Source: Thermoguttaceae bacterium (GTDB lineage Bacteria; Planctomycetota; Planctomycetia; Pirellulales; Thermoguttaceae). Taken from it: a stretch of 64,000 bases of DNA. Made by a program: the position numbers and the translations under genes. Positions 1-64,000 of the stretch are shown here, one piece after another (within the stretch, counting starts at the first letter, position 1; every line of letters begins with the position of its first letter). The stretch is from positions 1 through 64,000 of the forward strand of contig JAFZAL010000017.1 of NCBI GenBank assembly GCA_017557195.1. The letters run 5' to 3'. A model generated the notes under the pieces. That model saw only the letters and a program-made list of their open reading frames with translations. It had not been told where the DNA came from and made no database searches.

Positions 1-65
1 GCCCCCGTCGGGGGCGCGGGAGAAAAAGCGGCTAAAGCGATAGGAGAGTATATCGCATTTATTCC

Positions 66-145
66 GTGGGCTGAAGCCCACGGTTACAAGAGTTGCATCC
101 CTCCGGGACGCGATTCTATATTCCAACGTTATTTATCTTCGCAAG
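66..145. repeat. Dispersed repeat, copy 1
   Basis: This copy begins with a palindrome, GTGGGCTGAAGCCCAC-like, and continues through a stretch ending in TTATCTTCGCAAG. A diverged copy lies at 52436-52512. The two share the blocks CTGAA-CCC, AAGAGTTG and TTATCTTC in the same order and spacing. No ORF is present. The role is unknown; it sits downstream of rpoC beyond the terminator. Confidence 0.5.
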
Positions 146-184
146 AAATTTTTGCTGCTCTTAGTTTAATCGTTTAACCATAGA

Positions 185-214
185 AAAACCGGGAAACTTT
201 TGCTTCCCGGTTTT
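185..214 (-). terminator. Rho-independent terminator of rpoBC
   Basis: An 11-bp perfect stem (AAAACCGGGAA paired with TTCCCGGTTTT) encloses an 8-nt loop, and the minus strand runs into a T tract right after the stem. It lies 57 bp past the rpoC stop codon. The stem has A/T runs on both sides, so it could also stop transcription coming from the plus strand. Confidence 0.75.
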
Positions 215-270
215 CTGTTTTAAATCATGTTGTTACAGCGAGCGCGGCGCCCGCTGAACTACGGACCAAA

Positions 271-4773
<4,503 letters not shown>

Positions 4774-4790
4774 TGTTAGTTGCTCCCTCA

Positions 4791-8630
<3,840 letters not shown>

Positions 8631-8996
8631 GAAATAACCTTTTGTTAAATGGTAATTAAAACGGACAAAAATATCTTATCTCGCGGGAAATATGTATAAG
8701 TCGGGTGGAAATAAAGGGTTATAAAGGATATATTTCCAAAAATTTTTCAGCTTCGGTGGTAGAAGCAGAGGTAAAATCCTGAATGTCCTTAAAATGGGGT
8801 GGGAAAATACCAGGACAGCTTTCGATTTTTACTTCTGACCGGCTTTTAGAGAGCGGCGGCTGTATCAAGTATTAAACGCGGGCTGTTCTTGGCGCCTAAA
8901 AAACCAATGTTTTTGAGGGTATACCAAGTGTCGAGTTAATTATACATGTACTTCCTTTGGGGTAAAGACGTAAAATTATTGCAACAATTTTGCCGT

Positions 8997-9024
8997 ATTC
9001 TAATTAAATATTTAAATCTGTCAA
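8997..9024 (-). promoter_or_regulatory. Putative sigma70-type promoter of rpoBC
   Basis: On the minus strand, TTGACA (9024-9019) and TAGAAT (9002-8997) are separated by 16 nt. This predicts a transcript with a leader of about 360 nt before rpoB. The boxes are near consensus in an AT-rich region; promoter activity itself is an inference. Confidence 0.5.
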
Positions 9025-9186
9025 TGGGTGGAAACAAATTTTTTAGTAAAAAAGTGGAAAATTTTTTCTGTTTTGGAAAAAATCCGTCGGATTACTAAAA
9101 GTCAAACAAAAACGTCTCCCTCTCAACCCGTTGACATGATATCTGGCGAGATCCAATATTAATACGGTAAATTCTCGCGCCTGTCC

Positions 9187-9214
9187 TTGACATCTCGAAC
9201 AGATGATATATATT
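9187..9214 (+). promoter_or_regulatory. Putative promoter of pgi
   Basis: TTGACA (9187-9192) and TATATT (9209-9214) are spaced by 16 nt, about 170 bp before the pgi start. A second TTGACA lies at 9131-9136 with a poorer -10 candidate. Confidence 0.45.
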
Positions 9215-9295
9215 CTTGATAAAAGTTTATTGAGTTAAAACGAGTCGTTTTGACAACAACGGCGATTGGATTTGTTTCGAGAAGAGTTGATGAGG

Positions 9296-9334
9296 CGCTT
9301 GCGTTTCTCGCAACTCGCAACTCGCAACTCGCAA
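9296..9334. repeat. Heptamer array (CTCGCAA)x4 with octamer core
   Basis: The octamer CGCTTGCG (9296-9303) is followed by four perfect CTCGCAA units at 9307, 9314, 9321 and 9328. It lies between the promoter candidates and the start of pgi. Confidence 0.85.
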
Positions 9335-9389
9335 CTGTTGTACAAACGGCTTGCTGCGGTTTCCCTCGAACATTCATTTTCATACAGCC

Positions 9390-11003
9390 ATGCCTAACCC
9401 TATCGACCTGCCAGCCTGGAAGACGCTGGAATCGTTATACAGTCAAAATAAAGACGTTACCCTCAAGGAACTGTTTTCCGCCGACCCTTCGCGCGCGACC
9501 GCGTTTTGGAAGTCCGCCTGCGGTTTGACGCTCGACTTTTCCAAAAACCGGATTAACGCTGAGATTTTCGGCGCGTTGATTGACCTTGCCCGTCAGTCCG
9601 GCGTTGAAGCCATGCGGGCAAAGATGTTCTCCGGCGAGAAAATCAACCTGACGGAAAAGCGGGCAGTGCTGCACGTTGCGCTTCGCAATCGTTCCAATAC
9701 GCCGATCTTTGTTGACGGTAAAAACGTCATGGACGACGTCAATGCGGTTCTCAATCACATGGCGGAGTTCTCCAACCAGATTCGTTCCGGCGAATGGAAG
9801 GGCTATACCGGCAAGCGGATTAAGAACGTCGTCAATATCGGCATCGGCGGCTCTGACCTCGGTCCGGTCATGGCGTACGAAGCCCTCAAACCGTATACGG
9901 ACAGAGAGCTGACGGTTCGATTCGTCTCCAATATTGACGGGACGCATTTTGCCGAAGCGGTTCGCGACCTCAACGCCGAGGAAACGCTGTTTATCGTCGC
10001 CAGCAAGACGTTTACGACTCTGGAAACCATGACCAACGCGGCTTCCGCCCGAAAATGGCTTTTGGACGCTCTGAAAGACGAGGCGGCTGTGGCGCGGCAT
10101 TTCGTTGCGCTGTCGACCAACAAAGAAAAGGTCGAGGAATTCGGCATCGACCCGGCGAACATGTTCGCGTTCTGGAACTGGGTTGGAGGCCGTTATTCGC
10201 TGCCGTCCGCGATTGGTTTGTCGCTGATGATTGCGATCGGCCCGGAGAACTTCTTCAAGATGCTCGAAGGCTATCACGCCATGGACAACCATTTCCAAAC
10301 CGCTCCGCTGGAAGAGAACCTGCCGGTGATTTTGGCGGTCTTGGGCATTTGGTACAACAACTTCTTTAACGCGTCCAGCCACGCGATTTTACCGTACGAT
10401 CAGTATCTGAGCCGATTCGCCGCCTATTTCCAGCAGGGCGACATGGAATCCAACGGGAAGTACATCACTCGCGAAGGCGAACGGGTTCAGTGGCAGACTG
10501 GTCCGATTATCTGGGGCGAACCCGGCACGAACGGTCAGCACGCGTTCTATCAGCTGCTCCATCAGGGAACCAAACTCGTCCCGGTTGACTTCATCGCGTT
10601 TGCGAAAAGTCACAACCCGCTGGGCGACCATCACGTTAAGCTCATCGCCAACGTTTTCGCTCAGGCGGAAGCCCTCGCGTTCGGCAAGACGGCTGAACAG
10701 GTTCGAGCGGAAGGCGTTGCGGAAGAACTGGTTCCTCACAAAGTCTTTGAAGGCAACCGTCCGAGCAACGTTATCGTCAGCGAAGAACTCACGCCCGCGA
10801 CGCTGGGAAGCCTCATCGCTTTGTACGAACACAAGATCTTCGTTCAGGGCGTTATCTGGAACGTCAACTCCTACGATCAGTGGGGCGTCGAACTGGGCAA
10901 AGCCTTGGCAAAGAACATCCTTCCGGAACTGGAATCAGACTGCGCCTTGAATCACGACGCGTCGACCAATCGGCTGATTGAATGGTTCCGAGCGAACAAA
11001 TGA
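9390..11003 (+). CDS. pgi: Glucose-6-phosphate isomerase
   Basis: Interconverts glucose 6-phosphate and fructose 6-phosphate in cytoplasmic glycolysis and gluconeogenesis. The family signatures are clear: [10 protein letters not shown], the phosphate-binding [36 protein letters not shown], and [14 protein letters not shown] near the C-terminus. The protein is 537 aa, close to the 549 aa of the E. coli type, and complete. The start is set at the ATG at 9390 ([10 protein letters not shown]), which matches the usual N-terminus. An upstream in-frame start at 9351 would add 13 residues read from the edge of the heptamer array. Neither start has a clear ribosome site. It is divergent from rpoB. Confidence 0.95.
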
Positions 11004-11014
11004 TTTAGAGAACA

Positions 11015-11098
11015 GTGGTTAGTGGTAAGTGGTTAGTAGGAACGTCGCTTGCGTCCTTACCGCTTACCACTCAAAACTAACTACTTATTCCTACTGTC
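11015..11098. repeat. Heptamer array between pgi and slyX
   Basis: The units GTGGTTA, GTGGTAA, GTGGTTA and GTAGGAA are followed by the core CGCTTGCG (11046-11053) and then TTACCGC, TTACCAC, TCAAAAC, TAACTAC, TTATTCC and TACTGTC. All are spaced exactly 7 nt. It is nearly the reverse complement of the array at 12931-12987. It ends 4 nt before the slyX start codon. Confidence 0.85.
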
Positions 11099-11102
11099 TC
11101 CC

Positions 11103-11306
11103 ATGTCAGATATAACTAAACTCGAAGAACGGCTTGCCTGGTGCGAAGAATACATCGACCAGCTTAACGACGCGTTGGTAGACGTCAATAAACGCGTTGT
11201 CGAGCTGGAACGCCAGAACGCGCGTCTCATTGACGAGGTTCGAGCGTTACAGAACATGTCCCGAGAGCCGTTTAATCCTCGAGACGAAAAGCCGCCTCAC
11301 TATTGA
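11103..11306 (+). CDS. slyX: SlyX-like coiled-coil protein
   Basis: A 67-residue soluble protein of the SlyX family. It has the family pattern: an N-terminal acidic heptad coiled coil (KLEERLAWCEEYIDQLNDAL to about residue 48) and a short proline-rich tail ending in PPHY, which is characteristic of SlyX. The biochemical function is not known for the family. The start at 11103 (MSDITKLEE) is chosen; an in-frame extension to 11049 would be read from the heptamer array. It ends 5 bp before the convergent membrane-protein gene. Confidence 0.8.
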   Translation: MSDITKLEERLAWCEEYIDQLNDALVDVNKRVVELERQNARLIDEVRALQNMSREPFNPRDEKPPHY

Positions 11307-11311
11307 TGCGG

Positions 11312-12118
11312 TTACAAATTCCCAAGAGCGCCTAAATACAGGCTTATTGCATAAAGAATTATCATCGTTAAGGGAACAAGCGCATAGATAGCGCATCTCC
11401 ATTCCTGAGTAAACATTTTTCTGCTTTTGTCGTACTGGATTTCATGTGGAACGGCTTCCAGAACGACAATTTTGTCGGAATCGGCATTATCTGCAAAGAC
11501 CATCACAACTGGCGGCATGAAAAACAAGCGTTGTTGTTTTGTTGGAATATCCTTTGTATGAATCATTCCCGAAATGTCTTTATAGGCTACCATAATCGAG
11601 GACGGGCAGCAATCTTCAGGCGTTGTCTCGGCAACTTCAGGACGCACATGCTGATAGCCGAGGCTGCAATAGCCTCTTTTTATCAGTCTGAGGTCAGACA
11701 AGGCAGATAAAAAGCGATTTACGGCTTTATGAGCAAACAGAAACGTCAATCCTGTCATGAGCAGGGTCAATACGTAAACGAAATCAGACGGCGCTCCAAA
11801 GTAAACGCCAACGCTTTGAATTGTTATAACCGCTATCGCTATGCCAAGAAAACTGATTGTCTCGATTTTATTGTAACGACCGAATAATTGAGCTAACAGC
11901 ATAGCCAGGTTGACGCGGCGTCTGGACGTCTCATTGATTAAGTCCATATAAAAGGAGCGAACTTTGTATTCCTCCAGCAAATTGTTTTTAAACTCGATGA
12001 ACGCCTTTTCTTCCAGAGCATCCTCTTCCCTGGAATCACTGGACAATTCCTGATCTGCAGCGTCTGTTTCCGGGGCGCGTTCATCTGAGTCAGTCGGTTT
12101 GTCGAATTCTTCTTCCAT
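11312..12118 (-). CDS. Predicted membrane protein, unknown function
   Basis: I do not recognise this 268-aa protein. It has an acidic N-terminal region (residues 1-40, rich in Asp and Glu) and two adjacent hydrophobic segments (about 88-108 and 112-130). A soluble stretch of about 110 residues follows with two cysteine spots (C151, and C170-C171), then a third hydrophobic segment (242-263) close to the C-terminus. There is no signal peptide. It lies downstream of the lipoate ligase gene on the same strand, 29 bp away, and could share its transcript. It is complete, with plausible codon use. Confidence 0.75.
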   Translation of the reverse strand: MEEEFDKPTDSDERAPETDAADQELSSDSREEDALEEKAFIEFKNNLLEEYKVRSFYMDLINETSRRRVNLAMLLAQLFGRYNKIETISFLGIAIAVITIQSVGVYFGAPSDFVYVLTLLMTGLTFLFAHKAVNRFLSALSDLRLIKRGYCSLGYQHVRPEVAETTPEDCCPSSIMVAYKDISGMIHTKDIPTKQQRLFFMPPVVMVFADNADSDKIVVLEAVPHEIQYDKSRKMFTQEWRCAIYALVPLTMIILYAISLYLGALGNL

Positions 12119-12147
12119 TGAAATGGCTGATTGTTATGGAATGTCCG

Positions 12148-12885
12148 TTATTTTCTTTTCCAGTCGGGATTGCCGTATTTTTCTTTGGCGATTTCAGCAA
12201 CAATTTTGTCATCAAAGTCGAATGGATAATCAACCGGAATAATTCGGACGTCAAGCGCAAATACCAGAGCCGGCGCCCAAAGATTAATTAAACGCTCAGT
12301 CGTCAGAGGCTCGGGCAGCTTGACTAAATCGTTGATTCCCAGCAGATCCGTCCAGACGGAGGACCTGTTTAAGAGTATACTGCCGTGCTGTAACACCGCC
12401 TCTTGAGTTCTTCGTTGGGCGGAGCCCATGATTTTGTATTCTTTGCCGTTTTGGTCTGCCAGAACAATATCGTATCGGCTTCGGCGTTCAAAGCACAAAA
12501 ACGGCTTGTCCTTTTCTCGCATCGGCGGGTCGTCATGAGCCATTTTCGCGTCAACGCCAATAGAACGCAAGACGGAAATGAGCGATTGATGAACAATGCC
12601 GTACAGATCCGGTCCCCATTCGTACTGTTCGCTATGAGCGGGAAAGACTATGCTGTAGGTCAGTTCGTTGTCATGAACAATTGCTCCTCCGCCAGTCGTT
12701 CGCCGAACGGTTGAACACGTCAGGGGGTTGAGTTCCGGCTTCTGAAAGTACCCTAAAGAAACTGTTGGGGTATCCCATCGATAAAACCGACAAATGGGTT
12801 CGGCGCGGCGAAGCAGAGCTTCGTCAAACGACATGTTCCAAACGCCGGAGTGAGCGGAATCAATAAACAGTTCGCAAGAATCCAT
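12148..12885 (-). CDS. Lipoate-protein ligase A family protein
   Basis: A cytoplasmic biotin/lipoate ligase-fold protein (245 aa) expected to attach lipoate or octanoate to E2 and GcvH proteins. Supporting motifs are RRTTGGGAIVHDNELTYS (the substrate-loop R..GGG..HD signature) and YKIMGSAQRR, which carries the catalytic Lys of the family K-x-x-G-S-A-Q motif. The start at 12885 (MDSCELFID) is preferred. The longer ORF to 12981 reads 32 extra residues straight out of the heptamer array and has no family support. Exact specificity (ligase or octanoyltransferase) cannot be decided here. Confidence 0.85.
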   Translation of the reverse strand: MDSCELFIDSAHSGVWNMSFDEALLRRAEPICRFYRWDTPTVSLGYFQKPELNPLTCSTVRRTTGGGAIVHDNELTYSIVFPAHSEQYEWGPDLYGIVHQSLISVLRSIGVDAKMAHDDPPMREKDKPFLCFERRSRYDIVLADQNGKEYKIMGSAQRRTQEAVLQHGSILLNRSSVWTDLLGINDLVKLPEPLTTERLINLWAPALVFALDVRIIPVDYPFDFDDKIVAEIAKEKYGNPDWKRK

Positions 12886-12888
12886 GGT

Positions 12889-13001
12889 TAGGCAGTAGGC
12901 AATAGGCAGTAGGCAGTAGAAATAAGTAGTTAGTTTTGAGTGGTAAGTGGTAAGGACGCAAGCGACGTTCCTACTAACCACTAACCACTAATTACTAATT
13001 T
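12889..13001. repeat. Heptamer array upstream of the lipoate ligase
   Basis: Four TAGGCAG/TAGGCAA units come first, then TAGAAAT, AAGTAGT and TAGTTTT. GTGGTAA-type units, the core CGCAAGCG (12957-12964), two CTAACCA units, CTAATTA and CTAATTT follow. Its right half is a near-perfect inverted copy of the array at 11015-11080. Confidence 0.85.
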
Positions 13002-13007
13002 ACTTCC

Positions 13008-14285
13008 CTATTCTTCGTCGTCGAACATACAGTAAACCGGTTCGAGGAATCGGGTTACCCGTTCCAAAGACAAAACAATGGTTCGCTGTTGAATTCCATC
13101 GCCGCTGGACGCGACAACGGGGAAAATTTGACGTCTGTCAGGCAGGTCAACCCGCATGAGGAATTCGCCGTCTTCGTCGACAATAATAGGATAACCTCTG
13201 ACGGTAACGTGAGCGCCGGGCAGCGTCCGCCCGTGGATGAGAGCTTTGGCGTCTAAATGGAAGGGGAACCCCTTGTCGTCAAAATTGGACATTCGATCCA
13301 GCTTTGCCGATTTGGCAAACGCGGCGGCTCCGAGCTTGCGGCGCTGATCGTCTATCATCTGACGAACGTGCCGTTCTTCATCGGAAGTCGTTTGCGTTTT
13401 GAAGTTCATTTTTAATTCGTATTCGTCCAGAGCTTCGTCGAAATCGAATCCTGCATCAAATCCCTTGACGGTGTCTGGAGAGGGCGTTGTAACCGTAGCG
13501 CTGGTAAGAATCGTAAAGAATTTGCCGTTTTCGGTAATGTATCCCAGTTCGACCTGATAGCTGGCAGGAATGCCGTCGACGTCTATAAACCAGTTGTTCG
13601 CCTTGAGCATGACTTCGATATTTCTTAAGGCGCGGCGAGAATTAAAGCCGTCGTTGGGACGAACTTCAAAAAGACGAAGCGCCGGTTTGGCGTAATGCCA
13701 GTCTGACCCCAACGCGCCGCGAACGCGGTCTTTGGTTTTTTGACGAATGCGCCACGAAGCATGAATCCAGTATGCGTCTCGAGCTTTTAACGTCAGGCAG
13801 TCCTCTTCTTCCTCTTTCATTTGCTCTGTGAACTTTTTATCGGATTGAGAACGCTGCGCCAGTTCGCAATTGAGATCCATTACGCTGGAATTGGCGGTAA
13901 TTTTTCTCAACATGGACGGCGGGGTAAACCCGAGAGCGCCCGGCGTGCCGGGGACGGGAACCGAAGAGCCTGTAAGACCGTTTTCATTAAACGAAATATT
14001 GGCGGTGGCGGCAATTTGACGAGCTGAAAGCTCTGGCTCTATATCAGAATTTGTTTTTGACGACTTTGATTTTGAAGAAGTTGTCTTTTTTATTTTGGCG
14101 TTTGAGTCTTGCCCTTTATTTGACGATGGGGAAGAACCGACTTTATTCTGTTTGCGGGATACAGGACTCAAAGCCTCAATTAATTCTTTTTTACACATAG
14201 CATGCCAACCGGGTATTTTTAGCTCTTTTGCCATTTGTCCCAGTTCTTTTGCTGTGTATTGTTCCAATTGTTTTGCCACGGTCAT
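13008..14285 (-). CDS. DUF4912 protein with Rho N-terminal-like domain
   Basis: A cytoplasmic protein of 425 aa. Residues 1-45 (QLEQYTAKELGQMAKELKIP, then KKELIEAL) look like a Rho N-terminal or SAP-like helical nucleic-acid-binding fold. A Lys/Ser-rich linker follows to about 100. The DUF4912 domain covers about 165-290, with its usual marks: DAYWIHASWRI at the start, LRLFEV, a W-F-I-D strand and a YQVELGYITENGKFF segment. The C-terminal 100 residues form another beta-rich part with GRTLPGAHVTVRG. DUF4912 proteins have no established biochemical function. The start at 14285 is followed by a normal N-terminus; the upstream sequence is weak in ribosome-site character. Confidence 0.8.
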   Translation of the reverse strand: MTVAKQLEQYTAKELGQMAKELKIPGWHAMCKKELIEALSPVSRKQNKVGSSPSSNKGQDSNAKIKKTTSSKSKSSKTNSDIEPELSARQIAATANISFNENGLTGSSVPVPGTPGALGFTPPSMLRKITANSSVMDLNCELAQRSQSDKKFTEQMKEEEEDCLTLKARDAYWIHASWRIRQKTKDRVRGALGSDWHYAKPALRLFEVRPNDGFNSRRALRNIEVMLKANNWFIDVDGIPASYQVELGYITENGKFFTILTSATVTTPSPDTVKGFDAGFDFDEALDEYELKMNFKTQTTSDEERHVRQMIDDQRRKLGAAAFAKSAKLDRMSNFDDKGFPFHLDAKALIHGRTLPGAHVTVRGYPIIVDEDGEFLMRVDLPDRRQIFPVVASSGDGIQQRTIVLSLERVTRFLEPVYCMFDDEE

Positions 14286-14498
14286 TCCTCCGGAAAATCA
14301 AAGTTGTGTATTACTGTCAGGCAGGCGGTCAGGCAGGTTATTGGCTGTATCCCTAAAGACGCATTGCGTCAAACCCCGATATTGCATTATCTATATTATA
14401 AATCTGTTTTTTATTCTTACAAGGATTTCGTCATCTCTAAATAGCAAAAAAATCAAAAATTTTCTCGTTTTTTCAAAAAAAATGAGGGAACGACCCTG

Positions 14499-14527
14499 TT
14501 GCTTTTTCTTTTAGGTTCTTTTATAAT
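14499..14527 (+). promoter_or_regulatory. Promoter of the thioredoxin-like gene
   Basis: TTGCTT (14499-14504), 17 nt, then a perfect TATAAT (14522-14527). The start codon is about 50 nt downstream with a good ribosome site, AGAGGTG, between. Confidence 0.6.
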
Positions 14528-14580
14528 GCAACATGGATTGATATAAAAAACGCCCGCCTATCAATTACCAGAGGTGAAAA

Positions 14581-15297
14581 ATGAGAAAATATGCCATTGC
14601 AGTTTTGACGTTACTGACTCTCAACATTGGATTTACGTCTTTAGCCGCGGCGCAGATGGTCGGCGAAGGACCGTCCTTGATTGACGAATCCAAACGAGAA
14701 GGCAAGGTCGTCAAACCGTTCATCATGGATAAAAAAGACGAGAAACTGTTTCGTCCCCGCATGATTTGGGCGGATTCCTGGCAGTTCATTCCTCTGCCGA
14801 TTCTCAACGACGCCGGGGAGATTCAGCCTGAAACGCCTCAGACGGAAGAACTTACTGCAGCGCAGAGGATTAATCAGTTTATCAAAGTCCAGGAATGGTA
14901 CAATCAAGCGCCGCCCGATCTGGACGGAAAGTACGTTCTGATTGAATTCAGCGCGTCGTGGTGCCCGGCGTGCAAACGAGCGGTTCCGTTTATGGAACAT
15001 TGGAACGAGAAGTTTGACGGTCGCCTGGTCGTGATTTCGATTCTGGAAACAGACCGCGCTCAAAACGACAACTTCCCAACAACCGGACAAGGCAAAACGC
15101 TCAAACATTGCATCGGCATCGACGCGCAGCGCCGCAGCGCCAAAGCGTTGGGCGTGTACGGAATCCCGCATTCGGTTTTAATCGAGCCGAAATACGGCGC
15201 CGTCGTTTGGGAAGGCATGACAGAGCAAAAGGGCTACGAACTGACCGACGAGCTGATTGAAAAAATCCTGGCTGTTGGCGAGAAGATGAAAAAATAG
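14581..15297 (+). CDS. Secreted thioredoxin-fold protein (TlpA-like)
   Basis: An exported protein of 238 aa. An N-terminal signal peptide runs to about residue 25 (hydrophobic core, then LAAAQ). The mature part has about 95 residues of unknown structure and then a thioredoxin fold starting near KYVLIEFSASWCPACK. The redox pair is C128-P-A-C131. A cis-Pro region (VYGIPHSVLIEP) and the VVWEGMT strand follow, as in thiol-disulfide reductases of the TlpA/ResA type. Expected to act outside the cytoplasmic membrane on protein thiols; the partner is not known. AGAGGTG sits just before the ATG and a good promoter precedes it. Convergent with sbcC, with a palindromic element between. Confidence 0.85.
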   Translation: MRKYAIAVLTLLTLNIGFTSLAAAQMVGEGPSLIDESKREGKVVKPFIMDKKDEKLFRPRMIWADSWQFIPLPILNDAGEIQPETPQTEELTAAQRINQFIKVQEWYNQAPPDLDGKYVLIEFSASWCPACKRAVPFMEHWNEKFDGRLVVISILETDRAQNDNFPTTGQGKTLKHCIGIDAQRRSAKALGVYGIPHSVLIEPKYGAVVWEGMTEQKGYELTDELIEKILAVGEKMKK

Positions 15298-15306
15298 CGT
15301 GTGACA

Positions 15307-15335
15307 TTCCGGGGGCTAAAGCGCCCCGGCTCGCC
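15307..15335. repeat. Palindromic intergenic element, copy 1
   Basis: A G/C-rich imperfect palindrome (CCGGGGGCTAAAGCGCCCCGG core, then CTCGCC) between the convergent thioredoxin and sbcC genes. The same element in inverse orientation occurs at 27263-27292. It may act as a two-way terminator or a REP-like repeat. Confidence 0.7.
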
Positions 15336-15348
15336 TAATTCCTAACTT

Positions 15349-18300
15349 CTAACTAATTTTTGTAACGCCGGGACCGGAAAGGACGCTGGCTCCGGCGGCG
15401 CTTCGGGCAACTTCAATTTTGTTGGCGATGCGTTCTTTTAACGCGTCTACGTGTGAAATTACGCCGACGAGTTTGTTGGAGTCGTCTGAATACTGGAATT
15501 TGTTGATGGCATCCAGCGCGGTTTGCAGGGTTTCTTCGTCAAGCGTTCCAAATCCTTCGTCCAGAAAGAGCGTTTCCAAGGGTTTGTTTCGGCTTGACAT
15601 CTTCGACAGTCCCAGCGCCAGAGCAAGACTGATCAAAAAGCTTTCGCCGCCAGACAGGTTGGTCGTAGGTCGAACTGCGCCGCCTTGCCAGGAGTCAATG
15701 CAATAGATTGCCAGATCCTCTTTTACGCTGGCAGGCGTAGATTTGATATTCTCAGAATTCTCTTCACTTGTTTCAACATCGACTTTTTGCGGAAGCGTGA
15801 GTTGGTATCGCGGAGAGAGAATCGCCATCTGTTCGTTGGCGTAGTCGATAAGGATTTCCAGCGAAATCCGCTGAACAATCTTTCGGAATTTTTTTCCGTC
15901 GGCGCTGCCGATTATACTGTTCAGTTTTTCCCATCGATAAACAACTTCCTTCTGATTGTCGAATTGCGCCTTGATTTTATCAAATTTATTTTTATTTTGC
16001 TCGTTGATATTTAACTGCTCGGTTTTTGAACCGATATCAACAAGAAGCGCCGTATACTCGGCGTTCTTTTGGTTACAGCTTTGATCCAGTTCTTCTTCCG
16101 ATTTATCGGTAAGATTCTGTTCTTCCAGCTTGAGCAGACGATCGTTATTGATTCTCTGCTGTTCTTCCAGACGCGTTTTTTGCTCATCCAATTCCTTTTG
16201 AAGCTTCTGATATTTATCTCGCACATCGTCCGTCAGGAGCGCTTTAAGAAAATCTTCGACAGAGGAAAAACGCTGTTCCTCGAGTTTATTATTGAACTCT
16301 GCAAGAGACTCGCTGAATTGTTTGAACGCGGTTTTTCTTTCTTCCTGTCGAGCTTCCAGGTTTTGCTTTGTGGTTGTCTGTTTCGCTTCCAGAGCAGTTT
16401 TTTTCCCTTTTTGGTCATTAAGCTTGTTAAAGGCAGCGTCAACAGCTTTGGACAATTGCTGAAACGCCTGTTCCGGATCGTCAGAGCCAAAAAGTTCCTG
16501 ACGTTCATTTATCAGCTTGTTCAAAGCGTCTTCTTTCTGTTTTAATTCGGACTTTTGCTCGTTGAGCGTTTCTCTGAGCTGAACCGGATTTTTGAGAGCG
16601 TCCAGTTTTTCGGCGTATTCAAGACGATTCTGCGTCCTTTGCGTCTTTTCGGCAATTAAACTGATTCGTTTTTTTATTTCCTTGACAGAAATGTCTTTGT
16701 CACAATTAATATCGTTATCGCAAATGTCGTCAGACTGCTTTTGAAGGGCTTCGTTTTTCTGTTCCAATTCCTTGACAGAGTCGTTCGCTTGAGAACTTTT
16801 CGTTTCAAATTTGGTTATTTCTTTTTCTGTATTGCTCAAATCTCCCCGAAGTTCGCGAATCTTTGATTTCGTTTCGTCCAGTTCTTTTTCGTCCTCGGTT
16901 AACGTTACAGAAGGAAGATCAATGCAATACGGATGCGACGTCGCCCCGCAAAGAGGACAACGTTCCCCTTCTGCCAGCTTTTGACGATGTTCTTCTAACG
17001 ACTGAAACAATTTTGAAAAAGAAATGTTCTTTTCAAGAGACTGTTGATGTTTTTCAGCCGCTGATATATCAAGTTCCAGCTTTTGTTTGGATTCTGTATG
17101 CTTCTGAATATCCTTTTTATACCGCTCAATATTTTTTTGGAATTTTTCAATGGACGTCGAATTGTCCGCTATGTCCACTTTAACTTTGAGCAAATCTTTC
17201 CAATGGTCTTTCAGTTCATTGAAGTCGTCTATTATTATCCGCGTTTTGGAAATGGAAACCCCATTGAGGATTTCTGAAATCTGAGATTCAATTCTGACCG
17301 TCGTGAGGTCTTCTGGCAGTTCATCTAAAGTAATATTGGCTTTACGGCATTCTTGCGCGAATTGACTTTGAAGCTGACTCAATTTCTTTTGTTCCGGCTC
17401 AATATTTTTTCTTTGCTCCGCAATTACGGTATCGAGAGATTTAACTTTATCAATAGTCGGCTTTTGAGAGTTTAACGTTTCCTTTGCTTTATTATGCGTC
17501 TCGTCTGCTTTTTCAATAGCTTTGACGGCAGATTTTATATCTTCATCAAGCTTTTCAACGGTTTGAACGTCTTTGTCAATCTGTTTATCAAGTTTTTCCA
17601 GATTGCCGCGTTTTTGTTCAGACACACGATAGTCCGCAACGATTTTTTGCGCTCTGACGTCTTGAACAAGCTGTTCTCTCTGGGATTCAAACGCTCTTAA
17701 TTCGTCATTGTTTTTGTCGATATTTCGCCCGATTGTTTCAGATTCGTTTTTTAACTTTTTAACCTCTTTTATCCATTGAATCTGCTTGTCAAGCTGATTC
17801 ATTTCTTCTTGAAGCGTCTTCGTCTTTGAGTTGGATTTCTCAATTTCTTCTTTCAGAATCTTTTGCTGTTCATCTGAGAGAATTTCAATTCCAGACAGCT
17901 TTTGTTTGATTTCTTCCAGCTTGGCGTTTTCCGCTTTGGATCGTTCAAAAACCTTTTGTGAAATAAGCGAATAAATCTGCGTTCCGGTAATCGTTTCGAG
18001 CAGTTCAGAACGGTCGTTGGCGTTGGAATCCAGGAATTTTTTGAATTGTCCTTGAGCCAAAAGGACGGCGCGGATAAACTGCTCATACGTCAGCCCGATA
18101 AGCTCGCCAACTTTTAGCGGAACCTGCGATTTTGAATTTGCCAGGATTTCGTTTGTGCTGTCGTTTGCCAATTCCATTTTGGGCGGCTGAAGATTGAAGC
18201 CGCGTTTGCTGGAAGAATAATGCTGTTCAAAAGAGGAACGAAAAACGCCGGCGTCGCAGGAAAAAGTCGTTTGAGCAAAACATTCCGTCGAAACGCGATT

Positions 18301-18516
18301 CATAATCTCGTTGGAGGAATTGGTAATCGAATCAAGCCGAGGAGTTCTGCCGTACAAAGAAAGGCAAATCGCATCCAGAATGGTCGTTTTGCCAGCTCCT
18401 GTCGGTCCGACAATTGCAAACAAGCCATCGTTTATAAATGCGGGGTCGGCGAAGTCAATTGACCATTCCCCTTTGAGCGAGTTGAGATTATTAAATTTCA
18501 GTTTGAGAATTTTCAT
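15349..18516 (-). CDS. sbcC: Exonuclease SbcCD, SMC-like ATPase subunit
   Basis: Rad50-type ATPase of the SbcCD nuclease, which opens hairpins and trims blocked double-strand ends. At 1055 aa it has the full architecture: Walker A GPTGAGKTT near residue 38; a long coiled coil with a zinc hook, CPLC, near residue 520; a second coiled coil; the ABC signature NLSGGESFLISLALALGLS; and Walker B LFLDEGFGTLDEETL near the C-terminus. The ATG overlaps the sbcD stop by 4 bp (ATGA), so the two are translationally coupled. The internal coiled coil is Lys/Glu/Gln-rich and relatively AT-rich, as is normal for the family. Confidence 0.95.
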   Translation of the reverse strand: MKILKLKFNNLNSLKGEWSIDFADPAFINDGLFAIVGPTGAGKTTILDAICLSLYGRTPRLDSITNSSNEIMNRVSTECFAQTTFSCDAGVFRSSFEQHYSSSKRGFNLQPPKMELANDSTNEILANSKSQVPLKVGELIGLTYEQFIRAVLLAQGQFKKFLDSNANDRSELLETITGTQIYSLISQKVFERSKAENAKLEEIKQKLSGIEILSDEQQKILKEEIEKSNSKTKTLQEEMNQLDKQIQWIKEVKKLKNESETIGRNIDKNNDELRAFESQREQLVQDVRAQKIVADYRVSEQKRGNLEKLDKQIDKDVQTVEKLDEDIKSAVKAIEKADETHNKAKETLNSQKPTIDKVKSLDTVIAEQRKNIEPEQKKLSQLQSQFAQECRKANITLDELPEDLTTVRIESQISEILNGVSISKTRIIIDDFNELKDHWKDLLKVKVDIADNSTSIEKFQKNIERYKKDIQKHTESKQKLELDISAAEKHQQSLEKNISFSKLFQSLEEHRQKLAEGERCPLCGATSHPYCIDLPSVTLTEDEKELDETKSKIRELRGDLSNTEKEITKFETKSSQANDSVKELEQKNEALQKQSDDICDNDINCDKDISVKEIKKRISLIAEKTQRTQNRLEYAEKLDALKNPVQLRETLNEQKSELKQKEDALNKLINERQELFGSDDPEQAFQQLSKAVDAAFNKLNDQKGKKTALEAKQTTTKQNLEARQEERKTAFKQFSESLAEFNNKLEEQRFSSVEDFLKALLTDDVRDKYQKLQKELDEQKTRLEEQQRINNDRLLKLEEQNLTDKSEEELDQSCNQKNAEYTALLVDIGSKTEQLNINEQNKNKFDKIKAQFDNQKEVVYRWEKLNSIIGSADGKKFRKIVQRISLEILIDYANEQMAILSPRYQLTLPQKVDVETSEENSENIKSTPASVKEDLAIYCIDSWQGGAVRPTTNLSGGESFLISLALALGLSKMSSRNKPLETLFLDEGFGTLDEETLQTALDAINKFQYSDDSNKLVGVISHVDALKERIANKIEVARSAAGASVLSGPGVTKIS

Positions 18517-19766
18517 TGAATCTGTCCCAGAATTTCATTATACATTTTAAGCAAATCTTCTCGGTCTTCTTCAGGAACATTGCATGAATTCAGCGTTCGC
18601 TGAAAAACGTCGATCGGGTCGAGAGACCGGAGCGATTCCCCCTTGTGCTGACGAGATATTCCTGCTTCATGCGTTGAGAGCCATTTAAACGCAAATAGCG
18701 TAACGGGCGTATTTGCCAGAAGGTCTTCCAGTTTTTGATTAAACATTTCGGGAGCTTCGGAACCGCGATAGAGAACTTCCAGCCAAACGCTCTGATTATT
18801 TTCCTTGCACTCGTTCACAAGTTGGGTAACTTTCTGTTCAATTACAGACTTCTCATTTTCCGAAATTTGAACCAACTGTTGAAAACAGGGGATTTCAATA
18901 GACGTAACAGTCTGCTGTCCATCGACAGTCCATTGAACTTCGACAACGCGCTTGGTCTGTTTTGCCTCGCCAAACCCGACTGGAATTGGCGAGCCGGAGT
19001 ACTGAATTCGATCCTGCCCGCCTACAACCTGGGGAACGTGCAGATGTCCCAGGGCGATGTAATCGAACGAATCAGGAAAATCTCCGGCGGGGAACTTTTC
19101 CAGCGTTCCGACGTAGATATCGCGCTCGCCTCCGTCCGCGCCCAGGTTAGACGCTCCTTTCGTAAACAGGTGCCCGGTGGCGATTACCGGTACAAAAGGC
19201 GAACTTTGTAACAGTTCCTGTTTTTTCTCTTCCGCCTGCTGAGCAAAGGTTTGATAAACGCTGCGAATTCCCTCCATAAGACGCTGCGATCGTTCGGCGG
19301 AATTTTCTCCGTCGACGGATTTTCTCAATTCCATGTCAGACAAAAAAGGAATTGCGGCGATAAGGGCCGGGAAGTCGTCAGACTCGCCGTTTTCCGCAGA
19401 CGTAACGACAATCAATTCCGGTTCTTTGGCAACAACGGTTATGTTAAAATACTGCAATATCTGTTTGGACGTTTCCAGAAACGCCGCAGAATCGTGGTTC
19501 CCCGCAGTAATAATTACGTGTCGGCAGCGGCTTTTCCCGCTCAATCTGTCTTTATACAGTTGAACGAGAAACTGATTATACATTTGCTGCGATTCCAGCG
19601 TCGGCGTTCTGTTATCGTAGACGTCGCCGGAAACGATCAGAACGTCAATTTTCCTGTCAATAACGGTCTGACAAAGCCAGTTCAAAAACGCCTGATGTTC
19701 GTCCGCGCGCCGCCGATCGTAAAGCCGACAGTCCAAATGCCAGTCTGAAGTGTGTAGAATTTTCAT
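18513..19766 (-). CDS. sbcD: Exonuclease SbcCD, nuclease subunit
   Basis: Mre11-type Mn-dependent nuclease partner of SbcC. Metallophosphoesterase motifs are in order: HTSDWHLD, SGDVYDNRTP, ITAGNHDSA, ATGHLFTKG, and GHLHVPQ. The usual C-terminal SbcD cap follows (length 417 aa). The start at 19766 (MKILHTSDWH) fits the family exactly; the 14-residue longer ORF from 19808 adds no family sequence. It overlaps sbcC by 4 bp. Confidence 0.94.
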   Translation of the reverse strand: MKILHTSDWHLDCRLYDRRRADEHQAFLNWLCQTVIDRKIDVLIVSGDVYDNRTPTLESQQMYNQFLVQLYKDRLSGKSRCRHVIITAGNHDSAAFLETSKQILQYFNITVVAKEPELIVVTSAENGESDDFPALIAAIPFLSDMELRKSVDGENSAERSQRLMEGIRSVYQTFAQQAEEKKQELLQSSPFVPVIATGHLFTKGASNLGADGGERDIYVGTLEKFPAGDFPDSFDYIALGHLHVPQVVGGQDRIQYSGSPIPVGFGEAKQTKRVVEVQWTVDGQQTVTSIEIPCFQQLVQISENEKSVIEQKVTQLVNECKENNQSVWLEVLYRGSEAPEMFNQKLEDLLANTPVTLFAFKWLSTHEAGISRQHKGESLRSLDPIDVFQRTLNSCNVPEEDREDLLKMYNEILGQIQ

Positions 19767-19826
19767 GACAATTAAACAGACTTTATAAGAGCGCTGTTGC
19801 CGATTCACCGACTTTAAGCGTTTTGT

Positions 19827-20681
19827 TTATTTGTTTTTGTTGTATTTCTCCTCGGATTTTTTCTGGAGTTGGTCGAGGCTTCCTTTGGCGATGTCGTTAT
19901 TGACTTTCTCCCATTTTTCGAGTTGGGCGCGGTCATGAAGCTTGTTACGATAAATGTTAATCAATTGTGTAACAGGATAACCGTCCGTAGGATCCAGCTG
20001 ATGAACTTTGACGTAGGTATCGGCAGCGCCGCGATAATCTCCGCTGTTGAGTTTTGATTCAGCGTCTGCCATGAGCTTTTGCTTTTCTGTTTTAGGTCCG
20101 CGTTGTTGGGCGGCGTACTGAGCGTCGTATTTTGCCTCAAGTTTGCGAAGTCGCTCTCTTCTGGCTTCCTCAGGAGTAAGATTCTTTCGAACGGTTTGCT
20201 GTGGAGCGGGTTCTGATTTACCGCTATTGGTCGCAATTGCGACAATAATCAACAAAAGAATCGCTGCGCCAACGCCAACAGAGAGCAGAACCTTTTTATC
20301 CTGAAAAGGATTCTTTTTGGATGACGATCGTTTGCCGCGTCCGGAAGAATCCGCTGTTTTTGAACCGCTTTTATCCGTCTTGGCAGACGTCGGTTTAGAG
20401 GCGGTTTTGGAAACCGGTTTAGATGCGCTATTTGACGTTTTCGCGCCAGCATTGTTGCCTGCAGGTTTGGACTTTGACGATCCCGCTCCAAAATCAAATG
20501 ACGGCTTGTCCGATTTCTCTGCTGATTTGGACGCTGACGATCCAGCTCCAAAATCAAACGACGGCTTGTCCGATTTCTCTGCTGGTTTGGACGCTGACGA
20601 TCCAACTCCAAAATCAAACGACGGCTTGTCCGATTTCTCATTTGATTTTGACGGCTGTTGAGGATTAAATTCAAAAGGCAT
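19827..20681 (-). CDS. Single-span membrane protein with 20-aa repeats
   Basis: I do not recognise a named family. The 284-aa protein starts MPFEFNPQQPSK (ATG 20681; a longer ORF to 20744 is unlikely). Residues about 10-75 carry three near-identical 20-residue units (KSDKPSFDFG, then GSSASKPAE). A low-complexity Ser/Lys/Thr/Ala linker runs to about 130, then one membrane helix (VLLSVGVGAAILLLIIVAIA), then a soluble end with one TPR-like helix pair (ESKLNSGDYRGAADTYVKVHQLDP). There is no signal peptide, so the repeats are predicted to be cytoplasmic and the TPR part outside. It lies between sbcD and rlmN on the same strand. Confidence 0.75.
   Translation of the reverse strand: MPFEFNPQQPSKSNEKSDKPSFDFGVGSSASKPAEKSDKPSFDFGAGSSASKSAEKSDKPSFDFGAGSSKSKPAGNNAGAKTSNSASKPVSKTASKPTSAKTDKSGSKTADSSGRGKRSSSKKNPFQDKKVLLSVGVGAAILLLIIVAIATNSGKSEPAPQQTVRKNLTPEEARRERLRKLEAKYDAQYAAQQRGPKTEKQKLMADAESKLNSGDYRGAADTYVKVHQLDPTDGYPVTQLINIYRNKLHDRAQLEKWEKVNNDIAKGSLDQLQKKSEEKYNKNK
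20476..20655 (-). repeat. 60-bp tandem repeat, three units
   Basis: Units start at 20476, 20536 and 20596 and differ at only a few bases. They encode the 20-residue repeat of the membrane protein at 19827-20681. The high identity points to recent duplication. Confidence 0.9.
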
Positions 20682-20819
20682 ATTGACGTTTTCCGTTATT
20701 AAGTAATTGACAAATAATTTGTGGCATGGACAAGGACTATCCACTTGCCATTGATCTCTATTTTGTCAGATTTATCAAATTTTGCAATAGCCCCTAAGCA
20801 AATAATTTGTGATAAGACG
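20682..20819. promoter_or_regulatory. Short gap with a duplicated 13-bp palindrome-like motif
   Basis: CAAATAATTTGTG occurs twice in the same orientation, at 20711-20723 and 20799-20811. Each contains the palindrome CAAATNATTTG-like core. The gap is the leader of the 284-aa membrane protein. A dimeric regulator could bind here; this is inference only. Confidence 0.3.
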
Positions 20820-21887
20820 TCAATTATTTTTAGAGACAGATTTTCGCCGCAGCTGACCGCAGGCGGCGTCAATGCGCCCGCCTTTTTCTTTGCGAACCTG
20901 AACCTGGACGCCGCCGGACTCCAAAGCGCGGACAAAGGCGTCGATTTTATCCGGATACGGGCGCTTGAACGGCAGCCCTTCCACCTCGTTATACGGAATG
21001 AGATTGACAAGCGCGTTGCGCCCGCGCAGTATTTGCGTCAGTTCCTGAGCGCATTGCGGCGAGTCGTTGACACCGCCCAGAAGAACGTATTCGTAGGTTA
21101 CTCGCCGTCCTGTAACGTCAAAAAAGTCGTCTGCGGCGCGCAAAATGTTTTGAATCCCAATTCCCGCGTTGGTCGGAACGATGCGATTTCTCAATTCGTC
21201 GTTGGGCGCGTGGAGAGAAACCGCCAGATGGTACTGCTTCCCGCTGTGCGCCAGACGTTCGATTCCGGCAAGAATCCCAACGGTTGAAATCGTAATCTTT
21301 CGGGCGCCGATTTCCAAATTGTTCGACAGCCAGTCCAACGCCGTAAGCAGATTGTCCAAATTCAGCCCCGGTTCGCCCATGCCCATGACGACGATGTTGC
21401 TGATCCGGTCAGAATCCGGCGTTGTCGCTTGTGAATGGAGCATATCCTGAAAAATCAGAACCTGTTCGACGATTTCTTCCGCTTCCAGATTGCGAATAAA
21501 GCATTTTCCGGACTCGGATTTCGTTTGACCGGTGGCGCAAAACATGCAGCCCATCGCGCAGCCAACCTGCGTCGACAGACAAACGGTATGACGCTCTTTG
21601 TCGTCGGTCAGCATGACGCATTCGATCGTTTCGCCGTCATGAAGTTTGAGCAGCGCTTTTGTCGCCCAGAGAGACTGACTCGTTTGAACGACCTGCGCCG
21701 TTCGGAGCGAAAAGGCGCCTGAGAGCTTTTGCTTTAGTCCCGCAGGCAGATTTTTCATATCGTCAAACGATGTAACGCCCGGCTTGCTCAGCCAGGACAA
21801 AATCTGACTGGCGCGAAACGGTTTTTCCCCGTTTTCCGTCAGCCAGGTTTTGAGCGCGTCTTCAGATTCGAATAATATTGAACGCAA
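20820..21887 (-). CDS. rlmN: 23S rRNA A2503 / tRNA A37 C2-methyltransferase
   Basis: Radical-SAM methyltransferase that methylates C2 of A2503 in 23S rRNA, and in many bacteria also A37 of some tRNAs. The CxxxCxxC cluster motif is present as CAMGCMFCATGQ, the GEPGLNLDNL segment and the LAVSLHAPND motif follow, and the methyl-accepting Cys is in AACGQL near the C-terminus. Length 355 aa is standard. It follows the CHAT gene on the same strand across a heptamer array. Confidence 0.95.
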   Translation of the reverse strand: MRSILFESEDALKTWLTENGEKPFRASQILSWLSKPGVTSFDDMKNLPAGLKQKLSGAFSLRTAQVVQTSQSLWATKALLKLHDGETIECVMLTDDKERHTVCLSTQVGCAMGCMFCATGQTKSESGKCFIRNLEAEEIVEQVLIFQDMLHSQATTPDSDRISNIVVMGMGEPGLNLDNLLTALDWLSNNLEIGARKITISTVGILAGIERLAHSGKQYHLAVSLHAPNDELRNRIVPTNAGIGIQNILRAADDFFDVTGRRVTYEYVLLGGVNDSPQCAQELTQILRGRNALVNLIPYNEVEGLPFKRPYPDKIDAFVRALESGGVQVQVRKEKGGRIDAACGQLRRKSVSKNN

Positions 21888-21900
21888 GTTATTGCCTTTT

Positions 21901-21985
21901 TAGTTGCTAGTTGCGAGAGGAGTTGACATACCGCTTGCGTCAACTCCTCACTCAAAACTACTGCCTACTGCCTACTGCCTAATTC
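21901..21985. repeat. Heptamer array between the CHAT gene and rlmN
   Basis: Two TAGTTGC units are followed by GGAGTTGAC, the core CGCTTGCG (21932-21939) and the complementary TCAACTCC, then three CTACTGC units and CTAATTC. The final unit supplies the stop codon of the CHAT gene (21979-21981). Confidence 0.85.
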
Positions 21986-24900
21986 CGTTTATTAAACTGG
22001 ATTCCTCCGCCGTTGTTCGGCTGTTCGGATTCGATCGGCAATACGCCGGAATCGAAAAGCATGTATCCGCCCCAAAAATACGGGTGACTCATGCGGAGGT
22101 TTTTGTCAGCCGGTTCTCCTGTTACAGAGGGCTCTTCGTCCATCTGGGCGAACGCGCCAGCCGTTTTCAAAACAGCAACGCGCCAGGCGGATGCCGGATC
22201 GTACTTCGGAATGCTCTTGCAATAATTTTGCAGCAGGTATTGAGCGCTGAAGCCGCCGATTCGCCATCGGCTTAAGAGAATCGTCTGACTTCCTTCGGAC
22301 ATCAAAGCGCAGGACGTAAAGAACAGGTCAAAGCCCGGGACGCGGCAGCCGTTTTTGAAGGAACATTCTTCCGGAGTATGGAAGCCCGGCAGAAGAATCG
22401 TCTGCGGCGCGCCGTACGGCAGCAGCAAGCAGTCTGAAAGCTTGCCGTCTGCCTTGGAACCGTCTATTCCCAGCGGATGCAGGTCGAGAGAACGGTTGTA
22501 GTCCGGGTTGAGGTCTTCCCAGACAACCAAACGCTGCAGTCGCGAGAACAACATCTGCCCTGCCCCGGGAATCTGGCTTTTGACAATCGCCGATTTCATG
22601 GACGCCGAGCCGAGTATTTCCTGGAACGCGGAGGCGGCGAAGTCGGCGCCCTCCCGCGGATGAAGCCGTCCCTGAGCAAACGCCCATTCGACGTCGCCCA
22701 AAGTTGGAATTGGCTGCGGAACCGACAGGGACGCCGTTGGCGCGTAGCGAATTTTGAACTGAAAAATCAATGGACGGCGTCCGTTGGCGGTTTTAACCTG
22801 TAACAGGTCAAACGGGACGTACCATAAAAAGCCGTCTGGAACAATCGCCAAACCAGGGAACGGCGTGGTAAAATCCGCCTTGGAATCTTTGAGCAGTTCC
22901 GTCAGCAGTTCCTCTGCGGTCGTTCGCCAGGCGTCGCTCATTCGAGAAATGTCGACAATCGTTGACGAGCTGATTAGCGACATTTCTTTATGCAGTTTGA
23001 CGTTAAGCGCCTCGACCTTTTTAATCGTCTTGACTTCCCAGGTTGCGTACTGCTTGGCGCCCAGCAAAAAGGCGAACATGCGTCCGCGGACGTTATAGAA
23101 CAGAAGCGTCGCCTCGCCTTCCGGAAGCCGCCGCTGAATCTCCTCGCACGTCATAATCGGCGGGAAAACCGGGTCTGCCGGCAGTCGGCGCAGAAGCATG
23201 CTGTACAACAGCGTTTCCTGCTGACGCGCAACGTTTCCCCATTCCTTGTACATGTCCGTCTGTTTTTTCAGTTCAACCGAGTCTGCCGGGGCGATTGGCA
23301 GTTTTTGAATTGCGTCACGAATACGCTGCGACTGAGATTGAAGCTGTTGATACGCCGGGTAGTCAGCCAAAATGTTCTGACGCTGCGTTTTCGCCAGAGC
23401 GGACAATCCCTCTGACGGCTGTTCCAAAAGCAGTCGCAAGTTGAACAGACGCCCTCCGGCAAACATCGGAGCGCAGAATCGGGCGCGGCGACCCATGTCG
23501 GCAATCATCACCGCCTTTTGATATTCTTCCCGTTCCAGAGCCAGCAAAAACCAGTTGTCGTACGATTCCGGGCGTGGGTTCGCAATTGAAGAAAACGCGT
23601 GCATCGGGTTAAGCGACCATTCTTCCGCCGTTGGCGATTGTAACAGAGGTTCGTAAAACGCAACCGCTTTTCTCGGCGTGATGACGCTGCGAATCGACAC
23701 CTTTCCGCTTTGATACAGGTTGTTGAGAATGTCAAGCTGATACAGCCGGGGCGTAGCGTGACTCATGAACTCCATCGACTTTGCCAAAGCCGCTGTTCCC
23801 TCCGGAATTTTGCCGAGCTGGAAGTACATTTCCGCCATGGAGAAGTTGACTTTCGCGCCAACTTCCGAAATCTCAAAGTCGCGCCCAACAAACTTAGACT
23901 GCGCCTCTTTGAGGTATTTTACCGCGTCGTTTGGCTTTTGGAAATAGAGTAAATTTTCCGCCATGCAAACGTTGAGAACGACTTGCAGACGGCGTCCCGC
24001 CTTGACTTTTGCCCATTGAATTGCAGGCTGAAGCGCCGGACAGGGCGTTTTCGGGTTGCCCGCCAAATGGGCGGCAGACATTCCCTTGAACGCCTCGGCA
24101 AGAATCGTTCCGCTGGATGTAATTCGAGAATAGCAAACTGCGGCAACAGTCGCTTCATGATAGTACTGAACGGCGGCGGCGTTGTTTCCGGAGTGCATCG
24201 CCTGGCGCGCCAACGCCAAAAACGCGATTGCCGTTAGAGGATGGTCAAACTGTCCGGCGCAGACGGTTCCGCGGCTGAGAAGCGGGATTGCCAAATCGTT
24301 TTTTTCCGCTCCCAAATACGCCATGCCCAACGCGACGTCAACCCACGTCTGCGACCAGTGGTTAGGCGGAGCTGGACGCGTCGACAGCTTGCTGATGCAT
24401 AGATCTGTCAGCGGGTCTTCTTTGCAAAGCGGTCCTAACAGTTCGTATCGACGGTAAAGCGCCAGTGCGGTGCATTGCCAAATTTCTGCAACGTCAACCT
24501 GAATCAGATGCGCCATGACAACCGTCCCGCCATGCTTGACGGTGTCATACTGGTTGACCTGTCCGCGCTGGATGCTGAACGTGTCGGGAAACGCCCCGAG
24601 CGTTTTCTTTCTGGCTCCGAATCCCCACGGAATGTTAAGCTGACGATTGGTTTGCGGATTTATAGACGCTGAAAGGAACTTGACGTCCATCATCCAGTTG
24701 TAGTACTGAACGTAAATATTCAACGCCGAGTTGTAGTTCTCTATCGCCTTTTCGAAATCGCCGACGGCGTAGTACGCCTCGCCCAGCATCGTATAGGCGC
24801 AAATGGAGTCTATCCAGCGCGAACTGACGGACTTCATGGCTCCCCGAACTTCGGACTGATACCCTTTCAAGGCGTCTTTAAAGTTGCCCTCGTTGAGCGC

Positions 24901-25011
24901 TGCCTGCTGAGGGTAATAGCTCAAATGGGGAAGCTGGTTGATTTGCGCCTGAGCGGAAACAGAAGCAATCAGAATCAGCGCGGCAAATAATATCGTTCTC
25001 TTGAATTTCAT
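21979..25011 (-). CDS. Secreted TPR-CHAT protease-like protein
   Basis: An exported protein of 1010 aa. A signal peptide (MKFKRTILFAALILIASVSA, cut after AQA) leads into TPR-type helical repeats to about residue 430 (for example YAVGDFEKAIENYNSALNI), a helical middle part, and a C-terminal CHAT caspase-like domain (about 640-960). The candidate catalytic dyad is His878 in LLPGFHT and Cys901 in FFTSCALMSEG, followed by the conserved TILLSRWRIGG. CHAT proteins are caspase-fold peptidases. A secreted one would act in the periplasm, perhaps on envelope proteins; the target is unknown. Divergent from the TolC-like gene at 25414. Confidence 0.82.
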   Translation of the reverse strand: MKFKRTILFAALILIASVSAQAQINQLPHLSYYPQQAALNEGNFKDALKGYQSEVRGAMKSVSSRWIDSICAYTMLGEAYYAVGDFEKAIENYNSALNIYVQYYNWMMDVKFLSASINPQTNRQLNIPWGFGARKKTLGAFPDTFSIQRGQVNQYDTVKHGGTVVMAHLIQVDVAEIWQCTALALYRRYELLGPLCKEDPLTDLCISKLSTRPAPPNHWSQTWVDVALGMAYLGAEKNDLAIPLLSRGTVCAGQFDHPLTAIAFLALARQAMHSGNNAAAVQYYHEATVAAVCYSRITSSGTILAEAFKGMSAAHLAGNPKTPCPALQPAIQWAKVKAGRRLQVVLNVCMAENLLYFQKPNDAVKYLKEAQSKFVGRDFEISEVGAKVNFSMAEMYFQLGKIPEGTAALAKSMEFMSHATPRLYQLDILNNLYQSGKVSIRSVITPRKAVAFYEPLLQSPTAEEWSLNPMHAFSSIANPRPESYDNWFLLALEREEYQKAVMIADMGRRARFCAPMFAGGRLFNLRLLLEQPSEGLSALAKTQRQNILADYPAYQQLQSQSQRIRDAIQKLPIAPADSVELKKQTDMYKEWGNVARQQETLLYSMLLRRLPADPVFPPIMTCEEIQRRLPEGEATLLFYNVRGRMFAFLLGAKQYATWEVKTIKKVEALNVKLHKEMSLISSSTIVDISRMSDAWRTTAEELLTELLKDSKADFTTPFPGLAIVPDGFLWYVPFDLLQVKTANGRRPLIFQFKIRYAPTASLSVPQPIPTLGDVEWAFAQGRLHPREGADFAASAFQEILGSASMKSAIVKSQIPGAGQMLFSRLQRLVVWEDLNPDYNRSLDLHPLGIDGSKADGKLSDCLLLPYGAPQTILLPGFHTPEECSFKNGCRVPGFDLFFTSCALMSEGSQTILLSRWRIGGFSAQYLLQNYCKSIPKYDPASAWRVAVLKTAGAFAQMDEEPSVTGEPADKNLRMSHPYFWGGYMLFDSGVLPIESEQPNNGGGIQFNKRN

Positions 25012-25413
25012 AGCATAATACTCCTGACAATTAATTTAGAGTAATTCTTATTCGTATTATACCCGAAATTTGTGCGATTTTCCAGCCGGAGAGCAGAAAA
25101 AAATAAATTATCGAGAATTATTTGTTTTCTGTTTCTTCCGATAATGGCGACTGGGTAAAGAAACAATTACATTCAAAGGCTGATAACAAAATAATTGCAG
25201 CGGGCCGCCCGAAACGAGCAGAAAAGTCAATTCCCATGGGCGGACGAGTCTTTTGGCTCCAATCAAAATCGGCTTGCGCCCCCAAATAACTCTCATCCAT
25301 TTTTCCTAACATTCCTATTGCAAAAAATTCAAATTTGAGGTAAACTGATTATAATAATATAGAATCGGATTATAATTTTTTCCAATTACTATTGCGGTTA
25401 AACAGCAAAATAA
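25012..25413. other. AT-rich divergent intergenic region
   Basis: A 402-bp region shared by the divergent CHAT and TolC-like genes. It has no supported gene. TATAAT occurs at 25350-25355 with TTCAAA 16 nt upstream (25328-25333), a weak candidate promoter for the plus-strand gene. Short overlapping minus ORFs here lack coding character. Confidence 0.4.
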
Positions 25414-27264
25414 ATGAATTGCAAATGTAAAATAATCGTTGTTATAAGCCTTCTGTTTGCAGCGTTCGCGCCGGAACTGGCAAACGCTCAGGCAAACGCC
25501 AGGCTCAATACGCCTACATTGATGGAAATGTACAAGCCCTTTGCAGACTACCCCGAAGGCTATGAGGCAGTTAGTCTGACGGATATTCTGTACCGTTCCT
25601 GCCCGGCGCGCGGTCTGGAACCGGCGATTAACGTCTACTGGCAAGCGGTTAAGTCAGCGTCAGACTGGAAGTATTATCGTCAGCGGGCGGAAAAGATCAA
25701 CCGATTTAACCCTCAATCAGATTCCGTCGCCCGGCTGTTTCTCCAAAAAACGGAAGATAAAGCGTCAATGGCTCATCTGAAAATGCGCCGCTGTGCAATT
25801 GAACTCAACGCGATGGCAGGCGACTGCGGTTTCTCTCCGGACAGTTTGCCGTACTGCAACGAACTGCCGCATTTTGGAGATTATCACACCAATATAGACA
25901 AGATCGCCAAGGTTCGTCCGGTTTCCGGAGAAATGAAAATGCTGGCGCAGCGAATTGATTTGGGATACGAGCAAATCAAGGCGTCAGCGGCGGCGTTATC
26001 CGCGGCAATCTATTATCTGGAAGCTCAAACCGAACTGATTAACAACGGCAAAACGACAATCACAGACGTCGTCAACGCCTTTGAACAGGAAGAAGCGGCG
26101 CGCGAAGCATTCTGGAAAGCGATTCTGTCGTACAATCAGGACATTGCCCGTTACGTCGTTTGGACGCAGGCTGGACAACCCTACAATCCCAAACAGCTTG
26201 CCCCGCTGCTTCTGCTCAATCCGCGTCCAGCAACAGTTTTTGAAACAACGCCAAGCAGCAGTCCCAAATCGCTCCTTGACCAGCGTCCCAACACCTACGA
26301 CGATTCCAGCAATACTGGCGTCACACCGGAACCCGCGTACCCGTCGGACGTCAACCCGTCTGACGCCTGTTCTCAGCCGGATTCCCAATATCAGTCAACA
26401 GAGCCAAACGTCAATCCGTTCCCAACAGAACCGTCTACTACGCCGATAATTCAAAACGACTCGTTACGCGCCCCAAAGATTTATCAGGTTGCGTATACGC
26501 CGTCAGGAGGATTGACCAAACCAAACTGGTTTGACGTTGCCGTTTATAAACCAGCCGGCGCGACAGCTGTTACACTCAAAGGCTTCTTGCGGAATTTCAA
26601 TCCAATGCAATATCAAATAGCGGCAAATCAGTATTGGCGCGCGTCCGCTCAATGCCAGAAACTGGCGGCGATCAACGCTGCCAGCCGCCGGGCGGACGAA
26701 GTTCAGCAAATCGTCTTCGCCCGTCTGACGCAGCAAGGGGACTCGGCTCAAGCGAGTCTTTTTCTTTTAGCAATGAACGTTTGGAAACAGACGCTTGCCG
26801 CGCTGTCGTACGAAACGCAAAAGGCGATTTTGAAAGAGCAGTTTGGAATGAATCAGCTTCTTTCCGCAACGGACGCGTACTCGTCGAAAGAATTTTGGCC
26901 CATAACGCCTTTTCATACGCAATCGTACCAGATTACAAAAAACGTTCCGGGACTGGAAAACGACCAGACGGTTGAACCCCTGGCAGGGTCGATTGATCAG
27001 GAGTTCAGCCTGATGAACCAAACCCGCTCGGCGTTAGAGCAGGCGTCCGCAGTCGTAGAACGCGATGCCGTTTCCGAAACAGCGTCGTTCAAAGATGTTA
27101 TTACAGAGCTTCAGACGGAATTCTATTTTGCTGACGCGTTTGTCAACCAGACGGCTGAATACAATTTCTCAATCGGCAACTACGTTCAGCGCTGGATGTA
27201 CGCTCGTAAAAACCCGCTGTCCCTGGACGACTTCTGCCAATCCATCGTCTCAAAGATGGAATAA
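25414..27264 (+). CDS. Secreted protein, internally duplicated, TolC-like (tentative)
   Basis: A 616-aa exported protein with a signal peptide ending near ELANAQA. The mature sequence shows two related halves. The first (about 50-270) contains AINVYWQAVKSASDWKYYRQ and ends in YNQDIARYVVW. The second (about 400-610) contains ANQYWRASAQCQKLAAIN and ends in YNFSIGNYVQRW. Between them lies a Pro/Ser/Asn-rich linker (about 280-350). Long amphipathic helices in a duplicated arrangement are typical of TolC-type outer membrane channels, but I see no beta strands that would prove a barrel. The family call is inference. It is divergent from the CHAT protease and may be functionally linked to it. Confidence 0.7.
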   Translation: MNCKCKIIVVISLLFAAFAPELANAQANARLNTPTLMEMYKPFADYPEGYEAVSLTDILYRSCPARGLEPAINVYWQAVKSASDWKYYRQRAEKINRFNPQSDSVARLFLQKTEDKASMAHLKMRRCAIELNAMAGDCGFSPDSLPYCNELPHFGDYHTNIDKIAKVRPVSGEMKMLAQRIDLGYEQIKASAAALSAAIYYLEAQTELINNGKTTITDVVNAFEQEEAAREAFWKAILSYNQDIARYVVWTQAGQPYNPKQLAPLLLLNPRPATVFETTPSSSPKSLLDQRPNTYDDSSNTGVTPEPAYPSDVNPSDACSQPDSQYQSTEPNVNPFPTEPSTTPIIQNDSLRAPKIYQVAYTPSGGLTKPNWFDVAVYKPAGATAVTLKGFLRNFNPMQYQIAANQYWRASAQCQKLAAINAASRRADEVQQIVFARLTQQGDSAQASLFLLAMNVWKQTLAALSYETQKAILKEQFGMNQLLSATDAYSSKEFWPITPFHTQSYQITKNVPGLENDQTVEPLAGSIDQEFSLMNQTRSALEQASAVVERDAVSETASFKDVITELQTEFYFADAFVNQTAEYNFSIGNYVQRWMYARKNPLSLDDFCQSIVSKME

Positions 27265-27292
27265 GGCGAGCCGGGGTGCGTAAGCCCCCGGA
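27263..27292. repeat. Palindromic intergenic element, copy 2
   Basis: Starts at the stop codon of the TolC-like gene with GGCGAGCCGGGGTGCGTAAG and continues CCCCCGGAA. It is the inverted counterpart of 15307-15335, with 25 or so matching positions. It lies between convergent genes like its partner. Confidence 0.75.
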
Positions 27293-27323
27293 AAAAAAGA
27301 ACGGAATTACGATTAGTCTATCG

Positions 27324-29174
27324 TCAAATCCCCGACAACTCTCTCTGCAATTGCGCGAACACCATCAGCGCGACAATCAAATACGTATGGTTGGCGCCGT
27401 TGTTGTGGTCGTCAATAATCCAGCGGAGCGTGTCCGGGTTGAACAAGCCGGAATCGAGGTTTCGTTCGCTCAAGACGAGTTGACCGACGTAGTCTTTCAG
27501 TTCCCGGCGCAGCCAAAGCCCCATGCGTTCGTACGGCTGGTATCCCGGCGCGCCGAGTTTGGCAAGAACGCGCTGAATGAAATGGGCGACTTCCTGCCGC
27601 AGCGGCGACGCTCCGATATACGTCCCGGTGTTGACGTTTTTGACTTTGAGGAAGTCCGGGCGGAACTTCTTCAGAATCCGCTTTTCAATCGTTTCTCCCA
27701 TGCACATGGATCGCGGCGCGGCGAACAGGCGTTCGTGCATCGTCTTATCCAGAAACGGCAGACGGACTTCAATTCTCGACCCGAATTTTTTCATCGACAG
27801 CGCAATCTCTCGATGGACGCGCATGTCGAGGAACAGCTGCCAGAGAATCGCCGCCGGTTCGGCGCCGTCGGCACAGGCAGAGAACATGTCGTCCAGCCCC
27901 GCCGCGCCCATCTCGTTGAACTGACTTTGTGACACGCCCTTGAGCAGCGGTTTGTCGACGCCGTCGAGCATGTACGATTTGAGATGTCCCGCTGCCCAAT
28001 CGAAAACCGCCTTGCGGGAATTGAGCTGCGCCAGTTCCGATTCCTTGAGCGAAAAGGCGTACGCCTTGGTCAGATGGAACAGCTCGCCAGCATGCCCGCG
28101 CAAAAGGACTTTGACGTTCTTTGACCGATAATAGTCCAGCGTCGGAATAACGATAGCCGTCGAGAGATACTGTCCGTCTGTGAGGCGAACCATCTCTTCA
28201 AAATGCCTGGGATAGTCCCGGAGAAAATCGGTGTTGAGCGCGTAATTGAAATGCGTCGTCCCAAACCGCTTTGCCAGCTGAGCCGCCAGCTTGTGGTCGC
28301 CGCAGCCGGGAATTCCCATTGCAATAGAGACGATGTTCTGCGGGGAATCCGTCTGAACGCACGCTAAAATGCTGCGCGCGTCCAAGCCGCCGGACAGGCT
28401 CACGCCCAGATTCGGCGTGTTGAGCGAGTCACGCTGAACGGACTCGTAAAACGCGTCAGCAATCGCGTCCGCCTGATCGGACTCGGACTGCGTCGATAAA
28501 ACCGCGCTGTGGGTGAAATCAGAGGCGTACTGACGCTTGGTCAGCGTTCCCGACGCGACGTCAAAAATCAAATGCGACCGCGGCGCTGGTACGCGAATTG
28601 ATTCAAACGACGTTCGGTCGCCAACGTACTGACCGTACGTAAAGAACTGGGCGACGCCCTGTTTGTCGAACTCGCGGCTGACGGCGGGGTTCTGCGTCAA
28701 CGCCAGCAAATCGGACGAGAACAAAAACTGCCCTCCGCAGAGCGTATAGTACAGCGGGGACGACCCGTAGAAGTCGGTAAATAGATGAAGCCTGCCCTCC
28801 GCCTCGTCCCAGACGGCGATATTAAATCGACCGTGAACCTGAGCGAAGAACTCGTCAATCGTTCCCGCCGCCCGCCGCTGCGCGAACTCTTCCGCAACAA
28901 TCCGAGCCGGACAGACGCTTGCGTTGGCGACCAATCCTGCCGGGGCGGAAAGCTCTCCGTGCAAAACGACTTTGACCGTCCCGTCAGACGACGTTACCGG
29001 CTGCGGTTCCGACGGGTACACGTTCAAGTCAATTCGACCCAAAACGCCGCGCGAAAAAACTTCGTCGTTACAAACATAGTCCGGTAAAAACCGTCCGTAT
29101 TGGAACATGGAAGACCACGATTCCAATCTCGGCGGCGTTACAGCTGCGTCTACAATTCCGTATATTCCTGGCAT
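27324..29174 (-). CDS. Asparagine synthase-like protein lacking Cys2
   Basis: A 616-aa protein of the class-II amidotransferase/asparagine synthetase architecture. The N-terminal Ntn-like domain begins MPGIYGIVD, where AsnB has MCGI, so the glutaminase nucleophile Cys2 is replaced by Pro. The C-terminal ATP-pyrophosphatase domain has an intact PP loop, SGGLDAR (261-267). It should still activate a carboxylate with ATP but may take ammonia or another amine instead of glutamine amide. Such proteins also occur in peptide and lasso-type biosynthesis, but no such partner genes are seen here. Its neighbours are convergent (TolC-like) and upstream (NPCBM). Confidence 0.8.
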   Translation of the reverse strand: MPGIYGIVDAAVTPPRLESWSSMFQYGRFLPDYVCNDEVFSRGVLGRIDLNVYPSEPQPVTSSDGTVKVVLHGELSAPAGLVANASVCPARIVAEEFAQRRAAGTIDEFFAQVHGRFNIAVWDEAEGRLHLFTDFYGSSPLYYTLCGGQFLFSSDLLALTQNPAVSREFDKQGVAQFFTYGQYVGDRTSFESIRVPAPRSHLIFDVASGTLTKRQYASDFTHSAVLSTQSESDQADAIADAFYESVQRDSLNTPNLGVSLSGGLDARSILACVQTDSPQNIVSIAMGIPGCGDHKLAAQLAKRFGTTHFNYALNTDFLRDYPRHFEEMVRLTDGQYLSTAIVIPTLDYYRSKNVKVLLRGHAGELFHLTKAYAFSLKESELAQLNSRKAVFDWAAGHLKSYMLDGVDKPLLKGVSQSQFNEMGAAGLDDMFSACADGAEPAAILWQLFLDMRVHREIALSMKKFGSRIEVRLPFLDKTMHERLFAAPRSMCMGETIEKRILKKFRPDFLKVKNVNTGTYIGASPLRQEVAHFIQRVLAKLGAPGYQPYERMGLWLRRELKDYVGQLVLSERNLDSGLFNPDTLRWIIDDHNNGANHTYLIVALMVFAQLQRELSGI

Positions 29175-29189
29175 GATAATTCAATTTCT

Positions 29190-29214
29190 AACTACTGCCT
29201 ACTGCCTCTTGCCT
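29190..29214. repeat. Heptamer array CTACTGC at the 3' end of the NPCBM gene
   Basis: CTACTGC, CTACTGC, CTCTTGC and CTCAACT in exact 7-nt register. It encodes, on the minus strand, the last residues GSRQ and the stop of the NPCBM protein. Confidence 0.8.
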
Positions 29215-30292
29215 CAACTTTCATCTCTCCCCAGATGGCGCGATCGTCAACCGGGGAATCGTCGGCGAAATCGACAACCAGGTCAAGGCGTTTTTTGCCG
29301 TTTAAGGGAACGTCGATTTTAACCGGAGGATCCGTTGCCGACAGCGTCCACGTTCCCGCCAACGCGCCGTCAGTAAAAACGCGAAACCGCACAGACCCGG
29401 TCTTGACTCCGTATGGCCGAGCGACATACCCGGTCAGATGAATGTCCGGCATTGGGAGGATTTTATTCAAAAGCAAGTTACCCAAATCAGTTAACTTAAA
29501 CGTTAGTCTTGACGACGCGGCAACGCCGAACCCGTGCAGATAATATTGACCTGTATTGGCGCGAAGCCGTCCGCCGTTGACGTCTGCATTGACGCGATAC
29601 GACTTCGACGGAGCAGACCAGAACGGAATTTGCGCCCTATCCGCCGGACCATGCTCGTCCAGCCATCCGATGTTAACCGGAGGAAGCGCTGTTACAATTT
29701 CGGACTCGTCAAACTCGTATGCCGTTTCGCTCCACGGGAACTTGACTGTAACAACGCCGTTGTTCGTTTTCATCGACTTCGCAAAAAAAATCGCGCCGTC
29801 TTGAGTCGTAAAGACCCAACGATGATAATTGATAAAAAATACCTTTTTATTAAAAATCAGCGCTCTGATTTGTACGACGGGAAGCGTCTGTTCGCCATGA
29901 TGTGTAGTAGAATGGTATTTTAATACGAATCCGTCCAATCCCTCAAAAAAACCGGAATAGCTTTTTCCAGCAGCGTCAATTATCATATCGGTTGGACTGG
30001 CTTTACGCATATCCCGATTCACCAGAATCTCTTCCGCTACGTCAGGAACGGGTCGAGAGAAAACGATTCCCGACAACGAGGAATAGGGAATCGTCATCTG
30101 TTCCGGCTTGGACAGACGCGTCAGCTGGACTTCCTCTCTTGTCAAGCTGGTTACGGCGCACGGTATAACGGTACCGTCCATCAGAACGACAAGGTGCGGA
30201 ACCTGACGGCTGAAGGACTGCGCCTGCGCCGACGCGCCGCCGCCGAACAGCGCCGCGCTTGCGAACGTCAACAGTAAGATTATTCTCCTCAT
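29192..30292 (-). CDS. Secreted NPCBM-type carbohydrate-binding protein
   Basis: A 366-aa exported protein. The signal peptide is MRRIILLLTFASAALFGGGA with a cut near AQAQ. The N-terminal half (about 30-200) is a beta-rich domain of unknown identity. The C-terminal half carries an NPCBM/NEW2-like jelly roll with the marks YYLHGFGVAASSRLTFKL and VRFRVFTDG, ending in LDLVVDFADDSPVDDRAIWG. Such domains bind glycans. The last five codons are contributed by a heptamer array (GSRQ then stop). It is the first gene on the minus strand after the polysaccharide island and probably has a linked role. Confidence 0.75.
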   Translation of the reverse strand: MRRIILLLTFASAALFGGGASAQAQSFSRQVPHLVVLMDGTVIPCAVTSLTREEVQLTRLSKPEQMTIPYSSLSGIVFSRPVPDVAEEILVNRDMRKASPTDMIIDAAGKSYSGFFEGLDGFVLKYHSTTHHGEQTLPVVQIRALIFNKKVFFINYHRWVFTTQDGAIFFAKSMKTNNGVVTVKFPWSETAYEFDESEIVTALPPVNIGWLDEHGPADRAQIPFWSAPSKSYRVNADVNGGRLRANTGQYYLHGFGVAASSRLTFKLTDLGNLLLNKILPMPDIHLTGYVARPYGVKTGSVRFRVFTDGALAGTWTLSATDPPVKIDVPLNGKKRLDLVVDFADDSPVDDRAIWGEMKVEARGSRQ

Positions 30293-30345
30293 ATATATAA
30301 TTGTATTAATTATCGGACAATTCGCAAGGGGGGAGGGGAGAATTC

Positions 30346-30380
30346 GGAATTAGGAATGCGGAATGCGTAATTATTAATTA
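30346..30380. repeat. Heptamer array GGAATGC type
   Basis: GGAATTA, GGAATGC, GGAATGC, GTAATTA and TTAATTA in 7-nt register. It lies just upstream of the NPCBM gene and next to mosaic repeat copy 1. Confidence 0.75.
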
Positions 30381-30385
30381 GACGA

Positions 30386-30720
30386 GGCGCAGCCTCGACA
30401 ACTTGAAAAAACTTTCGGTCGCCAGCAAGCTGGCTCCCTATTGTAGAAGTTTTTTCAAGTTAAATTTTGAGGGGAAAATCTTAGTATTATCAATAACGCA
30501 AGCGACCAACGGGAGCGATTATAATACGTCTCGCGCGGTAGCGCGGACTGGGAGCGGCGCCTCGCCGCCCTTTTTTGAAAAAAAGGTTCTTCCCCTCAAA
30601 CTCCCCTTTCCAAAAAACTTTAGCAAGGGGAGAAAATAAAGCAAGAACATCGTAAACCAATCGGTGTAAATCCGTTTAATCCGTAAAATCCGTGTACGGA
30701 CGACCTGCACATAACCATCG
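30386..30720. repeat. Mosaic repeat copy 1 (modules A-D-B-C)
   Basis: Module A (30400-30461) has 15-bp terminal inverted repeats, AACTTGAAAAAACTT and its complement, around GGTCGCCAGCAAGCTGGCTC. Module D (30495-30570) starts with CGCAAGCGACCAACGGGAGC. Module B (30570-30632) is a hairpin of TTTTTTGAAAAAAAGG followed by CCCCTCAAACTCCCC. Module C (30652-30700) contains AATCCGTTTAATCCGTAAAA. All four modules recur at 33956-34232, and three of them at 38226-38424 in inverse orientation. Confidence 0.9.
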
Positions 30721-30723
30721 ATG

Positions 30724-33327
30724 TTAATCACTAATTACTCTGTAGAACGCCGGTTTGGGGTTGTTTTCCCGGTCGAACAGGAGCGGGTAGTCTTTTCTCC
30801 CGCGGCGGGGGAATCCCGACAACCAGGAGTAGCGGTCGGACGCGCCCCAGAATGTAACAGCCGTAATCTTGTCGGCGTTCTTAACCAGAACGGCAAACGC
30901 TTTCGCGTAGGCGTCCGCCTGCTTTTGAGCGATTTCCGGCGTGTACTCGTGTTCCTGACGCGCCTGGTTCTGCCGTAACGCGTCGGGACCGTGGTAGTTG
31001 GAATACGTCGTCATGTCAAGTTCCGTAATCTGAACTTCCAAGCCCAGCTCGGTAAAGGCGTCTATTGACTTCTGCAGCTCTTCCGGGCTGAAGCTCTCGA
31101 TATTCCAGTGCGCCTGCATGCCGACGCCGTCAATGGGAACGCCGGCGTCGACGAGCGATTTAAGCATCTTCACCGCCCGGGCGCGTTTGGCGGGATTGAC
31201 CAGATTGTAGTCGTTATAGAACAGTTTAATATCCGGGTCGATTTTCCGCGCCGTTCGGAACGCCTGAGCGATAAAGTCTTCCCCGCAGATTTCGTACCAG
31301 GAGCTGTGAGTTCGATAGACGCCGTCGCCCCAGTCCGCCAGAGCCTCGTTGACAACGTCCCAGCAATAAACCTTGCCCTTGAAATGCGTCAGAACCTTTG
31401 TCATGTACTCTTCCATGCGCTCATAGAGGGCTTCCTTGGTCAGCCGCTGTCCGTTCTCATCCTGGAAGAACGACTGCGGGGTTTGGCTGTGCCAGACGAG
31501 CGTATGCCCGCGCATTTTCATTCCGTGTTCCTGAGCAAACGCAACCAGCGCGTCCGCCTGATCGAAACTGTAGTTCCCGTCCGGACGGTAAATCGCTTCC
31601 GGCTTCATGCAGTTTTCTGCGGTGATGCTGTTGAACTGCCGGGCAATATGCGCCGACAATTCCGGATTGCGAAACTGGAACGGCGTCACAGCGCAGCCGA
31701 TGTCGAACTTCCCGGCGAACTTGTCCTTGAGCGTTTGGACGGCTGAGAAATCTTCCGCCGCCGCGTCCAGACCGACTCGATACCAGTCGAAGTCCGCCGT
31801 TCCGCCAGGCGTTTGAGTCGAGAAATAAAACAGACCGAATCGGTATCCCATAAAATGCGGGAGCGTATAGGACATTTTCAGCTCTTCCGGAACGGTCGTC
31901 CAGGACGAGCCGTCGAGCGAATAGCTGAATCGGGCGACGTCCGCCTGACCGCGGAAATCGCAGGAGATTTTCAGATAGACGACGTTCTCGTCAAACTCCC
32001 GGACGACCGTTTCGACCTTCTGTCCGTTGTTGCGTCTGTCGTTAAGAACGGTAACCAGCTTGTTCTTCCCACCGTCTTTTTTAACGCTGATAAACCCATA
32101 GAACCGCTGCAGCGCGACCAGACCCGCGTAGTCGCCGTCGCGCAAGCCGGAGCAGTCCAGACGAATCGTCGCCGCGCACGTCGGACCAAACGTTCTTTGC
32201 GTCAGCGTGTTGCGCGCCTGCGTTACATCTTTGTCAACGCGGCTTGTCGTCAACCGGAAGAACCCTTCCCGCTGCGTCAAAGACCAGTCCGCCGGAACCG
32301 GATTGTGATTCCACTGCCAGGCGGGATCGAACGTCGGAGAATTGAACTCGTCACAGGCGACAAGGTCGGGAATCGGGCTGTTGTGCGCCGGCAGAGAGTC
32401 TATCTGCTGCGGGATTTTGCCGTCGACGCCCAAGACCGGCCAGCCGTCAACCCATTCTACCGGCATGACGTACGGCATGCGTCCAACGGCGCCGGAGTCG
32501 CGAAAGAGAATCGCCATCCATTTGCCGTCCGGAGTGTCGAAAATCCCGCCTTGCGCGATGCCGCGATAATGCATGCAACGGCGGGTTTCGTACGGTCCGG
32601 TAATCTTGTCAGCGCGTGACACGACTTCCGTTCTCATGTCGCCGCCGGGCCACGTTATGTTGAACAGATAATACTTCCCGTTGACCTTGTAGACTTGCGA
32701 CCCTTCGCCCAAACCGCCTCGACCCGTTCCCGCACGACAGACGTCTTGAATCAAAACCTGATCGACGCCGCCTTCCAGAACGCCGGAGCAGTCCGGCTTG
32801 AGTTCCCGGATTCGAATCGTCCCGGAACCGTAAATCATATAGACGCGCCCGTCGTCGTCAAAAAACAGCGACGAGTCGTGCAGCATGGGTTCAAAGGACT
32901 TCATTTCCCATTTGCCGGACAGGGGGTCGTCGGTCGTAAAGACGTACGTCTTGCCCGTCGTCCCGGCAAAGGTCGAAACGTAAAACTTCCCGTTGTGAAA
33001 TCGCAGACTGCTTGCCCACGTTCCGCGTCCGTACTCGTTTTTCCCGTTGTTGAGGTTGAGCGAATCCATATCCGCCAGGTTCCCGTGCGCGTACGACGCC
33101 AGTTTCCAGTTGACCAGATCCTTGGAATAGTAAATCGGCAGCCCGGGCGACAGGTGCATGGTCGTCGAACTCATATAGTACGTATCGCCGACGCGAAGAA
33201 CGGACGTGTCGGGAACGTCCGACCAGATAATCGGATTGGTTTGCTGAACGCGTTCCGGCTCTTGAGCGAACGCCGTCAGAACCGTCATGCCAGCCAGCAG
33301 AGCGGCAAAAATCAGGATTCTTTTCAT
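30724..33327 (-). CDS. Secreted bifunctional GH43-GH10 xylan-degrading enzyme
   Basis: An 867-aa exported fusion enzyme. After the signal peptide (cut near TAFA) there is a five-bladed GH43 propeller (about 25-330; IIWSDVPDTSVLRVGDTYYM at the start, GRVYMIYGSGTIRI later). A beta-sandwich of the type found after GH43 follows (about 345-520), then a GH10 barrel (about 540-865) with WDVVNEAL (acid/base Glu661), VQITELDM (nucleophile Glu769) and the usual GHTLVWHSQTP. Expected action is endo-xylanase plus xylosidase or arabinofuranosidase on xylan at the cell surface or outside. Mosaic repeats lie on both sides of the gene. It is divergent from the clan-A hydrolase at 34358. Confidence 0.9.
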   Translation of the reverse strand: MKRILIFAALLAGMTVLTAFAQEPERVQQTNPIIWSDVPDTSVLRVGDTYYMSSTTMHLSPGLPIYYSKDLVNWKLASYAHGNLADMDSLNLNNGKNEYGRGTWASSLRFHNGKFYVSTFAGTTGKTYVFTTDDPLSGKWEMKSFEPMLHDSSLFFDDDGRVYMIYGSGTIRIRELKPDCSGVLEGGVDQVLIQDVCRAGTGRGGLGEGSQVYKVNGKYYLFNITWPGGDMRTEVVSRADKITGPYETRRCMHYRGIAQGGIFDTPDGKWMAILFRDSGAVGRMPYVMPVEWVDGWPVLGVDGKIPQQIDSLPAHNSPIPDLVACDEFNSPTFDPAWQWNHNPVPADWSLTQREGFFRLTTSRVDKDVTQARNTLTQRTFGPTCAATIRLDCSGLRDGDYAGLVALQRFYGFISVKKDGGKNKLVTVLNDRRNNGQKVETVVREFDENVVYLKISCDFRGQADVARFSYSLDGSSWTTVPEELKMSYTLPHFMGYRFGLFYFSTQTPGGTADFDWYRVGLDAAAEDFSAVQTLKDKFAGKFDIGCAVTPFQFRNPELSAHIARQFNSITAENCMKPEAIYRPDGNYSFDQADALVAFAQEHGMKMRGHTLVWHSQTPQSFFQDENGQRLTKEALYERMEEYMTKVLTHFKGKVYCWDVVNEALADWGDGVYRTHSSWYEICGEDFIAQAFRTARKIDPDIKLFYNDYNLVNPAKRARAVKMLKSLVDAGVPIDGVGMQAHWNIESFSPEELQKSIDAFTELGLEVQITELDMTTYSNYHGPDALRQNQARQEHEYTPEIAQKQADAYAKAFAVLVKNADKITAVTFWGASDRYSWLSGFPRRGRKDYPLLFDRENNPKPAFYRVISD

Positions 33328-33621
33328 GATAGCTTTTGATTGTTGGGGGGTAGAGATAACGGGAAAAAACGCAACATTTTAACGTTTCTTTTCCGATTAT
33401 ACCAAGACGTAAAACAGAATGCAATGCACTATTGCGTAAAATTTGTTGTCTTTTTACGATATTAAGATGCAAGCAGACGCTTGCGCCGGGCGTTTGCATC
33501 GCCAAAGTAATAAAGTGAAAAGCTGGAACGTTTATCGCGTCCAGAATGGACGCCATTTCTATAACCGTCGACTTTAGTCTACGGGCAGCGTCAGCTCACC
33601 CCGCCTCCTAATCGAGTCAGT

Positions 33622-33666
33622 CCTTTTCTTTCCCTCAGCGCCAACGGCGCTGGGGGAAAGAAAAGG
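33622..33666. repeat. Long hairpin CCTTTTCTTTCCC / GGGAAAGAAAAGG
   Basis: Two long complementary arms around CAGCGCC-AAC-GGCGCTG form a nearly perfect stem of about 20 bp. A diverged version of this hairpin is seen near 52360-52415 (CTTTCC arms around GCTGC). Confidence 0.7.
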
Positions 33667-33955
33667 GTATTTGTCGATTGTTTGTTTTGTTGTCGTCTTT
33701 TCCCCGGAGGTTGAAAACCGCCGGTTATAGAAATGTAACCCCATTCGAGGTTAGGGGGGACGCTTCGCGTCGGGGGTTTTCTTTGTGTTCTTTGTGTTCT
33801 TTGTGGTTAAATTTCTTCGGCGAGCTTCGCTCGCGATCCGAGTAAGGTTTTCGGCTGTGGCGAGAGGTTTGGCGGGGCGGAGAGCGGCAGGGGACTGCCG
33901 CGTGCCGGTTGTTCGAGCGGACTTGCCGCGTTCTCAGATTATTGGATGCTTCCGC

Positions 33956-34232
33956 CGCAAGCGACCAACGGGAGCGATTATAATACATCTCGCGCGGCAG
34001 CGCGGACCGGGAGCGGCGCCTCGCCGCCTTGAAAAAACTTAGGTCGCCAGCACGCTGGCTCCCTTTTAGAGAAGTTTTTTCAAGTTTTATTAAGAGGGGA
34101 AAACCTTTTTTGAAAAAAAGGTTCTTCCCCTCAAACTCCCCTTTCCAAAAAACTTTAGTAAGGGGAAAAAATAAAGTAAGAACATCGTAAACCAATCGGC
34201 GAAAATCCGTCTAATCCGTAAAATCCGTGAAC
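33956..34232. repeat. Mosaic repeat copy 2 (modules D-A-B-C)
   Basis: Same modules as at 30386-30720 but with D placed before A: CGCAAGCGACCAACGGGAGC, then module A (34040-34095), B (34107-34165) and C (34185-34232). Identity to copy 1 is high inside each module. An extra module, 33780-33955, recurs at 38455-38592. Confidence 0.9.
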
Positions 34233-34259
34233 GAGTTGACCTGCAAATGACGTGGGGGG

Positions 34260-34288
34260 TTGCATTTCAATTTCTTTTTGTATACAAT
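34260..34288 (+). promoter_or_regulatory. Putative promoter of the clan-A hydrolase
   Basis: TTGCAT (34260-34265), 17 nt, TACAAT (34283-34288). It sits directly downstream of mosaic copy 2; the start codon follows after about 70 nt with GAGG as ribosome site. Confidence 0.45.
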
Positions 34289-34357
34289 AATCTTATCGGC
34301 GCAGATCAGCGTCGAGAGGTTATTCAGTTTTCCCAATATTTTCAACGAGGCGAAGAA

Positions 34358-37300
34358 ATGATTTCTATTGCTCAATTTAAACGAATTACGCTTGCAGCGT
34401 TGGCGGTGGCGGCGCTGACCGCGTCCGCGCTGGCTCAGGAACCGGCAAGAAAAAAGATGGAGTTGGATTGGCTTACAATCGACTACCCGGAAAAAGCCGT
34501 GCCTGGTCAGAAGTTTGAAGTCTATGTGACACCCAAAAAGATTCCAGCTGGTAGAAAGATCGGCGGGGATATTCATCACGCCAAGCCGGGACAGTACCTC
34601 GGATACGCTGCATGGGGCGGCGCTCCGCAGCCGGCGCAGGAAGGCAAGACGCTCACGTTCAGATATACAATGCCGCAGTACAAGGCGGACGACCAGGGCG
34701 TTCAGCCGATTTATTTTCTCACGACCAAAGGCTGGGATGAAGCGGAACTCAGAGCGACTGACGGTCCGATTATTCTGCCGTTGGTGAACGCCGAAATTCT
34801 GTCGACGTTCCGGCCGGATACCGCGACGCTCAAAAAGAGCTGGATTGTCGTCGGCAAGGCGCAGTCTGAGGACGGCGGCGAGCCGGTCTGGAAAGAAGGG
34901 GAAACGGTTGTCGTGCCGTTTGAGTATTACGTCGACAAGTCCGACGACTGGGGCGGGACGGAAATCGTCCTGTGGGTTGTCGGTCCGTGGGTGGACTGCC
35001 CCGACGGGAAATACGCGACTAACCGCACTCACCACAATTACCACGGCGTCGGCGCGCCCAACTTCAAGTGCGAAATCGGAAAGCGAGCCAAGGGAAGCTG
35101 GAAGTTCAAACTGCCCAAGCCGTACGCCGCCGCAGAGCCGGAAAAAGGCAAATACGGGGACTCGCTGCTGTTAATCGCCATGTTCCGCGGGCACGACGAC
35201 AAAAACTGGCCGTGGCAGATTCGTCACGGTCTGCCGGGCTTTGCCAGAGCCGACGGCTTGTTTGAACTCGACGCGACTACGCCGGGAAATCTGTTCACCT
35301 ACGATCAGAAAGTCGTCATGCAGGCGACGCCGCTGAAAAAAGCCGAGGGCATGAAGCCCGCCAAGCTCAACTGGACTGTTACAAACGTCAAGGGGAAGAC
35401 GGTTGCTCAAGGCTCTGTCGATTTCCCTGACCCCAGCGGCAAGCCGACGTCTATTCCAATTAATATCGACGAAAAGGGAACGTTCCTTCTTAGAGCGGAA
35501 CTGCCTGGCGCGGAAGCGCGCGAGGTTACCTTCGCCCGAATTCCGGACTTGAAAAAGACGATCGGGAACGGTCCGACGCCCTTTGGCGGTCAGAAGTTTT
35601 TCGGGTCTGAAGAGGCGGCGAAAGCCAACCGAATGTTGGGGCTGAGTTCCTGCCGCGCCTGGATCAACTGGGGAAGTCTCGAACCCGCCCGCGGTCAGTA
35701 CAATGAAGCCGCGTGGAAGAGCTTGCGTGACAGTATCGACGTCTGCAATAAAAACGGAATTCGTCCGTGGCTGTTGATTGACGGCATTCCGGCCTGGGCG
35801 ATTCAGTCGGAAAAGTCGTACGGAAAGGCGTTCTCCGCCATGCCGCTGGACGAGAAAGACGTTCGACGCTTTATAACCCGCCTCGCGACGGAGTTCAAAA
35901 ACGACATTATCGGCTTTGAATGGCAAAACGAAATCGTGCCGGGCGACGTCTGCGCTGACCCGGTGGCGGACTACGCCATGCTGTGCCGGGTCGGGTCGGA
36001 AGCGGCGAAACGCGTCAATCCGAAGTTCCGCAACCAGCTGGCGGGCGGTCTGTGGCCGCAAACGTTCCGACAGAATCTTTTCGCCGCCGGCGTGGGCGAA
36101 TACATCGATATTCTGCCTGTCCATTACGGAACCGGCTCGACAGTTCGCGGCGCAAAACGCGACCTGGCTGCCGCTGGCGTTGCTGACAAGGTTGCAGTTT
36201 GGGACAACGAAACCGCGCTGGGCGGAACGCAGTCCACGTGGGGAATGCCGCTGTCGGAAGCGATGAAAAACACGGCGCAGGGAGACTACTACTTTACTCA
36301 TTTCCCGGACGAACTCCTTGCCGGCTGCGAACACATCGTTCTCTTTGGCGGCGAGGGAGCCGCTGCCGGCGACTGGAGCCATTTCTGGGGCGATATGAGC
36401 CCGCGACCCGGCGCCGCCGCGCTGGCGGTTCTTATCAACGCGATTGGGAACGCCAAGCCCGTCGGGGAGATCTCGCTGGGCAAGTCCGATTCCCTCAAGC
36501 TGTTTGAAAAACCGGACGGAACGCCGGTTCTGATCGTTTCTACGAACGAGAAGAACGGCGAAACTGTTACGCTTCCCAACGGGTTCAATCCCAAGGCGAT
36601 GGTCGATCAACAGGGGAACGAAACCCCGCTTCCGCAGTCCGGACAGACGAAACTGACGTTGACGTCCAGCCCCTATATTGTCGTCGGCGGAGACGTTCAG
36701 GCGATTAAAGCGGCGCTGATTCTGTCCTTCCCGGGTTCGGAGGCGGCTGTTCCGACTGTTTCAGGCATTGCCGACAAGGAATTAGAAGTTCCCGTTCGGC
36801 TGTCGAACCTTTTGAAGAAGCCGATTCTGGTCAACGTTCGGCTGGATAAAAACGTCGCTCCCAACGACGGCAAGGGAGTGACGGTTCCGCTCAAGCCGGG
36901 CGAAACTGTAACGCAGCTGCTGAAAATCGACAGCGTCCCCAACGGCGCGACGCCGACGACTGTTACATTGCGATACGCCGACGCTGCGTCAAAGACGCTG
37001 CAAGGGACGTTCGTCCGAAAGCTTGTTGTCAACGCGGTCAACCCGGATCAGATTGGGAACCTGTTGCTCAATCCGGGCTTTGAACAGGCAGCCGGCGATC
37101 CCGCCGCCGCGGCTGACTGGGGCGGAACGGGAAAACAGTGCGTCAGAACGGAATTCAACAACCCCGACGAACCGGGGCACGGAAAGTACGTTATCCGCTT
37201 TGAAAAGACCCACGGGGCGTATTACAACATGTATCAGAACCTTCCGAAAATCCCGGTGGCAGGCGGGCAGTACGTGTACAGTTTCTGGATTAAATCCGAC

Positions 37301-38197
37301 AATCTGGCGACCGGCTCCAACTTCGGCGGGTCAACGGCAGACGGCAAATCCTGGACGTGGCATTGGCTTCAGGTCTTCCAGGCGCCCAATACGCAGGACT
37401 GCTGGCAGGTCTTCAGCAAACGGCTTGAACTGCCTGACGGGGCGACGAGAGTTTCCGCCGCGCCGGTCTGCAGGGGCGACGGCTGGTCGATGATCGACAA
37501 CGCCATTCTCGTTCCCTACGAGGGGTCTGACTTCGTCGCGTTTGCGCCGCAGGTCAAGCAGGGAGAGAAGCGCACAATCGACGGCGACCTGAGCGACTTC
37601 GACCAGTCTGCGCCGATTCCTCTGCTGGGCAGAAATCAGGTTCGGACGGTCAACAAGTCCTACAAATGGACGCCGGACAACTGCAGCGGCGTTGTCTATC
37701 TCAACTACGACGAGCAGTTCCTCTACGTTGGAATTGAGGTTATTGACGACAAACATCGCGAGAAGTCCGACGCCAAAGGCGTTGCCGGCGACACGGTGCG
37801 AATCGGCATTCATCCGCTCAATCGCCTGCCGGGAGAAGACGGCAAGGCGTTCTGCTTTGACGTCAGCCCCGCCTCGCCCGGCGGAGGGAGCGGAAAACAT
37901 TCGCTTTACCGCCCCGCGGAATTCTCCGGCGGACTGAAAAGCGGTCAGCTGACCAAAGACTCGTCCGAGTACGACATCGCTGTTACACAAAAGGGCAACA
38001 AGACGACGTACGAAATCGCGATGCCGTGGTCAGACCTGGGCGGCGCGAAAGGAACGCTGGGAACGAAGCTGGGGCTGTCGCTGCGTCTGACCGACGCGGA
38101 CTCCTCCGACGCTCCGGAAGCGTACTTGCTTTGGGGCGAAGGCCTGACGCCAGTCTGGAATCCGCAGTCATTTGGTATCCTGACGCTGACGAAGTAG
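34358..38197 (+). CDS. Large secreted multidomain glycoside hydrolase (clan A-like)
   Basis: A 1279-aa exported enzyme. The start at 34358 (MISIAQFKRI) is chosen for its signal peptide and the upstream GAGG; the longer ORF from 34247 adds only non-coding sequence. Order: signal peptide to about 27; one or two beta-sandwich domains (about 30-395); a TIM barrel (about 400-730) with GFEWQNE (Glu525, likely acid/base) and VWDNETALGG (Glu618, candidate nucleophile). A beta domain follows, then a CBM4/9-like domain from NLLLNPGFEQ (about 898-1055), and a C-terminal DOMON/CBM9-like domain (about 1070-1279; RTIDGDLSDF at its start). It is probably a surface polysaccharidase; the substrate cannot be read from sequence. 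The barrel resembles GH39/GH5-type folds but I cannot name the family. Confidence 0.8.
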   Translation: MISIAQFKRITLAALAVAALTASALAQEPARKKMELDWLTIDYPEKAVPGQKFEVYVTPKKIPAGRKIGGDIHHAKPGQYLGYAAWGGAPQPAQEGKTLTFRYTMPQYKADDQGVQPIYFLTTKGWDEAELRATDGPIILPLVNAEILSTFRPDTATLKKSWIVVGKAQSEDGGEPVWKEGETVVVPFEYYVDKSDDWGGTEIVLWVVGPWVDCPDGKYATNRTHHNYHGVGAPNFKCEIGKRAKGSWKFKLPKPYAAAEPEKGKYGDSLLLIAMFRGHDDKNWPWQIRHGLPGFARADGLFELDATTPGNLFTYDQKVVMQATPLKKAEGMKPAKLNWTVTNVKGKTVAQGSVDFPDPSGKPTSIPINIDEKGTFLLRAELPGAEAREVTFARIPDLKKTIGNGPTPFGGQKFFGSEEAAKANRMLGLSSCRAWINWGSLEPARGQYNEAAWKSLRDSIDVCNKNGIRPWLLIDGIPAWAIQSEKSYGKAFSAMPLDEKDVRRFITRLATEFKNDIIGFEWQNEIVPGDVCADPVADYAMLCRVGSEAAKRVNPKFRNQLAGGLWPQTFRQNLFAAGVGEYIDILPVHYGTGSTVRGAKRDLAAAGVADKVAVWDNETALGGTQSTWGMPLSEAMKNTAQGDYYFTHFPDELLAGCEHIVLFGGEGAAAGDWSHFWGDMSPRPGAAALAVLINAIGNAKPVGEISLGKSDSLKLFEKPDGTPVLIVSTNEKNGETVTLPNGFNPKAMVDQQGNETPLPQSGQTKLTLTSSPYIVVGGDVQAIKAALILSFPGSEAAVPTVSGIADKELEVPVRLSNLLKKPILVNVRLDKNVAPNDGKGVTVPLKPGETVTQLLKIDSVPNGATPTTVTLRYADAASKTLQGTFVRKLVVNAVNPDQIGNLLLNPGFEQAAGDPAAAADWGGTGKQCVRTEFNNPDEPGHGKYVIRFEKTHGAYYNMYQNLPKIPVAGGQYVYSFWIKSDNLATGSNFGGSTADGKSWTWHWLQVFQAPNTQDCWQVFSKRLELPDGATRVSAAPVCRGDGWSMIDNAILVPYEGSDFVAFAPQVKQGEKRTIDGDLSDFDQSAPIPLLGRNQVRTVNKSYKWTPDNCSGVVYLNYDEQFLYVGIEVIDDKHREKSDAKGVAGDTVRIGIHPLNRLPGEDGKAFCFDVSPASPGGGSGKHSLYRPAEFSGGLKSGQLTKDSSEYDIAVTQKGNKTTYEIAMPWSDLGGAKGTLGTKLGLSLRLTDADSSDAPEAYLLWGEGLTPVWNPQSFGILTLTK

Positions 38198-38621
38198 AAA
38201 GGGCGGCGTTATTCGCAGGTCAGTCCGCACACGGATTTGACGGATTAAACGGATTTTCACCGATTGGTTTACGGCGCTCCCCTTGCTAAAGTTTTTTGGA
38301 AAGGGGAGTTTGAGGGGAAGAACCTTTTTTTCAAAAAAGGTTTTCCCCTCTTTTTTTAACTTGAAAAAACTTCCCTAAAAAGGGAGCCAGCTTGCTGGCG
38401 ACCGCAAGTTTTTTCAAGTTAAACGAAGTCCGCTTCTTTTTAAAAATGAAGCGAAAGAGGCGAAAGTTTTTTTTCGTGTCCTTCGTTCTTTTCGTGTGTT
38501 TCGTGTTTTTAAATACTTCGGCGGCTGAGACTGTCGCGATCCAGCGGGTCGGAGCGATTGATATATTCTTAAGATTTTGGATGCTTCCGCTTTTCCTGTA
38601 GCGGACTTCTCCTGCGACCCC
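38198..38621. other. Intergenic region with mosaic copy 3
   Basis: No gene is seen. It contains the inverted mosaic copy and a second segment (38455-38592) related to 33780-33955 through TAAAT-CTTCGGCG, CGCGATCC and GGATGCTTCCGC. Confidence 0.7.
38226..38424. repeat. Mosaic repeat copy 3 (inverted C-B-A)
   Basis: Reverse-complement copies of modules C (GGATTAAACGGATTTTCACC), B (GGGGAGTTTGAGGGGAAGAA) and A (AACTTGAAAAAACTT ends around GGAGCCAGCTTGCTGGCGAC). Together with copy 2 it brackets the clan-A hydrolase gene as a pair of inverted repeats. Confidence 0.9.
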
Positions 38622-39770
38622 CTAGAATTCAAAAATATCATTATGGTTAGCCATCCTGTAAATGCAATCGTCATCTTTAATTTGCGAAGCGCCAGGATCA
38701 CTGTCGATTCTTTCTTCTGAAATTAGCAGATATTTAGCGTCTTTTTCAGCCCATTTTTCGGTCTCGCTGCTTAAATAAGCCAGTTCAATAAAGGAGCCGG
38801 ATTGCGGTTTGAACTGGACGCTGTCGCTGCGAGAGTTCTTATCAATTGTGATAGCGTCGAACAGTCTGAAATCGAGATTGTCTGAATAGGAGTCGAATTC
38901 AAACAGGACGGCAGCTTCGAATGCTAAAGTTATTGCTGAACTAAGAATCGCGTTTCCAAACGTATTGCTATCGGATAATCCCGACGAAAACGCCGCGCCG
39001 TCTTGAACGTCGATTCCTGATCCAACAAACGAGTCAAAATAACCTTGATAGTCAACTCTTCCTGAAGCAATAGCAAATTTTTCAACTTTTACCGATCCGT
39101 TTGTCTCTGAGTTTATTGGTAAGGTTCCAGAGCCTGTTTTCTCAATTTTCCCGTAATTTCCCTCGTATGGAAGAGAGCTGCCAACCTGGCAACCCTTGAT
39201 TGCTTTCCCGTCGGTAAGGTCGAGTCTTTTGGTTCCGCTCTTGACATTATATTCCAGCGTAGAATTTGTCGCGTCATCAATCTTCACGCTTGCGTTTGAT
39301 GCAATGGCGTTGTCAGTTAAAATATGAAGCGCCCCGCATCTGACTAAATATTGACCTGTAAATGCGTTGTTCCCGGATAAAGTCAGTGCAGCGCCTTCAT
39401 GCATGACAAGCCGCGTTGCAGCAACGCCAGCGCTGCGTAAATCAACGGTTTGAAGATCGAAAATGGGGGCAGAAGCGATGCTGCTGGCATAAATAAGCCC
39501 TTTGTTTATTATCCATGTACCGCCGCCAGTTTTGATAATTTCATTAATGTCTGTATAAGTCGTTAAATTGCCGCTTGTTTCGCTTGTACCTTCTGCAACG
39601 TTAACCGTTATTGTTGTTTGTCCAGAAATAAAGCCATTAGGTTCGGAACCGGAGACAACGTCTTGCCAGAGGGCAAACAGGGCGACAAAAAGAACGATTG
39701 CAAACCGCGAGACGTTTACTCGCGTTAAAACACTGTAGGAAGGCAGGGCGTTAAATTGCGTATTGATCAT
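38622..39770 (-). CDS. Secreted beta-strand repeat protein without sorting tail
   Basis: A 382-aa exported protein with an N-terminal signal anchor (FAIVLFVALFALWQDVVSG). The mature part shows autotransporter-associated beta-strand repeats, for example GAALTLSGNNAFTGQYLVRC and a GGGTWIINKG unit, so a beta-helix is expected. It resembles the large neighbour upstream but is shorter and lacks the PEP-CTERM tail; the end (CIYRMANHNDIFEF) shows no membrane helix. It may be released, or it may be a 3'-truncated relative. The start has a good GAGGG site inside a duplicated 15-bp sequence. Confidence 0.75.
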   Translation of the reverse strand: MINTQFNALPSYSVLTRVNVSRFAIVLFVALFALWQDVVSGSEPNGFISGQTTITVNVAEGTSETSGNLTTYTDINEIIKTGGGTWIINKGLIYASSIASAPIFDLQTVDLRSAGVAATRLVMHEGAALTLSGNNAFTGQYLVRCGALHILTDNAIASNASVKIDDATNSTLEYNVKSGTKRLDLTDGKAIKGCQVGSSLPYEGNYGKIEKTGSGTLPINSETNGSVKVEKFAIASGRVDYQGYFDSFVGSGIDVQDGAAFSSGLSDSNTFGNAILSSAITLAFEAAVLFEFDSYSDNLDFRLFDAITIDKNSRSDSVQFKPQSGSFIELAYLSSETEKWAEKDAKYLLISEERIDSDPGASQIKDDDCIYRMANHNDIFEF

Positions 39771-39871
39771 TTTTTTCCCTCATGGATCAAGCAGATCGTT
39801 ATAATTTTTCCCTCATGGAAAAACTGGGCATTTCTGACGGCGGATGACTTTTTCTCATTAAGCTGACAAAG

Positions 39872-39905
39872 CGTTTTGCCGTCGAAAGCTATGTGCGGCA
39901 AAACG
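39872..39905. repeat. 10-bp perfect hairpin between the two surface-protein genes
   Basis: CGTTTTGCCG and CGGCAAAACG enclose 14 nt. No T tract follows on the minus strand, so it may be a processing or stabilising hairpin more than a terminator. A 15-bp direct repeat, TTTTTCCCTCATGGA, lies beside it (39772-39786 and 39805-39819). Confidence 0.55.
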
Positions 39906-39962
39906 TTCTGCTAAAAATATCCGTATCAGATACCCACTATAGAGTTTATCGGAATTATAGAA

Positions 39963-42956
39963 TTATTTCTTTTGGAGCCTTTTCAGACAAAACAGCCCCG
40001 CAACGCCGAGAATCAACAGCGCCCACGTCGACGGTTCAGGAATGGCGTTGTGGTCGATGTATCGACGTCCGGTAATGGCGTACTTGCCGGAATACGTACC
40101 GCTGGTAAGCTGAACGTATTGCAAATTGTTGAAATCGCTCGAACGAACGTATTTGCTAATAAAGTCGTCTTTAATATCTGCGCTGTTTTTTCCTGATAAA
40201 ACAGCGGTAAACTCCTGGCCTTCCTGCAGCGTGCAGTCGTCTGTCGCCGCCAGATAAACGATGCTGCCGTCGTGCAATTCAAGATTGCCATAATCAACAA
40301 TCAGCACGTCATTCTGACTAGCGTCCGTCCCGCGGATTTCCATCAACAACTCAGCGCCAGCTTCATTGAGAATAAAACCGCCGCCGTATGTTTCATCGCC
40401 AATTATAAGCACCCCAGGCGAGTTGCCAGGCGAGAATACAGCGCCAGAGTCTACAGACAGCAGACCCTTGAAATATCCTTGCATATCCAAACGTCCGGAA
40501 GAAACAAACATACTTTCAGCCGAAATCATCCCCTGAGTTTCCGCTAAAATCTTCAGCGTGCCGTCTCCGGTTTTTTTGATGTCTCCCGTTCCAAAGATTT
40601 TGTTAGCGTTGGCGATTGTCATGCTTTTTAAATCGTTCCGATCAACGAACAGTTCCAGCGTACCTTTCTTAATGATGCCATTGTCGTTGGATTTGACGAC
40701 TTCAATCTGACCGTATGTTGTAAGGGCTTGGTCCCTTAACTGCACTACGCCTTCAGAAACGGTTATTTTAGCGGTGTATGTATTATCGCTAATGTTTGGA
40801 TCATAAAACGTTCCAGAAAAAACTGCAACGCCAGCGCCATCTTTATTAATTCCTTGGGTGCTGTTATTGGCTTTATAAATAGCGTTTGTAAAAACCAGTT
40901 TTGCGTTTTCATCTACAGTAATTTTTAATAAGTGGTTTTCACGAACTTTAATCGGAACGGATATCGTTGAATCGCCGGGCGCTGCATAAGCACGAATTGA
41001 CGTCCCTACTTTCATTTCAATACCTTTACAGTTAGGATGATCCTCTCCTGCTTTGATAGTTCCTTGAGTTAAATGAAAATGTTTATACGACAACGTTTGG
41101 TTTTCATCAACGTTTAAAAGAAATGTACCGCCGTTTATGTAAAAGTTTACATCATTATTGCCATTGCCAAAGGAGTCTTTAGCCGTACATTCAAGCGTAC
41201 CATTTGCATTGATGTAAACTTTAACGTTTGGGGCAAACCGATCTAACAGATGGTCCTTATCAATAAACAGTTGAGTAGCTAAACAAAGCGTTCCTTCGTT
41301 AATTACTACATTGCAATCGATGGAATTATTATCTTCCAGTGTAGCTGTAAGAGACAGCTTTCCAGTTCCTGTCTTAACCAACTGACCTTTAGCCTGACCA
41401 TTAGTACAGGAAATTCTACCTGAATGCGTTGCTGTTATATCGGAATCAACGTTGATAGTTACCTGAGAATTGATAGTTTCCTGAGAACTATTGCTGGTAA
41501 TATCGCCAGAATAGGTCTGATTGGAGTAGTAATTGATAGTTAACGCCTCAGAACTATTGTTGGTAATATTACCAGAATAGCGCTGATTGGAGGCGGAGGA
41601 AGAGTAATTGATAATTAACGCCTGAGAACCATTGTTAGTAAGGTTGCCAGAGCCAGATCTGTCAGGGTCGTCAGACAGGTCGCGCAGCGTTCCACCTGCT
41701 TCCAAGATCAAATCTCCCACCGATAGTATAGTAGGTCCAAGAATACTCGGAGCTTTTGTAAGCGTTAAAGCGCCAGGTCCCATTTGATTCATTGAACTGG
41801 TTCCGGAAATAACGCCATTAAAGGTTTTATCTTCGGTATAGTTCAGCTTTAGCATGTAATCTGAACCGTTACATTCAAGATTGCCGTAACCTGTAAGGTT
41901 GGTCAGATTTGCACCGCCATTCAGAATCAAAGCTCCACTGCTGACTGTGGTATCGCCCGTTGAAGTCAAAGCTCCCGAGATCGTCAGCTCGCCTGAACCT
42001 GTTTTGGTAAGCGAACCTGTACCGGAAACAGAGCCGCCATAAGTTGCATCGGATGTCTGGTTGAGCGTTAAAACTACATTATTGCCAATCGAAATCGAAC
42101 CGCCGCTGCCGGACAGGTTATTAAACGTCTGATTGGCATTGAGCGTCAGATCGCCAGCGCTGGTAATACTCGACGCATTAGCAAAAACGTTCGCTTTTTC
42201 AAAAGAAACCTTGGATTTATCGTCAATATTAACATTGCCTGTAAAACCGCTTGAATCGTCGGGATTTAAATAAAACCCTATTTTCGAAGCATCGTTTGTC
42301 TTTTCGCCTGTATTAAAATTTAACGTTCCCGCTCCAGAAATAGCGCTTTCAACAGTCATCGAACGCGTATCGGAGGCTTTGGTATTGTTACTTTTTAATG
42401 TACCGTTTCCATTGACAAGAATGGTTCCCTGAATTGTCAGCGCCAAGTTGTCGTTGCCATTATAAACAGTTCCGTTGCCCAACACCAATTTATCTATTAC
42501 AACTGTGGGGCACTTAATATTCAGATAGCCCGTTTCATAGGCGGTCGCGTCATGATTATACCCCAGATATAACCAGTTGTAGTCGCCCCCGTTTTTGTAA
42601 GGAAAATTCTCCGGAGTAGAAGTGTTGGCATTGCCCGGCGCTCTTAACCAAAAACCGTCGCCAACTGTATATATAGCGCCATTGTTATTGACTGGTTTAT
42701 AATTGTTGGAAGTCGGTGCATCAGGGTATATAGCGGGATATGCTGAAACAGGAGACCAGTTTTGATAATTCCAATTTAGACCAAGGTCTTTATCGGCTTG
42801 ATCTCTGCTCAAATAGTATACAGTTTGCGCTTCCGCAGACGAAGAAAATAGAAAAACGGAGGTTCCAAAAGTCAATACAATGACCGCTGCAATGCGAAGA
42901 TAACTTCGCAGCATTAGACAAAATTTATCGAATTGTCTATAGGTATAGGCTTTCAT
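39963..42956 (-). CDS. PEP-CTERM autotransporter-associated beta-strand protein
   Basis: A 997-aa exported surface protein. The signal peptide is near residues 15-44 (IAAVIVLTFGTSVFLFSSSA, then EAQ). The body is a long series of beta-strand repeats with the recurring GTGSLTKTGSGELTISGALT style, Gly/Asn/Thr-rich, predicted to be a right-handed beta-helix. The C-terminus is a full PEP-CTERM sorting signal: PEPSTWALLIL from residue 973, hydrophobic helix, then KRLQKK. It should be processed by an exosortase such as the one at 59224. The start is the ATG at 42956; a TTG three codons upstream is the alternative. It is relatively AT-rich. Confidence 0.88.
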   Translation of the reverse strand: MKAYTYRQFDKFCLMLRSYLRIAAVIVLTFGTSVFLFSSSAEAQTVYYLSRDQADKDLGLNWNYQNWSPVSAYPAIYPDAPTSNNYKPVNNNGAIYTVGDGFWLRAPGNANTSTPENFPYKNGGDYNWLYLGYNHDATAYETGYLNIKCPTVVIDKLVLGNGTVYNGNDNLALTIQGTILVNGNGTLKSNNTKASDTRSMTVESAISGAGTLNFNTGEKTNDASKIGFYLNPDDSSGFTGNVNIDDKSKVSFEKANVFANASSITSAGDLTLNANQTFNNLSGSGGSISIGNNVVLTLNQTSDATYGGSVSGTGSLTKTGSGELTISGALTSTGDTTVSSGALILNGGANLTNLTGYGNLECNGSDYMLKLNYTEDKTFNGVISGTSSMNQMGPGALTLTKAPSILGPTILSVGDLILEAGGTLRDLSDDPDRSGSGNLTNNGSQALIINYSSSASNQRYSGNITNNSSEALTINYYSNQTYSGDITSNSSQETINSQVTINVDSDITATHSGRISCTNGQAKGQLVKTGTGKLSLTATLEDNNSIDCNVVINEGTLCLATQLFIDKDHLLDRFAPNVKVYINANGTLECTAKDSFGNGNNDVNFYINGGTFLLNVDENQTLSYKHFHLTQGTIKAGEDHPNCKGIEMKVGTSIRAYAAPGDSTISVPIKVRENHLLKITVDENAKLVFTNAIYKANNSTQGINKDGAGVAVFSGTFYDPNISDNTYTAKITVSEGVVQLRDQALTTYGQIEVVKSNDNGIIKKGTLELFVDRNDLKSMTIANANKIFGTGDIKKTGDGTLKILAETQGMISAESMFVSSGRLDMQGYFKGLLSVDSGAVFSPGNSPGVLIIGDETYGGGFILNEAGAELLMEIRGTDASQNDVLIVDYGNLELHDGSIVYLAATDDCTLQEGQEFTAVLSGKNSADIKDDFISKYVRSSDFNNLQYVQLTSGTYSGKYAITGRRYIDHNAIPEPSTWALLILGVAGLFCLKRLQKK

Positions 42957-43253
42957 TGTATACAATTAGACTCAATCTCTCCCAAAAAGTTCCAAGATTG
43001 AGTCCCCCGTTTCCGAAATAGCGTTATAATTATAATCTCTCTTATTATAATTAAAATCGTCAGATTTAAAGGGATAGTCAAGCGATTTAACGAAAAAAAC
43101 CTCAAAATTTTTGATAATTTAGGGAATATAGGCAACAAAATCGAGATTTATATAGCGAACAGATATAAATTATTATAGATAAGTCGTATATTTTCCACAA
43201 ATGGAAGCGCAGTATAATATTAAGCGCTTCCCGATTCAGTTATAGAAATTTGA

Positions 43254-45173
43254 CTATGCCCGGCGGCGAACGACGACTTCAAACGGAAGCAAGACGGCTG
43301 ACGTTTCGTCCGTTCGGCTCCCGCCGTAGACAGGCGATTCCGTCGTCAGAAGCAGGTTGTCGAACATGTCCGGCGGGACGGGAACCGGGTCTGTCGTTAC
43401 GTTGGCAACAGCGATATAAGTCAAATTATCCTGTCGAAAACCGTCTTTGCCGCTGACCGTCCAGCGCCACGTCAGGATGGACGGCTGCGTCTCGCACTTT
43501 GCCGTTGGGAAGTAAAGCAGTCCGGCGCCGTTGGCTTGAGCGTACGGCTTGAACGACTGACCGGCAACGCCCGTTTGCTTTCTGACGGCGATGAGGTCTT
43601 TGTAGAGCTGCAAGCGTTGGTCGTAAACGTCAGACGTCCACGACAGCGACGCCTGTTCGAACGTTTTGGAGTCGAACGGGTCGGCGACTTTGGGCAGTTT
43701 CTGCTGGTGCATGTACTCCATGTCCCGCTGACGCCCACGACGAACGGCGCGTTTGAGTCCCTCGTCTTCAAAAGTCGTAAAGAACGGGAACGGGTTCCGC
43801 TCGCCGTATTCTTCGCCCATAAAAAGGAGCGGAACAAAGGGCGAAAGAATCGTAACCGCCGCGGCAAACCGAGCCGCAGCCGGCGAGATTTTCGTTCCCA
43901 GTCGTTTCGATTCCGCACAGTTGCCCGCCTGGTCGTGAGTTTGGTTGTAAACAATCAGCCGGGTCGGGTCGATATAGTCGAAATTTGTCCCCCATGTTTT
44001 CTTGTAACGTTTTCGATAAACCCCGTCGTAAAGCCAGCCGTCGACAAACGCCTTGAGCAGCGCTTCCGCGGGATTTTTGAACCGTTCACTGACGCTGAAA
44101 TCTTCGTATAATCCGCTCCGTTCTCCTGTTACAAGAGCGTGCAGCGCATGATGAAATTCAATATTCCAGACGCCGTCCAGACCGTATCCGTTACGTGACA
44201 GCGGTTCGATTTTGATTCGGTAGTTGTCGTCATCTTCCGCTGTTACAAACGTCGTCCGATTGTTGTGTTTTCCGTATTTATGAACCGCTTTGGAGATCTG
44301 CGCCAGAATATGCGTTCCAGACATGTCCGTAATCGTGTCGGTCGCGTCGAGACGCAAGCCGTCAAACCCGAATTCCCGAATCCAATACACGGCGTTTTCC
44401 GTTACATATTGACGCACCGGATCGGAATTCTCCCCGCCGTAATTAATCGCCGCTCCCCACGGGTTGGTAAACCGGGAATCGAAATAGTCGGAAATCGCCC
44501 CTAAATAGCAGCCCTCCGGCCCGAAATGGTTATAGACGACGTCGAGAATAACCGCCAAACCCAACTCGTGCGCCCGGGCGACAAACGCTCGCAGTTCGTC
44601 CGGCGTCCCGTAAACGCAAGTCGGCGCGTAAATATATACGCCGTCGTAACCCCAACTCAGTCCCGGAGATTCTGCCACCGGCATGACTTCCACCGCTGTC
44701 GCGCCCAGGTCTTTGATATATTCCAGCTTTTCCGCCAACGCCGCCCAGTAGGATTTATCAACGGGTTTCTTCCCTATAAAGGCGGCTGGATGGAGTTCGT
44801 AGATAATCAGGTCTTTGTACTCGACGCCATGCCAGGATGGAGGGACAAGGTCGTCCGGCGGCGCTGTTCTCAAACCGGACGGACCGTGAACTCCCAGCGG
44901 CTGAGCTGCGCTGCGCGGGTCGGGGTACTGTTTTCCGTCCGCCAGACGAAACATGTACAGCCAATCTCGCCCAACTTCCGCTTCGGCTGTAAACCAGCCT
45001 CTTTCCGCCGGGGTCATTGCAACGACTTTCGTCTCCCGCCCTGCCCTGTACGCCTCTGCGGATTCGTACAGAACGAGGTCAACCGTCGGCGACTTAACGC
45101 TCCAGACGGAAAACGTACACTGTCCGGACGTCTGCCCGGCAGGAAGAACGGCGTGGTTGGAGTAGGAGTGCAT
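43254..45173 (-). CDS. treZ: Malto-oligosyltrehalose trehalohydrolase
   Basis: A cytoplasmic GH13 enzyme (639 aa) that releases trehalose from maltooligosyl-trehalose. An N-terminal CBM48-like beta domain (about 10-100) precedes the barrel, which shows VILDVVYNHFG, the nucleophile region GFDGLRLDATD, the acid region TFVTAEDDDN, and NQTHDQAGN, the TreZ form of the last conserved region. No treY is present in the window; its substrate maker must be elsewhere. The gene starts just downstream of the longest heptamer array, and no ribosome site is visible. Confidence 0.87.
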   Translation of the reverse strand: MHSYSNHAVLPAGQTSGQCTFSVWSVKSPTVDLVLYESAEAYRAGRETKVVAMTPAERGWFTAEAEVGRDWLYMFRLADGKQYPDPRSAAQPLGVHGPSGLRTAPPDDLVPPSWHGVEYKDLIIYELHPAAFIGKKPVDKSYWAALAEKLEYIKDLGATAVEVMPVAESPGLSWGYDGVYIYAPTCVYGTPDELRAFVARAHELGLAVILDVVYNHFGPEGCYLGAISDYFDSRFTNPWGAAINYGGENSDPVRQYVTENAVYWIREFGFDGLRLDATDTITDMSGTHILAQISKAVHKYGKHNNRTTFVTAEDDDNYRIKIEPLSRNGYGLDGVWNIEFHHALHALVTGERSGLYEDFSVSERFKNPAEALLKAFVDGWLYDGVYRKRYKKTWGTNFDYIDPTRLIVYNQTHDQAGNCAESKRLGTKISPAAARFAAAVTILSPFVPLLFMGEEYGERNPFPFFTTFEDEGLKRAVRRGRQRDMEYMHQQKLPKVADPFDSKTFEQASLSWTSDVYDQRLQLYKDLIAVRKQTGVAGQSFKPYAQANGAGLLYFPTAKCETQPSILTWRWTVSGKDGFRQDNLTYIAVANVTTDPVPVPPDMFDNLLLTTESPVYGGSRTDETSAVLLPFEVVVRRRA

Positions 45174-45179
45174 TGGGAG

Positions 45180-45358
45180 GTGGTAAGTTGTAAGTGGTAA
45201 GTAGTAAGTGGTAAGTGGTTAGTTGTTAGTGGTTAGTGGTAAGTAGTAAGTGGTAAGTTGAAAGTTAGTTGAGCGCTTGCGTACTAACCACTAAAAACTT
45301 ATTACTAACCACTGATTAGCGCTTGCGTACTTAATGCTTACCACTTGAAACTTACTGC
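45180..45358. repeat. Longest heptamer array (GTGGTAA type), upstream of treZ
   Basis: At least twelve consecutive 7-nt units (GTGGTAA, GTTGTAA, GTAGTAA, GTGGTTA, GTTGTTA) run from 45180. The octamer CGCTTGCG occurs twice (45274-45281 and 45320-45327), followed by complementary CTAACCA/CTTACCA units. The whole can fold as long imperfect arms. Confidence 0.92.
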
Positions 45359-45367
45359 TATTATAAT

Positions 45368-45405
45368 AAAAAAAGGTTCCAGACAGACTCCGTCTGACTG
45401 GAACC
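45368..45405 (-). terminator. Rho-independent terminator
   Basis: GGTTCCAG-A-CAGAC and its complement (45375-45405) form a 13-bp stem with one mismatch and a 3-nt loop. The minus strand continues into seven T. It would end the transcript of the Tyr-rich protein gene, about 360 bp past its stop. Confidence 0.8.
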
Positions 45406-45766
45406 GAGATTGATTTCAACGCCCCCGTTGGAGAATTCTTTCCCTTCTCAAAGCAGACTCTTCGTTCTGTTCGCTTCTTTGACCCAGTTGAAGTTGAGAA
45501 TAAAACGCGTTATCTGATTCAAGCCGGTTTTCCCATATTCTCCGTGAATTTCAACACAAAGTCGAACTGTTTAGGATTGTTGAAATTCCGGTTTCTTTCC
45601 TGAGTTCATTTGCGATCCAGAAACGTTATATTTGCCCTGGGGTTTAACCGAACAGCGCGCCTGCCCGTTCTCAGCGGTATAAAACCGCTTTGACAGACAA
45701 ACAAGTTCCGGTTGGGCTAACGTCTGCAAACGTTCCCAAGCATGAAAACCTTTTTGCTTTGTTCGA
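45406..45766 (-). other. Long 3' region of the Tyr-rich protein gene
   Basis: 360 bp between the stop codon of the 113-aa protein and the strong terminator. No ORF or recognised RNA fold is seen. It could be an unusually long 3' UTR or hold a small RNA that uses the same terminator; this is inference. Confidence 0.35.
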
Positions 45767-46108
45767 TTACATCACGTCAAGGAAGAAGTGATGTCCCATG
45801 TGATAACGACGCTGTTCCGGATAGTAGTTCATCCAACGTTTATCGTATTGCGGGATTCTCATTTCAGTCGGATACCGATTATACGGATCCTGGCTGGAAC
45901 GGTAATATTCCTGAGACCAGAAGTTTTGCGGATAATACACGTAAGGATAGTGCATGAACCGATTGTAGTCCTGAGCGGTTGTATGGGGCGCATACTGACG
46001 TCCGTAAGCCTGTTGCTGCGGAACCGGCTGCTGAGCCTGAACGGACTGCATGCACAGCCCAACAATCGCCGCGATGAGCAGCGCTGAGCAAATGATTTTC
46101 CTGAACAT
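45767..46108 (-). CDS. Small secreted Tyr/Gln-rich protein
   Basis: A 113-aa exported protein: signal peptide to about residue 26 (cut near VQA), then a Gln/Tyr/Pro-rich mature part (FMHYPYVYYPQNFW, MNYYPEQRRYHMGHHFFLDVM). I do not recognise a named family. Short Tyr-rich secreted proteins ending in an HFxLDVx-like motif seem common in planctomycetes, but this is from memory and not checked. A good ribosome site AAGGA lies 9 nt before the ATG. Confidence 0.75.
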   Translation of the reverse strand: MFRKIICSALLIAAIVGLCMQSVQAQQPVPQQQAYGRQYAPHTTAQDYNRFMHYPYVYYPQNFWSQEYYRSSQDPYNRYPTEMRIPQYDKRWMNYYPEQRRYHMGHHFFLDVM

Positions 46109-46531
46109 TTTTTTAATCCTTTGTATCAGAGGTACTTATACTCTCTATTTCACGCTTGTTTCGCTTCCATGCGAATTAATGCGTTCATACCTGAGCGATT
46201 CCATAACGCTTCCTGCGCCAGAATCCTCTATATTGTTAGAATCGGTATTTTCCTTAAAAATGTTAAATAAAAATTTTAAACTTGTGTATTCAGTAAATTC
46301 ATACTATAAGTTCGTATGTATTTCTTTAAATGCAAAAAATAGATAAAATAGCCAATTAAATAAAAATGTAAAAAATTATTCTTTTTTATAGCCCTCCCCT
46401 CTTGTAATTATCCAACCTTTTTAGTATTGTCAGTTATATATTCGTTTTTATGTAATCAGGTTTGTTTTCTTTTTCTTTGAAAAAAACAAGCTGATACGTC
46501 TTGTTTTCCCTTTTTTCAATACAGCGTTATC
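46109..46531. other. AT-rich gap before the TIR gene
   Basis: Very AT-rich, no supported gene. A weak promoter candidate for the plus strand is TTGTCA at 46427-46432 with TGTAAT at 46451-46456. No ribosome site precedes the TIR gene start. Confidence 0.4.
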
Positions 46532-49500
46532 ATGAACAAAGCCTCAAAATCGTTGAAAATCTTTATCAGCTACGGACACGAAATTGGAGCAGTAGACGAC
46601 TCTGGAAATCCATATTCGAATCCGAATAACGAAAGCGTCGTTCATCAAATCAAGACGTATCTGGAAAGTCGTGGACATGAAATCTGGTTGGATAAAGATA
46701 AAATCAAGCCGGGGGACGACTGGCGAAAAGCAATTTACAACGGAGTTGAATGGTCGGACGTTGCATTGATCTGTCTGTCTCACAAAGCGATGAAGCCCAA
46801 CGGGGTTTGCCGAGACGAAATATCCATTGCAATGGGCGTTCGCGGCGGAAATATGTTCTCTGTCAAGCTGGAAGCGTTGGAAGACGCCGAGTATCCGGCG
46901 TATCTGCTAAACCGTCAGCTGTTTTCTAAATTTCAGGATTGGCGCATCCATTGTATAGAAGACAACATTGATGAAGCCTGGCTCGATAAAAACCTGGAAA
47001 CGCTTGCCCAATCTCTGGAAGAAGAGAATGTTTGGCGATACGGCGTTGAAATGGTTGAACTCAAGAAACTCCTCAAGCCCTGGAACATGAACAGTCGGCT
47101 TCGGAGTCTGGATCGCGGTTCACAGTACCTTTATAACGATGAAACGGATGAATACGAGAAAAAAATAGTTCACAAATTCTGTGGACGCGAGTCTCTTTTT
47201 GAATTGTTTGAAAACGAGAAGTCCCAGGAAGCCTATCTGGAGTCAGACCGCATTTTATGGCTCAAAAAAGGTCCCGGTTTTGGAAAGAGCCGATTTGCGG
47301 CAGAGCTTCTTTATCGATATTATTTCGCAATCAGCGCTGCTTATTTTGTTGAATACAATCTGGAAGAATCCCACAAATCGCAAACGTTTATTAAATCCGT
47401 TGCATACCAGCTGGCTCAGACGAATTCCTCTTATCGGGAAAGACTGTTAGGCGTTCTCAGAGCGAATCTGGATGAGATAAACCGACAAATTGACAACCCG
47501 GAAAAGCTGTTTAAAACGCTGGTTGTTGATTTATTAGAGGACGAGTTCGACGAAGAAAGAACGACTCAATGGATTCTGGTTGACGCTCTGGACGAAGCGA
47601 CGGAGAACAGCCGTAACGAGATTGCATCGTTGATCAGCCAAAACATTGACAATCTGCCGTCGTGGATTCGCTTTTATATTACGTCTCGAGACAATGACAA
47701 TGCAGTTAATCAAAGCTTCAACGATTTTACGCCCATTGACTTCGAGGACGAGGAAAACGTCAACGACATTCTGGAATACATTCGCAGCGAATTCAGCGCC
47801 TTGGGGCTTTCCGTCTCGGAAGAATTGATAAATATTCTTCTGGAAAAGTCCGAGGGAACGTTCCTGTATCCGGAAATGGTCTTTCGCGATCTGGAGAAAA
47901 ACGCGTTTACGGTCGACGATATTCGCGATTTGCCCAAGGGCGTAATCGGGTATATTCATGCCCAGTTTGAGCGTCTTTTCGAAGATAAATTGGAATCGTA
48001 TAATACAGAAATTCGTCCGTGGCTGGGGTATGTTTTAACGTCTTGCGAACCGATCCCGCGCGGCGTGTTAAAATACGCTTTGGGAATTCGGGAAGATTCT
48101 GAACTCGAGCGTCGATTAAATCTTCTGGGAACGTTTTTTGTTCAGTCCGGCTCTACAGACGAAGATACAGTTGCTCCATTCCACAAAAGCGTTATTGACT
48201 ACTGCTTTAATAAAAACGTTTCCTTTATTTTCTACGTTGATCCAGATGAAGCCAAAGAACGATTTGCACAAACCGGTTTGGGATTGTACGAATCCGGCGC
48301 TTTGCAATGGATAAAAAGAACCGACGAAAAGCCGGATATCGCGCAGCGTTACTTTTTAACGTGGCTGCCATCTCATTTAATGAACGCGAACGATTCCCCA
48401 AAATCGGCGGCTGTCCTGTCGGATTTCGCATTCTTGATGAAACGGCTGCGATTCGGAAACGTAGAACGCGTTTTGCTGGACTATATTCTTTTCAGAGGAA
48501 ACCTTGATCGAATTTCAAAAGACTGCAGCGCCTATTTTGACGTTATTTGCAGTAACGCGCATTATTTGCGCCATAACAGCGAGGACAATCCCGCATACAA
48601 GATTATGCTTCAAATCGCCACTGAAGTTGCTGACGATTGCCCTGTAACGCTGGCGGCGGAACGTTGGCTCAACCCGGAAGAAGGCGATTCCCCCTGCGAC
48701 TGGTTCTGGATTAATAAAGTCAACCGTCCCAAAGAATACCAGCCCAGCCCGTATAAACTTGTAATCGAGTATGCTGGCGATCACGCGATACTTCTTTCCA
48801 ACGGCAACGCTTTGTCCTGGGGAACAGACGATTATAACCTTCGGATTTGGGATCTGGAAACAGGCGCATGTAAAGTTGTTATGAAAGGACATACAGATGA
48901 AGTCTATAGAGTCCTTGAGCTTCGCACCGGCGACTTTCTCTCCTGGAGTAAAGATAGAACCTTGCGTATTTGGTCGCCGGATGGAACGTGCAAAGCCGTA
49001 TCGGACGGAAATACCGATTCTGACCGGGGCTTTTTAGAACTTCGTTCTGGCGCAATTCTTTCATGGTGTATTTATGCTCTAGTCGAAAAAAAAAGTTATG
49101 TAGGTCAAGAAGAAAAATCAATCCGAATCTGGGCTCCTGACGGCAATCTTATATCAGTAATAAGAGGGCACTCTAAACACATCAAAGGCGCAATCGAGCT
49201 GCAATCCGGCGAGATACTTTCATATAGCGACGACTCCCAACGAATTTGGTCGACAAATGCGCCAAACAGTGAAGTTAGAACTGTTCTTGAAGGACGTTCA
49301 CAATGGATCGAAGGCGCCAGAGAACTCCGTTCCGGCGACATTCTGACATGGGACAATGAATCATTGCATCTTTGGTCTTCTGACGGGGAACGTAAAGCCG
49401 ATCTGGAAGGACATACAAACAACGTCAGAGAAGCTATTGAACTTGACTCTGGAGATATTCTGTCCTGGTGTTATGGAGATGACAATACGCTGCGTCTCTG

Positions 49501-52261
49501 GTCTCCCGACGGCGTTTGCAAAGCTGTTCTTGAAGGACATAATAACTTGATTTATGGAGCTATCGAACTTCGTTCCGGAGACCTTCTTTCATGGGACAGG
49601 GACGGCGTCATGCATCTTTGGTCTCCCGATGGCGTTAGCAAGGCGGTTCTTGAAGGACATACAGATTATATCATCGGCGCCAAAGAACTCAGTTCTGGCG
49701 ATATTCTTTCGTGGAGCAAGGATTCAACTATTCGTCTTTGGTCGCCCGATGGCGCATGCAAAGCCGTTCTGAAAGAACGTACGGATTATGTCAAGGGCGT
49801 GATTGAACTTCCTTCTGGGGATATTCTCTCATGGAGCAATGATCAATCCTTATGTATCAGGTCTATAAAGAGTATTCATATAACCATAGAAGAAGGACAT
49901 ATTGCCCCCATAGACGACGTTTTGAAACTTAGTTCCGACAACGTTCTGTCCTGGTGCGGCGACAGGCTAAACGGAAGCAAAGATCATACATTGCGTCTTT
50001 GGTCTCCAAACGGTAAATGTATTGCTGTTATGGGCAAGCATAAACTTGGAATCAATGGCGCTATTGAATTGAAATCTGGCAATATTCTTTCCTGGAGCGA
50101 CGATAAAACTCTGCGTATTTGGTCTCCCAAAGGAAAGTGTATAGCTGTTCTGAAAGGTCACCATGAAAGAATTGGAAACGCTATAGAGCTGAGTTCTGGA
50201 GAGATTGTTTCTTCATGTAGATTTCTCGTTTGTCATGATAACACATTGCGTCTTTGGTCTCCAGACGGGACGTGTAAAGCCGTCATGGAAGGACATACCG
50301 ACATTGTCTGGGGAACTAAAGAACTTCGTTCTGGCGATATTATTTCGTGGAGCAGCGATCGCACATTGCGAATTTGGTCTGCCGATGGAAAGTGTAAAGC
50401 GGTTCTGAAAGGGCATACAGACGATCTTGATAACGTCATGGAACTTCGTTCTGGCGATATTCTTTCCTGGAGCAGAGATGCAACTTTACGCATTTGGTCT
50501 CCTTATGGGGATTGTAAAGCTGTTATGGAGGGACATGAAAGCTGGATTGAAGGCGCTAAAGAACTTCGTTCTGGAGACATTCTCTCTTGGTGTTTATCTG
50601 GAAATGATTACACTTTGCGCCGTTGGTCTCCTGATGGGACTTGTAAAGCTGTTATGGAGGGGCATACAGATGAAGTCAAAGGAGCAATAGAGTTGGATTC
50701 TGACGATATTCTTTCATGGAGTTGGGATCAAACTTTGCGTATTTGGTCGCCAGATGGGTCATGTAAAGAAATAATTGAGCAGGACGATCCTCGGTATGAC
50801 AGATTGTATGCCATGTTTTGGGAGGATCGAGTTTATGAACAATTTTATTCTAAACGATCCGCTTGTGGTATTGAGTTACAACACGATTATAAGCCAATCG
50901 CCCAGTGGAATGGCGTTGAATGCACCCCCCTGTTTGTTGGCGCTGGACGTCTGTGTGTTTGGTATGGAAGCAATGTTGAGTTTCTCCAGCTCAACTATGG
51001 CAATCATACGAGCGTTTCTTTTAGTCAGACTTGCCAATTAATTTCACATGAAATTGAAGAGTCAAACCTGACAGAATATACTCCAATATCTCCTGTTATG
51101 GAGGATGACGATGTTTCTGAAGAAAATGACGATGCGTTTGAAGAAATCAACGATGCTTTAATTGATGAAAGCTATTCAACGCAAGTCAATTTTTTTGAAA
51201 TTATCGGTAAAAACATTGATACTCTTGGAAATCATCTTCATGAGTATTACCAAAAGGCTGAAAATGGAGATCTTAATTCTCAAATTACTCTTGGCCGCAT
51301 CTTTTACAATGGTTTTGGAGTTCCTGTAGATAAAAGTGAAGCCATAAAATGGTGGCTCAAAGCGGCGGAACAAGGAAATATTGAGTCTCAAGCCGCCGTA
51401 GCTATGGGCTATGAGAATGGCGATGGCATTGAACAAAACATCCCGGAAGCCATAAAATGGTATCGAAAAGCGGCTGAACAGGGACATGCGATATCGCAAT
51501 TAAAGCTTTTCTATTTGCTTTTGTTTACAGATAATACAGAAGCGATCAAATGGCTGACCAGTGCAGCTGAACAAGGAAATGTGGATGCACAATTTGGTCT
51601 GGCGTTATGCTATCATACCGGAAAAGGCTGCCGTCCAGATATGGAAAAGGCCATAAAGTGGTATTTTGAAGCGGCTAAGCATGGACACCCTCAGGCTCAA
51701 TACGCAATTGGCTCTTACTATCAGGATATCAAAGGAGATATAGAAGAAGCCATTAAATGGTATCGCAAAGCGGCGGGAAATGGAAATGCAAGCGCTCAAT
51801 ATAATTTAGGTCAATGCTATTATCAAGGCGATGGCGTTGAGCAAGATAGCGAAGAAGCTGTAAAATGGTTTTTAAAGGCGGCAGAACAGGATGACGACTC
51901 TGCCCAATACCTTCTTGGCGTTTGCTATATCACCGGAGACGGCGTTCCTAAGAACTCTACAGTTGCTCTTGACTGGTTTCATAAAGCTGCGGATCAAGGA
52001 GATGACAGCTCTATGTACGCCATAGGTTTGTGCTACTATAAAGGCGATGGCGTTGAGCAAGATAGCGAAGAAGCTGTAAAATGGTTTTCAAAGGCAGCGC
52101 AAAAAGGAAATGCAAGAGCGCAATTCTATTTAGGGGTTTGCTATTATAATGGCGAAGGCGTTGAACGAGATAAAGCAGAAGCCAAAAAATGGTTGAATGA
52201 AGCGGCAAAGCAAGGGAATGAGGATGCTATTAAAGCGTTAAACTCATTGAAGGGTAAATAA
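46532..52261 (+). CDS. TIR - STAND NTPase - WD-like propeller - Sel1 protein
   Basis: A giant 1909-aa soluble protein. Residues 7-165 are a TIR domain (KIFISYGHE, LDKDKIKPGDDWRKAI, SDVALICLS; Glu96 in GVCRDEI fits the NADase glutamate position). Residues about 215-560 are a STAND/NACHT-type NTPase with Walker A GPGFGKS (247-253), Walker B WILVDALDEA and FYITSR as sensor. Residues 560-745 are helical. Residues 750-1410 hold 16 WD-like units of about 40 aa (consensus SGDILSWSxDxTLRIWSPDG, CKAVLEGHTD). After an acidic linker, residues 1572-1909 hold nine Sel1 repeats. The plan fits a ligand-sensing switch whose TIR would cleave NAD or signal. A role in phage defence is inference. It stands alone. 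Confidence 0.9.
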   Translation: MNKASKSLKIFISYGHEIGAVDDSGNPYSNPNNESVVHQIKTYLESRGHEIWLDKDKIKPGDDWRKAIYNGVEWSDVALICLSHKAMKPNGVCRDEISIAMGVRGGNMFSVKLEALEDAEYPAYLLNRQLFSKFQDWRIHCIEDNIDEAWLDKNLETLAQSLEEENVWRYGVEMVELKKLLKPWNMNSRLRSLDRGSQYLYNDETDEYEKKIVHKFCGRESLFELFENEKSQEAYLESDRILWLKKGPGFGKSRFAAELLYRYYFAISAAYFVEYNLEESHKSQTFIKSVAYQLAQTNSSYRERLLGVLRANLDEINRQIDNPEKLFKTLVVDLLEDEFDEERTTQWILVDALDEATENSRNEIASLISQNIDNLPSWIRFYITSRDNDNAVNQSFNDFTPIDFEDEENVNDILEYIRSEFSALGLSVSEELINILLEKSEGTFLYPEMVFRDLEKNAFTVDDIRDLPKGVIGYIHAQFERLFEDKLESYNTEIRPWLGYVLTSCEPIPRGVLKYALGIREDSELERRLNLLGTFFVQSGSTDEDTVAPFHKSVIDYCFNKNVSFIFYVDPDEAKERFAQTGLGLYESGALQWIKRTDEKPDIAQRYFLTWLPSHLMNANDSPKSAAVLSDFAFLMKRLRFGNVERVLLDYILFRGNLDRISKDCSAYFDVICSNAHYLRHNSEDNPAYKIMLQIATEVADDCPVTLAAERWLNPEEGDSPCDWFWINKVNRPKEYQPSPYKLVIEYAGDHAILLSNGNALSWGTDDYNLRIWDLETGACKVVMKGHTDEVYRVLELRTGDFLSWSKDRTLRIWSPDGTCKAVSDGNTDSDRGFLELRSGAILSWCIYALVEKKSYVGQEEKSIRIWAPDGNLISVIRGHSKHIKGAIELQSGEILSYSDDSQRIWSTNAPNSEVRTVLEGRSQWIEGARELRSGDILTWDNESLHLWSSDGERKADLEGHTNNVREAIELDSGDILSWCYGDDNTLRLWSPDGVCKAVLEGHNNLIYGAIELRSGDLLSWDRDGVMHLWSPDGVSKAVLEGHTDYIIGAKELSSGDILSWSKDSTIRLWSPDGACKAVLKERTDYVKGVIELPSGDILSWSNDQSLCIRSIKSIHITIEEGHIAPIDDVLKLSSDNVLSWCGDRLNGSKDHTLRLWSPNGKCIAVMGKHKLGINGAIELKSGNILSWSDDKTLRIWSPKGKCIAVLKGHHERIGNAIELSSGEIVSSCRFLVCHDNTLRLWSPDGTCKAVMEGHTDIVWGTKELRSGDIISWSSDRTLRIWSADGKCKAVLKGHTDDLDNVMELRSGDILSWSRDATLRIWSPYGDCKAVMEGHESWIEGAKELRSGDILSWCLSGNDYTLRRWSPDGTCKAVMEGHTDEVKGAIELDSDDILSWSWDQTLRIWSPDGSCKEIIEQDDPRYDRLYAMFWEDRVYEQFYSKRSACGIELQHDYKPIAQWNGVECTPLFVGAGRLCVWYGSNVEFLQLNYGNHTSVSFSQTCQLISHEIEESNLTEYTPISPVMEDDDVSEENDDAFEEINDALIDESYSTQVNFFEIIGKNIDTLGNHLHEYYQKAENGDLNSQITLGRIFYNGFGVPVDKSEAIKWWLKAAEQGNIESQAAVAMGYENGDGIEQNIPEAIKWYRKAAEQGHAISQLKLFYLLLFTDNTEAIKWLTSAAEQGNVDAQFGLALCYHTGKGCRPDMEKAIKWYFEAAKHGHPQAQYAIGSYYQDIKGDIEEAIKWYRKAAGNGNASAQYNLGQCYYQGDGVEQDSEEAVKWFLKAAEQDDDSAQYLLGVCYITGDGVPKNSTVALDWFHKAADQGDDSSMYAIGLCYYKGDGVEQDSEEAVKWFSKAAQKGNARAQFYLGVCYYNGEGVERDKAEAKKWLNEAAKQGNEDAIKALNSLKGK

Positions 52262-52435
52262 GAATCGCATCTTACTTCCTGTACTCCCTTTAATTCAACA
52301 ATTTGATTCCAAGGACGGCGAAGCCCATGCTACAAACGCCCTCCAAATCAACTCAGTCTCTTTCCATTTCCTCCCAACGCTGCAGGCAACGAGAGGGAAG
52401 GGAAAGAGATATATGTCGTTTTTTACGTCTTTCGC

Positions 52436-52512
52436 CTGCGGACTGAAACCCTCGGATATAAGAGTTGTGCCCCTGGACACGATTTGACTTTCCACCTTAT
52501 CTATCTTCACAA
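52436..52512. repeat. Dispersed repeat, copy 2
   Basis: Diverged copy of 66-145 in the same orientation, sharing GACTGAAACCCTCGG-like, AAGAGTTG and TTATCTATCTTCACAA-like blocks. It lies downstream of the TIR gene. Confidence 0.5.
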
Positions 52513-52623
52513 CCCAATTTTGAACGTCCCCGATTTTACTGGCGCGTTTGGCGTCCCCTATTTTCGTTTTTAAATTCTTGGGTATAATATTAATATAGTC
52601 GTGAATTGACGCGAAGCGTCTAA

Positions 52624-52644
52624 CTATTGCCTAATGCCTACAAA
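52624..52644. repeat. Short heptamer array
   Basis: CTATTGC, CTAATGC and CTACAAA in 7-nt register, directly before the ribosome site of the 51-aa membrane protein. Confidence 0.55.
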
Positions 52645-52659
52645 AGGAGCTAAATACCC

Positions 52660-52815
52660 ATGACCCTCGCTGGCTGGTGCTTCATGCTGACCGCATGTAT
52701 AATAATCACCTCTGTTTTCGTTTGGTGCATAATTCGAGTCCTGCTCAGTTCAGACGATCCGGACAAGTCCGAGAATCCGTCTGACAATCAGGACGACGAG
52801 CATGTCAATTATTAA
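52660..52815 (+). CDS. Small single-span membrane protein (51 aa)
   Basis: A short gene that is easy to miss. ATG at 52660 is preceded by a strong ribosome site, AGGAGC, at 52645-52650. The product begins MTLAGWCFMLTACIIITSVF and has one membrane helix (about 3-28). A polar, acidic tail follows, rich in Asp, Glu, Asn and Pro and ending in DEHVNY. The family is not known to me. It lies 45 bp before rsmG on the same strand and may share its transcript. Confidence 0.7.
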   Translation: MTLAGWCFMLTACIIITSVFVWCIIRVLLSSDDPDKSENPSDNQDDEHVNY

Positions 52816-52860
52816 TAAAGCTATTAGTTGTTCCAATTTACTGATTACCAATACTGAACT

Positions 52861-53643
52861 ATGGAAACTTCACCCGCCGTATTGACCGAAGTTATCGCCC
52901 AATACTCCTCTTACGTCCCCGAACTGGCAAAAATCGACGAAGCCCAAATCGATATGCTGGCGCAGTACTGCCGTCTGGCGTGGGACTGGAACGAAAAGAT
53001 CAACCTGACACGCCATACCGACTTCGACAAGTTCGTCAAGCACGACCTGGTTGACACGCTGGCGCTGGCGCGGCATATCAACCCAAAAGAGCGCGTCATG
53101 GACGTCGGCTCCGGCGGCGGCGTTCCCGGCGTTCTGCTCAAAATTCTTCGCCCTGACCTCCACGTCGACCTGTGCGAGTCCGTCAACAAAAAGGCGAATT
53201 GTCTGGTTGACATCGTCGCTCAGCTGGAACTGCGCTGCGACGTCTATATCGGCCGGGCGGAAGACGTTCTGCCAGACGTCCGTTACAATACGCTCACGTT
53301 CCGCGCTGTGGCGAAGATGGCAAAAATTCTCGAATGGATGCGTCCGCAGATGAACTCCTTCGACCGGATGCTGCTTATCAAAGGCCCGTCCTGGGTGGAA
53401 GAGCGCGGCGAGGCTCGGCATTACGGCATGATGACAAACATGGCTCTGCGAAAGCTGGAAGAATACACGCTGCCCAACACCGCAACGGCGACTCAGCCGG
53501 ACGCTGTGTCCGTCATCCTCCAGATTTGTCACAAAACTCGTCTTGATGAAAACGGCGCGGTCATGTTTACTCAATGGAAACGAAACACCCAGCGGCCCAA
53601 GCGCAGACAGCGTCCCGGCGGAAACAAGGGCGAGAATCAGTAA
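52861..53643 (+). CDS. rsmG: 16S rRNA G527 N7-methyltransferase
   Basis: A Rossmann-fold SAM methyltransferase that modifies G527 of 16S rRNA. The core is conserved: WNEKINLTRHTD near residue 45, then motif I VMDVGSGGGVPGVLLKI, VDLCESVNKKANCL, and the FRAVAKMAKILEW segment with the conserved R-A-V. At 260 aa it is slightly long because of a basic Arg/Lys/Gly tail (RPKRRQRPGG). The usual neighbours (mnmG, parAB) are not present. Confidence 0.93.
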   Translation: METSPAVLTEVIAQYSSYVPELAKIDEAQIDMLAQYCRLAWDWNEKINLTRHTDFDKFVKHDLVDTLALARHINPKERVMDVGSGGGVPGVLLKILRPDLHVDLCESVNKKANCLVDIVAQLELRCDVYIGRAEDVLPDVRYNTLTFRAVAKMAKILEWMRPQMNSFDRMLLIKGPSWVEERGEARHYGMMTNMALRKLEEYTLPNTATATQPDAVSVILQICHKTRLDENGAVMFTQWKRNTQRPKRRQRPGGNKGENQ

Positions 53644-53646
53644 TTA

Positions 53647-53749
53647 GTGGTAAGTGGCAAGTGGTTAGTAAAGATTTTTCGTCCTTCCCGCTTGCCGCCG
53701 ACCATCGCTTTGCGTCCTAACCACTAACCACTTAATACTTACTACTAAA
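53647..53749. repeat. Heptamer array between rsmG and the GH43-like gene
   Basis: GTGGTAA, GTGGCAA, GTGGTTA and GTAAAGA, a diverged core CGCTTTGCG, then CTAACCA, CTAACCA, CTTAATA, CTTACTA and CTAAAAT. The last unit overlaps the start codon of the next gene. Confidence 0.85.
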
Positions 53750-54718
53750 ATGAAATACAACGCTATTCTGTGTACAATCGTATTGAGTTTGTTAACCTCT
53801 TTTGCTTCTGCGGAAGACGGTCAGCAGTATTTTGCTTTTTCTTACTTTACCGGCAATGGCGAGCATGGGCTTCATCTGCTTGTCAGTCAGGACGGCTTGA
53901 AGTGGGACAAGGTCAACGGCGGAGTTCCGCTGTACCGTCAGACGCTGCCGGGCGACAACCTCATGCGCGATCCCAGCATTTGCAAAGGTCCGGACGGGAC
54001 GTGGCATCTGGTCTGGACGACGTCGTGGAAACGTGACTTTATCGGTCATTCCACCAGCGCCGATTTAATCCACTGGACGCCCTCGCAGGCGATTCCCGTC
54101 ATGGCGCACGAGCCGACCTGCCGCAACACCTGGGCGCCGGAAATTTTCTACGACGACGCCACCGAGCAGTTTTACATCTTCTGGTCGTCGACCATTCCCG
54201 GACGCTTTTCTGAACGCGGAACCAGCGAGTCCAGCCTCGACCATCGCATGTACTTTGTAACAACCAAAGACTTCAAAACGTTCTCCCCAACGAAGCTGTT
54301 TTTCAATCCCGGGCACAACGTCATCGACGGCATGATCGCCAAGCTGGACAAGACGTATTATCTGTTCTATAAAGACGAACGGCTCAAGCGCCCGGCGGAA
54401 GACGGTTCTATCGTAGAGGGCAAAAGCATCTGGCTGGCAACCGCGCCGTCTGTAGAAGGTCCGTATACCGCCGGGAAAATCGTCTCCCCGATGAACTGGG
54501 TGGAAGGTCCAACGGCGTTTCGAGTCAACAACCGCTGGCTGGTTCTCTACGACTGCTACGCCGCTCATCATTACGGGGCAATCGAGTCCGCCGACGGCGT
54601 CAACTGGACGGACGTAACCGACAAGCTCTCCATTCCCAAAGAAGTTCGTCACGGAACGGTTTTCGAAATCAGCCAGAAGGAATACGAGGCGTTGAAGGCA
54701 GTAGGCAGTAGGCAGTAA
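53750..54718 (+). CDS. Secreted GH43-like five-bladed propeller hydrolase
   Basis: A 322-aa exported protein (signal peptide with a cut near ASAE). It has a GH43/GH32-type propeller layout: RDPSICKGPDGTWHLVWTT, TWAPEIFYD (candidate Asp/Glu region), NVIDGMIAKLDKTYYLFYKD, and VEGPTAFRVNNRWLVLYD with the conserved E-G-P. Such enzymes act on arabinans, xylans or galactans. The final codons are made by a heptamer array, giving the end AVGSRQ. The start overlaps another heptamer array, so no ribosome site is present. Confidence 0.8.
   Translation: MKYNAILCTIVLSLLTSFASAEDGQQYFAFSYFTGNGEHGLHLLVSQDGLKWDKVNGGVPLYRQTLPGDNLMRDPSICKGPDGTWHLVWTTSWKRDFIGHSTSADLIHWTPSQAIPVMAHEPTCRNTWAPEIFYDDATEQFYIFWSSTIPGRFSERGTSESSLDHRMYFVTTKDFKTFSPTKLFFNPGHNVIDGMIAKLDKTYYLFYKDERLKRPAEDGSIVEGKSIWLATAPSVEGPYTAGKIVSPMNWVEGPTAFRVNNRWLVLYDCYAAHHYGAIESADGVNWTDVTDKLSIPKEVRHGTVFEISQKEYEALKAVGSRQ
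54697..54717. repeat. Heptamer array (GGCAGTA)x3
   Basis: Three perfect GGCAGTA units inside the 3' end of the GH43-like gene; they encode GSRQ-type residues and the stop codon. Confidence 0.85.
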
Positions 54719-54732
54719 GGCTAGGACTATCA

Positions 54733-55545
54733 ATGATCAATTATGGATTAAAGGACAGAGTGGCTCTAATCACCGGGGCGAACAACCCGCAGGGGATTGG
54801 AGCGACAACGGCTCTTGCGTTTGCTCGCGAAGGGGCAAAGGTCGTTTTAGTCTATAAGAAAATCTTCCGTCCGTTTGATACAAGCAAGACGGATCAAAAC
54901 GGGGTTGACCGATATTATCAGTCAAACGCCGGAAATGCAGACGTCGTCGAAAGCAAACTCAAGGAGATGAACGCGGACTATCTTGTTTTGGAAAGCGACA
55001 TATCCAACGAGGACGCGGTTAAAGAAATCTATTCGACGGTTATTGAACGGTTCGGACGAGTTGACGTTCTCGTCAATAACGCGGCGGTCGACGACGAAAA
55101 CGGTTTCGATACAATCGAAAAGATTACTCAAGACGTCATCGACAATGCCTTCGCGGTCAACGTCCGGGGAAGCTTGTTGATGATGCGGGAATTTGTCAAT
55201 CGCCGCAGCGATTACGGAAGAATCGTCAATATTTCTACAGACGCGGCACAAGTCTTTGCTGGCCAAATTACCTACGGAGCGAGCAAGGCAACGTTAGAAG
55301 CGCTGACTCGCAGCATCGCTCTTGAAGTCGGGAAGTACGGAATTACCGTGAACTGCGTTGCACCCGGCCCCACTCAAACCGGATGGATTGACGCGGAGCT
55401 GGAAAAAGCCGTCGTTCCGATAATCCCCATGGGAAAACTGATTCAACCGGAAGACATTGCAGAAACGATTCTATTCCTGGCAAGCAAACAGGCAAGATAT
55501 CTTACCGGACAAGTCATCAAAGTCTCCGGCGGACACGCGTTATAA
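54733..55545 (+). CDS. Short-chain dehydrogenase/reductase
   Basis: A 270-aa NAD(P)-dependent oxidoreductase of the classical SDR type. Cofactor site TGANNPQGIG (residues 14-23), NNAAVDDENG, catalytic Ser in VNISTDAAQ, Tyr-x-x-x-Lys in ITYGASKA, and VNCVAPGPTQTGWI. The end VSGGHAL is typical of FabG-like reductases. The substrate is not known. It is 14 bp after the GH43-like gene with AGGA as ribosome site, so it may be co-expressed and act on a sugar product; that is inference. Confidence 0.87.
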   Translation: MINYGLKDRVALITGANNPQGIGATTALAFAREGAKVVLVYKKIFRPFDTSKTDQNGVDRYYQSNAGNADVVESKLKEMNADYLVLESDISNEDAVKEIYSTVIERFGRVDVLVNNAAVDDENGFDTIEKITQDVIDNAFAVNVRGSLLMMREFVNRRSDYGRIVNISTDAAQVFAGQITYGASKATLEALTRSIALEVGKYGITVNCVAPGPTQTGWIDAELEKAVVPIIPMGKLIQPEDIAETILFLASKQARYLTGQVIKVSGGHAL

Positions 55546-55653
55546 ACTCCATTTGTCTATAATAATTCCTTATTATACAACATACACTTTCTGTGTTACA
55601 GTTGCCAGATATACATTTTTCTCAAAAAATCGTTAATTTATAGCATTCACCCC

Positions 55654-55681
55654 TTGAAAAATAGAAAACATGTATCATAAT
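55654..55681 (+). promoter_or_regulatory. Putative promoter of the SET-HNH gene
   Basis: TTGAAA (55654-55659), 16 nt, CATAAT (55676-55681) in an AT-rich 222-bp gap, about 85 nt before the ATG. Confidence 0.4.
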
Positions 55682-55767
55682 TATGTTATGTGTTATGAAA
55701 CTTTTAGATTCGTTCATAGAAGTTTTCACAAAAATTGGATTCAATCATCGTACATGAAAGGATTGAG

Positions 55768-56640
55768 ATGACAAGAGAAACTGCCAAAAAGTATTTTGCC
55801 CACGAAAAATGCAAATTGATCGACAAGTCGGGTGGCAATAACGTCAATGGGAAAACGGTAGTCGCTATAGCGCCTATTAAAAAACGTGAGCTTGTTTGTT
55901 ACGTGTGTGGAACGATTTATTCAGAAAATGGTCCCTATCGACCTGATGATGGTTATATTTGCGATTCTTTGGTAGACGATGTATTTTCATTTTACGATGA
56001 AAACAATGATCGTTCCATAGACCCGGGAAAAGTTCATAAACCAAAAACAAACCGAGTTACAAAACATATTTCAGGTTTTATCAATCACAGTTGTGAACCA
56101 AATTGCGAAATCATTTTCGACGAAGATGAAAAAATGTTGAAAATTGTCGCAATAGAACCAATTGGCGTTGATGAAGAAATTACCATCTATTATAGCGATA
56201 CCTGGTTTGAACGACGAGGTATCTATTGCCAATGTGGTAAAGCCAAATGCAAATTCTCCAAAGAAAGGGAATTGACTAAGAAGGAGAAGGATTACGCTAA
56301 AGAGGGCGAGAGAATCGAAAGAATCGAAAATAATCCTAAAAGGAATCGAGCGCTTCGAGACAAAGTGATCAAAAATAGTAAAGGTAGATGTCAAGTCTGT
56401 GGCAGACAACTTACTGAAATGTATGGTGAGTTTGGAGCAGGAGTTCTTGAAGTTCATCATGAAACGCCTCTGGGAGCACGTAAGGGCAAAGGTTCAATTA
56501 CACATCTTGAAGATTTGATTGCCGTTTGTCCCAATTGTCATGCAGTTTTGCATAACATGGAAAAATACCCTACAGATGCTACAACCAAAAGTTTGAAAAG
56601 AACAATTAAACAAAGACGGGAAGAAAATGAGGAAGAATAA
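55768..56640 (+). CDS. SET-domain methyltransferase fused to HNH nuclease
   Basis: A 290-aa cytoplasmic fusion. Residues about 10-150 form a SET domain: GKTVVAIAPIKKRELV at the start, the SAM/pseudoknot motif GFINHSCEPNC (N106-H107-S108) and the EEITIYYSDTWF strand. A post-SET zinc motif follows (C154, C156, C161). After a charged helix (165-200) an HNH domain runs from 205 to 262 with C208/C211, the LEVHHE pair (H230, H231) and C254/C257/H258 (AVCPNCHAVLH). The SET part should methylate lysines in a protein; the HNH part should cut DNA. The start is ATG 55768 with AAAGGA upstream; TTG 55735 is the alternative. More AT-rich than its neighbours, with its own promoter and terminator: probably acquired. 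Confidence 0.88.
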   Translation: MTRETAKKYFAHEKCKLIDKSGGNNVNGKTVVAIAPIKKRELVCYVCGTIYSENGPYRPDDGYICDSLVDDVFSFYDENNDRSIDPGKVHKPKTNRVTKHISGFINHSCEPNCEIIFDEDEKMLKIVAIEPIGVDEEITIYYSDTWFERRGIYCQCGKAKCKFSKERELTKKEKDYAKEGERIERIENNPKRNRALRDKVIKNSKGRCQVCGRQLTEMYGEFGAGVLEVHHETPLGARKGKGSITHLEDLIAVCPNCHAVLHNMEKYPTDATTKSLKRTIKQRREENEEE

Positions 56641-56666
56641 TTATCTTCTATATTGATCTTTATCGC

Positions 56667-56707
56667 ACGGACAGACGGAAATGATTCAGGTCTGTCCGTT
56701 GTTTTTT
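56667..56707 (+). terminator. Rho-independent terminator of the SET-HNH gene
   Basis: A 10-bp perfect stem (ACGGACAGAC / GTCTGTCCGT) with a 13-nt loop, followed by a T-rich tract (TGTTTTTTA), 27 bp after the stop codon. Confidence 0.85.
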
Positions 56708-56783
56708 AGATTCTGAACAGAGTGATTGAAATCAGCTGAGAAGAGAGTATGAGGAGCTAAAGGCGCAGAGACTGTAGAAAAAA

Positions 56784-56864
56784 TTACGCAAGCGCAGTCT
56801 CGCTAAAAGAGGCGAGAATCTCGCTTGCGTAATTGCTAATTGTAAATTGACAATTGTTAATTTT
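56784..56864. repeat. Heptamer array TAATTGC type with two octamer cores
   Basis: CGCAAGCG (56787-56794) and CGCTTGCG (56822-56829) form a hairpin-like pair, followed by TAATTGC, TAATTGT, AAATTGA, CAATTGT and TAATTTT. The last unit supplies part of the iorB stop codon. Confidence 0.85.
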
Positions 56865-57459
56865 ACTTGATCATCGCTGCCATTCCGGCGTCGAAAGCCG
56901 CGAGGTTGACGTCGACGAATTTTGGCTTGCAGCATTTCTCGATAGCTTCTTTCCAGGATTCAACCGGCATATCCAGTTCCGTTGACATAGCGCCCAGCAA
57001 GACCGTGTTGGCGGCGCGGATGTTACCCAGCTTCTCGGCAATCGCTTCTGCGTCGAGATAAATCAATCGGCTAAACGCCTTTTCCAGACGCTGTTGAGCG
57101 TCGTCCGGATAGGTCGCTGCGCCCATCGAAACCGTAACCGGGACAATTCGCTGCGCGTTGACAACCGCCAAGCCGTCTGCCGCCAGATATTCGTGATACC
57201 GAAGGGCTTCGATTCGTTCCAGAGCGACCAGAACGGACGCGGTTCCCGGGGCAATTAACGGGCTGTGGACTTTCGTTCCGTATCGAATTTGAGCGACAAC
57301 CGACCCGCCGCGCTGCGCCATGCCGTGAACTTCGTTCGTCTTGACGTCAAACCCGCAAATCATTGCCGTTTGAGCGCAAATCTCGCTCGCCAATAAAATT
57401 CCCTGACCGCCGACGCCTACCAGCGCAATGCTTTTTGTATCTTGATTTTCGTTGCTCAT
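56863..57459 (-). CDS. iorB: Indolepyruvate oxidoreductase subunit beta (2-oxoacid:ferredoxin gamma-like)
   Basis: A 198-aa subunit of the ferredoxin-dependent indolepyruvate oxidoreductase that converts aryl pyruvates to acyl-CoA. Family marks are LVGVGGQGILLASEI at the N-terminus, KTNEVHGMAQRGGSVVAQIR and NTVLLGAMS. The catalytic TPP-binding subunit IorA is not in the window, so the gene is separated from its usual partner, or iorA lies beyond. It is downstream of the M16-like gene on the same strand across 142 bp with heptamer arrays. Confidence 0.9.
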   Translation of the reverse strand: MSNENQDTKSIALVGVGGQGILLASEICAQTAMICGFDVKTNEVHGMAQRGGSVVAQIRYGTKVHSPLIAPGTASVLVALERIEALRYHEYLAADGLAVVNAQRIVPVTVSMGAATYPDDAQQRLEKAFSRLIYLDAEAIAEKLGNIRAANTVLLGAMSTELDMPVESWKEAIEKCCKPKFVDVNLAAFDAGMAAMIK

Positions 57460-57482
57460 TTGTTGTAACTGGATAATAGGAT

Positions 57483-57517
57483 TAGCTATTAGCTGCTAGC
57501 TTTTAGCTACTAGCTGA
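57483..57517. repeat. Heptamer array (TAGCTNN)x5
   Basis: TAGCTAT, TAGCTGC, TAGCTTT, TAGCTAC and TAGCTGA, exact 7-nt period, between the iorB start and the M16-like gene. Confidence 0.85.
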
Positions 57518-57584
57518 AACAGAAGCTAACAACCAAAATTCATTATACTCTTTTGTTTAAATAATACAAGTAGGCGTTAAACTT

Positions 57585-57619
57585 TAGCTCTTAGCTAACG
57601 TCTAGCAGCTAAAAGCTAA
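57585..57619. repeat. Heptamer array TAGCTNN / NAGCTAA
   Basis: TAGCTCT, TAGCTAA, CGTCTAG, CAGCTAA and AAGCTAA. It covers the end of the M16-like gene and encodes its last residues LAFSC and stop. Confidence 0.8.
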
Positions 57620-58831
57620 ATTCTCGCCGCCCAGCGTTGTAATCTGGAAGTCTCTGGGAGAATTCTCCGCCAGGTACCGATTGACGTCTTCGACGGTAAG
57701 GGACTCGATTTTAGCCAAATGCTCGTCCAGAGTCCGGATCGTTCCCAGATTTATCCAGTCGCTGGCAATGCTGACGGATCTGGCGCCGCAGGATTCCTGT
57801 TCCATAATCAAAGACGTCCGTTCCCGCGTCTTGACCCGGTTCAGTTCTTCCGGAGTAACGCCTTCGGCAGAAAGCTTTTGAATCTCTGAAAGCAAGCCGT
57901 CCAAAGCAACTTCTGCATTTTCGGAACTGGTTCCCAAAGAGCAGAAGACCGCAGCGCAGGTCGGATACATAAAGTTATACGCGCTAACTGAATAGCACAA
58001 TCCCTGCCGCTCTCGAAGCTGGGTAAACAGACGTCCGCTGGCTTCGCCTCCCAAGACGGACGTCCCCACCATTTGCCGATAAAAATCCGGATGCGAATAC
58101 GGAACGCCATCGTAGGCGACAACGATCTGCGTTTGCTGAGCGTCGTACTCTATATGGCGATTCTGCCGAGTTGGCGCTTCGGACTGGATTGTCAGCGACC
58201 CTTGCGACTTCCACGAGCCAAACAGCGTCTCGACCTCGTCCTGAAGCTCGTTCCAGTCAAACGCTCCGGCGACGGACAGAATCGTTCCGTCCGGGCGATA
58301 ATACTTTTTATAGAAAGACGTTAGCTCGTCCAATTGTACGGAATGAAGGACGTCGATATCGCCGTAGGAATGTTCGTTCCACGGCGAAGGGAAAAAGTCT
58401 TTTTGCGCAGCCAGACGCGCAACCAACGCTGGATTGTCTTCAATTCCAAATCGTTCTAAAATAACGCTTTGTCGAGACGATTCCAAAGAATCTTCGTCAA
58501 AATGCGCCCCTTGCGCCAAGGCGGCGTAGATTTCCAGAACGTCGTGAAGATAAATTGCCGGAAACGCAGTAAGATAGGAAACGTATCCGATTCCGACCTT
58601 TTCTCCCCGTTCGACGCCGCGAAGCAAAAGTTCTTCGATAAACTGACGGCTATTCCATCGACCGCAGCCTCGAAGAGCCATCTCACAGCAAAACGACGCT
58701 ACCCCGCGGCGCGAAGGATCTTCGTACCCAACTCCTGCGGGCATTTCCAAAGAAAAAGCGCAGGATTTCAAATACGGCATTGATTCTGCCAACAACGTCA
58801 GTCCGTTAGAATACGTTTTCGTATATATCAT
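57602..58831 (-). CDS. M16-family protein lacking the zinc-site residues
   Basis: A 409-aa protein with the two-lobed M16B fold: MIYTKTYSNGLTLLAESMPY, and the second-half motifs SVSAYNFMYPTCAAVFCSLGT and LNRVKTRERTSLIMEQESC. In active M16 peptidases the first lobe carries H-x-x-E-H in GLAHFLEHMLF. Here the same place reads GVASFCCEMAL (residues 43-53), so the two His and the Glu are Ser46, Cys49 and Glu50. It is therefore expected to be a non-catalytic partner, but no active M16 partner is next to it. An extended -10 box is almost at the start codon. Confidence 0.85.
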   Translation of the reverse strand: MIYTKTYSNGLTLLAESMPYLKSCAFSLEMPAGVGYEDPSRRGVASFCCEMALRGCGRWNSRQFIEELLLRGVERGEKVGIGYVSYLTAFPAIYLHDVLEIYAALAQGAHFDEDSLESSRQSVILERFGIEDNPALVARLAAQKDFFPSPWNEHSYGDIDVLHSVQLDELTSFYKKYYRPDGTILSVAGAFDWNELQDEVETLFGSWKSQGSLTIQSEAPTRQNRHIEYDAQQTQIVVAYDGVPYSHPDFYRQMVGTSVLGGEASGRLFTQLRERQGLCYSVSAYNFMYPTCAAVFCSLGTSSENAEVALDGLLSEIQKLSAEGVTPEELNRVKTRERTSLIMEQESCGARSVSIASDWINLGTIRTLDEHLAKIESLTVEDVNRYLAENSPRDFQITTLGGENLAFSC

Positions 58832-58850
58832 AGACGCATATTATATCAGG

Positions 58851-58922
58851 GAATGGGGATTCGGGAATAGGGAGCGGAATCAATTCGGAATTCGTAATGC
58901 GGAATGCGGAATTACGCAAGCG
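58851..58922. repeat. Heptamer array GGAATGC type
   Basis: GAATGGG, GATTCGG, GAATAGG and a GAGCGGA-like unit, then GGAATTC, GTAATGC, GGAATGC, GGAATTA and the core CGCAAGCG (58915-58922). Confidence 0.8.
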
Positions 58923-59105
58923 CTTCAACAATTTTTCCTACCTATCACACATTCGCTATATTTTTTATTTTATCAATATCGTTTGTTTTTCTAAATTGTT
59001 ATTTTTGAACGAATTGTCAAAACCCTGATAAGTATCAAATGCAATAATATCTAAATGTGAATTATGAAAAAATTTTTAAAAGAGAAAAAAATGAGTAAGG
59101 GAGTA

Positions 59106-59133
59106 TTGGCAAAAAAACCGTATTTAATATAAT
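59106..59133 (+). promoter_or_regulatory. Promoter of the exosortase locus
   Basis: TTGGCA (59106-59111), 16 nt, perfect TATAAT (59128-59133), about 90 nt before the exosortase start. Confidence 0.6.
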
Positions 59134-59223
59134 GTGCAGGAGCGTAAATATAAAAATTGGGAACGTTTTTATATCAACGCGCTCTAATTAATAAAAATGA
59201 AAAATGGATTGTAATTATACGAT

Positions 59224-60261
59224 ATGAGTCAAAGTCCGTCAACTCAACAAAAAGATCCAACGCCTTCTATGCCGCCCGAATCAGCGGCAGAAGAACGTAA
59301 CATATACGCCAAGGAAGAAATATCCATGTGGGCGATGTTTGGGATATTGCTTGTCGCGCTGACGCTTGCCTATTCCAAATCGCTTCAAATAGCAATGGAC
59401 TCATGGAATACGGAACTGTATTCTCATGGATATTTAATTCCGTTTATGGCGGCGGCTTTATTATGGCTTCGCCGCGAACCGTATCGTCCATTTCCGATGT
59501 GGCATCGTTGGGTTGGAGTGGCGCTGTTGGCATTAACGCTTATCGGATCGTATCTTGCAGAATTTTTTGCGCAAGAGTTTGTCATGCAGATGTCGTTTGT
59601 TCCCGCAGTGGCATTCTGCTTTTTGATAGCAGGCGGTTGGCCGCTGTTCCGATGGGCGGGTCCAATATGCTTTATTTTGTTTTTCATGTTCCCTTTATAT
59701 TGGGGGCTTGAACGGCACTTGCTGGAACCAATGCAGCTTTGGGCGACAACGTCCAGCGCTTTTATGCTTCAGCTGTTTGGTTTTATGGCCATACAGGAAG
59801 GAAACGTTATTACAATTAATGACATTCCGCTCAACGTTGTAGGAGCGTGCAGCGGTCTTCGCATGACCACCATTTTTGTAGCGTTGTCCTTGTTTTTTGT
59901 ATTGATCAGCCAACGCACCTGGTGGGAAAACCTGATAATTTTACTTTGCGCGATTCCGATTGCCCTGATTGTCAATATTATGAGAATCACCGTAACCGGA
60001 ATTGGCTATTCAATTTTTGGCGTCGGCGGTACGGCGGAAAAATTGATTCACGACTGGTCCGGCCTGGCAATGGCGCCTATGGCATTGATTATACTTTGGG
60101 GCGTAGTTCGATTGCTGTCAATTCTGTTTTACGAAGAGGAAACAGAAGACGCTTCAGCAATAAATATTTTCGAAAGACCGGGGACTGGCTCAGTCAAAGA
60201 GGAAAACGTAGCGTCAGAAGAAGAATCAGACGACGATTCCAATACAAAAAATAAAAAATGA
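59224..60261 (+). CDS. Exosortase (PEP-CTERM transpeptidase)
   Basis: A polytopic inner-membrane protein (345 aa, about eight membrane helices) of the exosortase/archaeosortase family. It cleaves and re-anchors PEP-CTERM proteins. The catalytic triad is in place: Cys209 in NVVGACSGLRM, Arg254 in VNIMRITVTG and His276 in LIHDWSGL. A short cytoplasmic N-terminal tail and a charged Glu/Asp-rich C-terminal tail flank the membrane part. The PEP-CTERM protein at 39963-42956 is a candidate substrate. It is first in a line with the Wzc-like and EpsI-like genes. The exact exosortase subtype was not determined. Confidence 0.92.
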   Translation: MSQSPSTQQKDPTPSMPPESAAEERNIYAKEEISMWAMFGILLVALTLAYSKSLQIAMDSWNTELYSHGYLIPFMAAALLWLRREPYRPFPMWHRWVGVALLALTLIGSYLAEFFAQEFVMQMSFVPAVAFCFLIAGGWPLFRWAGPICFILFFMFPLYWGLERHLLEPMQLWATTSSAFMLQLFGFMAIQEGNVITINDIPLNVVGACSGLRMTTIFVALSLFFVLISQRTWWENLIILLCAIPIALIVNIMRITVTGIGYSIFGVGGTAEKLIHDWSGLAMAPMALIILWGVVRLLSILFYEEETEDASAINIFERPGTGSVKEENVASEEESDDDSNTKNKK

Positions 60262-60357
60262 TTGCACAAACGCGATAAACAGAACGTATAAATTATTAAC
60301 GTATTAGTTATATTCGTTTTAAATTTTTATTGAAACTTTAGGATAAGGGTTATTCAC

Positions 60358-62712
60358 GTGAGTACGAACTTTCCAAATCAGGACAGACGACCGGAAAACA
60401 ATGCATCGTCAACGGCTTTGGCGCCGGTAACTCAGCAGGGGACTTCGCTGCGAGTGATTCAGCCTCAGCCGGAAATTGTTAAACAGGCGCCCAGACCAAG
60501 CGATATCATTCATGGATTTCGCCGTCGATGGGGCTGGGCTTTGCTGGCTGGCGTTATGGCGTCAACAATTGCCGTTGCCGCTGGCTGGATTATGATTCCG
60601 GTTACATATTATACGGAAGCATGGCTTAACGTCCAGTCTCAAGCTCCGTATATCGTTTCGCCGCTCAATTCCAAAAACACCTATTTGAATCAAAGAGGCG
60701 CTCAGGCGGTTTTGATCCGCAGTCCCTTCGTATTGAAAACGGTTGTTCGTGAATTGGACATCAACAGCTATCCGGAAATGAGAGGCGTTATTGATCCAGT
60801 CAGCTGGATTGGACAGCGTCTTCGCGTTTCCTTCCCTGGCGGAACGGACATTATGGCCATCGGCATGTCTGGCAAAGACCGCAACATGATTACAGAAATT
60901 GTCAACGCGGTCAAAGACGCATACATGCAGGAAGTCGTTACGGTTGACCGCGAAAACCATCTTCGCCGTAAAAACGTTCTGGAACAGGCGTACACTCGAA
61001 ACCGTCAGCAGATTGATAAAAAGATGTATCTGTACAAGGAACTTGCTGACCAGGTTGGTTCCAGCGACTCAGACGCGGTCAAACATTCTGCGCGTTTGAA
61101 GCTGCAAACAATCGACGGTTTGAAGAGCAAAGTCATGGCCCTTGATTCGCAAATCGCCGGAATCAATACCAGAATCGAATTGCTCCGCGCTCGTTTGGCG
61201 GTCTTGCCGGAAACAGAACAGCCTTTAGACCCGGAAGCTCAGGCGCAGCGTCAGGCTAAAGCTTTGGAAGCGGCAACTCAACAGATGGTTCGTCAAGACC
61301 CTGAAATCTCAAAAATGCTTCAGCGTATTGAATACATGGACGCTCGAATTGAGGCGACAAGACAAGTTGTCAAAGACGGAGACAATTCTCCTAAAATTCA
61401 GCGCATGATCACCGCCAGAAATGAAGTTGCAAAACAACTTGAGGAACGCGCCATGCAGCTTACGCCTTTGATTAAAGAAGAACTTCGTCAGAGACTGGCG
61501 GAAGGCAAAGCGACAACGCCTCCAACTGCCGCTGAAAAAATTCAGGCTGCCATTGACTCCAATCTGTTGGATAAATCCGTTTATGAAAAAGAGCGCGAAG
61601 CAATCTACGCTCAATTTATCGACGCTGTCCATCAGGCAGAAAAACTCGATACGTTCTCTTCTGAACTGGAAAGCCGTAAAATTGAACTGGATCGTTTGAA
61701 GGAAATCACATACAAGATGGGATCTGACCTTCAGCATTGGCAAATTGAACTCGAAGCGGCTCCTCGCGTTACAGAAATGCGCGCTGCTGAAGTGCCGCTT
61801 GAAAGCAATATTCAAGCTAAAGTTAAAAAACTGGCAATGATGGGCTTTGGAGCTTTCTTTGTTGGCGTTATAAGCGTTTTGGGTCTGGACTTCCTTGGAC
61901 GCCGCGTCAATTCGGCGGACGAAATCAACTACGGTCTGGGACTGCGCGTTATCGGCGACTTGCCATTGGTCAGTTCCGGTTTGCGAGGCGGTAAAATGAA
62001 CAACCGCGTTCAGGGTATGTTGATTGAAAGTATCGACAACATTCGAACCGCCCTGCTCCACCGAGCGGAAGTCGAAGGGCTCAAAGTTATTATGGTTACC
62101 AGCTCCATGGAAAAGGAAGGTAAAACCACCGTATCCAGCCAGCTGGCAGCGTCCCTTGCTCGAAGCGGTCGACGAACGCTCCTGTTCGACGGCGACTTGA
62201 GACGTCCGGGCGACCACCGTATGTTCGAGAAACCGCTTTATCCTGGAATTTCAGAATTCTTCCGCGGCATGGTTACTCTGGAAGAAATCATCACCGAAAC
62301 CCGAGTCGAAAACCTGTTCCTCGCCCCGGCTGGGCATCCGCACCCGGAAGCATTGCAGGCGTTGGCGCGAGGCGAAGTCATCATTGACGCCTTCGCCAAA
62401 CTGCGAGAAGAATTCGACTTTATCATCGTTGACTCCGGACCTATTCTGACGGACTCTGACTCGCTCATGTTTGCCAAGGTTCTCGACGGTCTGGTGCTGA
62501 GCGTTTTGAGAGACGTCAGTCGACTGCCTCGAATTTACGAAGCGTGCGAACGCGCTCGCGCGGTTAACGTCAAACTCCTCGGAGCGGTTATCAACGGCAT
62601 TACGTTCTCCAAGTATCGTTCGTACTATCGTCCGTACACGATTGAAGTTCCTAACAAGCGCCGTCCGCAGCAACAGCAGCAACAACAGCAGCGGCCGCAA
62701 GGCAAGCAGTAA
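60358..62712 (+). CDS. Wzc-like polysaccharide co-polymerase / BY-kinase
   Basis: A 784-aa inner-membrane protein controlling export and chain length of exopolysaccharide. A Wzz-type N-terminal membrane helix (about 60-85), a long periplasmic coiled coil, the second helix (about 490-515) and a cytoplasmic CpsD-type kinase with Walker A MEKEGKTT, Walker A' LLFDGDLRRPG and Walker B FDFIIVDSGPI. A Tyr cluster (KYRSYYRPYT) sits near the end and is the likely autophosphorylation site; a poly-Gln tail closes the protein. It starts at a GTG, 60358, with AAGGG upstream. It lies between the exosortase and EpsI-like genes. Confidence 0.9.
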   Translation: MSTNFPNQDRRPENNASSTALAPVTQQGTSLRVIQPQPEIVKQAPRPSDIIHGFRRRWGWALLAGVMASTIAVAAGWIMIPVTYYTEAWLNVQSQAPYIVSPLNSKNTYLNQRGAQAVLIRSPFVLKTVVRELDINSYPEMRGVIDPVSWIGQRLRVSFPGGTDIMAIGMSGKDRNMITEIVNAVKDAYMQEVVTVDRENHLRRKNVLEQAYTRNRQQIDKKMYLYKELADQVGSSDSDAVKHSARLKLQTIDGLKSKVMALDSQIAGINTRIELLRARLAVLPETEQPLDPEAQAQRQAKALEAATQQMVRQDPEISKMLQRIEYMDARIEATRQVVKDGDNSPKIQRMITARNEVAKQLEERAMQLTPLIKEELRQRLAEGKATTPPTAAEKIQAAIDSNLLDKSVYEKEREAIYAQFIDAVHQAEKLDTFSSELESRKIELDRLKEITYKMGSDLQHWQIELEAAPRVTEMRAAEVPLESNIQAKVKKLAMMGFGAFFVGVISVLGLDFLGRRVNSADEINYGLGLRVIGDLPLVSSGLRGGKMNNRVQGMLIESIDNIRTALLHRAEVEGLKVIMVTSSMEKEGKTTVSSQLAASLARSGRRTLLFDGDLRRPGDHRMFEKPLYPGISEFFRGMVTLEEIITETRVENLFLAPAGHPHPEALQALARGEVIIDAFAKLREEFDFIIVDSGPILTDSDSLMFAKVLDGLVLSVLRDVSRLPRIYEACERARAVNVKLLGAVINGITFSKYRSYYRPYTIEVPNKRRPQQQQQQQQRPQGKQ

Positions 62713-62715
62713 TTT

Positions 62716-62797
62716 ACAACTGACAATTAGCAATGAACAATTAGCAATTTACGCAAAGCGCAACTCTCAATTGCAAATCGCAAATTGCTAATTGTTC
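62716..62797. repeat. Heptamer array ACAATTA / GCAATTT
   Basis: ACAATTA, GCAATGA, ACAATTA and GCAATTT, a diverged core CGCAAAGCG, then CAATTGC, AAATCGC, AAATTGC and TAATTGT. It lies between the Wzc-like and EpsI-like genes inside a likely operon. Confidence 0.85.
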
Positions 62798-62813
62798 TTT
62801 ATTCTCCAATAAT

Positions 62814-63677
62814 ATGCAATTTAAAAATTTCATTCCTGCCGCATTTAAGATATACATTCCTGCCGCTGTTGGTCTGATTTTAATTGGATTCCTTTACGTC
62901 TCAACCAACATGCTGGGGTTTTCACAGCAATACATGGATTATCTTATTAAAACCGTTCAGGAAACGCCGGAAAAATTTGGCAATTGGACAGGAGTTGATA
63001 ACGAGCAAGCAAACGAAGCCATCACAAAAGAATCTGGCGCGATGGCGCAAATTTCTCGAGTTTACGAAAATCCTCTCTTTGGCGAAAGCATAAATTTGTA
63101 TTTTATTGCGGGAATTTCATTCCGCGTGGCAATGCATTCTCCGATCGTCTGCTATCCCGGTTCCGGATTCGAACAGCAGGGAGAAGTTCAGACTTTCGAC
63201 TTCGATTATATTTACACCGATTCCCAAACCGGTAAAAAGTACGCCCGCAAAGCGACTTTTTTTACTGTCGTCTTTAAAAAAGAAAGTCATTCTGAACGAG
63301 TGTTTTGGGCGTGGAACGACGGTTCCGGCTGGGTGGCGCCGCAGTTTGCGCGTCTGCACTATGGCGGACACATCCCATTGTGCAAATGTTATTTTTCGTA
63401 TGTTGACAATTCCCCAAGCGTCTACGATTTTGACAAAAAATACATTGTCGATTTTGCCGGGCGTTTTTTAAGCGATTTGGATAATCGCATGATCGTTGAC
63501 GGAAAGGTTCCCTCGGAATCAATAAAAATCAACCTGGGAGAACCGATTGACGGAGTCCAGCAGAGTATTGACGAACCTGATTCAACGCCGACAGAAACAG
63601 ACGTCGAACCAACGGAATTTCCGTCGTCTGACAGCTTTGATTCATTGATCAAAAATTCTGAAACAATAAATGAATAG
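62814..63677 (+). CDS. Exosortase-associated EpsI-like protein
   Basis: A 287-aa membrane-anchored protein. One N-terminal helix (about 12-35) anchors a periplasmic domain. The core of the EpsI family is seen in MHSPIVCYPGSGFEQQG, the conserved His-Ser-Pro and Cys-Pro-Gly stretch, and a YIYTDSQTG strand followed by VFWAWNDGSGW. In other species EpsI genes lie beside exosortases and serve polysaccharide or sorting function; the exact biochemistry is not known. An acidic Glu/Asp/Thr-rich tail follows residue 250. Confidence 0.85.
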   Translation: MQFKNFIPAAFKIYIPAAVGLILIGFLYVSTNMLGFSQQYMDYLIKTVQETPEKFGNWTGVDNEQANEAITKESGAMAQISRVYENPLFGESINLYFIAGISFRVAMHSPIVCYPGSGFEQQGEVQTFDFDYIYTDSQTGKKYARKATFFTVVFKKESHSERVFWAWNDGSGWVAPQFARLHYGGHIPLCKCYFSYVDNSPSVYDFDKKYIVDFAGRFLSDLDNRMIVDGKVPSESIKINLGEPIDGVQQSIDEPDSTPTETDVEPTEFPSSDSFDSLIKNSETINE

Positions 63678-63698
63678 CGCAAACCAGTCGTCAGGTCA

Positions 63699-64000
63699 AT
63701 GGAAAAAGATTATCTGAATTTGATTCGCAACGCCGCTTTTCCTGAAGGGGATTTGGGCGCTGAGATGATTGAGGGCATGAACCGCGGACACAGCGATCTG
63801 ACCGACTGGGGATTCTCGCACGTCAAATTTGGAAATCGGATTCTTGACGTCGGCTGCGGCGGCGGAGCGGCGTTGGCAAAGCTGGCGATTCAGTTTCCTA
63901 ACGCTCATCTGGCTGGATGTGACATTTCCCCTCTGGCTGTCGAATCCGCTCAAAAAATCAACGAACAAGCCGTCGCCGCAGGACGCATGGAACTCAAGCT
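63699..64000 (+). CDS. SAM-dependent methyltransferase (5' part)
   Basis: Reading starts at ATG 63699 (AGG close upstream) and stays open to the window edge: 100 codons. The product begins MEKDYLNLIRNAAFPEGDLG and has a class I motif, RILDVGCGGGAALAKLA, followed by LAGCDISPLAVESA. It is a small-molecule or polysaccharide methyltransferase; the 3' end is outside. It is 22 bp after the EpsI-like gene and likely in the same operon. Confidence 0.8.
   Translation, partial: MEKDYLNLIRNAAFPEGDLGAEMIEGMNRGHSDLTDWGFSHVKFGNRILDVGCGGGAALAKLAIQFPNAHLAGCDISPLAVESAQKINEQAVAAGRMELK

What the first reader, a model, noticed from the sequence alone, without database searches (positions are those of the whole stretch)
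46532..52261. TIR-STAND-propeller-Sel1 giant protein: candidate defence or signalling switch
One gene joins a TIR effector (Glu96 in the expected NADase position), a STAND NTPase, 16 WD-like units and nine Sel1 units. Two different sensor-type repeat blocks in the same protein are unusual; known STAND defence proteins usually carry one. The propeller units are very similar to each other, a sign of recent expansion and possible diversification of the sensing surface. It has no obvious partner gene, an AT-rich upstream region and repeats after it.
Basis: partly seen in the sequence, partly recalled or inferred. Interest (0 to 1): 0.75.

Follow-up and report, generated by a model that had tools for sequence, protein, structure and literature searches.

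The report
Bacterial TIR-NLR family, hypervariable propeller sensors
The gene is a real bacterial immune-receptor-like protein, one of about ten sister genes in this gut planctomycete that keep the same toxic 'off-switch' half but differ mainly at the exposed contact points of their propeller sensors, much as some fungal self/non-self receptors do.

Summary
In detail: one 1909-codon ORF (46532-52261, +) encodes TIR, NACHT-type STAND NTPase, 16 WD40 units, a conserved cap and nine Sel1 repeats, with all catalytic motifs intact. The reading as a single, recently expanded two-sensor protein is only partly right. The genome (Thermoguttaceae, ruminant-gut type) carries about ten paralogues: eight intact, one frameshifted, one decayed. 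They share the TIR-NACHT half (about 65-87% identity), but their WD40 arrays vary in length (11-19 HMM segments) and in sequence independently of it (Mantel r = -0.02). Variation sits at WD40 unit positions 9, 10, 12, 27, 29 and 39, including the three known top-face contact hotspots; essentially all indels fall in the same two loops. The units are not recently duplicated (~80% DNA identity, non-hotspot dS ~0.56). The window locus and two other tested loci are empty in congeners. Six of the genome's seven copies of a 30-bp palindrome lie upstream of family genes. Only the window copy has Sel1 repeats. Best reading: a bacterial counterpart of fungal HET-NACHT-WD40 receptors, with sensor-triggered STAND oligomerisation switching on a TIR NADase and cell death or dormancy. 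Phage defence is likely but untested. New variant of a known kind.

The parts
46532..52261 (+). Whole gene, 1909 aa: TIR - NACHT/STAND - APAF1_C-like helical region - 16 WD40 units - conserved cap - linker - 9 Sel1 repeats
46613..46906 (+). TIR domain (aa 28-125; box 1 IFISYGHE at aa 10-17); predicted NADase effector
   Evidence: Pfam TIR_2 E 1.2e-14; PDB 7uxr TIR domain protein E 1.5e-4 with the family profile
46817..46819 (+). Codon for Glu96 (VCRDEIS), the putative catalytic glutamate
   Evidence: invariant in the 10-sequence alignment and kept in distant relatives L020 and L024; Asp in the decayed copy C61p
47204..47689 (+). NACHT-type STAND NTPase core (aa 225-386)
   Evidence: Pfam NPHP3_N E 2.5e-18
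47270..47290 (+). Walker A GPGFGKS (aa 247-253)
   Evidence: sequence; invariant; position
47573..47599 (+). Walker B ILVDALDEA (aa 348-356), followed by sensor-1-like ITSRD at aa 383-387
   Evidence: sequence; invariant; position
48176..48205 (+). Winged-helix motif PFHKSVIDYC (aa 549-558), the histidine position typical of NACHT and NB-ARC proteins
   Evidence: sequence; His551 invariant; position
48338..48577 (+). APAF1_C-like helical arm (aa 603-682)
   Evidence: Pfam E 3.6e-5; E 7e-6 in the TIR-less relative of G002
48782..50764 (+). 16 WD40 units (aa 751-1411), the predicted sensor, hypervariable at unit positions 9, 10, 12, 27, 29, 39
   Evidence: all-beta blades in the model; best PDB match 2ymu, 'highly repetitive propeller'
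50765..51094 (+). Conserved C-terminal cap (aa 1412-1521) shared with all full-length paralogues, where they end shortly after
51260..52258 (+). Sel1 block (about aa 1577-1909, nine Pfam stretches), found only in this family member
46403..46444 (+). Decayed copy of the family's upstream palindrome (AATTGAC-N15/16-GTCAATT in six paralogues; TGTAATTATCCAACC...GTCAGTT here)
46300..52550 (.). Segment absent at the same site in three congeners: their flanking sequences lie 65 bp (G001), 78 bp (G002) and about 300 bp (G003) apart

Best explanation
The gene is one of about ten dispersed bacterial NLR-like receptors (TIR-NACHT-WD40). At rest the protein is a monomer held shut with ADP. The propellers bind a protein ligand, most likely a phage or other invader protein, through residues on their top faces. 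Binding releases the NACHT module, which swaps ADP for ATP and oligomerises. That clusters the TIR domains into an active NADase which depletes NAD+ and stops or kills the cell. The copies keep one effector and switch but vary the ligand-contacting residues and the number of blades, giving a small germline repertoire of specificities. In the window copy a Sel1 superhelix has been added at the C-terminus, probably as a second contact or scaffold surface. Shown here: architecture, intact catalytic motifs, family, hotspot variability, decoupled array evolution, presence/absence at loci. Inferred: ligand binding, oligomerisation, NADase activity, defence role.
For: Intact TIR Glu, Walker A/B, sensor and WHD motifs, invariant in ten paralogues; the TIR-NACHT half is under purifying selection (window vs C140b dN 0.073, dS 0.281). 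Own genome: eight intact copies, one frameshifted (C61a/b), one decayed with a lost P-loop and Glu96 replaced by Asp. Entropy over 73 complete 40-aa units peaks only at positions 9, 10, 12, 27, 29 and 39 (2.7-3.65 bits; all others below 2). Positions 10, 12 and 27 are the WD40 hotspots R1-2, R1 and D-1 (PMC3419727; my mapping); all three fall in the top four of 40 (chance 4e-4). 36 of 134 units carry indels, essentially all in the same two loops; 83 of 84 units have distinct hotspot combinations. dN at these sites is 1.19 versus dS 0.56 elsewhere in the unit; non-hotspot dN/dS is 0.24. Array identity is unrelated to TIR-NACHT identity: window/C140b 87% vs 56%; syntenic C140a/G002-C47 88% vs 67% with 19 vs 9 segments; Mantel r -0.02. 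Window, C57 and C144 loci are empty in congeners. Closest biology: Podospora HET-NACHT-WD40 proteins, hypervariable at positions 10, 11, 12, 14, 30, 32, 39 and triggering cell death (PMC12222747, PMC12881547).
Against: No ligand, no activity data, no defence-island context, and no PADLOC model for the whole protein. The predicted TIR-NACHT model was unusable (mean pLDDT 33). Positive selection is not proven: within hotspot codons pN is about equal to pS, both saturated. No DNA stretch of 88% identity or more is shared between paralogue genes except within C61, so recent repeat exchange, a hallmark of the fungal system, is not seen. The family is confined to this species and one congener in the genomes searched, so conservation of function cannot be assessed broadly.
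Confidence: 0.62

Rival explanations
1. Self/non-self or competitor recognition: the hypervariable propellers monitor a polymorphic cellular protein or a competitor's toxin rather than phage proteins, and the TIR output kills mixed or poisoned cells.
For: Same architecture logic and largely the same variable positions as fungal HET-D/E, which recognise HET-C alleles. Presence/absence of loci between congeners.
Against: Bacterial cells do not fuse, and no polymorphic target gene is linked to the copies; neighbours are ordinary genes that differ at each locus.
Confidence: 0.13
2. Non-immune regulatory STAND switches, such as stress, development or compartment signalling, in which propellers scaffold cellular partners and variation reflects partner specialisation.
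For: Planctomycetes are rich in WD40 proteins (PMC5587647). STAND proteins such as MalT are regulators (abstracts).
Against: A TIR with its catalytic Glu, locus presence/absence, a decayed copy, and array turnover between syntenic copies fit conflict better than housekeeping regulation.
Confidence: 0.15
3. Decaying repetitive family: the TIR-NACHT part is maintained but the arrays drift freely, so hotspot variability is only relaxed constraint on surface residues.
For: pN about equal to pS in hotspot codons. C61 copies are broken and G002 carries two TIR-less forms. The window copy's palindrome is degenerate.
Against: Other surface positions of the unit stay conserved; variability picks out the known contact residues. 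Eight long ORFs are intact. The TIR-NACHT halves are under purifying selection.
Confidence: 0.1

Closest known systems
Podospora anserina HNWD NLRs (HET-D, HET-E, HET-R)
   Same: N-terminal TIR-related effector, NACHT, multi-unit WD40 array; small family of paralogues; conserved unit scaffold with hypervariable sites flanking the tetrad Asp and just after the tetrad His; variable unit number
   Different: Bacterial; canonical TIR_2 rather than HET; within-array unit identity 50-76%, below the 85% high-internal-conservation criterion (PMC4986451); no sign of recent repeat exchange; one copy with a Sel1 tail
Prokaryotic highly repetitive WD40 proteins (Hu et al. 2017, PMC5587647; PDB 2ymu)
   Same: Near-regular WD40 units in a bacterium, hotspot sites more diverse than the scaffold; 2ymu is the best PDB match of the array model
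   Different: Here the pattern is tied to a TIR-NACHT family in one genome, with array evolution decoupled from the effector half and syntenic turnover; units are not young by DNA divergence
Bacterial NLR-like / Avs-type STAND defence proteins
   Same: Effector - STAND NTPase - repeat sensor in one polypeptide
   Different: Propeller sensor instead of Avs-type TPR (from general knowledge); no PADLOC Avs hit; many paralogues in one genome
Apaf-1, and TEP1/NWD1 (DUF4062-NACHT-WD40)
   Same: NACHT or NB-ARC - helical arm - WD40 layout; APAF1_C match; Apaf-1 among the fold matches of the array
   Different: N-terminal domain is TIR_2, not CARD or DUF4062; DUF4062 proteins act in bacteria as Swarozyc (PMC13174449), to which no match was seen

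Membership tests
STAND/NACHT NTPases (NLR-like) | NACHT core with Walker A, Walker B and sensor-1 Arg | tested here: met
   NPHP3_N E 2.5e-18; GPGFGKS, ILVDALDEA, ITSRD invariant
STAND/NACHT NTPases (NLR-like) | Winged helix / helical arm followed by superstructure repeats | tested here: met
   PFHKSVIDYC, APAF1_C match, WD40 array
STAND/NACHT NTPases (NLR-like) | Ligand-induced oligomerisation | not testable with these tools
   needs biochemistry
TIR NADases | TIR fold with catalytic Glu | tested here: met
   TIR_2 E 1e-14; Glu96 conserved across paralogues and distant relatives. Direct alignment of Glu96 to a solved NADase was not reached because the PDB match ends just before it
TIR NADases | NAD+ cleavage | not testable with these tools
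   assay needed
Fungal HNWD-type hypervariable NLRs | Hypervariable sites at the WD40 interaction face | tested here: met
   fungal positions
Fungal HNWD-type hypervariable NLRs | High internal conservation (85% identity or more) of repeats | tested here: not met
   mean within-array aa identity 50-76%; criterion
Fungal HNWD-type hypervariable NLRs | Concerted evolution by repeat exchange between paralogues | tested here: inconclusive
   arrays turn over and between-array identity is close to within-array (80 vs 82.5%), but no recent shared segments
Avs / other catalogued STAND defence systems | Match to a defence-system model over the STAND and sensor | tested here: not met
   PADLOC hits are TIR-only or Sel1-only
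Swarozyc / DUF4062 NADases | DUF4062 domain | tested here: not met
   not among the 25 Pfam matches shown, where the N-terminal domain is TIR_2
DGR-diversified sensors | Reverse transcriptase in the genome | tested here: not met
   no RVT_1 match in the own genome (91% complete); control genomes positive; hotspot codons are not of the AAY-derived type (TGG, AAA, GAA common)

The most novel reading that the evidence does not exclude
A bacterium keeps a germline repertoire of TIR-NLR receptors in which effector and switch are held constant while blade number and the three to five contact residues per blade diversify. It would be a bacterial, DGR-independent analogue of fungal allorecognition NLRs and plant NLR clusters, transcribed as a group through a shared palindromic promoter element, with C-terminal modules such as Sel1 swapped on to add specificities.
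Probability: 0.3. Interest if true: 0.8.

Novelty: new variant of a known kind. Interest (0 to 1): 0.56.

Why it matters
NLR repertoires with hypervariable sensors are known from plants and fungi. In bacteria, diversified sensors have been tied mainly to DGRs, and hotspot diversity in highly repetitive WD40 proteins was noted only in general terms. A compact family in one genome, with a constant effector and variable contact residues, makes two questions testable: whether bacteria evolve receptor repertoires by blade diversification, and what such propellers recognise. Changing only five positions per blade should change specificity.

Tried and rejected
Recent repeat amplification: rejected by DNA divergence. 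DGR: no reverse transcriptase and wrong codon types. Recent gene conversion between paralogues: no shared segments of 88% identity or more except the C61 frameshift overlap and an internal Sel1 pair. Plasmid or phage carriage: no tblastn match in either collection. Catalogued defence system: PADLOC and NCBIfam give only partial domain hits. PtuA hit: explained by Sel1/TPR-like repeats only. Structure of TIR-NACHT: the two-sequence alignment gave a useless model. The propeller model is only partly confident (mean pLDDT 60.6, pTM 0.39) and fold matches have low query TM-scores (0.21-0.30), so the blade count per propeller (two of eight, or another split) stays open. C127 locus: the congener comparison found only one flank, so it is inconclusive.

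Full report
What is there. The ORF at 46532-52261 (+) is intact and encodes 1909 aa. Pfam places TIR_2 at 28-125, NPHP3_N/NACHT at 225-386, an APAF1_C-like arm at 603-682, WD40 repeats and nine Sel1 repeats. A family-specific HMM gives 16 WD units between aa 751 and 1411. All motifs expected of a working STAND switch and TIR enzyme are present: IFISYGHE, VCRDEIS with Glu96, GPGFGKS, ILVDALDEA, ITSRD, PFHKSVIDYC.

It is a family. A six-frame search of the window's own assembly found many places with 64-84% identity (whole-query match) over the TIR-NACHT half plus WD40 arrays. Reading them out gives eight intact genes (window, C140a, C140b, C57, C46, C195, C127, C144), one frameshifted gene (C61a/b) and one decayed partial gene (C61p: Glu96 replaced by Asp, degenerate P-loop). 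A congener, G002 (Thermoguttaceae MAG RGIG2232, goat duodenum), has one intact copy and two shorter proteins that keep only the region after the P-loop plus WD units. In G001 and G003 the matches listed are Sel1 stretches only, and G001 has no match to the TIR-NACHT half. Of 297 sampled genomes of the order, besides the own genome only three gave matches, weak ones at 27-33% identity; at least one of those is a TIR-NACHT-WD40 protein of ordinary type (L020). No plasmid or phage record matched.

Constant effector, variable sensor. Pairwise identity of the TIR-NACHT halves is 65-88%, but array identity does not follow it (Mantel r -0.02, p 0.52). The window gene and its nearest relative C140b share 87% in the first 740 aa (dS 0.28) but only 56% in the arrays. 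C140a and the G002 copy sit at the same locus next to the same transporter gene and share 88%, yet have 19 and 9 WD segments in their arrays. Within the 73 complete 40-aa units of this genome, six positions (9, 10, 12, 27, 29, 39) have 2.7-3.65 bits of entropy and every other position is below 2 bits. Positions 10, 12 and 27 correspond to R1-2, R1 and D-1, the top-face residues generally used by WD40 proteins to bind partners (PMC3419727); the mapping uses the tetrad residues His7 and Asp28 and the surrounding small/bulky pattern and is mine. 36 of 134 units carry indels, essentially all in the two loops that hold these positions, and 83 of 84 units have a different five-residue combination. 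Outside the six sites dN/dS is 0.24; at the six sites dN is 1.19, about twice the dS of the rest of the unit. Because hotspot codons are saturated (pN about pS), this is evidence of strong diversification relative to the scaffold but not formal proof of positive selection.

Not a recent amplification. Units within an array share 82.5% DNA identity outside the hotspots and units from different arrays 80.1%; dS is 0.51 and 0.58. No stretch of 88% identity or more is shared between the genes apart from the C61 overlap and two Sel1 repeats.

Locus behaviour and regulation. The window gene with its upstream region is absent at the same place in three congeners, whose flanking sequences lie 65, 78 and about 300 bp apart; whether this is gain here or loss there is not settled. 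The C57 locus is empty in G002 (189 bp against 4.6 kb) and the C144 locus in G001 (about 0.8 kb against 5.5 kb). The C127 comparison is inconclusive. Copies have unrelated neighbours. Most share about 90 bp of upstream sequence including a palindrome AATTGAC...GTCAATT. In 4.18 Mb the exact spaced palindrome occurs seven times, six of them upstream of family genes, and the reversed control pattern not once. The window copy has only a degenerate version, so its expression may differ.

The Sel1 tail. All other full-length copies end roughly 100-155 aa after the last WD unit, some with a hydrophobic FFSWLFGLFGWK-type end. The window copy keeps the conserved cap up to TEYTP and then continues through an acidic linker into nine Sel1 repeats. 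Sel1 proteins are common in this genome, the best at 53% identity, so a local fusion is the simplest origin. The two-sensor architecture is thus private to this copy.

Mechanism. By analogy with Apaf-1, with fungal HNWD receptors and with TEP1-type proteins, propeller binding of a ligand would release the NACHT module, which oligomerises and activates the TIR domains; NAD+ loss then stops the cell. The parts are shown; the steps are inferred. Phage proteins are the most likely ligands given what is known of bacterial NLR-like proteins, but allorecognition or another cellular trigger is not excluded.

Known or new. Hypervariable hotspots in highly repetitive prokaryotic WD40 proteins were noted before (PMC5587647), and DGR-driven sensor diversification is known (PMC10907252); this genome has no RVT_1 reverse transcriptase match. 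PADLOC holds no model of the whole protein. I place it as a new variant of a known kind: a genome-wide bacterial TIR-NLR family with a constant effector and diversified propeller contact residues.

Noticed in passing
window 55735-56640 (+): A 301-aa protein with a SET domain (E 1e-13) fused to an HNH endonuclease domain (E 3e-5). The stretch around it is missing in two congeners: G002 alignments join 55557 to 56813, G001 joins 54717 to 56784, so a second gain or loss lies near the TIR gene.
   Followed up: partly
L017:7103-10018 (-) and L018:2967-4724 (+), congener G002: Two proteins of 972 and 585 aa that lack TIR and P-loop but keep the arm region and WD40 arrays of this family; possibly decoys, adaptors or relics.
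   Followed up: partly
L014:2636-8568: Tandem of a decayed TIR-NACHT fragment and a frameshifted full copy: family members at different stages of decay.
   Followed up: partly
L009, L012, L014 family C-termini: Some paralogues end in a hydrophobic FFSWL(F/L)GL(F/L)G(W/Q)K tail, others in an acidic PESKG..PKTE tail: alternative C-terminal endings, perhaps membrane attachment.
   Followed up: no
L010 about 9070-9300; several window intergenic regions (e.g. 11016, 12890, 21932, 30499, 33958): Short dispersed repeats of about 30-80 bp present dozens of times in each congener (44-60 listed matches per genome with this flank).
   Followed up: no
window 39963-42965 (-): 1000-aa secreted protein with a PATR repeat match and PEP-CTERM sorting signal, containing a 66-bp tandem repeat at 41468-41592.
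   Followed up: no
window 45180-45258: Heptamer array GTGGTAA, about 11 copies, just upstream of the start of the glycosidase-like ORF (43254-45173, -).
   Followed up: no

What the first reader, a model, noticed from the sequence alone, without database searches (positions are those of the whole stretch)
55768..56640. SET methyltransferase fused to an HNH nuclease
SET domains in bacteria are usually stand-alone protein-lysine methyltransferases. Here a complete SET plus post-SET zinc motif is joined to a complete HNH domain (LEVHHE, CPNCH) of the McrA-like type. All key residues of both look intact. The gene is more AT-rich than its neighbours and has its own promoter and terminator. A nuclease gated by, or targeted through, methylated chromatin-like proteins or phage proteins is conceivable.
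Basis: partly seen in the sequence, partly recalled or inferred. Interest (0 to 1): 0.7.

Follow-up and report, generated by a model that had tools for sequence, protein, structure and literature searches.

The report
SET methyltransferase fused to McrA-type nuclease
A gut-type bacterium carries one foreign-looking gene in which a protein-methylating (SET) domain sits exactly where a family of defence DNA-cutting enzymes normally carries its target-recognition domain; the combination was found nowhere else in the databases searched, so it is a real but so far one-of-a-kind design whose function has not been tested.

Summary
One ORF (55768-56640, +, 290 aa) encodes a SET domain with an intact post-SET zinc motif, then a complete McrA-type HNH module. 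Nearly all key residues are intact; one SAM-motif glycine is threonine, as in another SET group.

In about 1,000 planctomycete genomes plus the phage, plasmid and viral collections, relatives of each half always lack the other. A combined DNA pattern found no second case in 84,980 prokaryote genomes (one of two codon variants only) or in viral contigs (both variants).

The gene is a species-specific insert of about 1.25 kb: in a same-genus genome its flanks lie 47 bp apart. Both halves share one low GC3 (0.29-0.32; neighbours 0.47-0.72), so it arrived as a unit, with its own promoter-like site and terminator.

The HNH half belongs to a module that usually follows a swappable N-terminal domain (a modified-DNA reader in EcoKMcrA and TagI). 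Here SET takes that slot. Best reading: a horizontally acquired, defence-type HNH nuclease targeted or gated by a SAM-using SET domain. Nuclease function is likely; methyltransferase activity is plausible; coupling is speculative. Novelty: new variant of a known kind, so far an orphan.

The parts
55558..56812 (.). species-specific insert of about 1.25 kb that carries only this gene
   Evidence: In same-genus genome G002 window 53750-55557 and 56813-59150 map to rc 6027-7828 and 7876-10208, 47 bp apart. G001 and G003 lack the insert and the preceding SDR gene too.
55654..55681 (+). promoter-like site TTGAAA-16-CATAAT
   Evidence: consensus scan, 10 of 12 matches; total number of sites not clearly above shuffles
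55756..55762 (+). ribosome-binding site GAAAGGA, 5 nt before the ATG
   Evidence: sequence
55768..56640 (+). SET-HNH fusion gene, 290 aa
55849..56193 (+). SET domain, residues 28-142 (GKT, NHSCEPN, EIT-I-YY)
   Evidence: Pfam SET E 1.2e-13; alignments; Foldseek of the low-confidence model gives only SET enzymes on top, MLL1 E 1.4e-6
56227..56250 (+). post-SET motif CxCx4C, residues 154-161; with C109 the expected zinc site
   Evidence: invariant and (the cysteines) 68
56251..56292 (+). short linker, residues 162-175, Lys/Glu-rich
   Evidence: between the last post-SET Cys and the start of the conserved HNH module
56293..56637 (+). McrA-type HNH module, residues 176-290, including the upstream EG...RN..LR helix motif
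   Evidence: module boundary from alignment with 6 bacterial and 26 viral-contig relatives; EcoKMcrA aligned over residues 169-264
56389..56556 (+). HNH core, residues 208-263: CxxC, EVHH, CPNCH, H262
   Evidence: Pfam HNH; invariant residues
56665..56707 (+). intrinsic terminator
   Evidence: hairpin -22.7 kcal/mol, z -4.5, followed by U6

Best explanation
A horizontally acquired single-gene nuclease of the McrA-type HNH group in which the usual N-terminal specificity or sensor domain has been replaced by a SET protein-lysine methyltransferase domain. Most likely it acts against incoming DNA (phage or plasmid). The HNH half, probably dimerised as in TagI and EcoKMcrA, cuts DNA. The SET half binds SAM and a lysine-bearing peptide, either on a protein bound to the invading DNA or on the enzyme's own Lys-rich linker or tail, and so decides where or when the nuclease acts. 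Shown here: the architecture, intact active-site residues, module replacement, acquisition as a unit. Inferred from families: DNA cleavage (about 0.85), SAM-dependent methyl transfer (about 0.6), defence role (about 0.55). Speculative: that methylation itself targets or gates the nuclease (about 0.3).
For: Both domains in one frame with active-site residues intact. H231 aligns with the second His of the HH pair in the EcoKMcrA chain; allowing for an assumed 10-residue tag this is H229, named as catalytic in PMC7145662. The HNH half matches type IV restriction and effector endonuclease models, EcoKMcrA and, weakly by fold, Cap5. Its relatives are C-terminal modules behind very different N-terminal regions, e.g. 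EVE in L029, and SET sits in that slot with a linker of about 14 residues. In related nucleases the non-catalytic domain directs cutting (PMC6212794). The gene is a species-specific insert with one foreign composition across both halves.
Against: No second SET-HNH protein was found, so conservation cannot show that coupling is functional. The G-x-G motif is G-x-T. The domains that SET replaces read DNA, whereas SET domains act on protein lysines. No partner gene, and no Hc1-type histone-like substrate in the genome. Models have low overall confidence (mean pLDDT 57).
Confidence: 0.45

Rival explanations
1. The SET half is used as a non-catalytic reader or sensor (a beta-clip fold that binds a peptide, DNA or SAM), taking the place of an SRA/EVE/NEco-type reader. 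For example it could sense SAM level, so that phage SAM-degrading enzymes release the nuclease.
For: It occupies the position of reader domains; one SAM-motif glycine is lost.
Against: N106/H107, Y142 and the post-SET cysteines are kept, which a pure binder would not need; the G-x-T motif also occurs in another SET group (L005).
Confidence: 0.2
2. A fortuitous recent fusion: two unrelated activities or a neutral joining, with no functional coupling.
For: Relatives of each half lack the other in about 1,000 genomes and in viral loci; no second example by pattern.
Against: The joint falls cleanly at both domain borders, both halves are complete with intact catalytic residues, and both share one GC3 (0.32 and 0.29), so the fusion probably predates its arrival in this genome and has stayed intact.
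Confidence: 0.2
3. A selfish, homing-type HNH gene whose SET half is incidental.
For: Single-gene insert with a clean empty site in G002; HNH nucleases are common in homing elements (general knowledge).
Against: The HNH module is of the restriction/effector type; no intron or intein signs; the insert lies between genes, and no duplicated target site was noticed at the junctions.
Confidence: 0.07
4. Assembly artefact: two genes wrongly joined in a metagenome bin.
For: Draft assembly with 239 contigs.
Against: One continuous ORF with uniform composition, in the middle of a 103.7-kb contig whose flanks are syntenic with same-genus genomes.
Confidence: 0.03

Closest known systems
EcoKMcrA (NEco-HNH; PDB 6ghc)
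   Same: Same HNH type, same order (N-terminal specificity domain, then C-terminal HNH), similar length (290 against a 287-residue chain); aligned from residue 169.
   Different: The N-terminal domain is SET, not the 5mC-reading NEco; no evidence of modified-DNA recognition.
SRA-HNH / EVE-HNH modification-dependent endonucleases (TagI; planctomycete EVE-HNH L029)
   Same: Modular nuclease with a swappable N-terminal targeting domain.
   Different: SRA and EVE read modified bases; SET is a protein-lysine methyltransferase fold.
Cap5 HNH-SAVED effectors of CBASS
   Same: Top Foldseek fold matches of the HNH half, though weak (E 4e-3); sensor plus HNH in one protein.
   Different: The sensor is C-terminal SAVED and there is a partner cyclase; none here.
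Bacterial and viral stand-alone SET proteins, and planctomycete Mur-ligase/cyanophycin-synthetase-like proteins with a C-terminal SET
   Same: SET core with NHSCxPN and post-SET motif.
   Different: No nuclease; at most about 34% identity to this SET half over the aligned length.

Membership tests
SET-domain lysine methyltransferases (Pfam PF00856 plus post-SET) | SET profile above the curated cut-off | tested here: met
   51.8 bits against 22.4
SET-domain lysine methyltransferases (Pfam PF00856 plus post-SET) | NHxCxPN, catalytic Tyr and post-SET CxCx4C | tested here: met
   N106, H107, C109, P111, N112, Y142, C154, C156, C161
SET-domain lysine methyltransferases (Pfam PF00856 plus post-SET) | G-x-G SAM motif | tested here: inconclusive
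   G28-K-T30; first Gly kept, second is Thr, as in the Mur-ligase-fused SET L005
SET-domain lysine methyltransferases (Pfam PF00856 plus post-SET) | lysine methylation activity | not testable with these tools
   needs the protein
McrA-type HNH endonucleases | HNH/beta-beta-alpha-Me core with four Zn cysteines, HH, N and H | tested here: met
   C208, C211, C254, C257, H230, H231, N256, H258, H262 invariant; Pfam HNH above cut-off
McrA-type HNH endonucleases | nuclease activity | not testable with these tools
   needs the protein
Type IV (modification-dependent) restriction enzymes | N-terminal domain that reads modified DNA bases (SRA, EVE, NEco) | tested here: not met
   N-terminal half is SET; Pfam reports no reader domain
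Type IV (modification-dependent) restriction enzymes | restriction of modified phage DNA | not testable with these tools
   needs plating assays
A conserved SET-HNH family | homologues that keep both domains | tested here: not met
   none among about 1,000 planctomycete genomes, phages and plasmids, viral contigs or genome contigs (AAT codon variant only)

The most novel reading that the evidence does not exclude
A bacterial immune nuclease controlled by protein-lysine methylation: the SET domain marks, or tests, a lysine on a DNA-bound protein or on the enzyme itself, and the attached McrA-type HNH cuts DNA accordingly, giving self/non-self discrimination through protein rather than DNA methylation.
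Probability: 0.25. Interest if true: 0.85.

Novelty: new variant of a known kind. Interest (0 to 1): 0.47.

Why it matters
Restriction enzymes of this type use DNA-reading domains to choose targets. A SET domain in that slot would mean that a prokaryotic nuclease takes its cue from protein methylation or SAM, a logic known from eukaryotic chromatin. The protein is 290 residues and stands alone, so the idea can be tested in a laboratory E. coli strain.

Tried and rejected
Conserved family: single-protein scans of genome contigs and viral contigs found no relatives; searches in family, order, class and phylum gave only one half at a time. Enterococcus raffinosus plasmid hit spanning residues 103-285 (H9): its N-terminal region is not SET; only HNH is recognised. 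Viral SET genes: all lack HNH. SET tree: placement unresolved because of long branches. Joint SET plus HNH alignment misaligned, so two separate half-supported models were made; overall confidence is low and domain arrangement should not be read from them. Hc1 substrate in the own genome: none. Literature: none of the searches for a SET-HNH fusion or a bacterial SET in defence turned one up; only open-access papers are held, so this is not proof of absence.

Full report
OBSERVATION. The ORF at 55768-56640 (+) is real: 290 aa from ATG, with GAAAGGA five bases upstream. Pfam finds SET (28-142, E 1.2e-13) and HNH (208-263, E 2.8e-5), both above curated cut-offs. The PDB sequence search gives EcoKMcrA for residues 169-264 and eukaryotic SET enzymes (MLL, SUV420H1, SMYD3, G9a) for residues around 100-162.

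ACTIVE SITES. Against planctomycete and viral SET relatives the query keeps N106, H107, C109, P111, N112, Y142 and C154/C156/C161. C109 plus the three post-SET cysteines is the usual post-SET zinc site (general knowledge). The one departure is G28-K-T30 in place of G-x-G; the SET attached to a Mur-ligase/cyanophycin-synthetase-like protein (L005) has G-Q-T, so this is not unique. The HNH half keeps every catalytic and zinc residue that is invariant in 26 viral-contig relatives: four zinc cysteines, H230, H231, N256, H258, H262. H231 aligns with the second His of HH in the EcoKMcrA chain; assuming a 10-residue tag in that chain, this is H229, called catalytic in PMC7145662. AlphaFold models made with SET rows or HNH rows give a partly confident SET core and a confident HNH module (overall mean pLDDT 57). 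Foldseek puts only SET enzymes at the top for the first (best E 1.4e-6) and Cap5 of CBASS for the second, weakly (E 4e-3).

ARCHITECTURE. Across relatives the HNH module starts with a conserved EG...(E/K)RN helix about 30 residues before the first zinc cysteine. In the query that motif (Y176-A-K-E-G180) begins about 14 residues after the last post-SET cysteine. In relatives the region before the module varies: EVE in L029, mostly unrecognised elsewhere. In characterised enzymes of this build the non-catalytic domain directs cutting to modified bases (PMC6212794). So SET has replaced the specificity domain of a modular nuclease, with a clean joint.

IS IT A FAMILY? No second example was found. 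Protein searches of about 1,000 distinct planctomycete genomes returned many HNH halves (residues about 170-285) and some SET halves (about 92-164), never both in one ORF. Phage and plasmid records gave HNH halves only (the one apparent longer hit is not SET). Viral SET genes lack HNH and viral HNH genes lack SET. A pattern requiring NHxCxPN and the HNH CxxC...Y...HH spacing, with 20 residues of slack, found the window alone: zero in viral contigs with AAT or AAC for the first Asn (a stricter form) and zero in 84,980 species genomes with AAT. The AAC form could not be scanned in the genomes, and fusions with other spacing or diverged motifs would be missed, so 'orphan' means within these limits.

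ORIGIN. In same-genus genome G002 the flanks (window 53750-55557 and 56813-59150) are separated by 47 bp, so the gene sits in a species-specific insert of about 1.25 kb; G001 and G003 lack it as well. GC3 is 0.32 in the SET half and 0.29 in the HNH half, against 0.47-0.72 in neighbouring backbone genes. The fusion therefore probably arrived ready-made, rather than forming from the genus's resident SET gene (L002). The insert has a promoter-like site, a strong terminator and no second gene. A separate species-specific insert about 3.5 kb upstream carries a TIR-NACHT-WD40-Sel1 protein.

MECHANISM. Most likely a defence-type DNA nuclease whose targeting or trigger domain is SET. DNA cutting is well supported by family (about 0.85). 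Methyl transfer is plausible (about 0.6) because the catalytic residues persist although one SAM-motif glycine is lost. A role against incoming DNA fits the HNH type, the PADLOC matches, the single-gene insert and the patchy distribution (about 0.55). How SET acts is open: marking or recognising a lysine on a DNA-bound protein, methylating the enzyme's own Lys-rich linker or tail, or sensing SAM. None of this is shown.

COMPARISON AND NOVELTY. By fold and residues the halves are ordinary members of SET and McrA-type HNH. The protein cannot be filed as a type IV restriction enzyme because the modified-base reader is absent. It works like a modular sensor-nuclease. No description of a SET-HNH protein turned up in the open-access library. 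Verdict: new variant of a known kind, an orphan, moderate interest, with a cheap decisive test.

Noticed in passing
46532-52261 (+): 1909-aa TIR-NACHT-WD40-Sel1 protein in a species-specific insert. The own genome holds roughly nine further copies with 64-84% identical N-terminal halves and repeat-rich C-termini (C140 twice, C57, C46, C195, C127, C61, C144); G002 has related copies, G001 and G003 match only in the Sel1 part: a lineage-specific expansion.
   Followed up: partly
L005 (G043:C8) and similar loci: Proteins of about 950-1150 aa matching the SET half in many related genomes; L005 has Mur-ligase domains (cyanophycin-synthetase-like) with a C-terminal SET carrying a G-Q-T SAM motif. 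A recurrent SET fusion that may deserve its own look.
   Followed up: partly
L002, L007, L008, L012 (own genome and same genus): Resident stand-alone SET protein; in L008 and L012 it is followed by a long Lys/Ala-rich, histone-H1-like tail (KKTAKKATVKK...).
   Followed up: no
53706-53749 and 56784-56863: Dispersed short repeats found in many copies in all genomes of the genus; the second includes a perfect inverted repeat (AATTACGCAAGCG...CGCTTGCGTAATT) and abuts the insert.
   Followed up: no
L066, reverse-complement positions about 1479-3163: In G002 a spot near window 45177-45362 carries two other accessory genes (formylglycine-enzyme-like and leucine-rich-repeat-like by eye), so this stretch of chromosome collects accessory genes.
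   Followed up: no
59224-63677: Exosortase (EpsH), a ParA/AAA protein and a DUF3485 protein in a row; a PEP-CTERM protein lies at 39963-42965.
   Followed up: no
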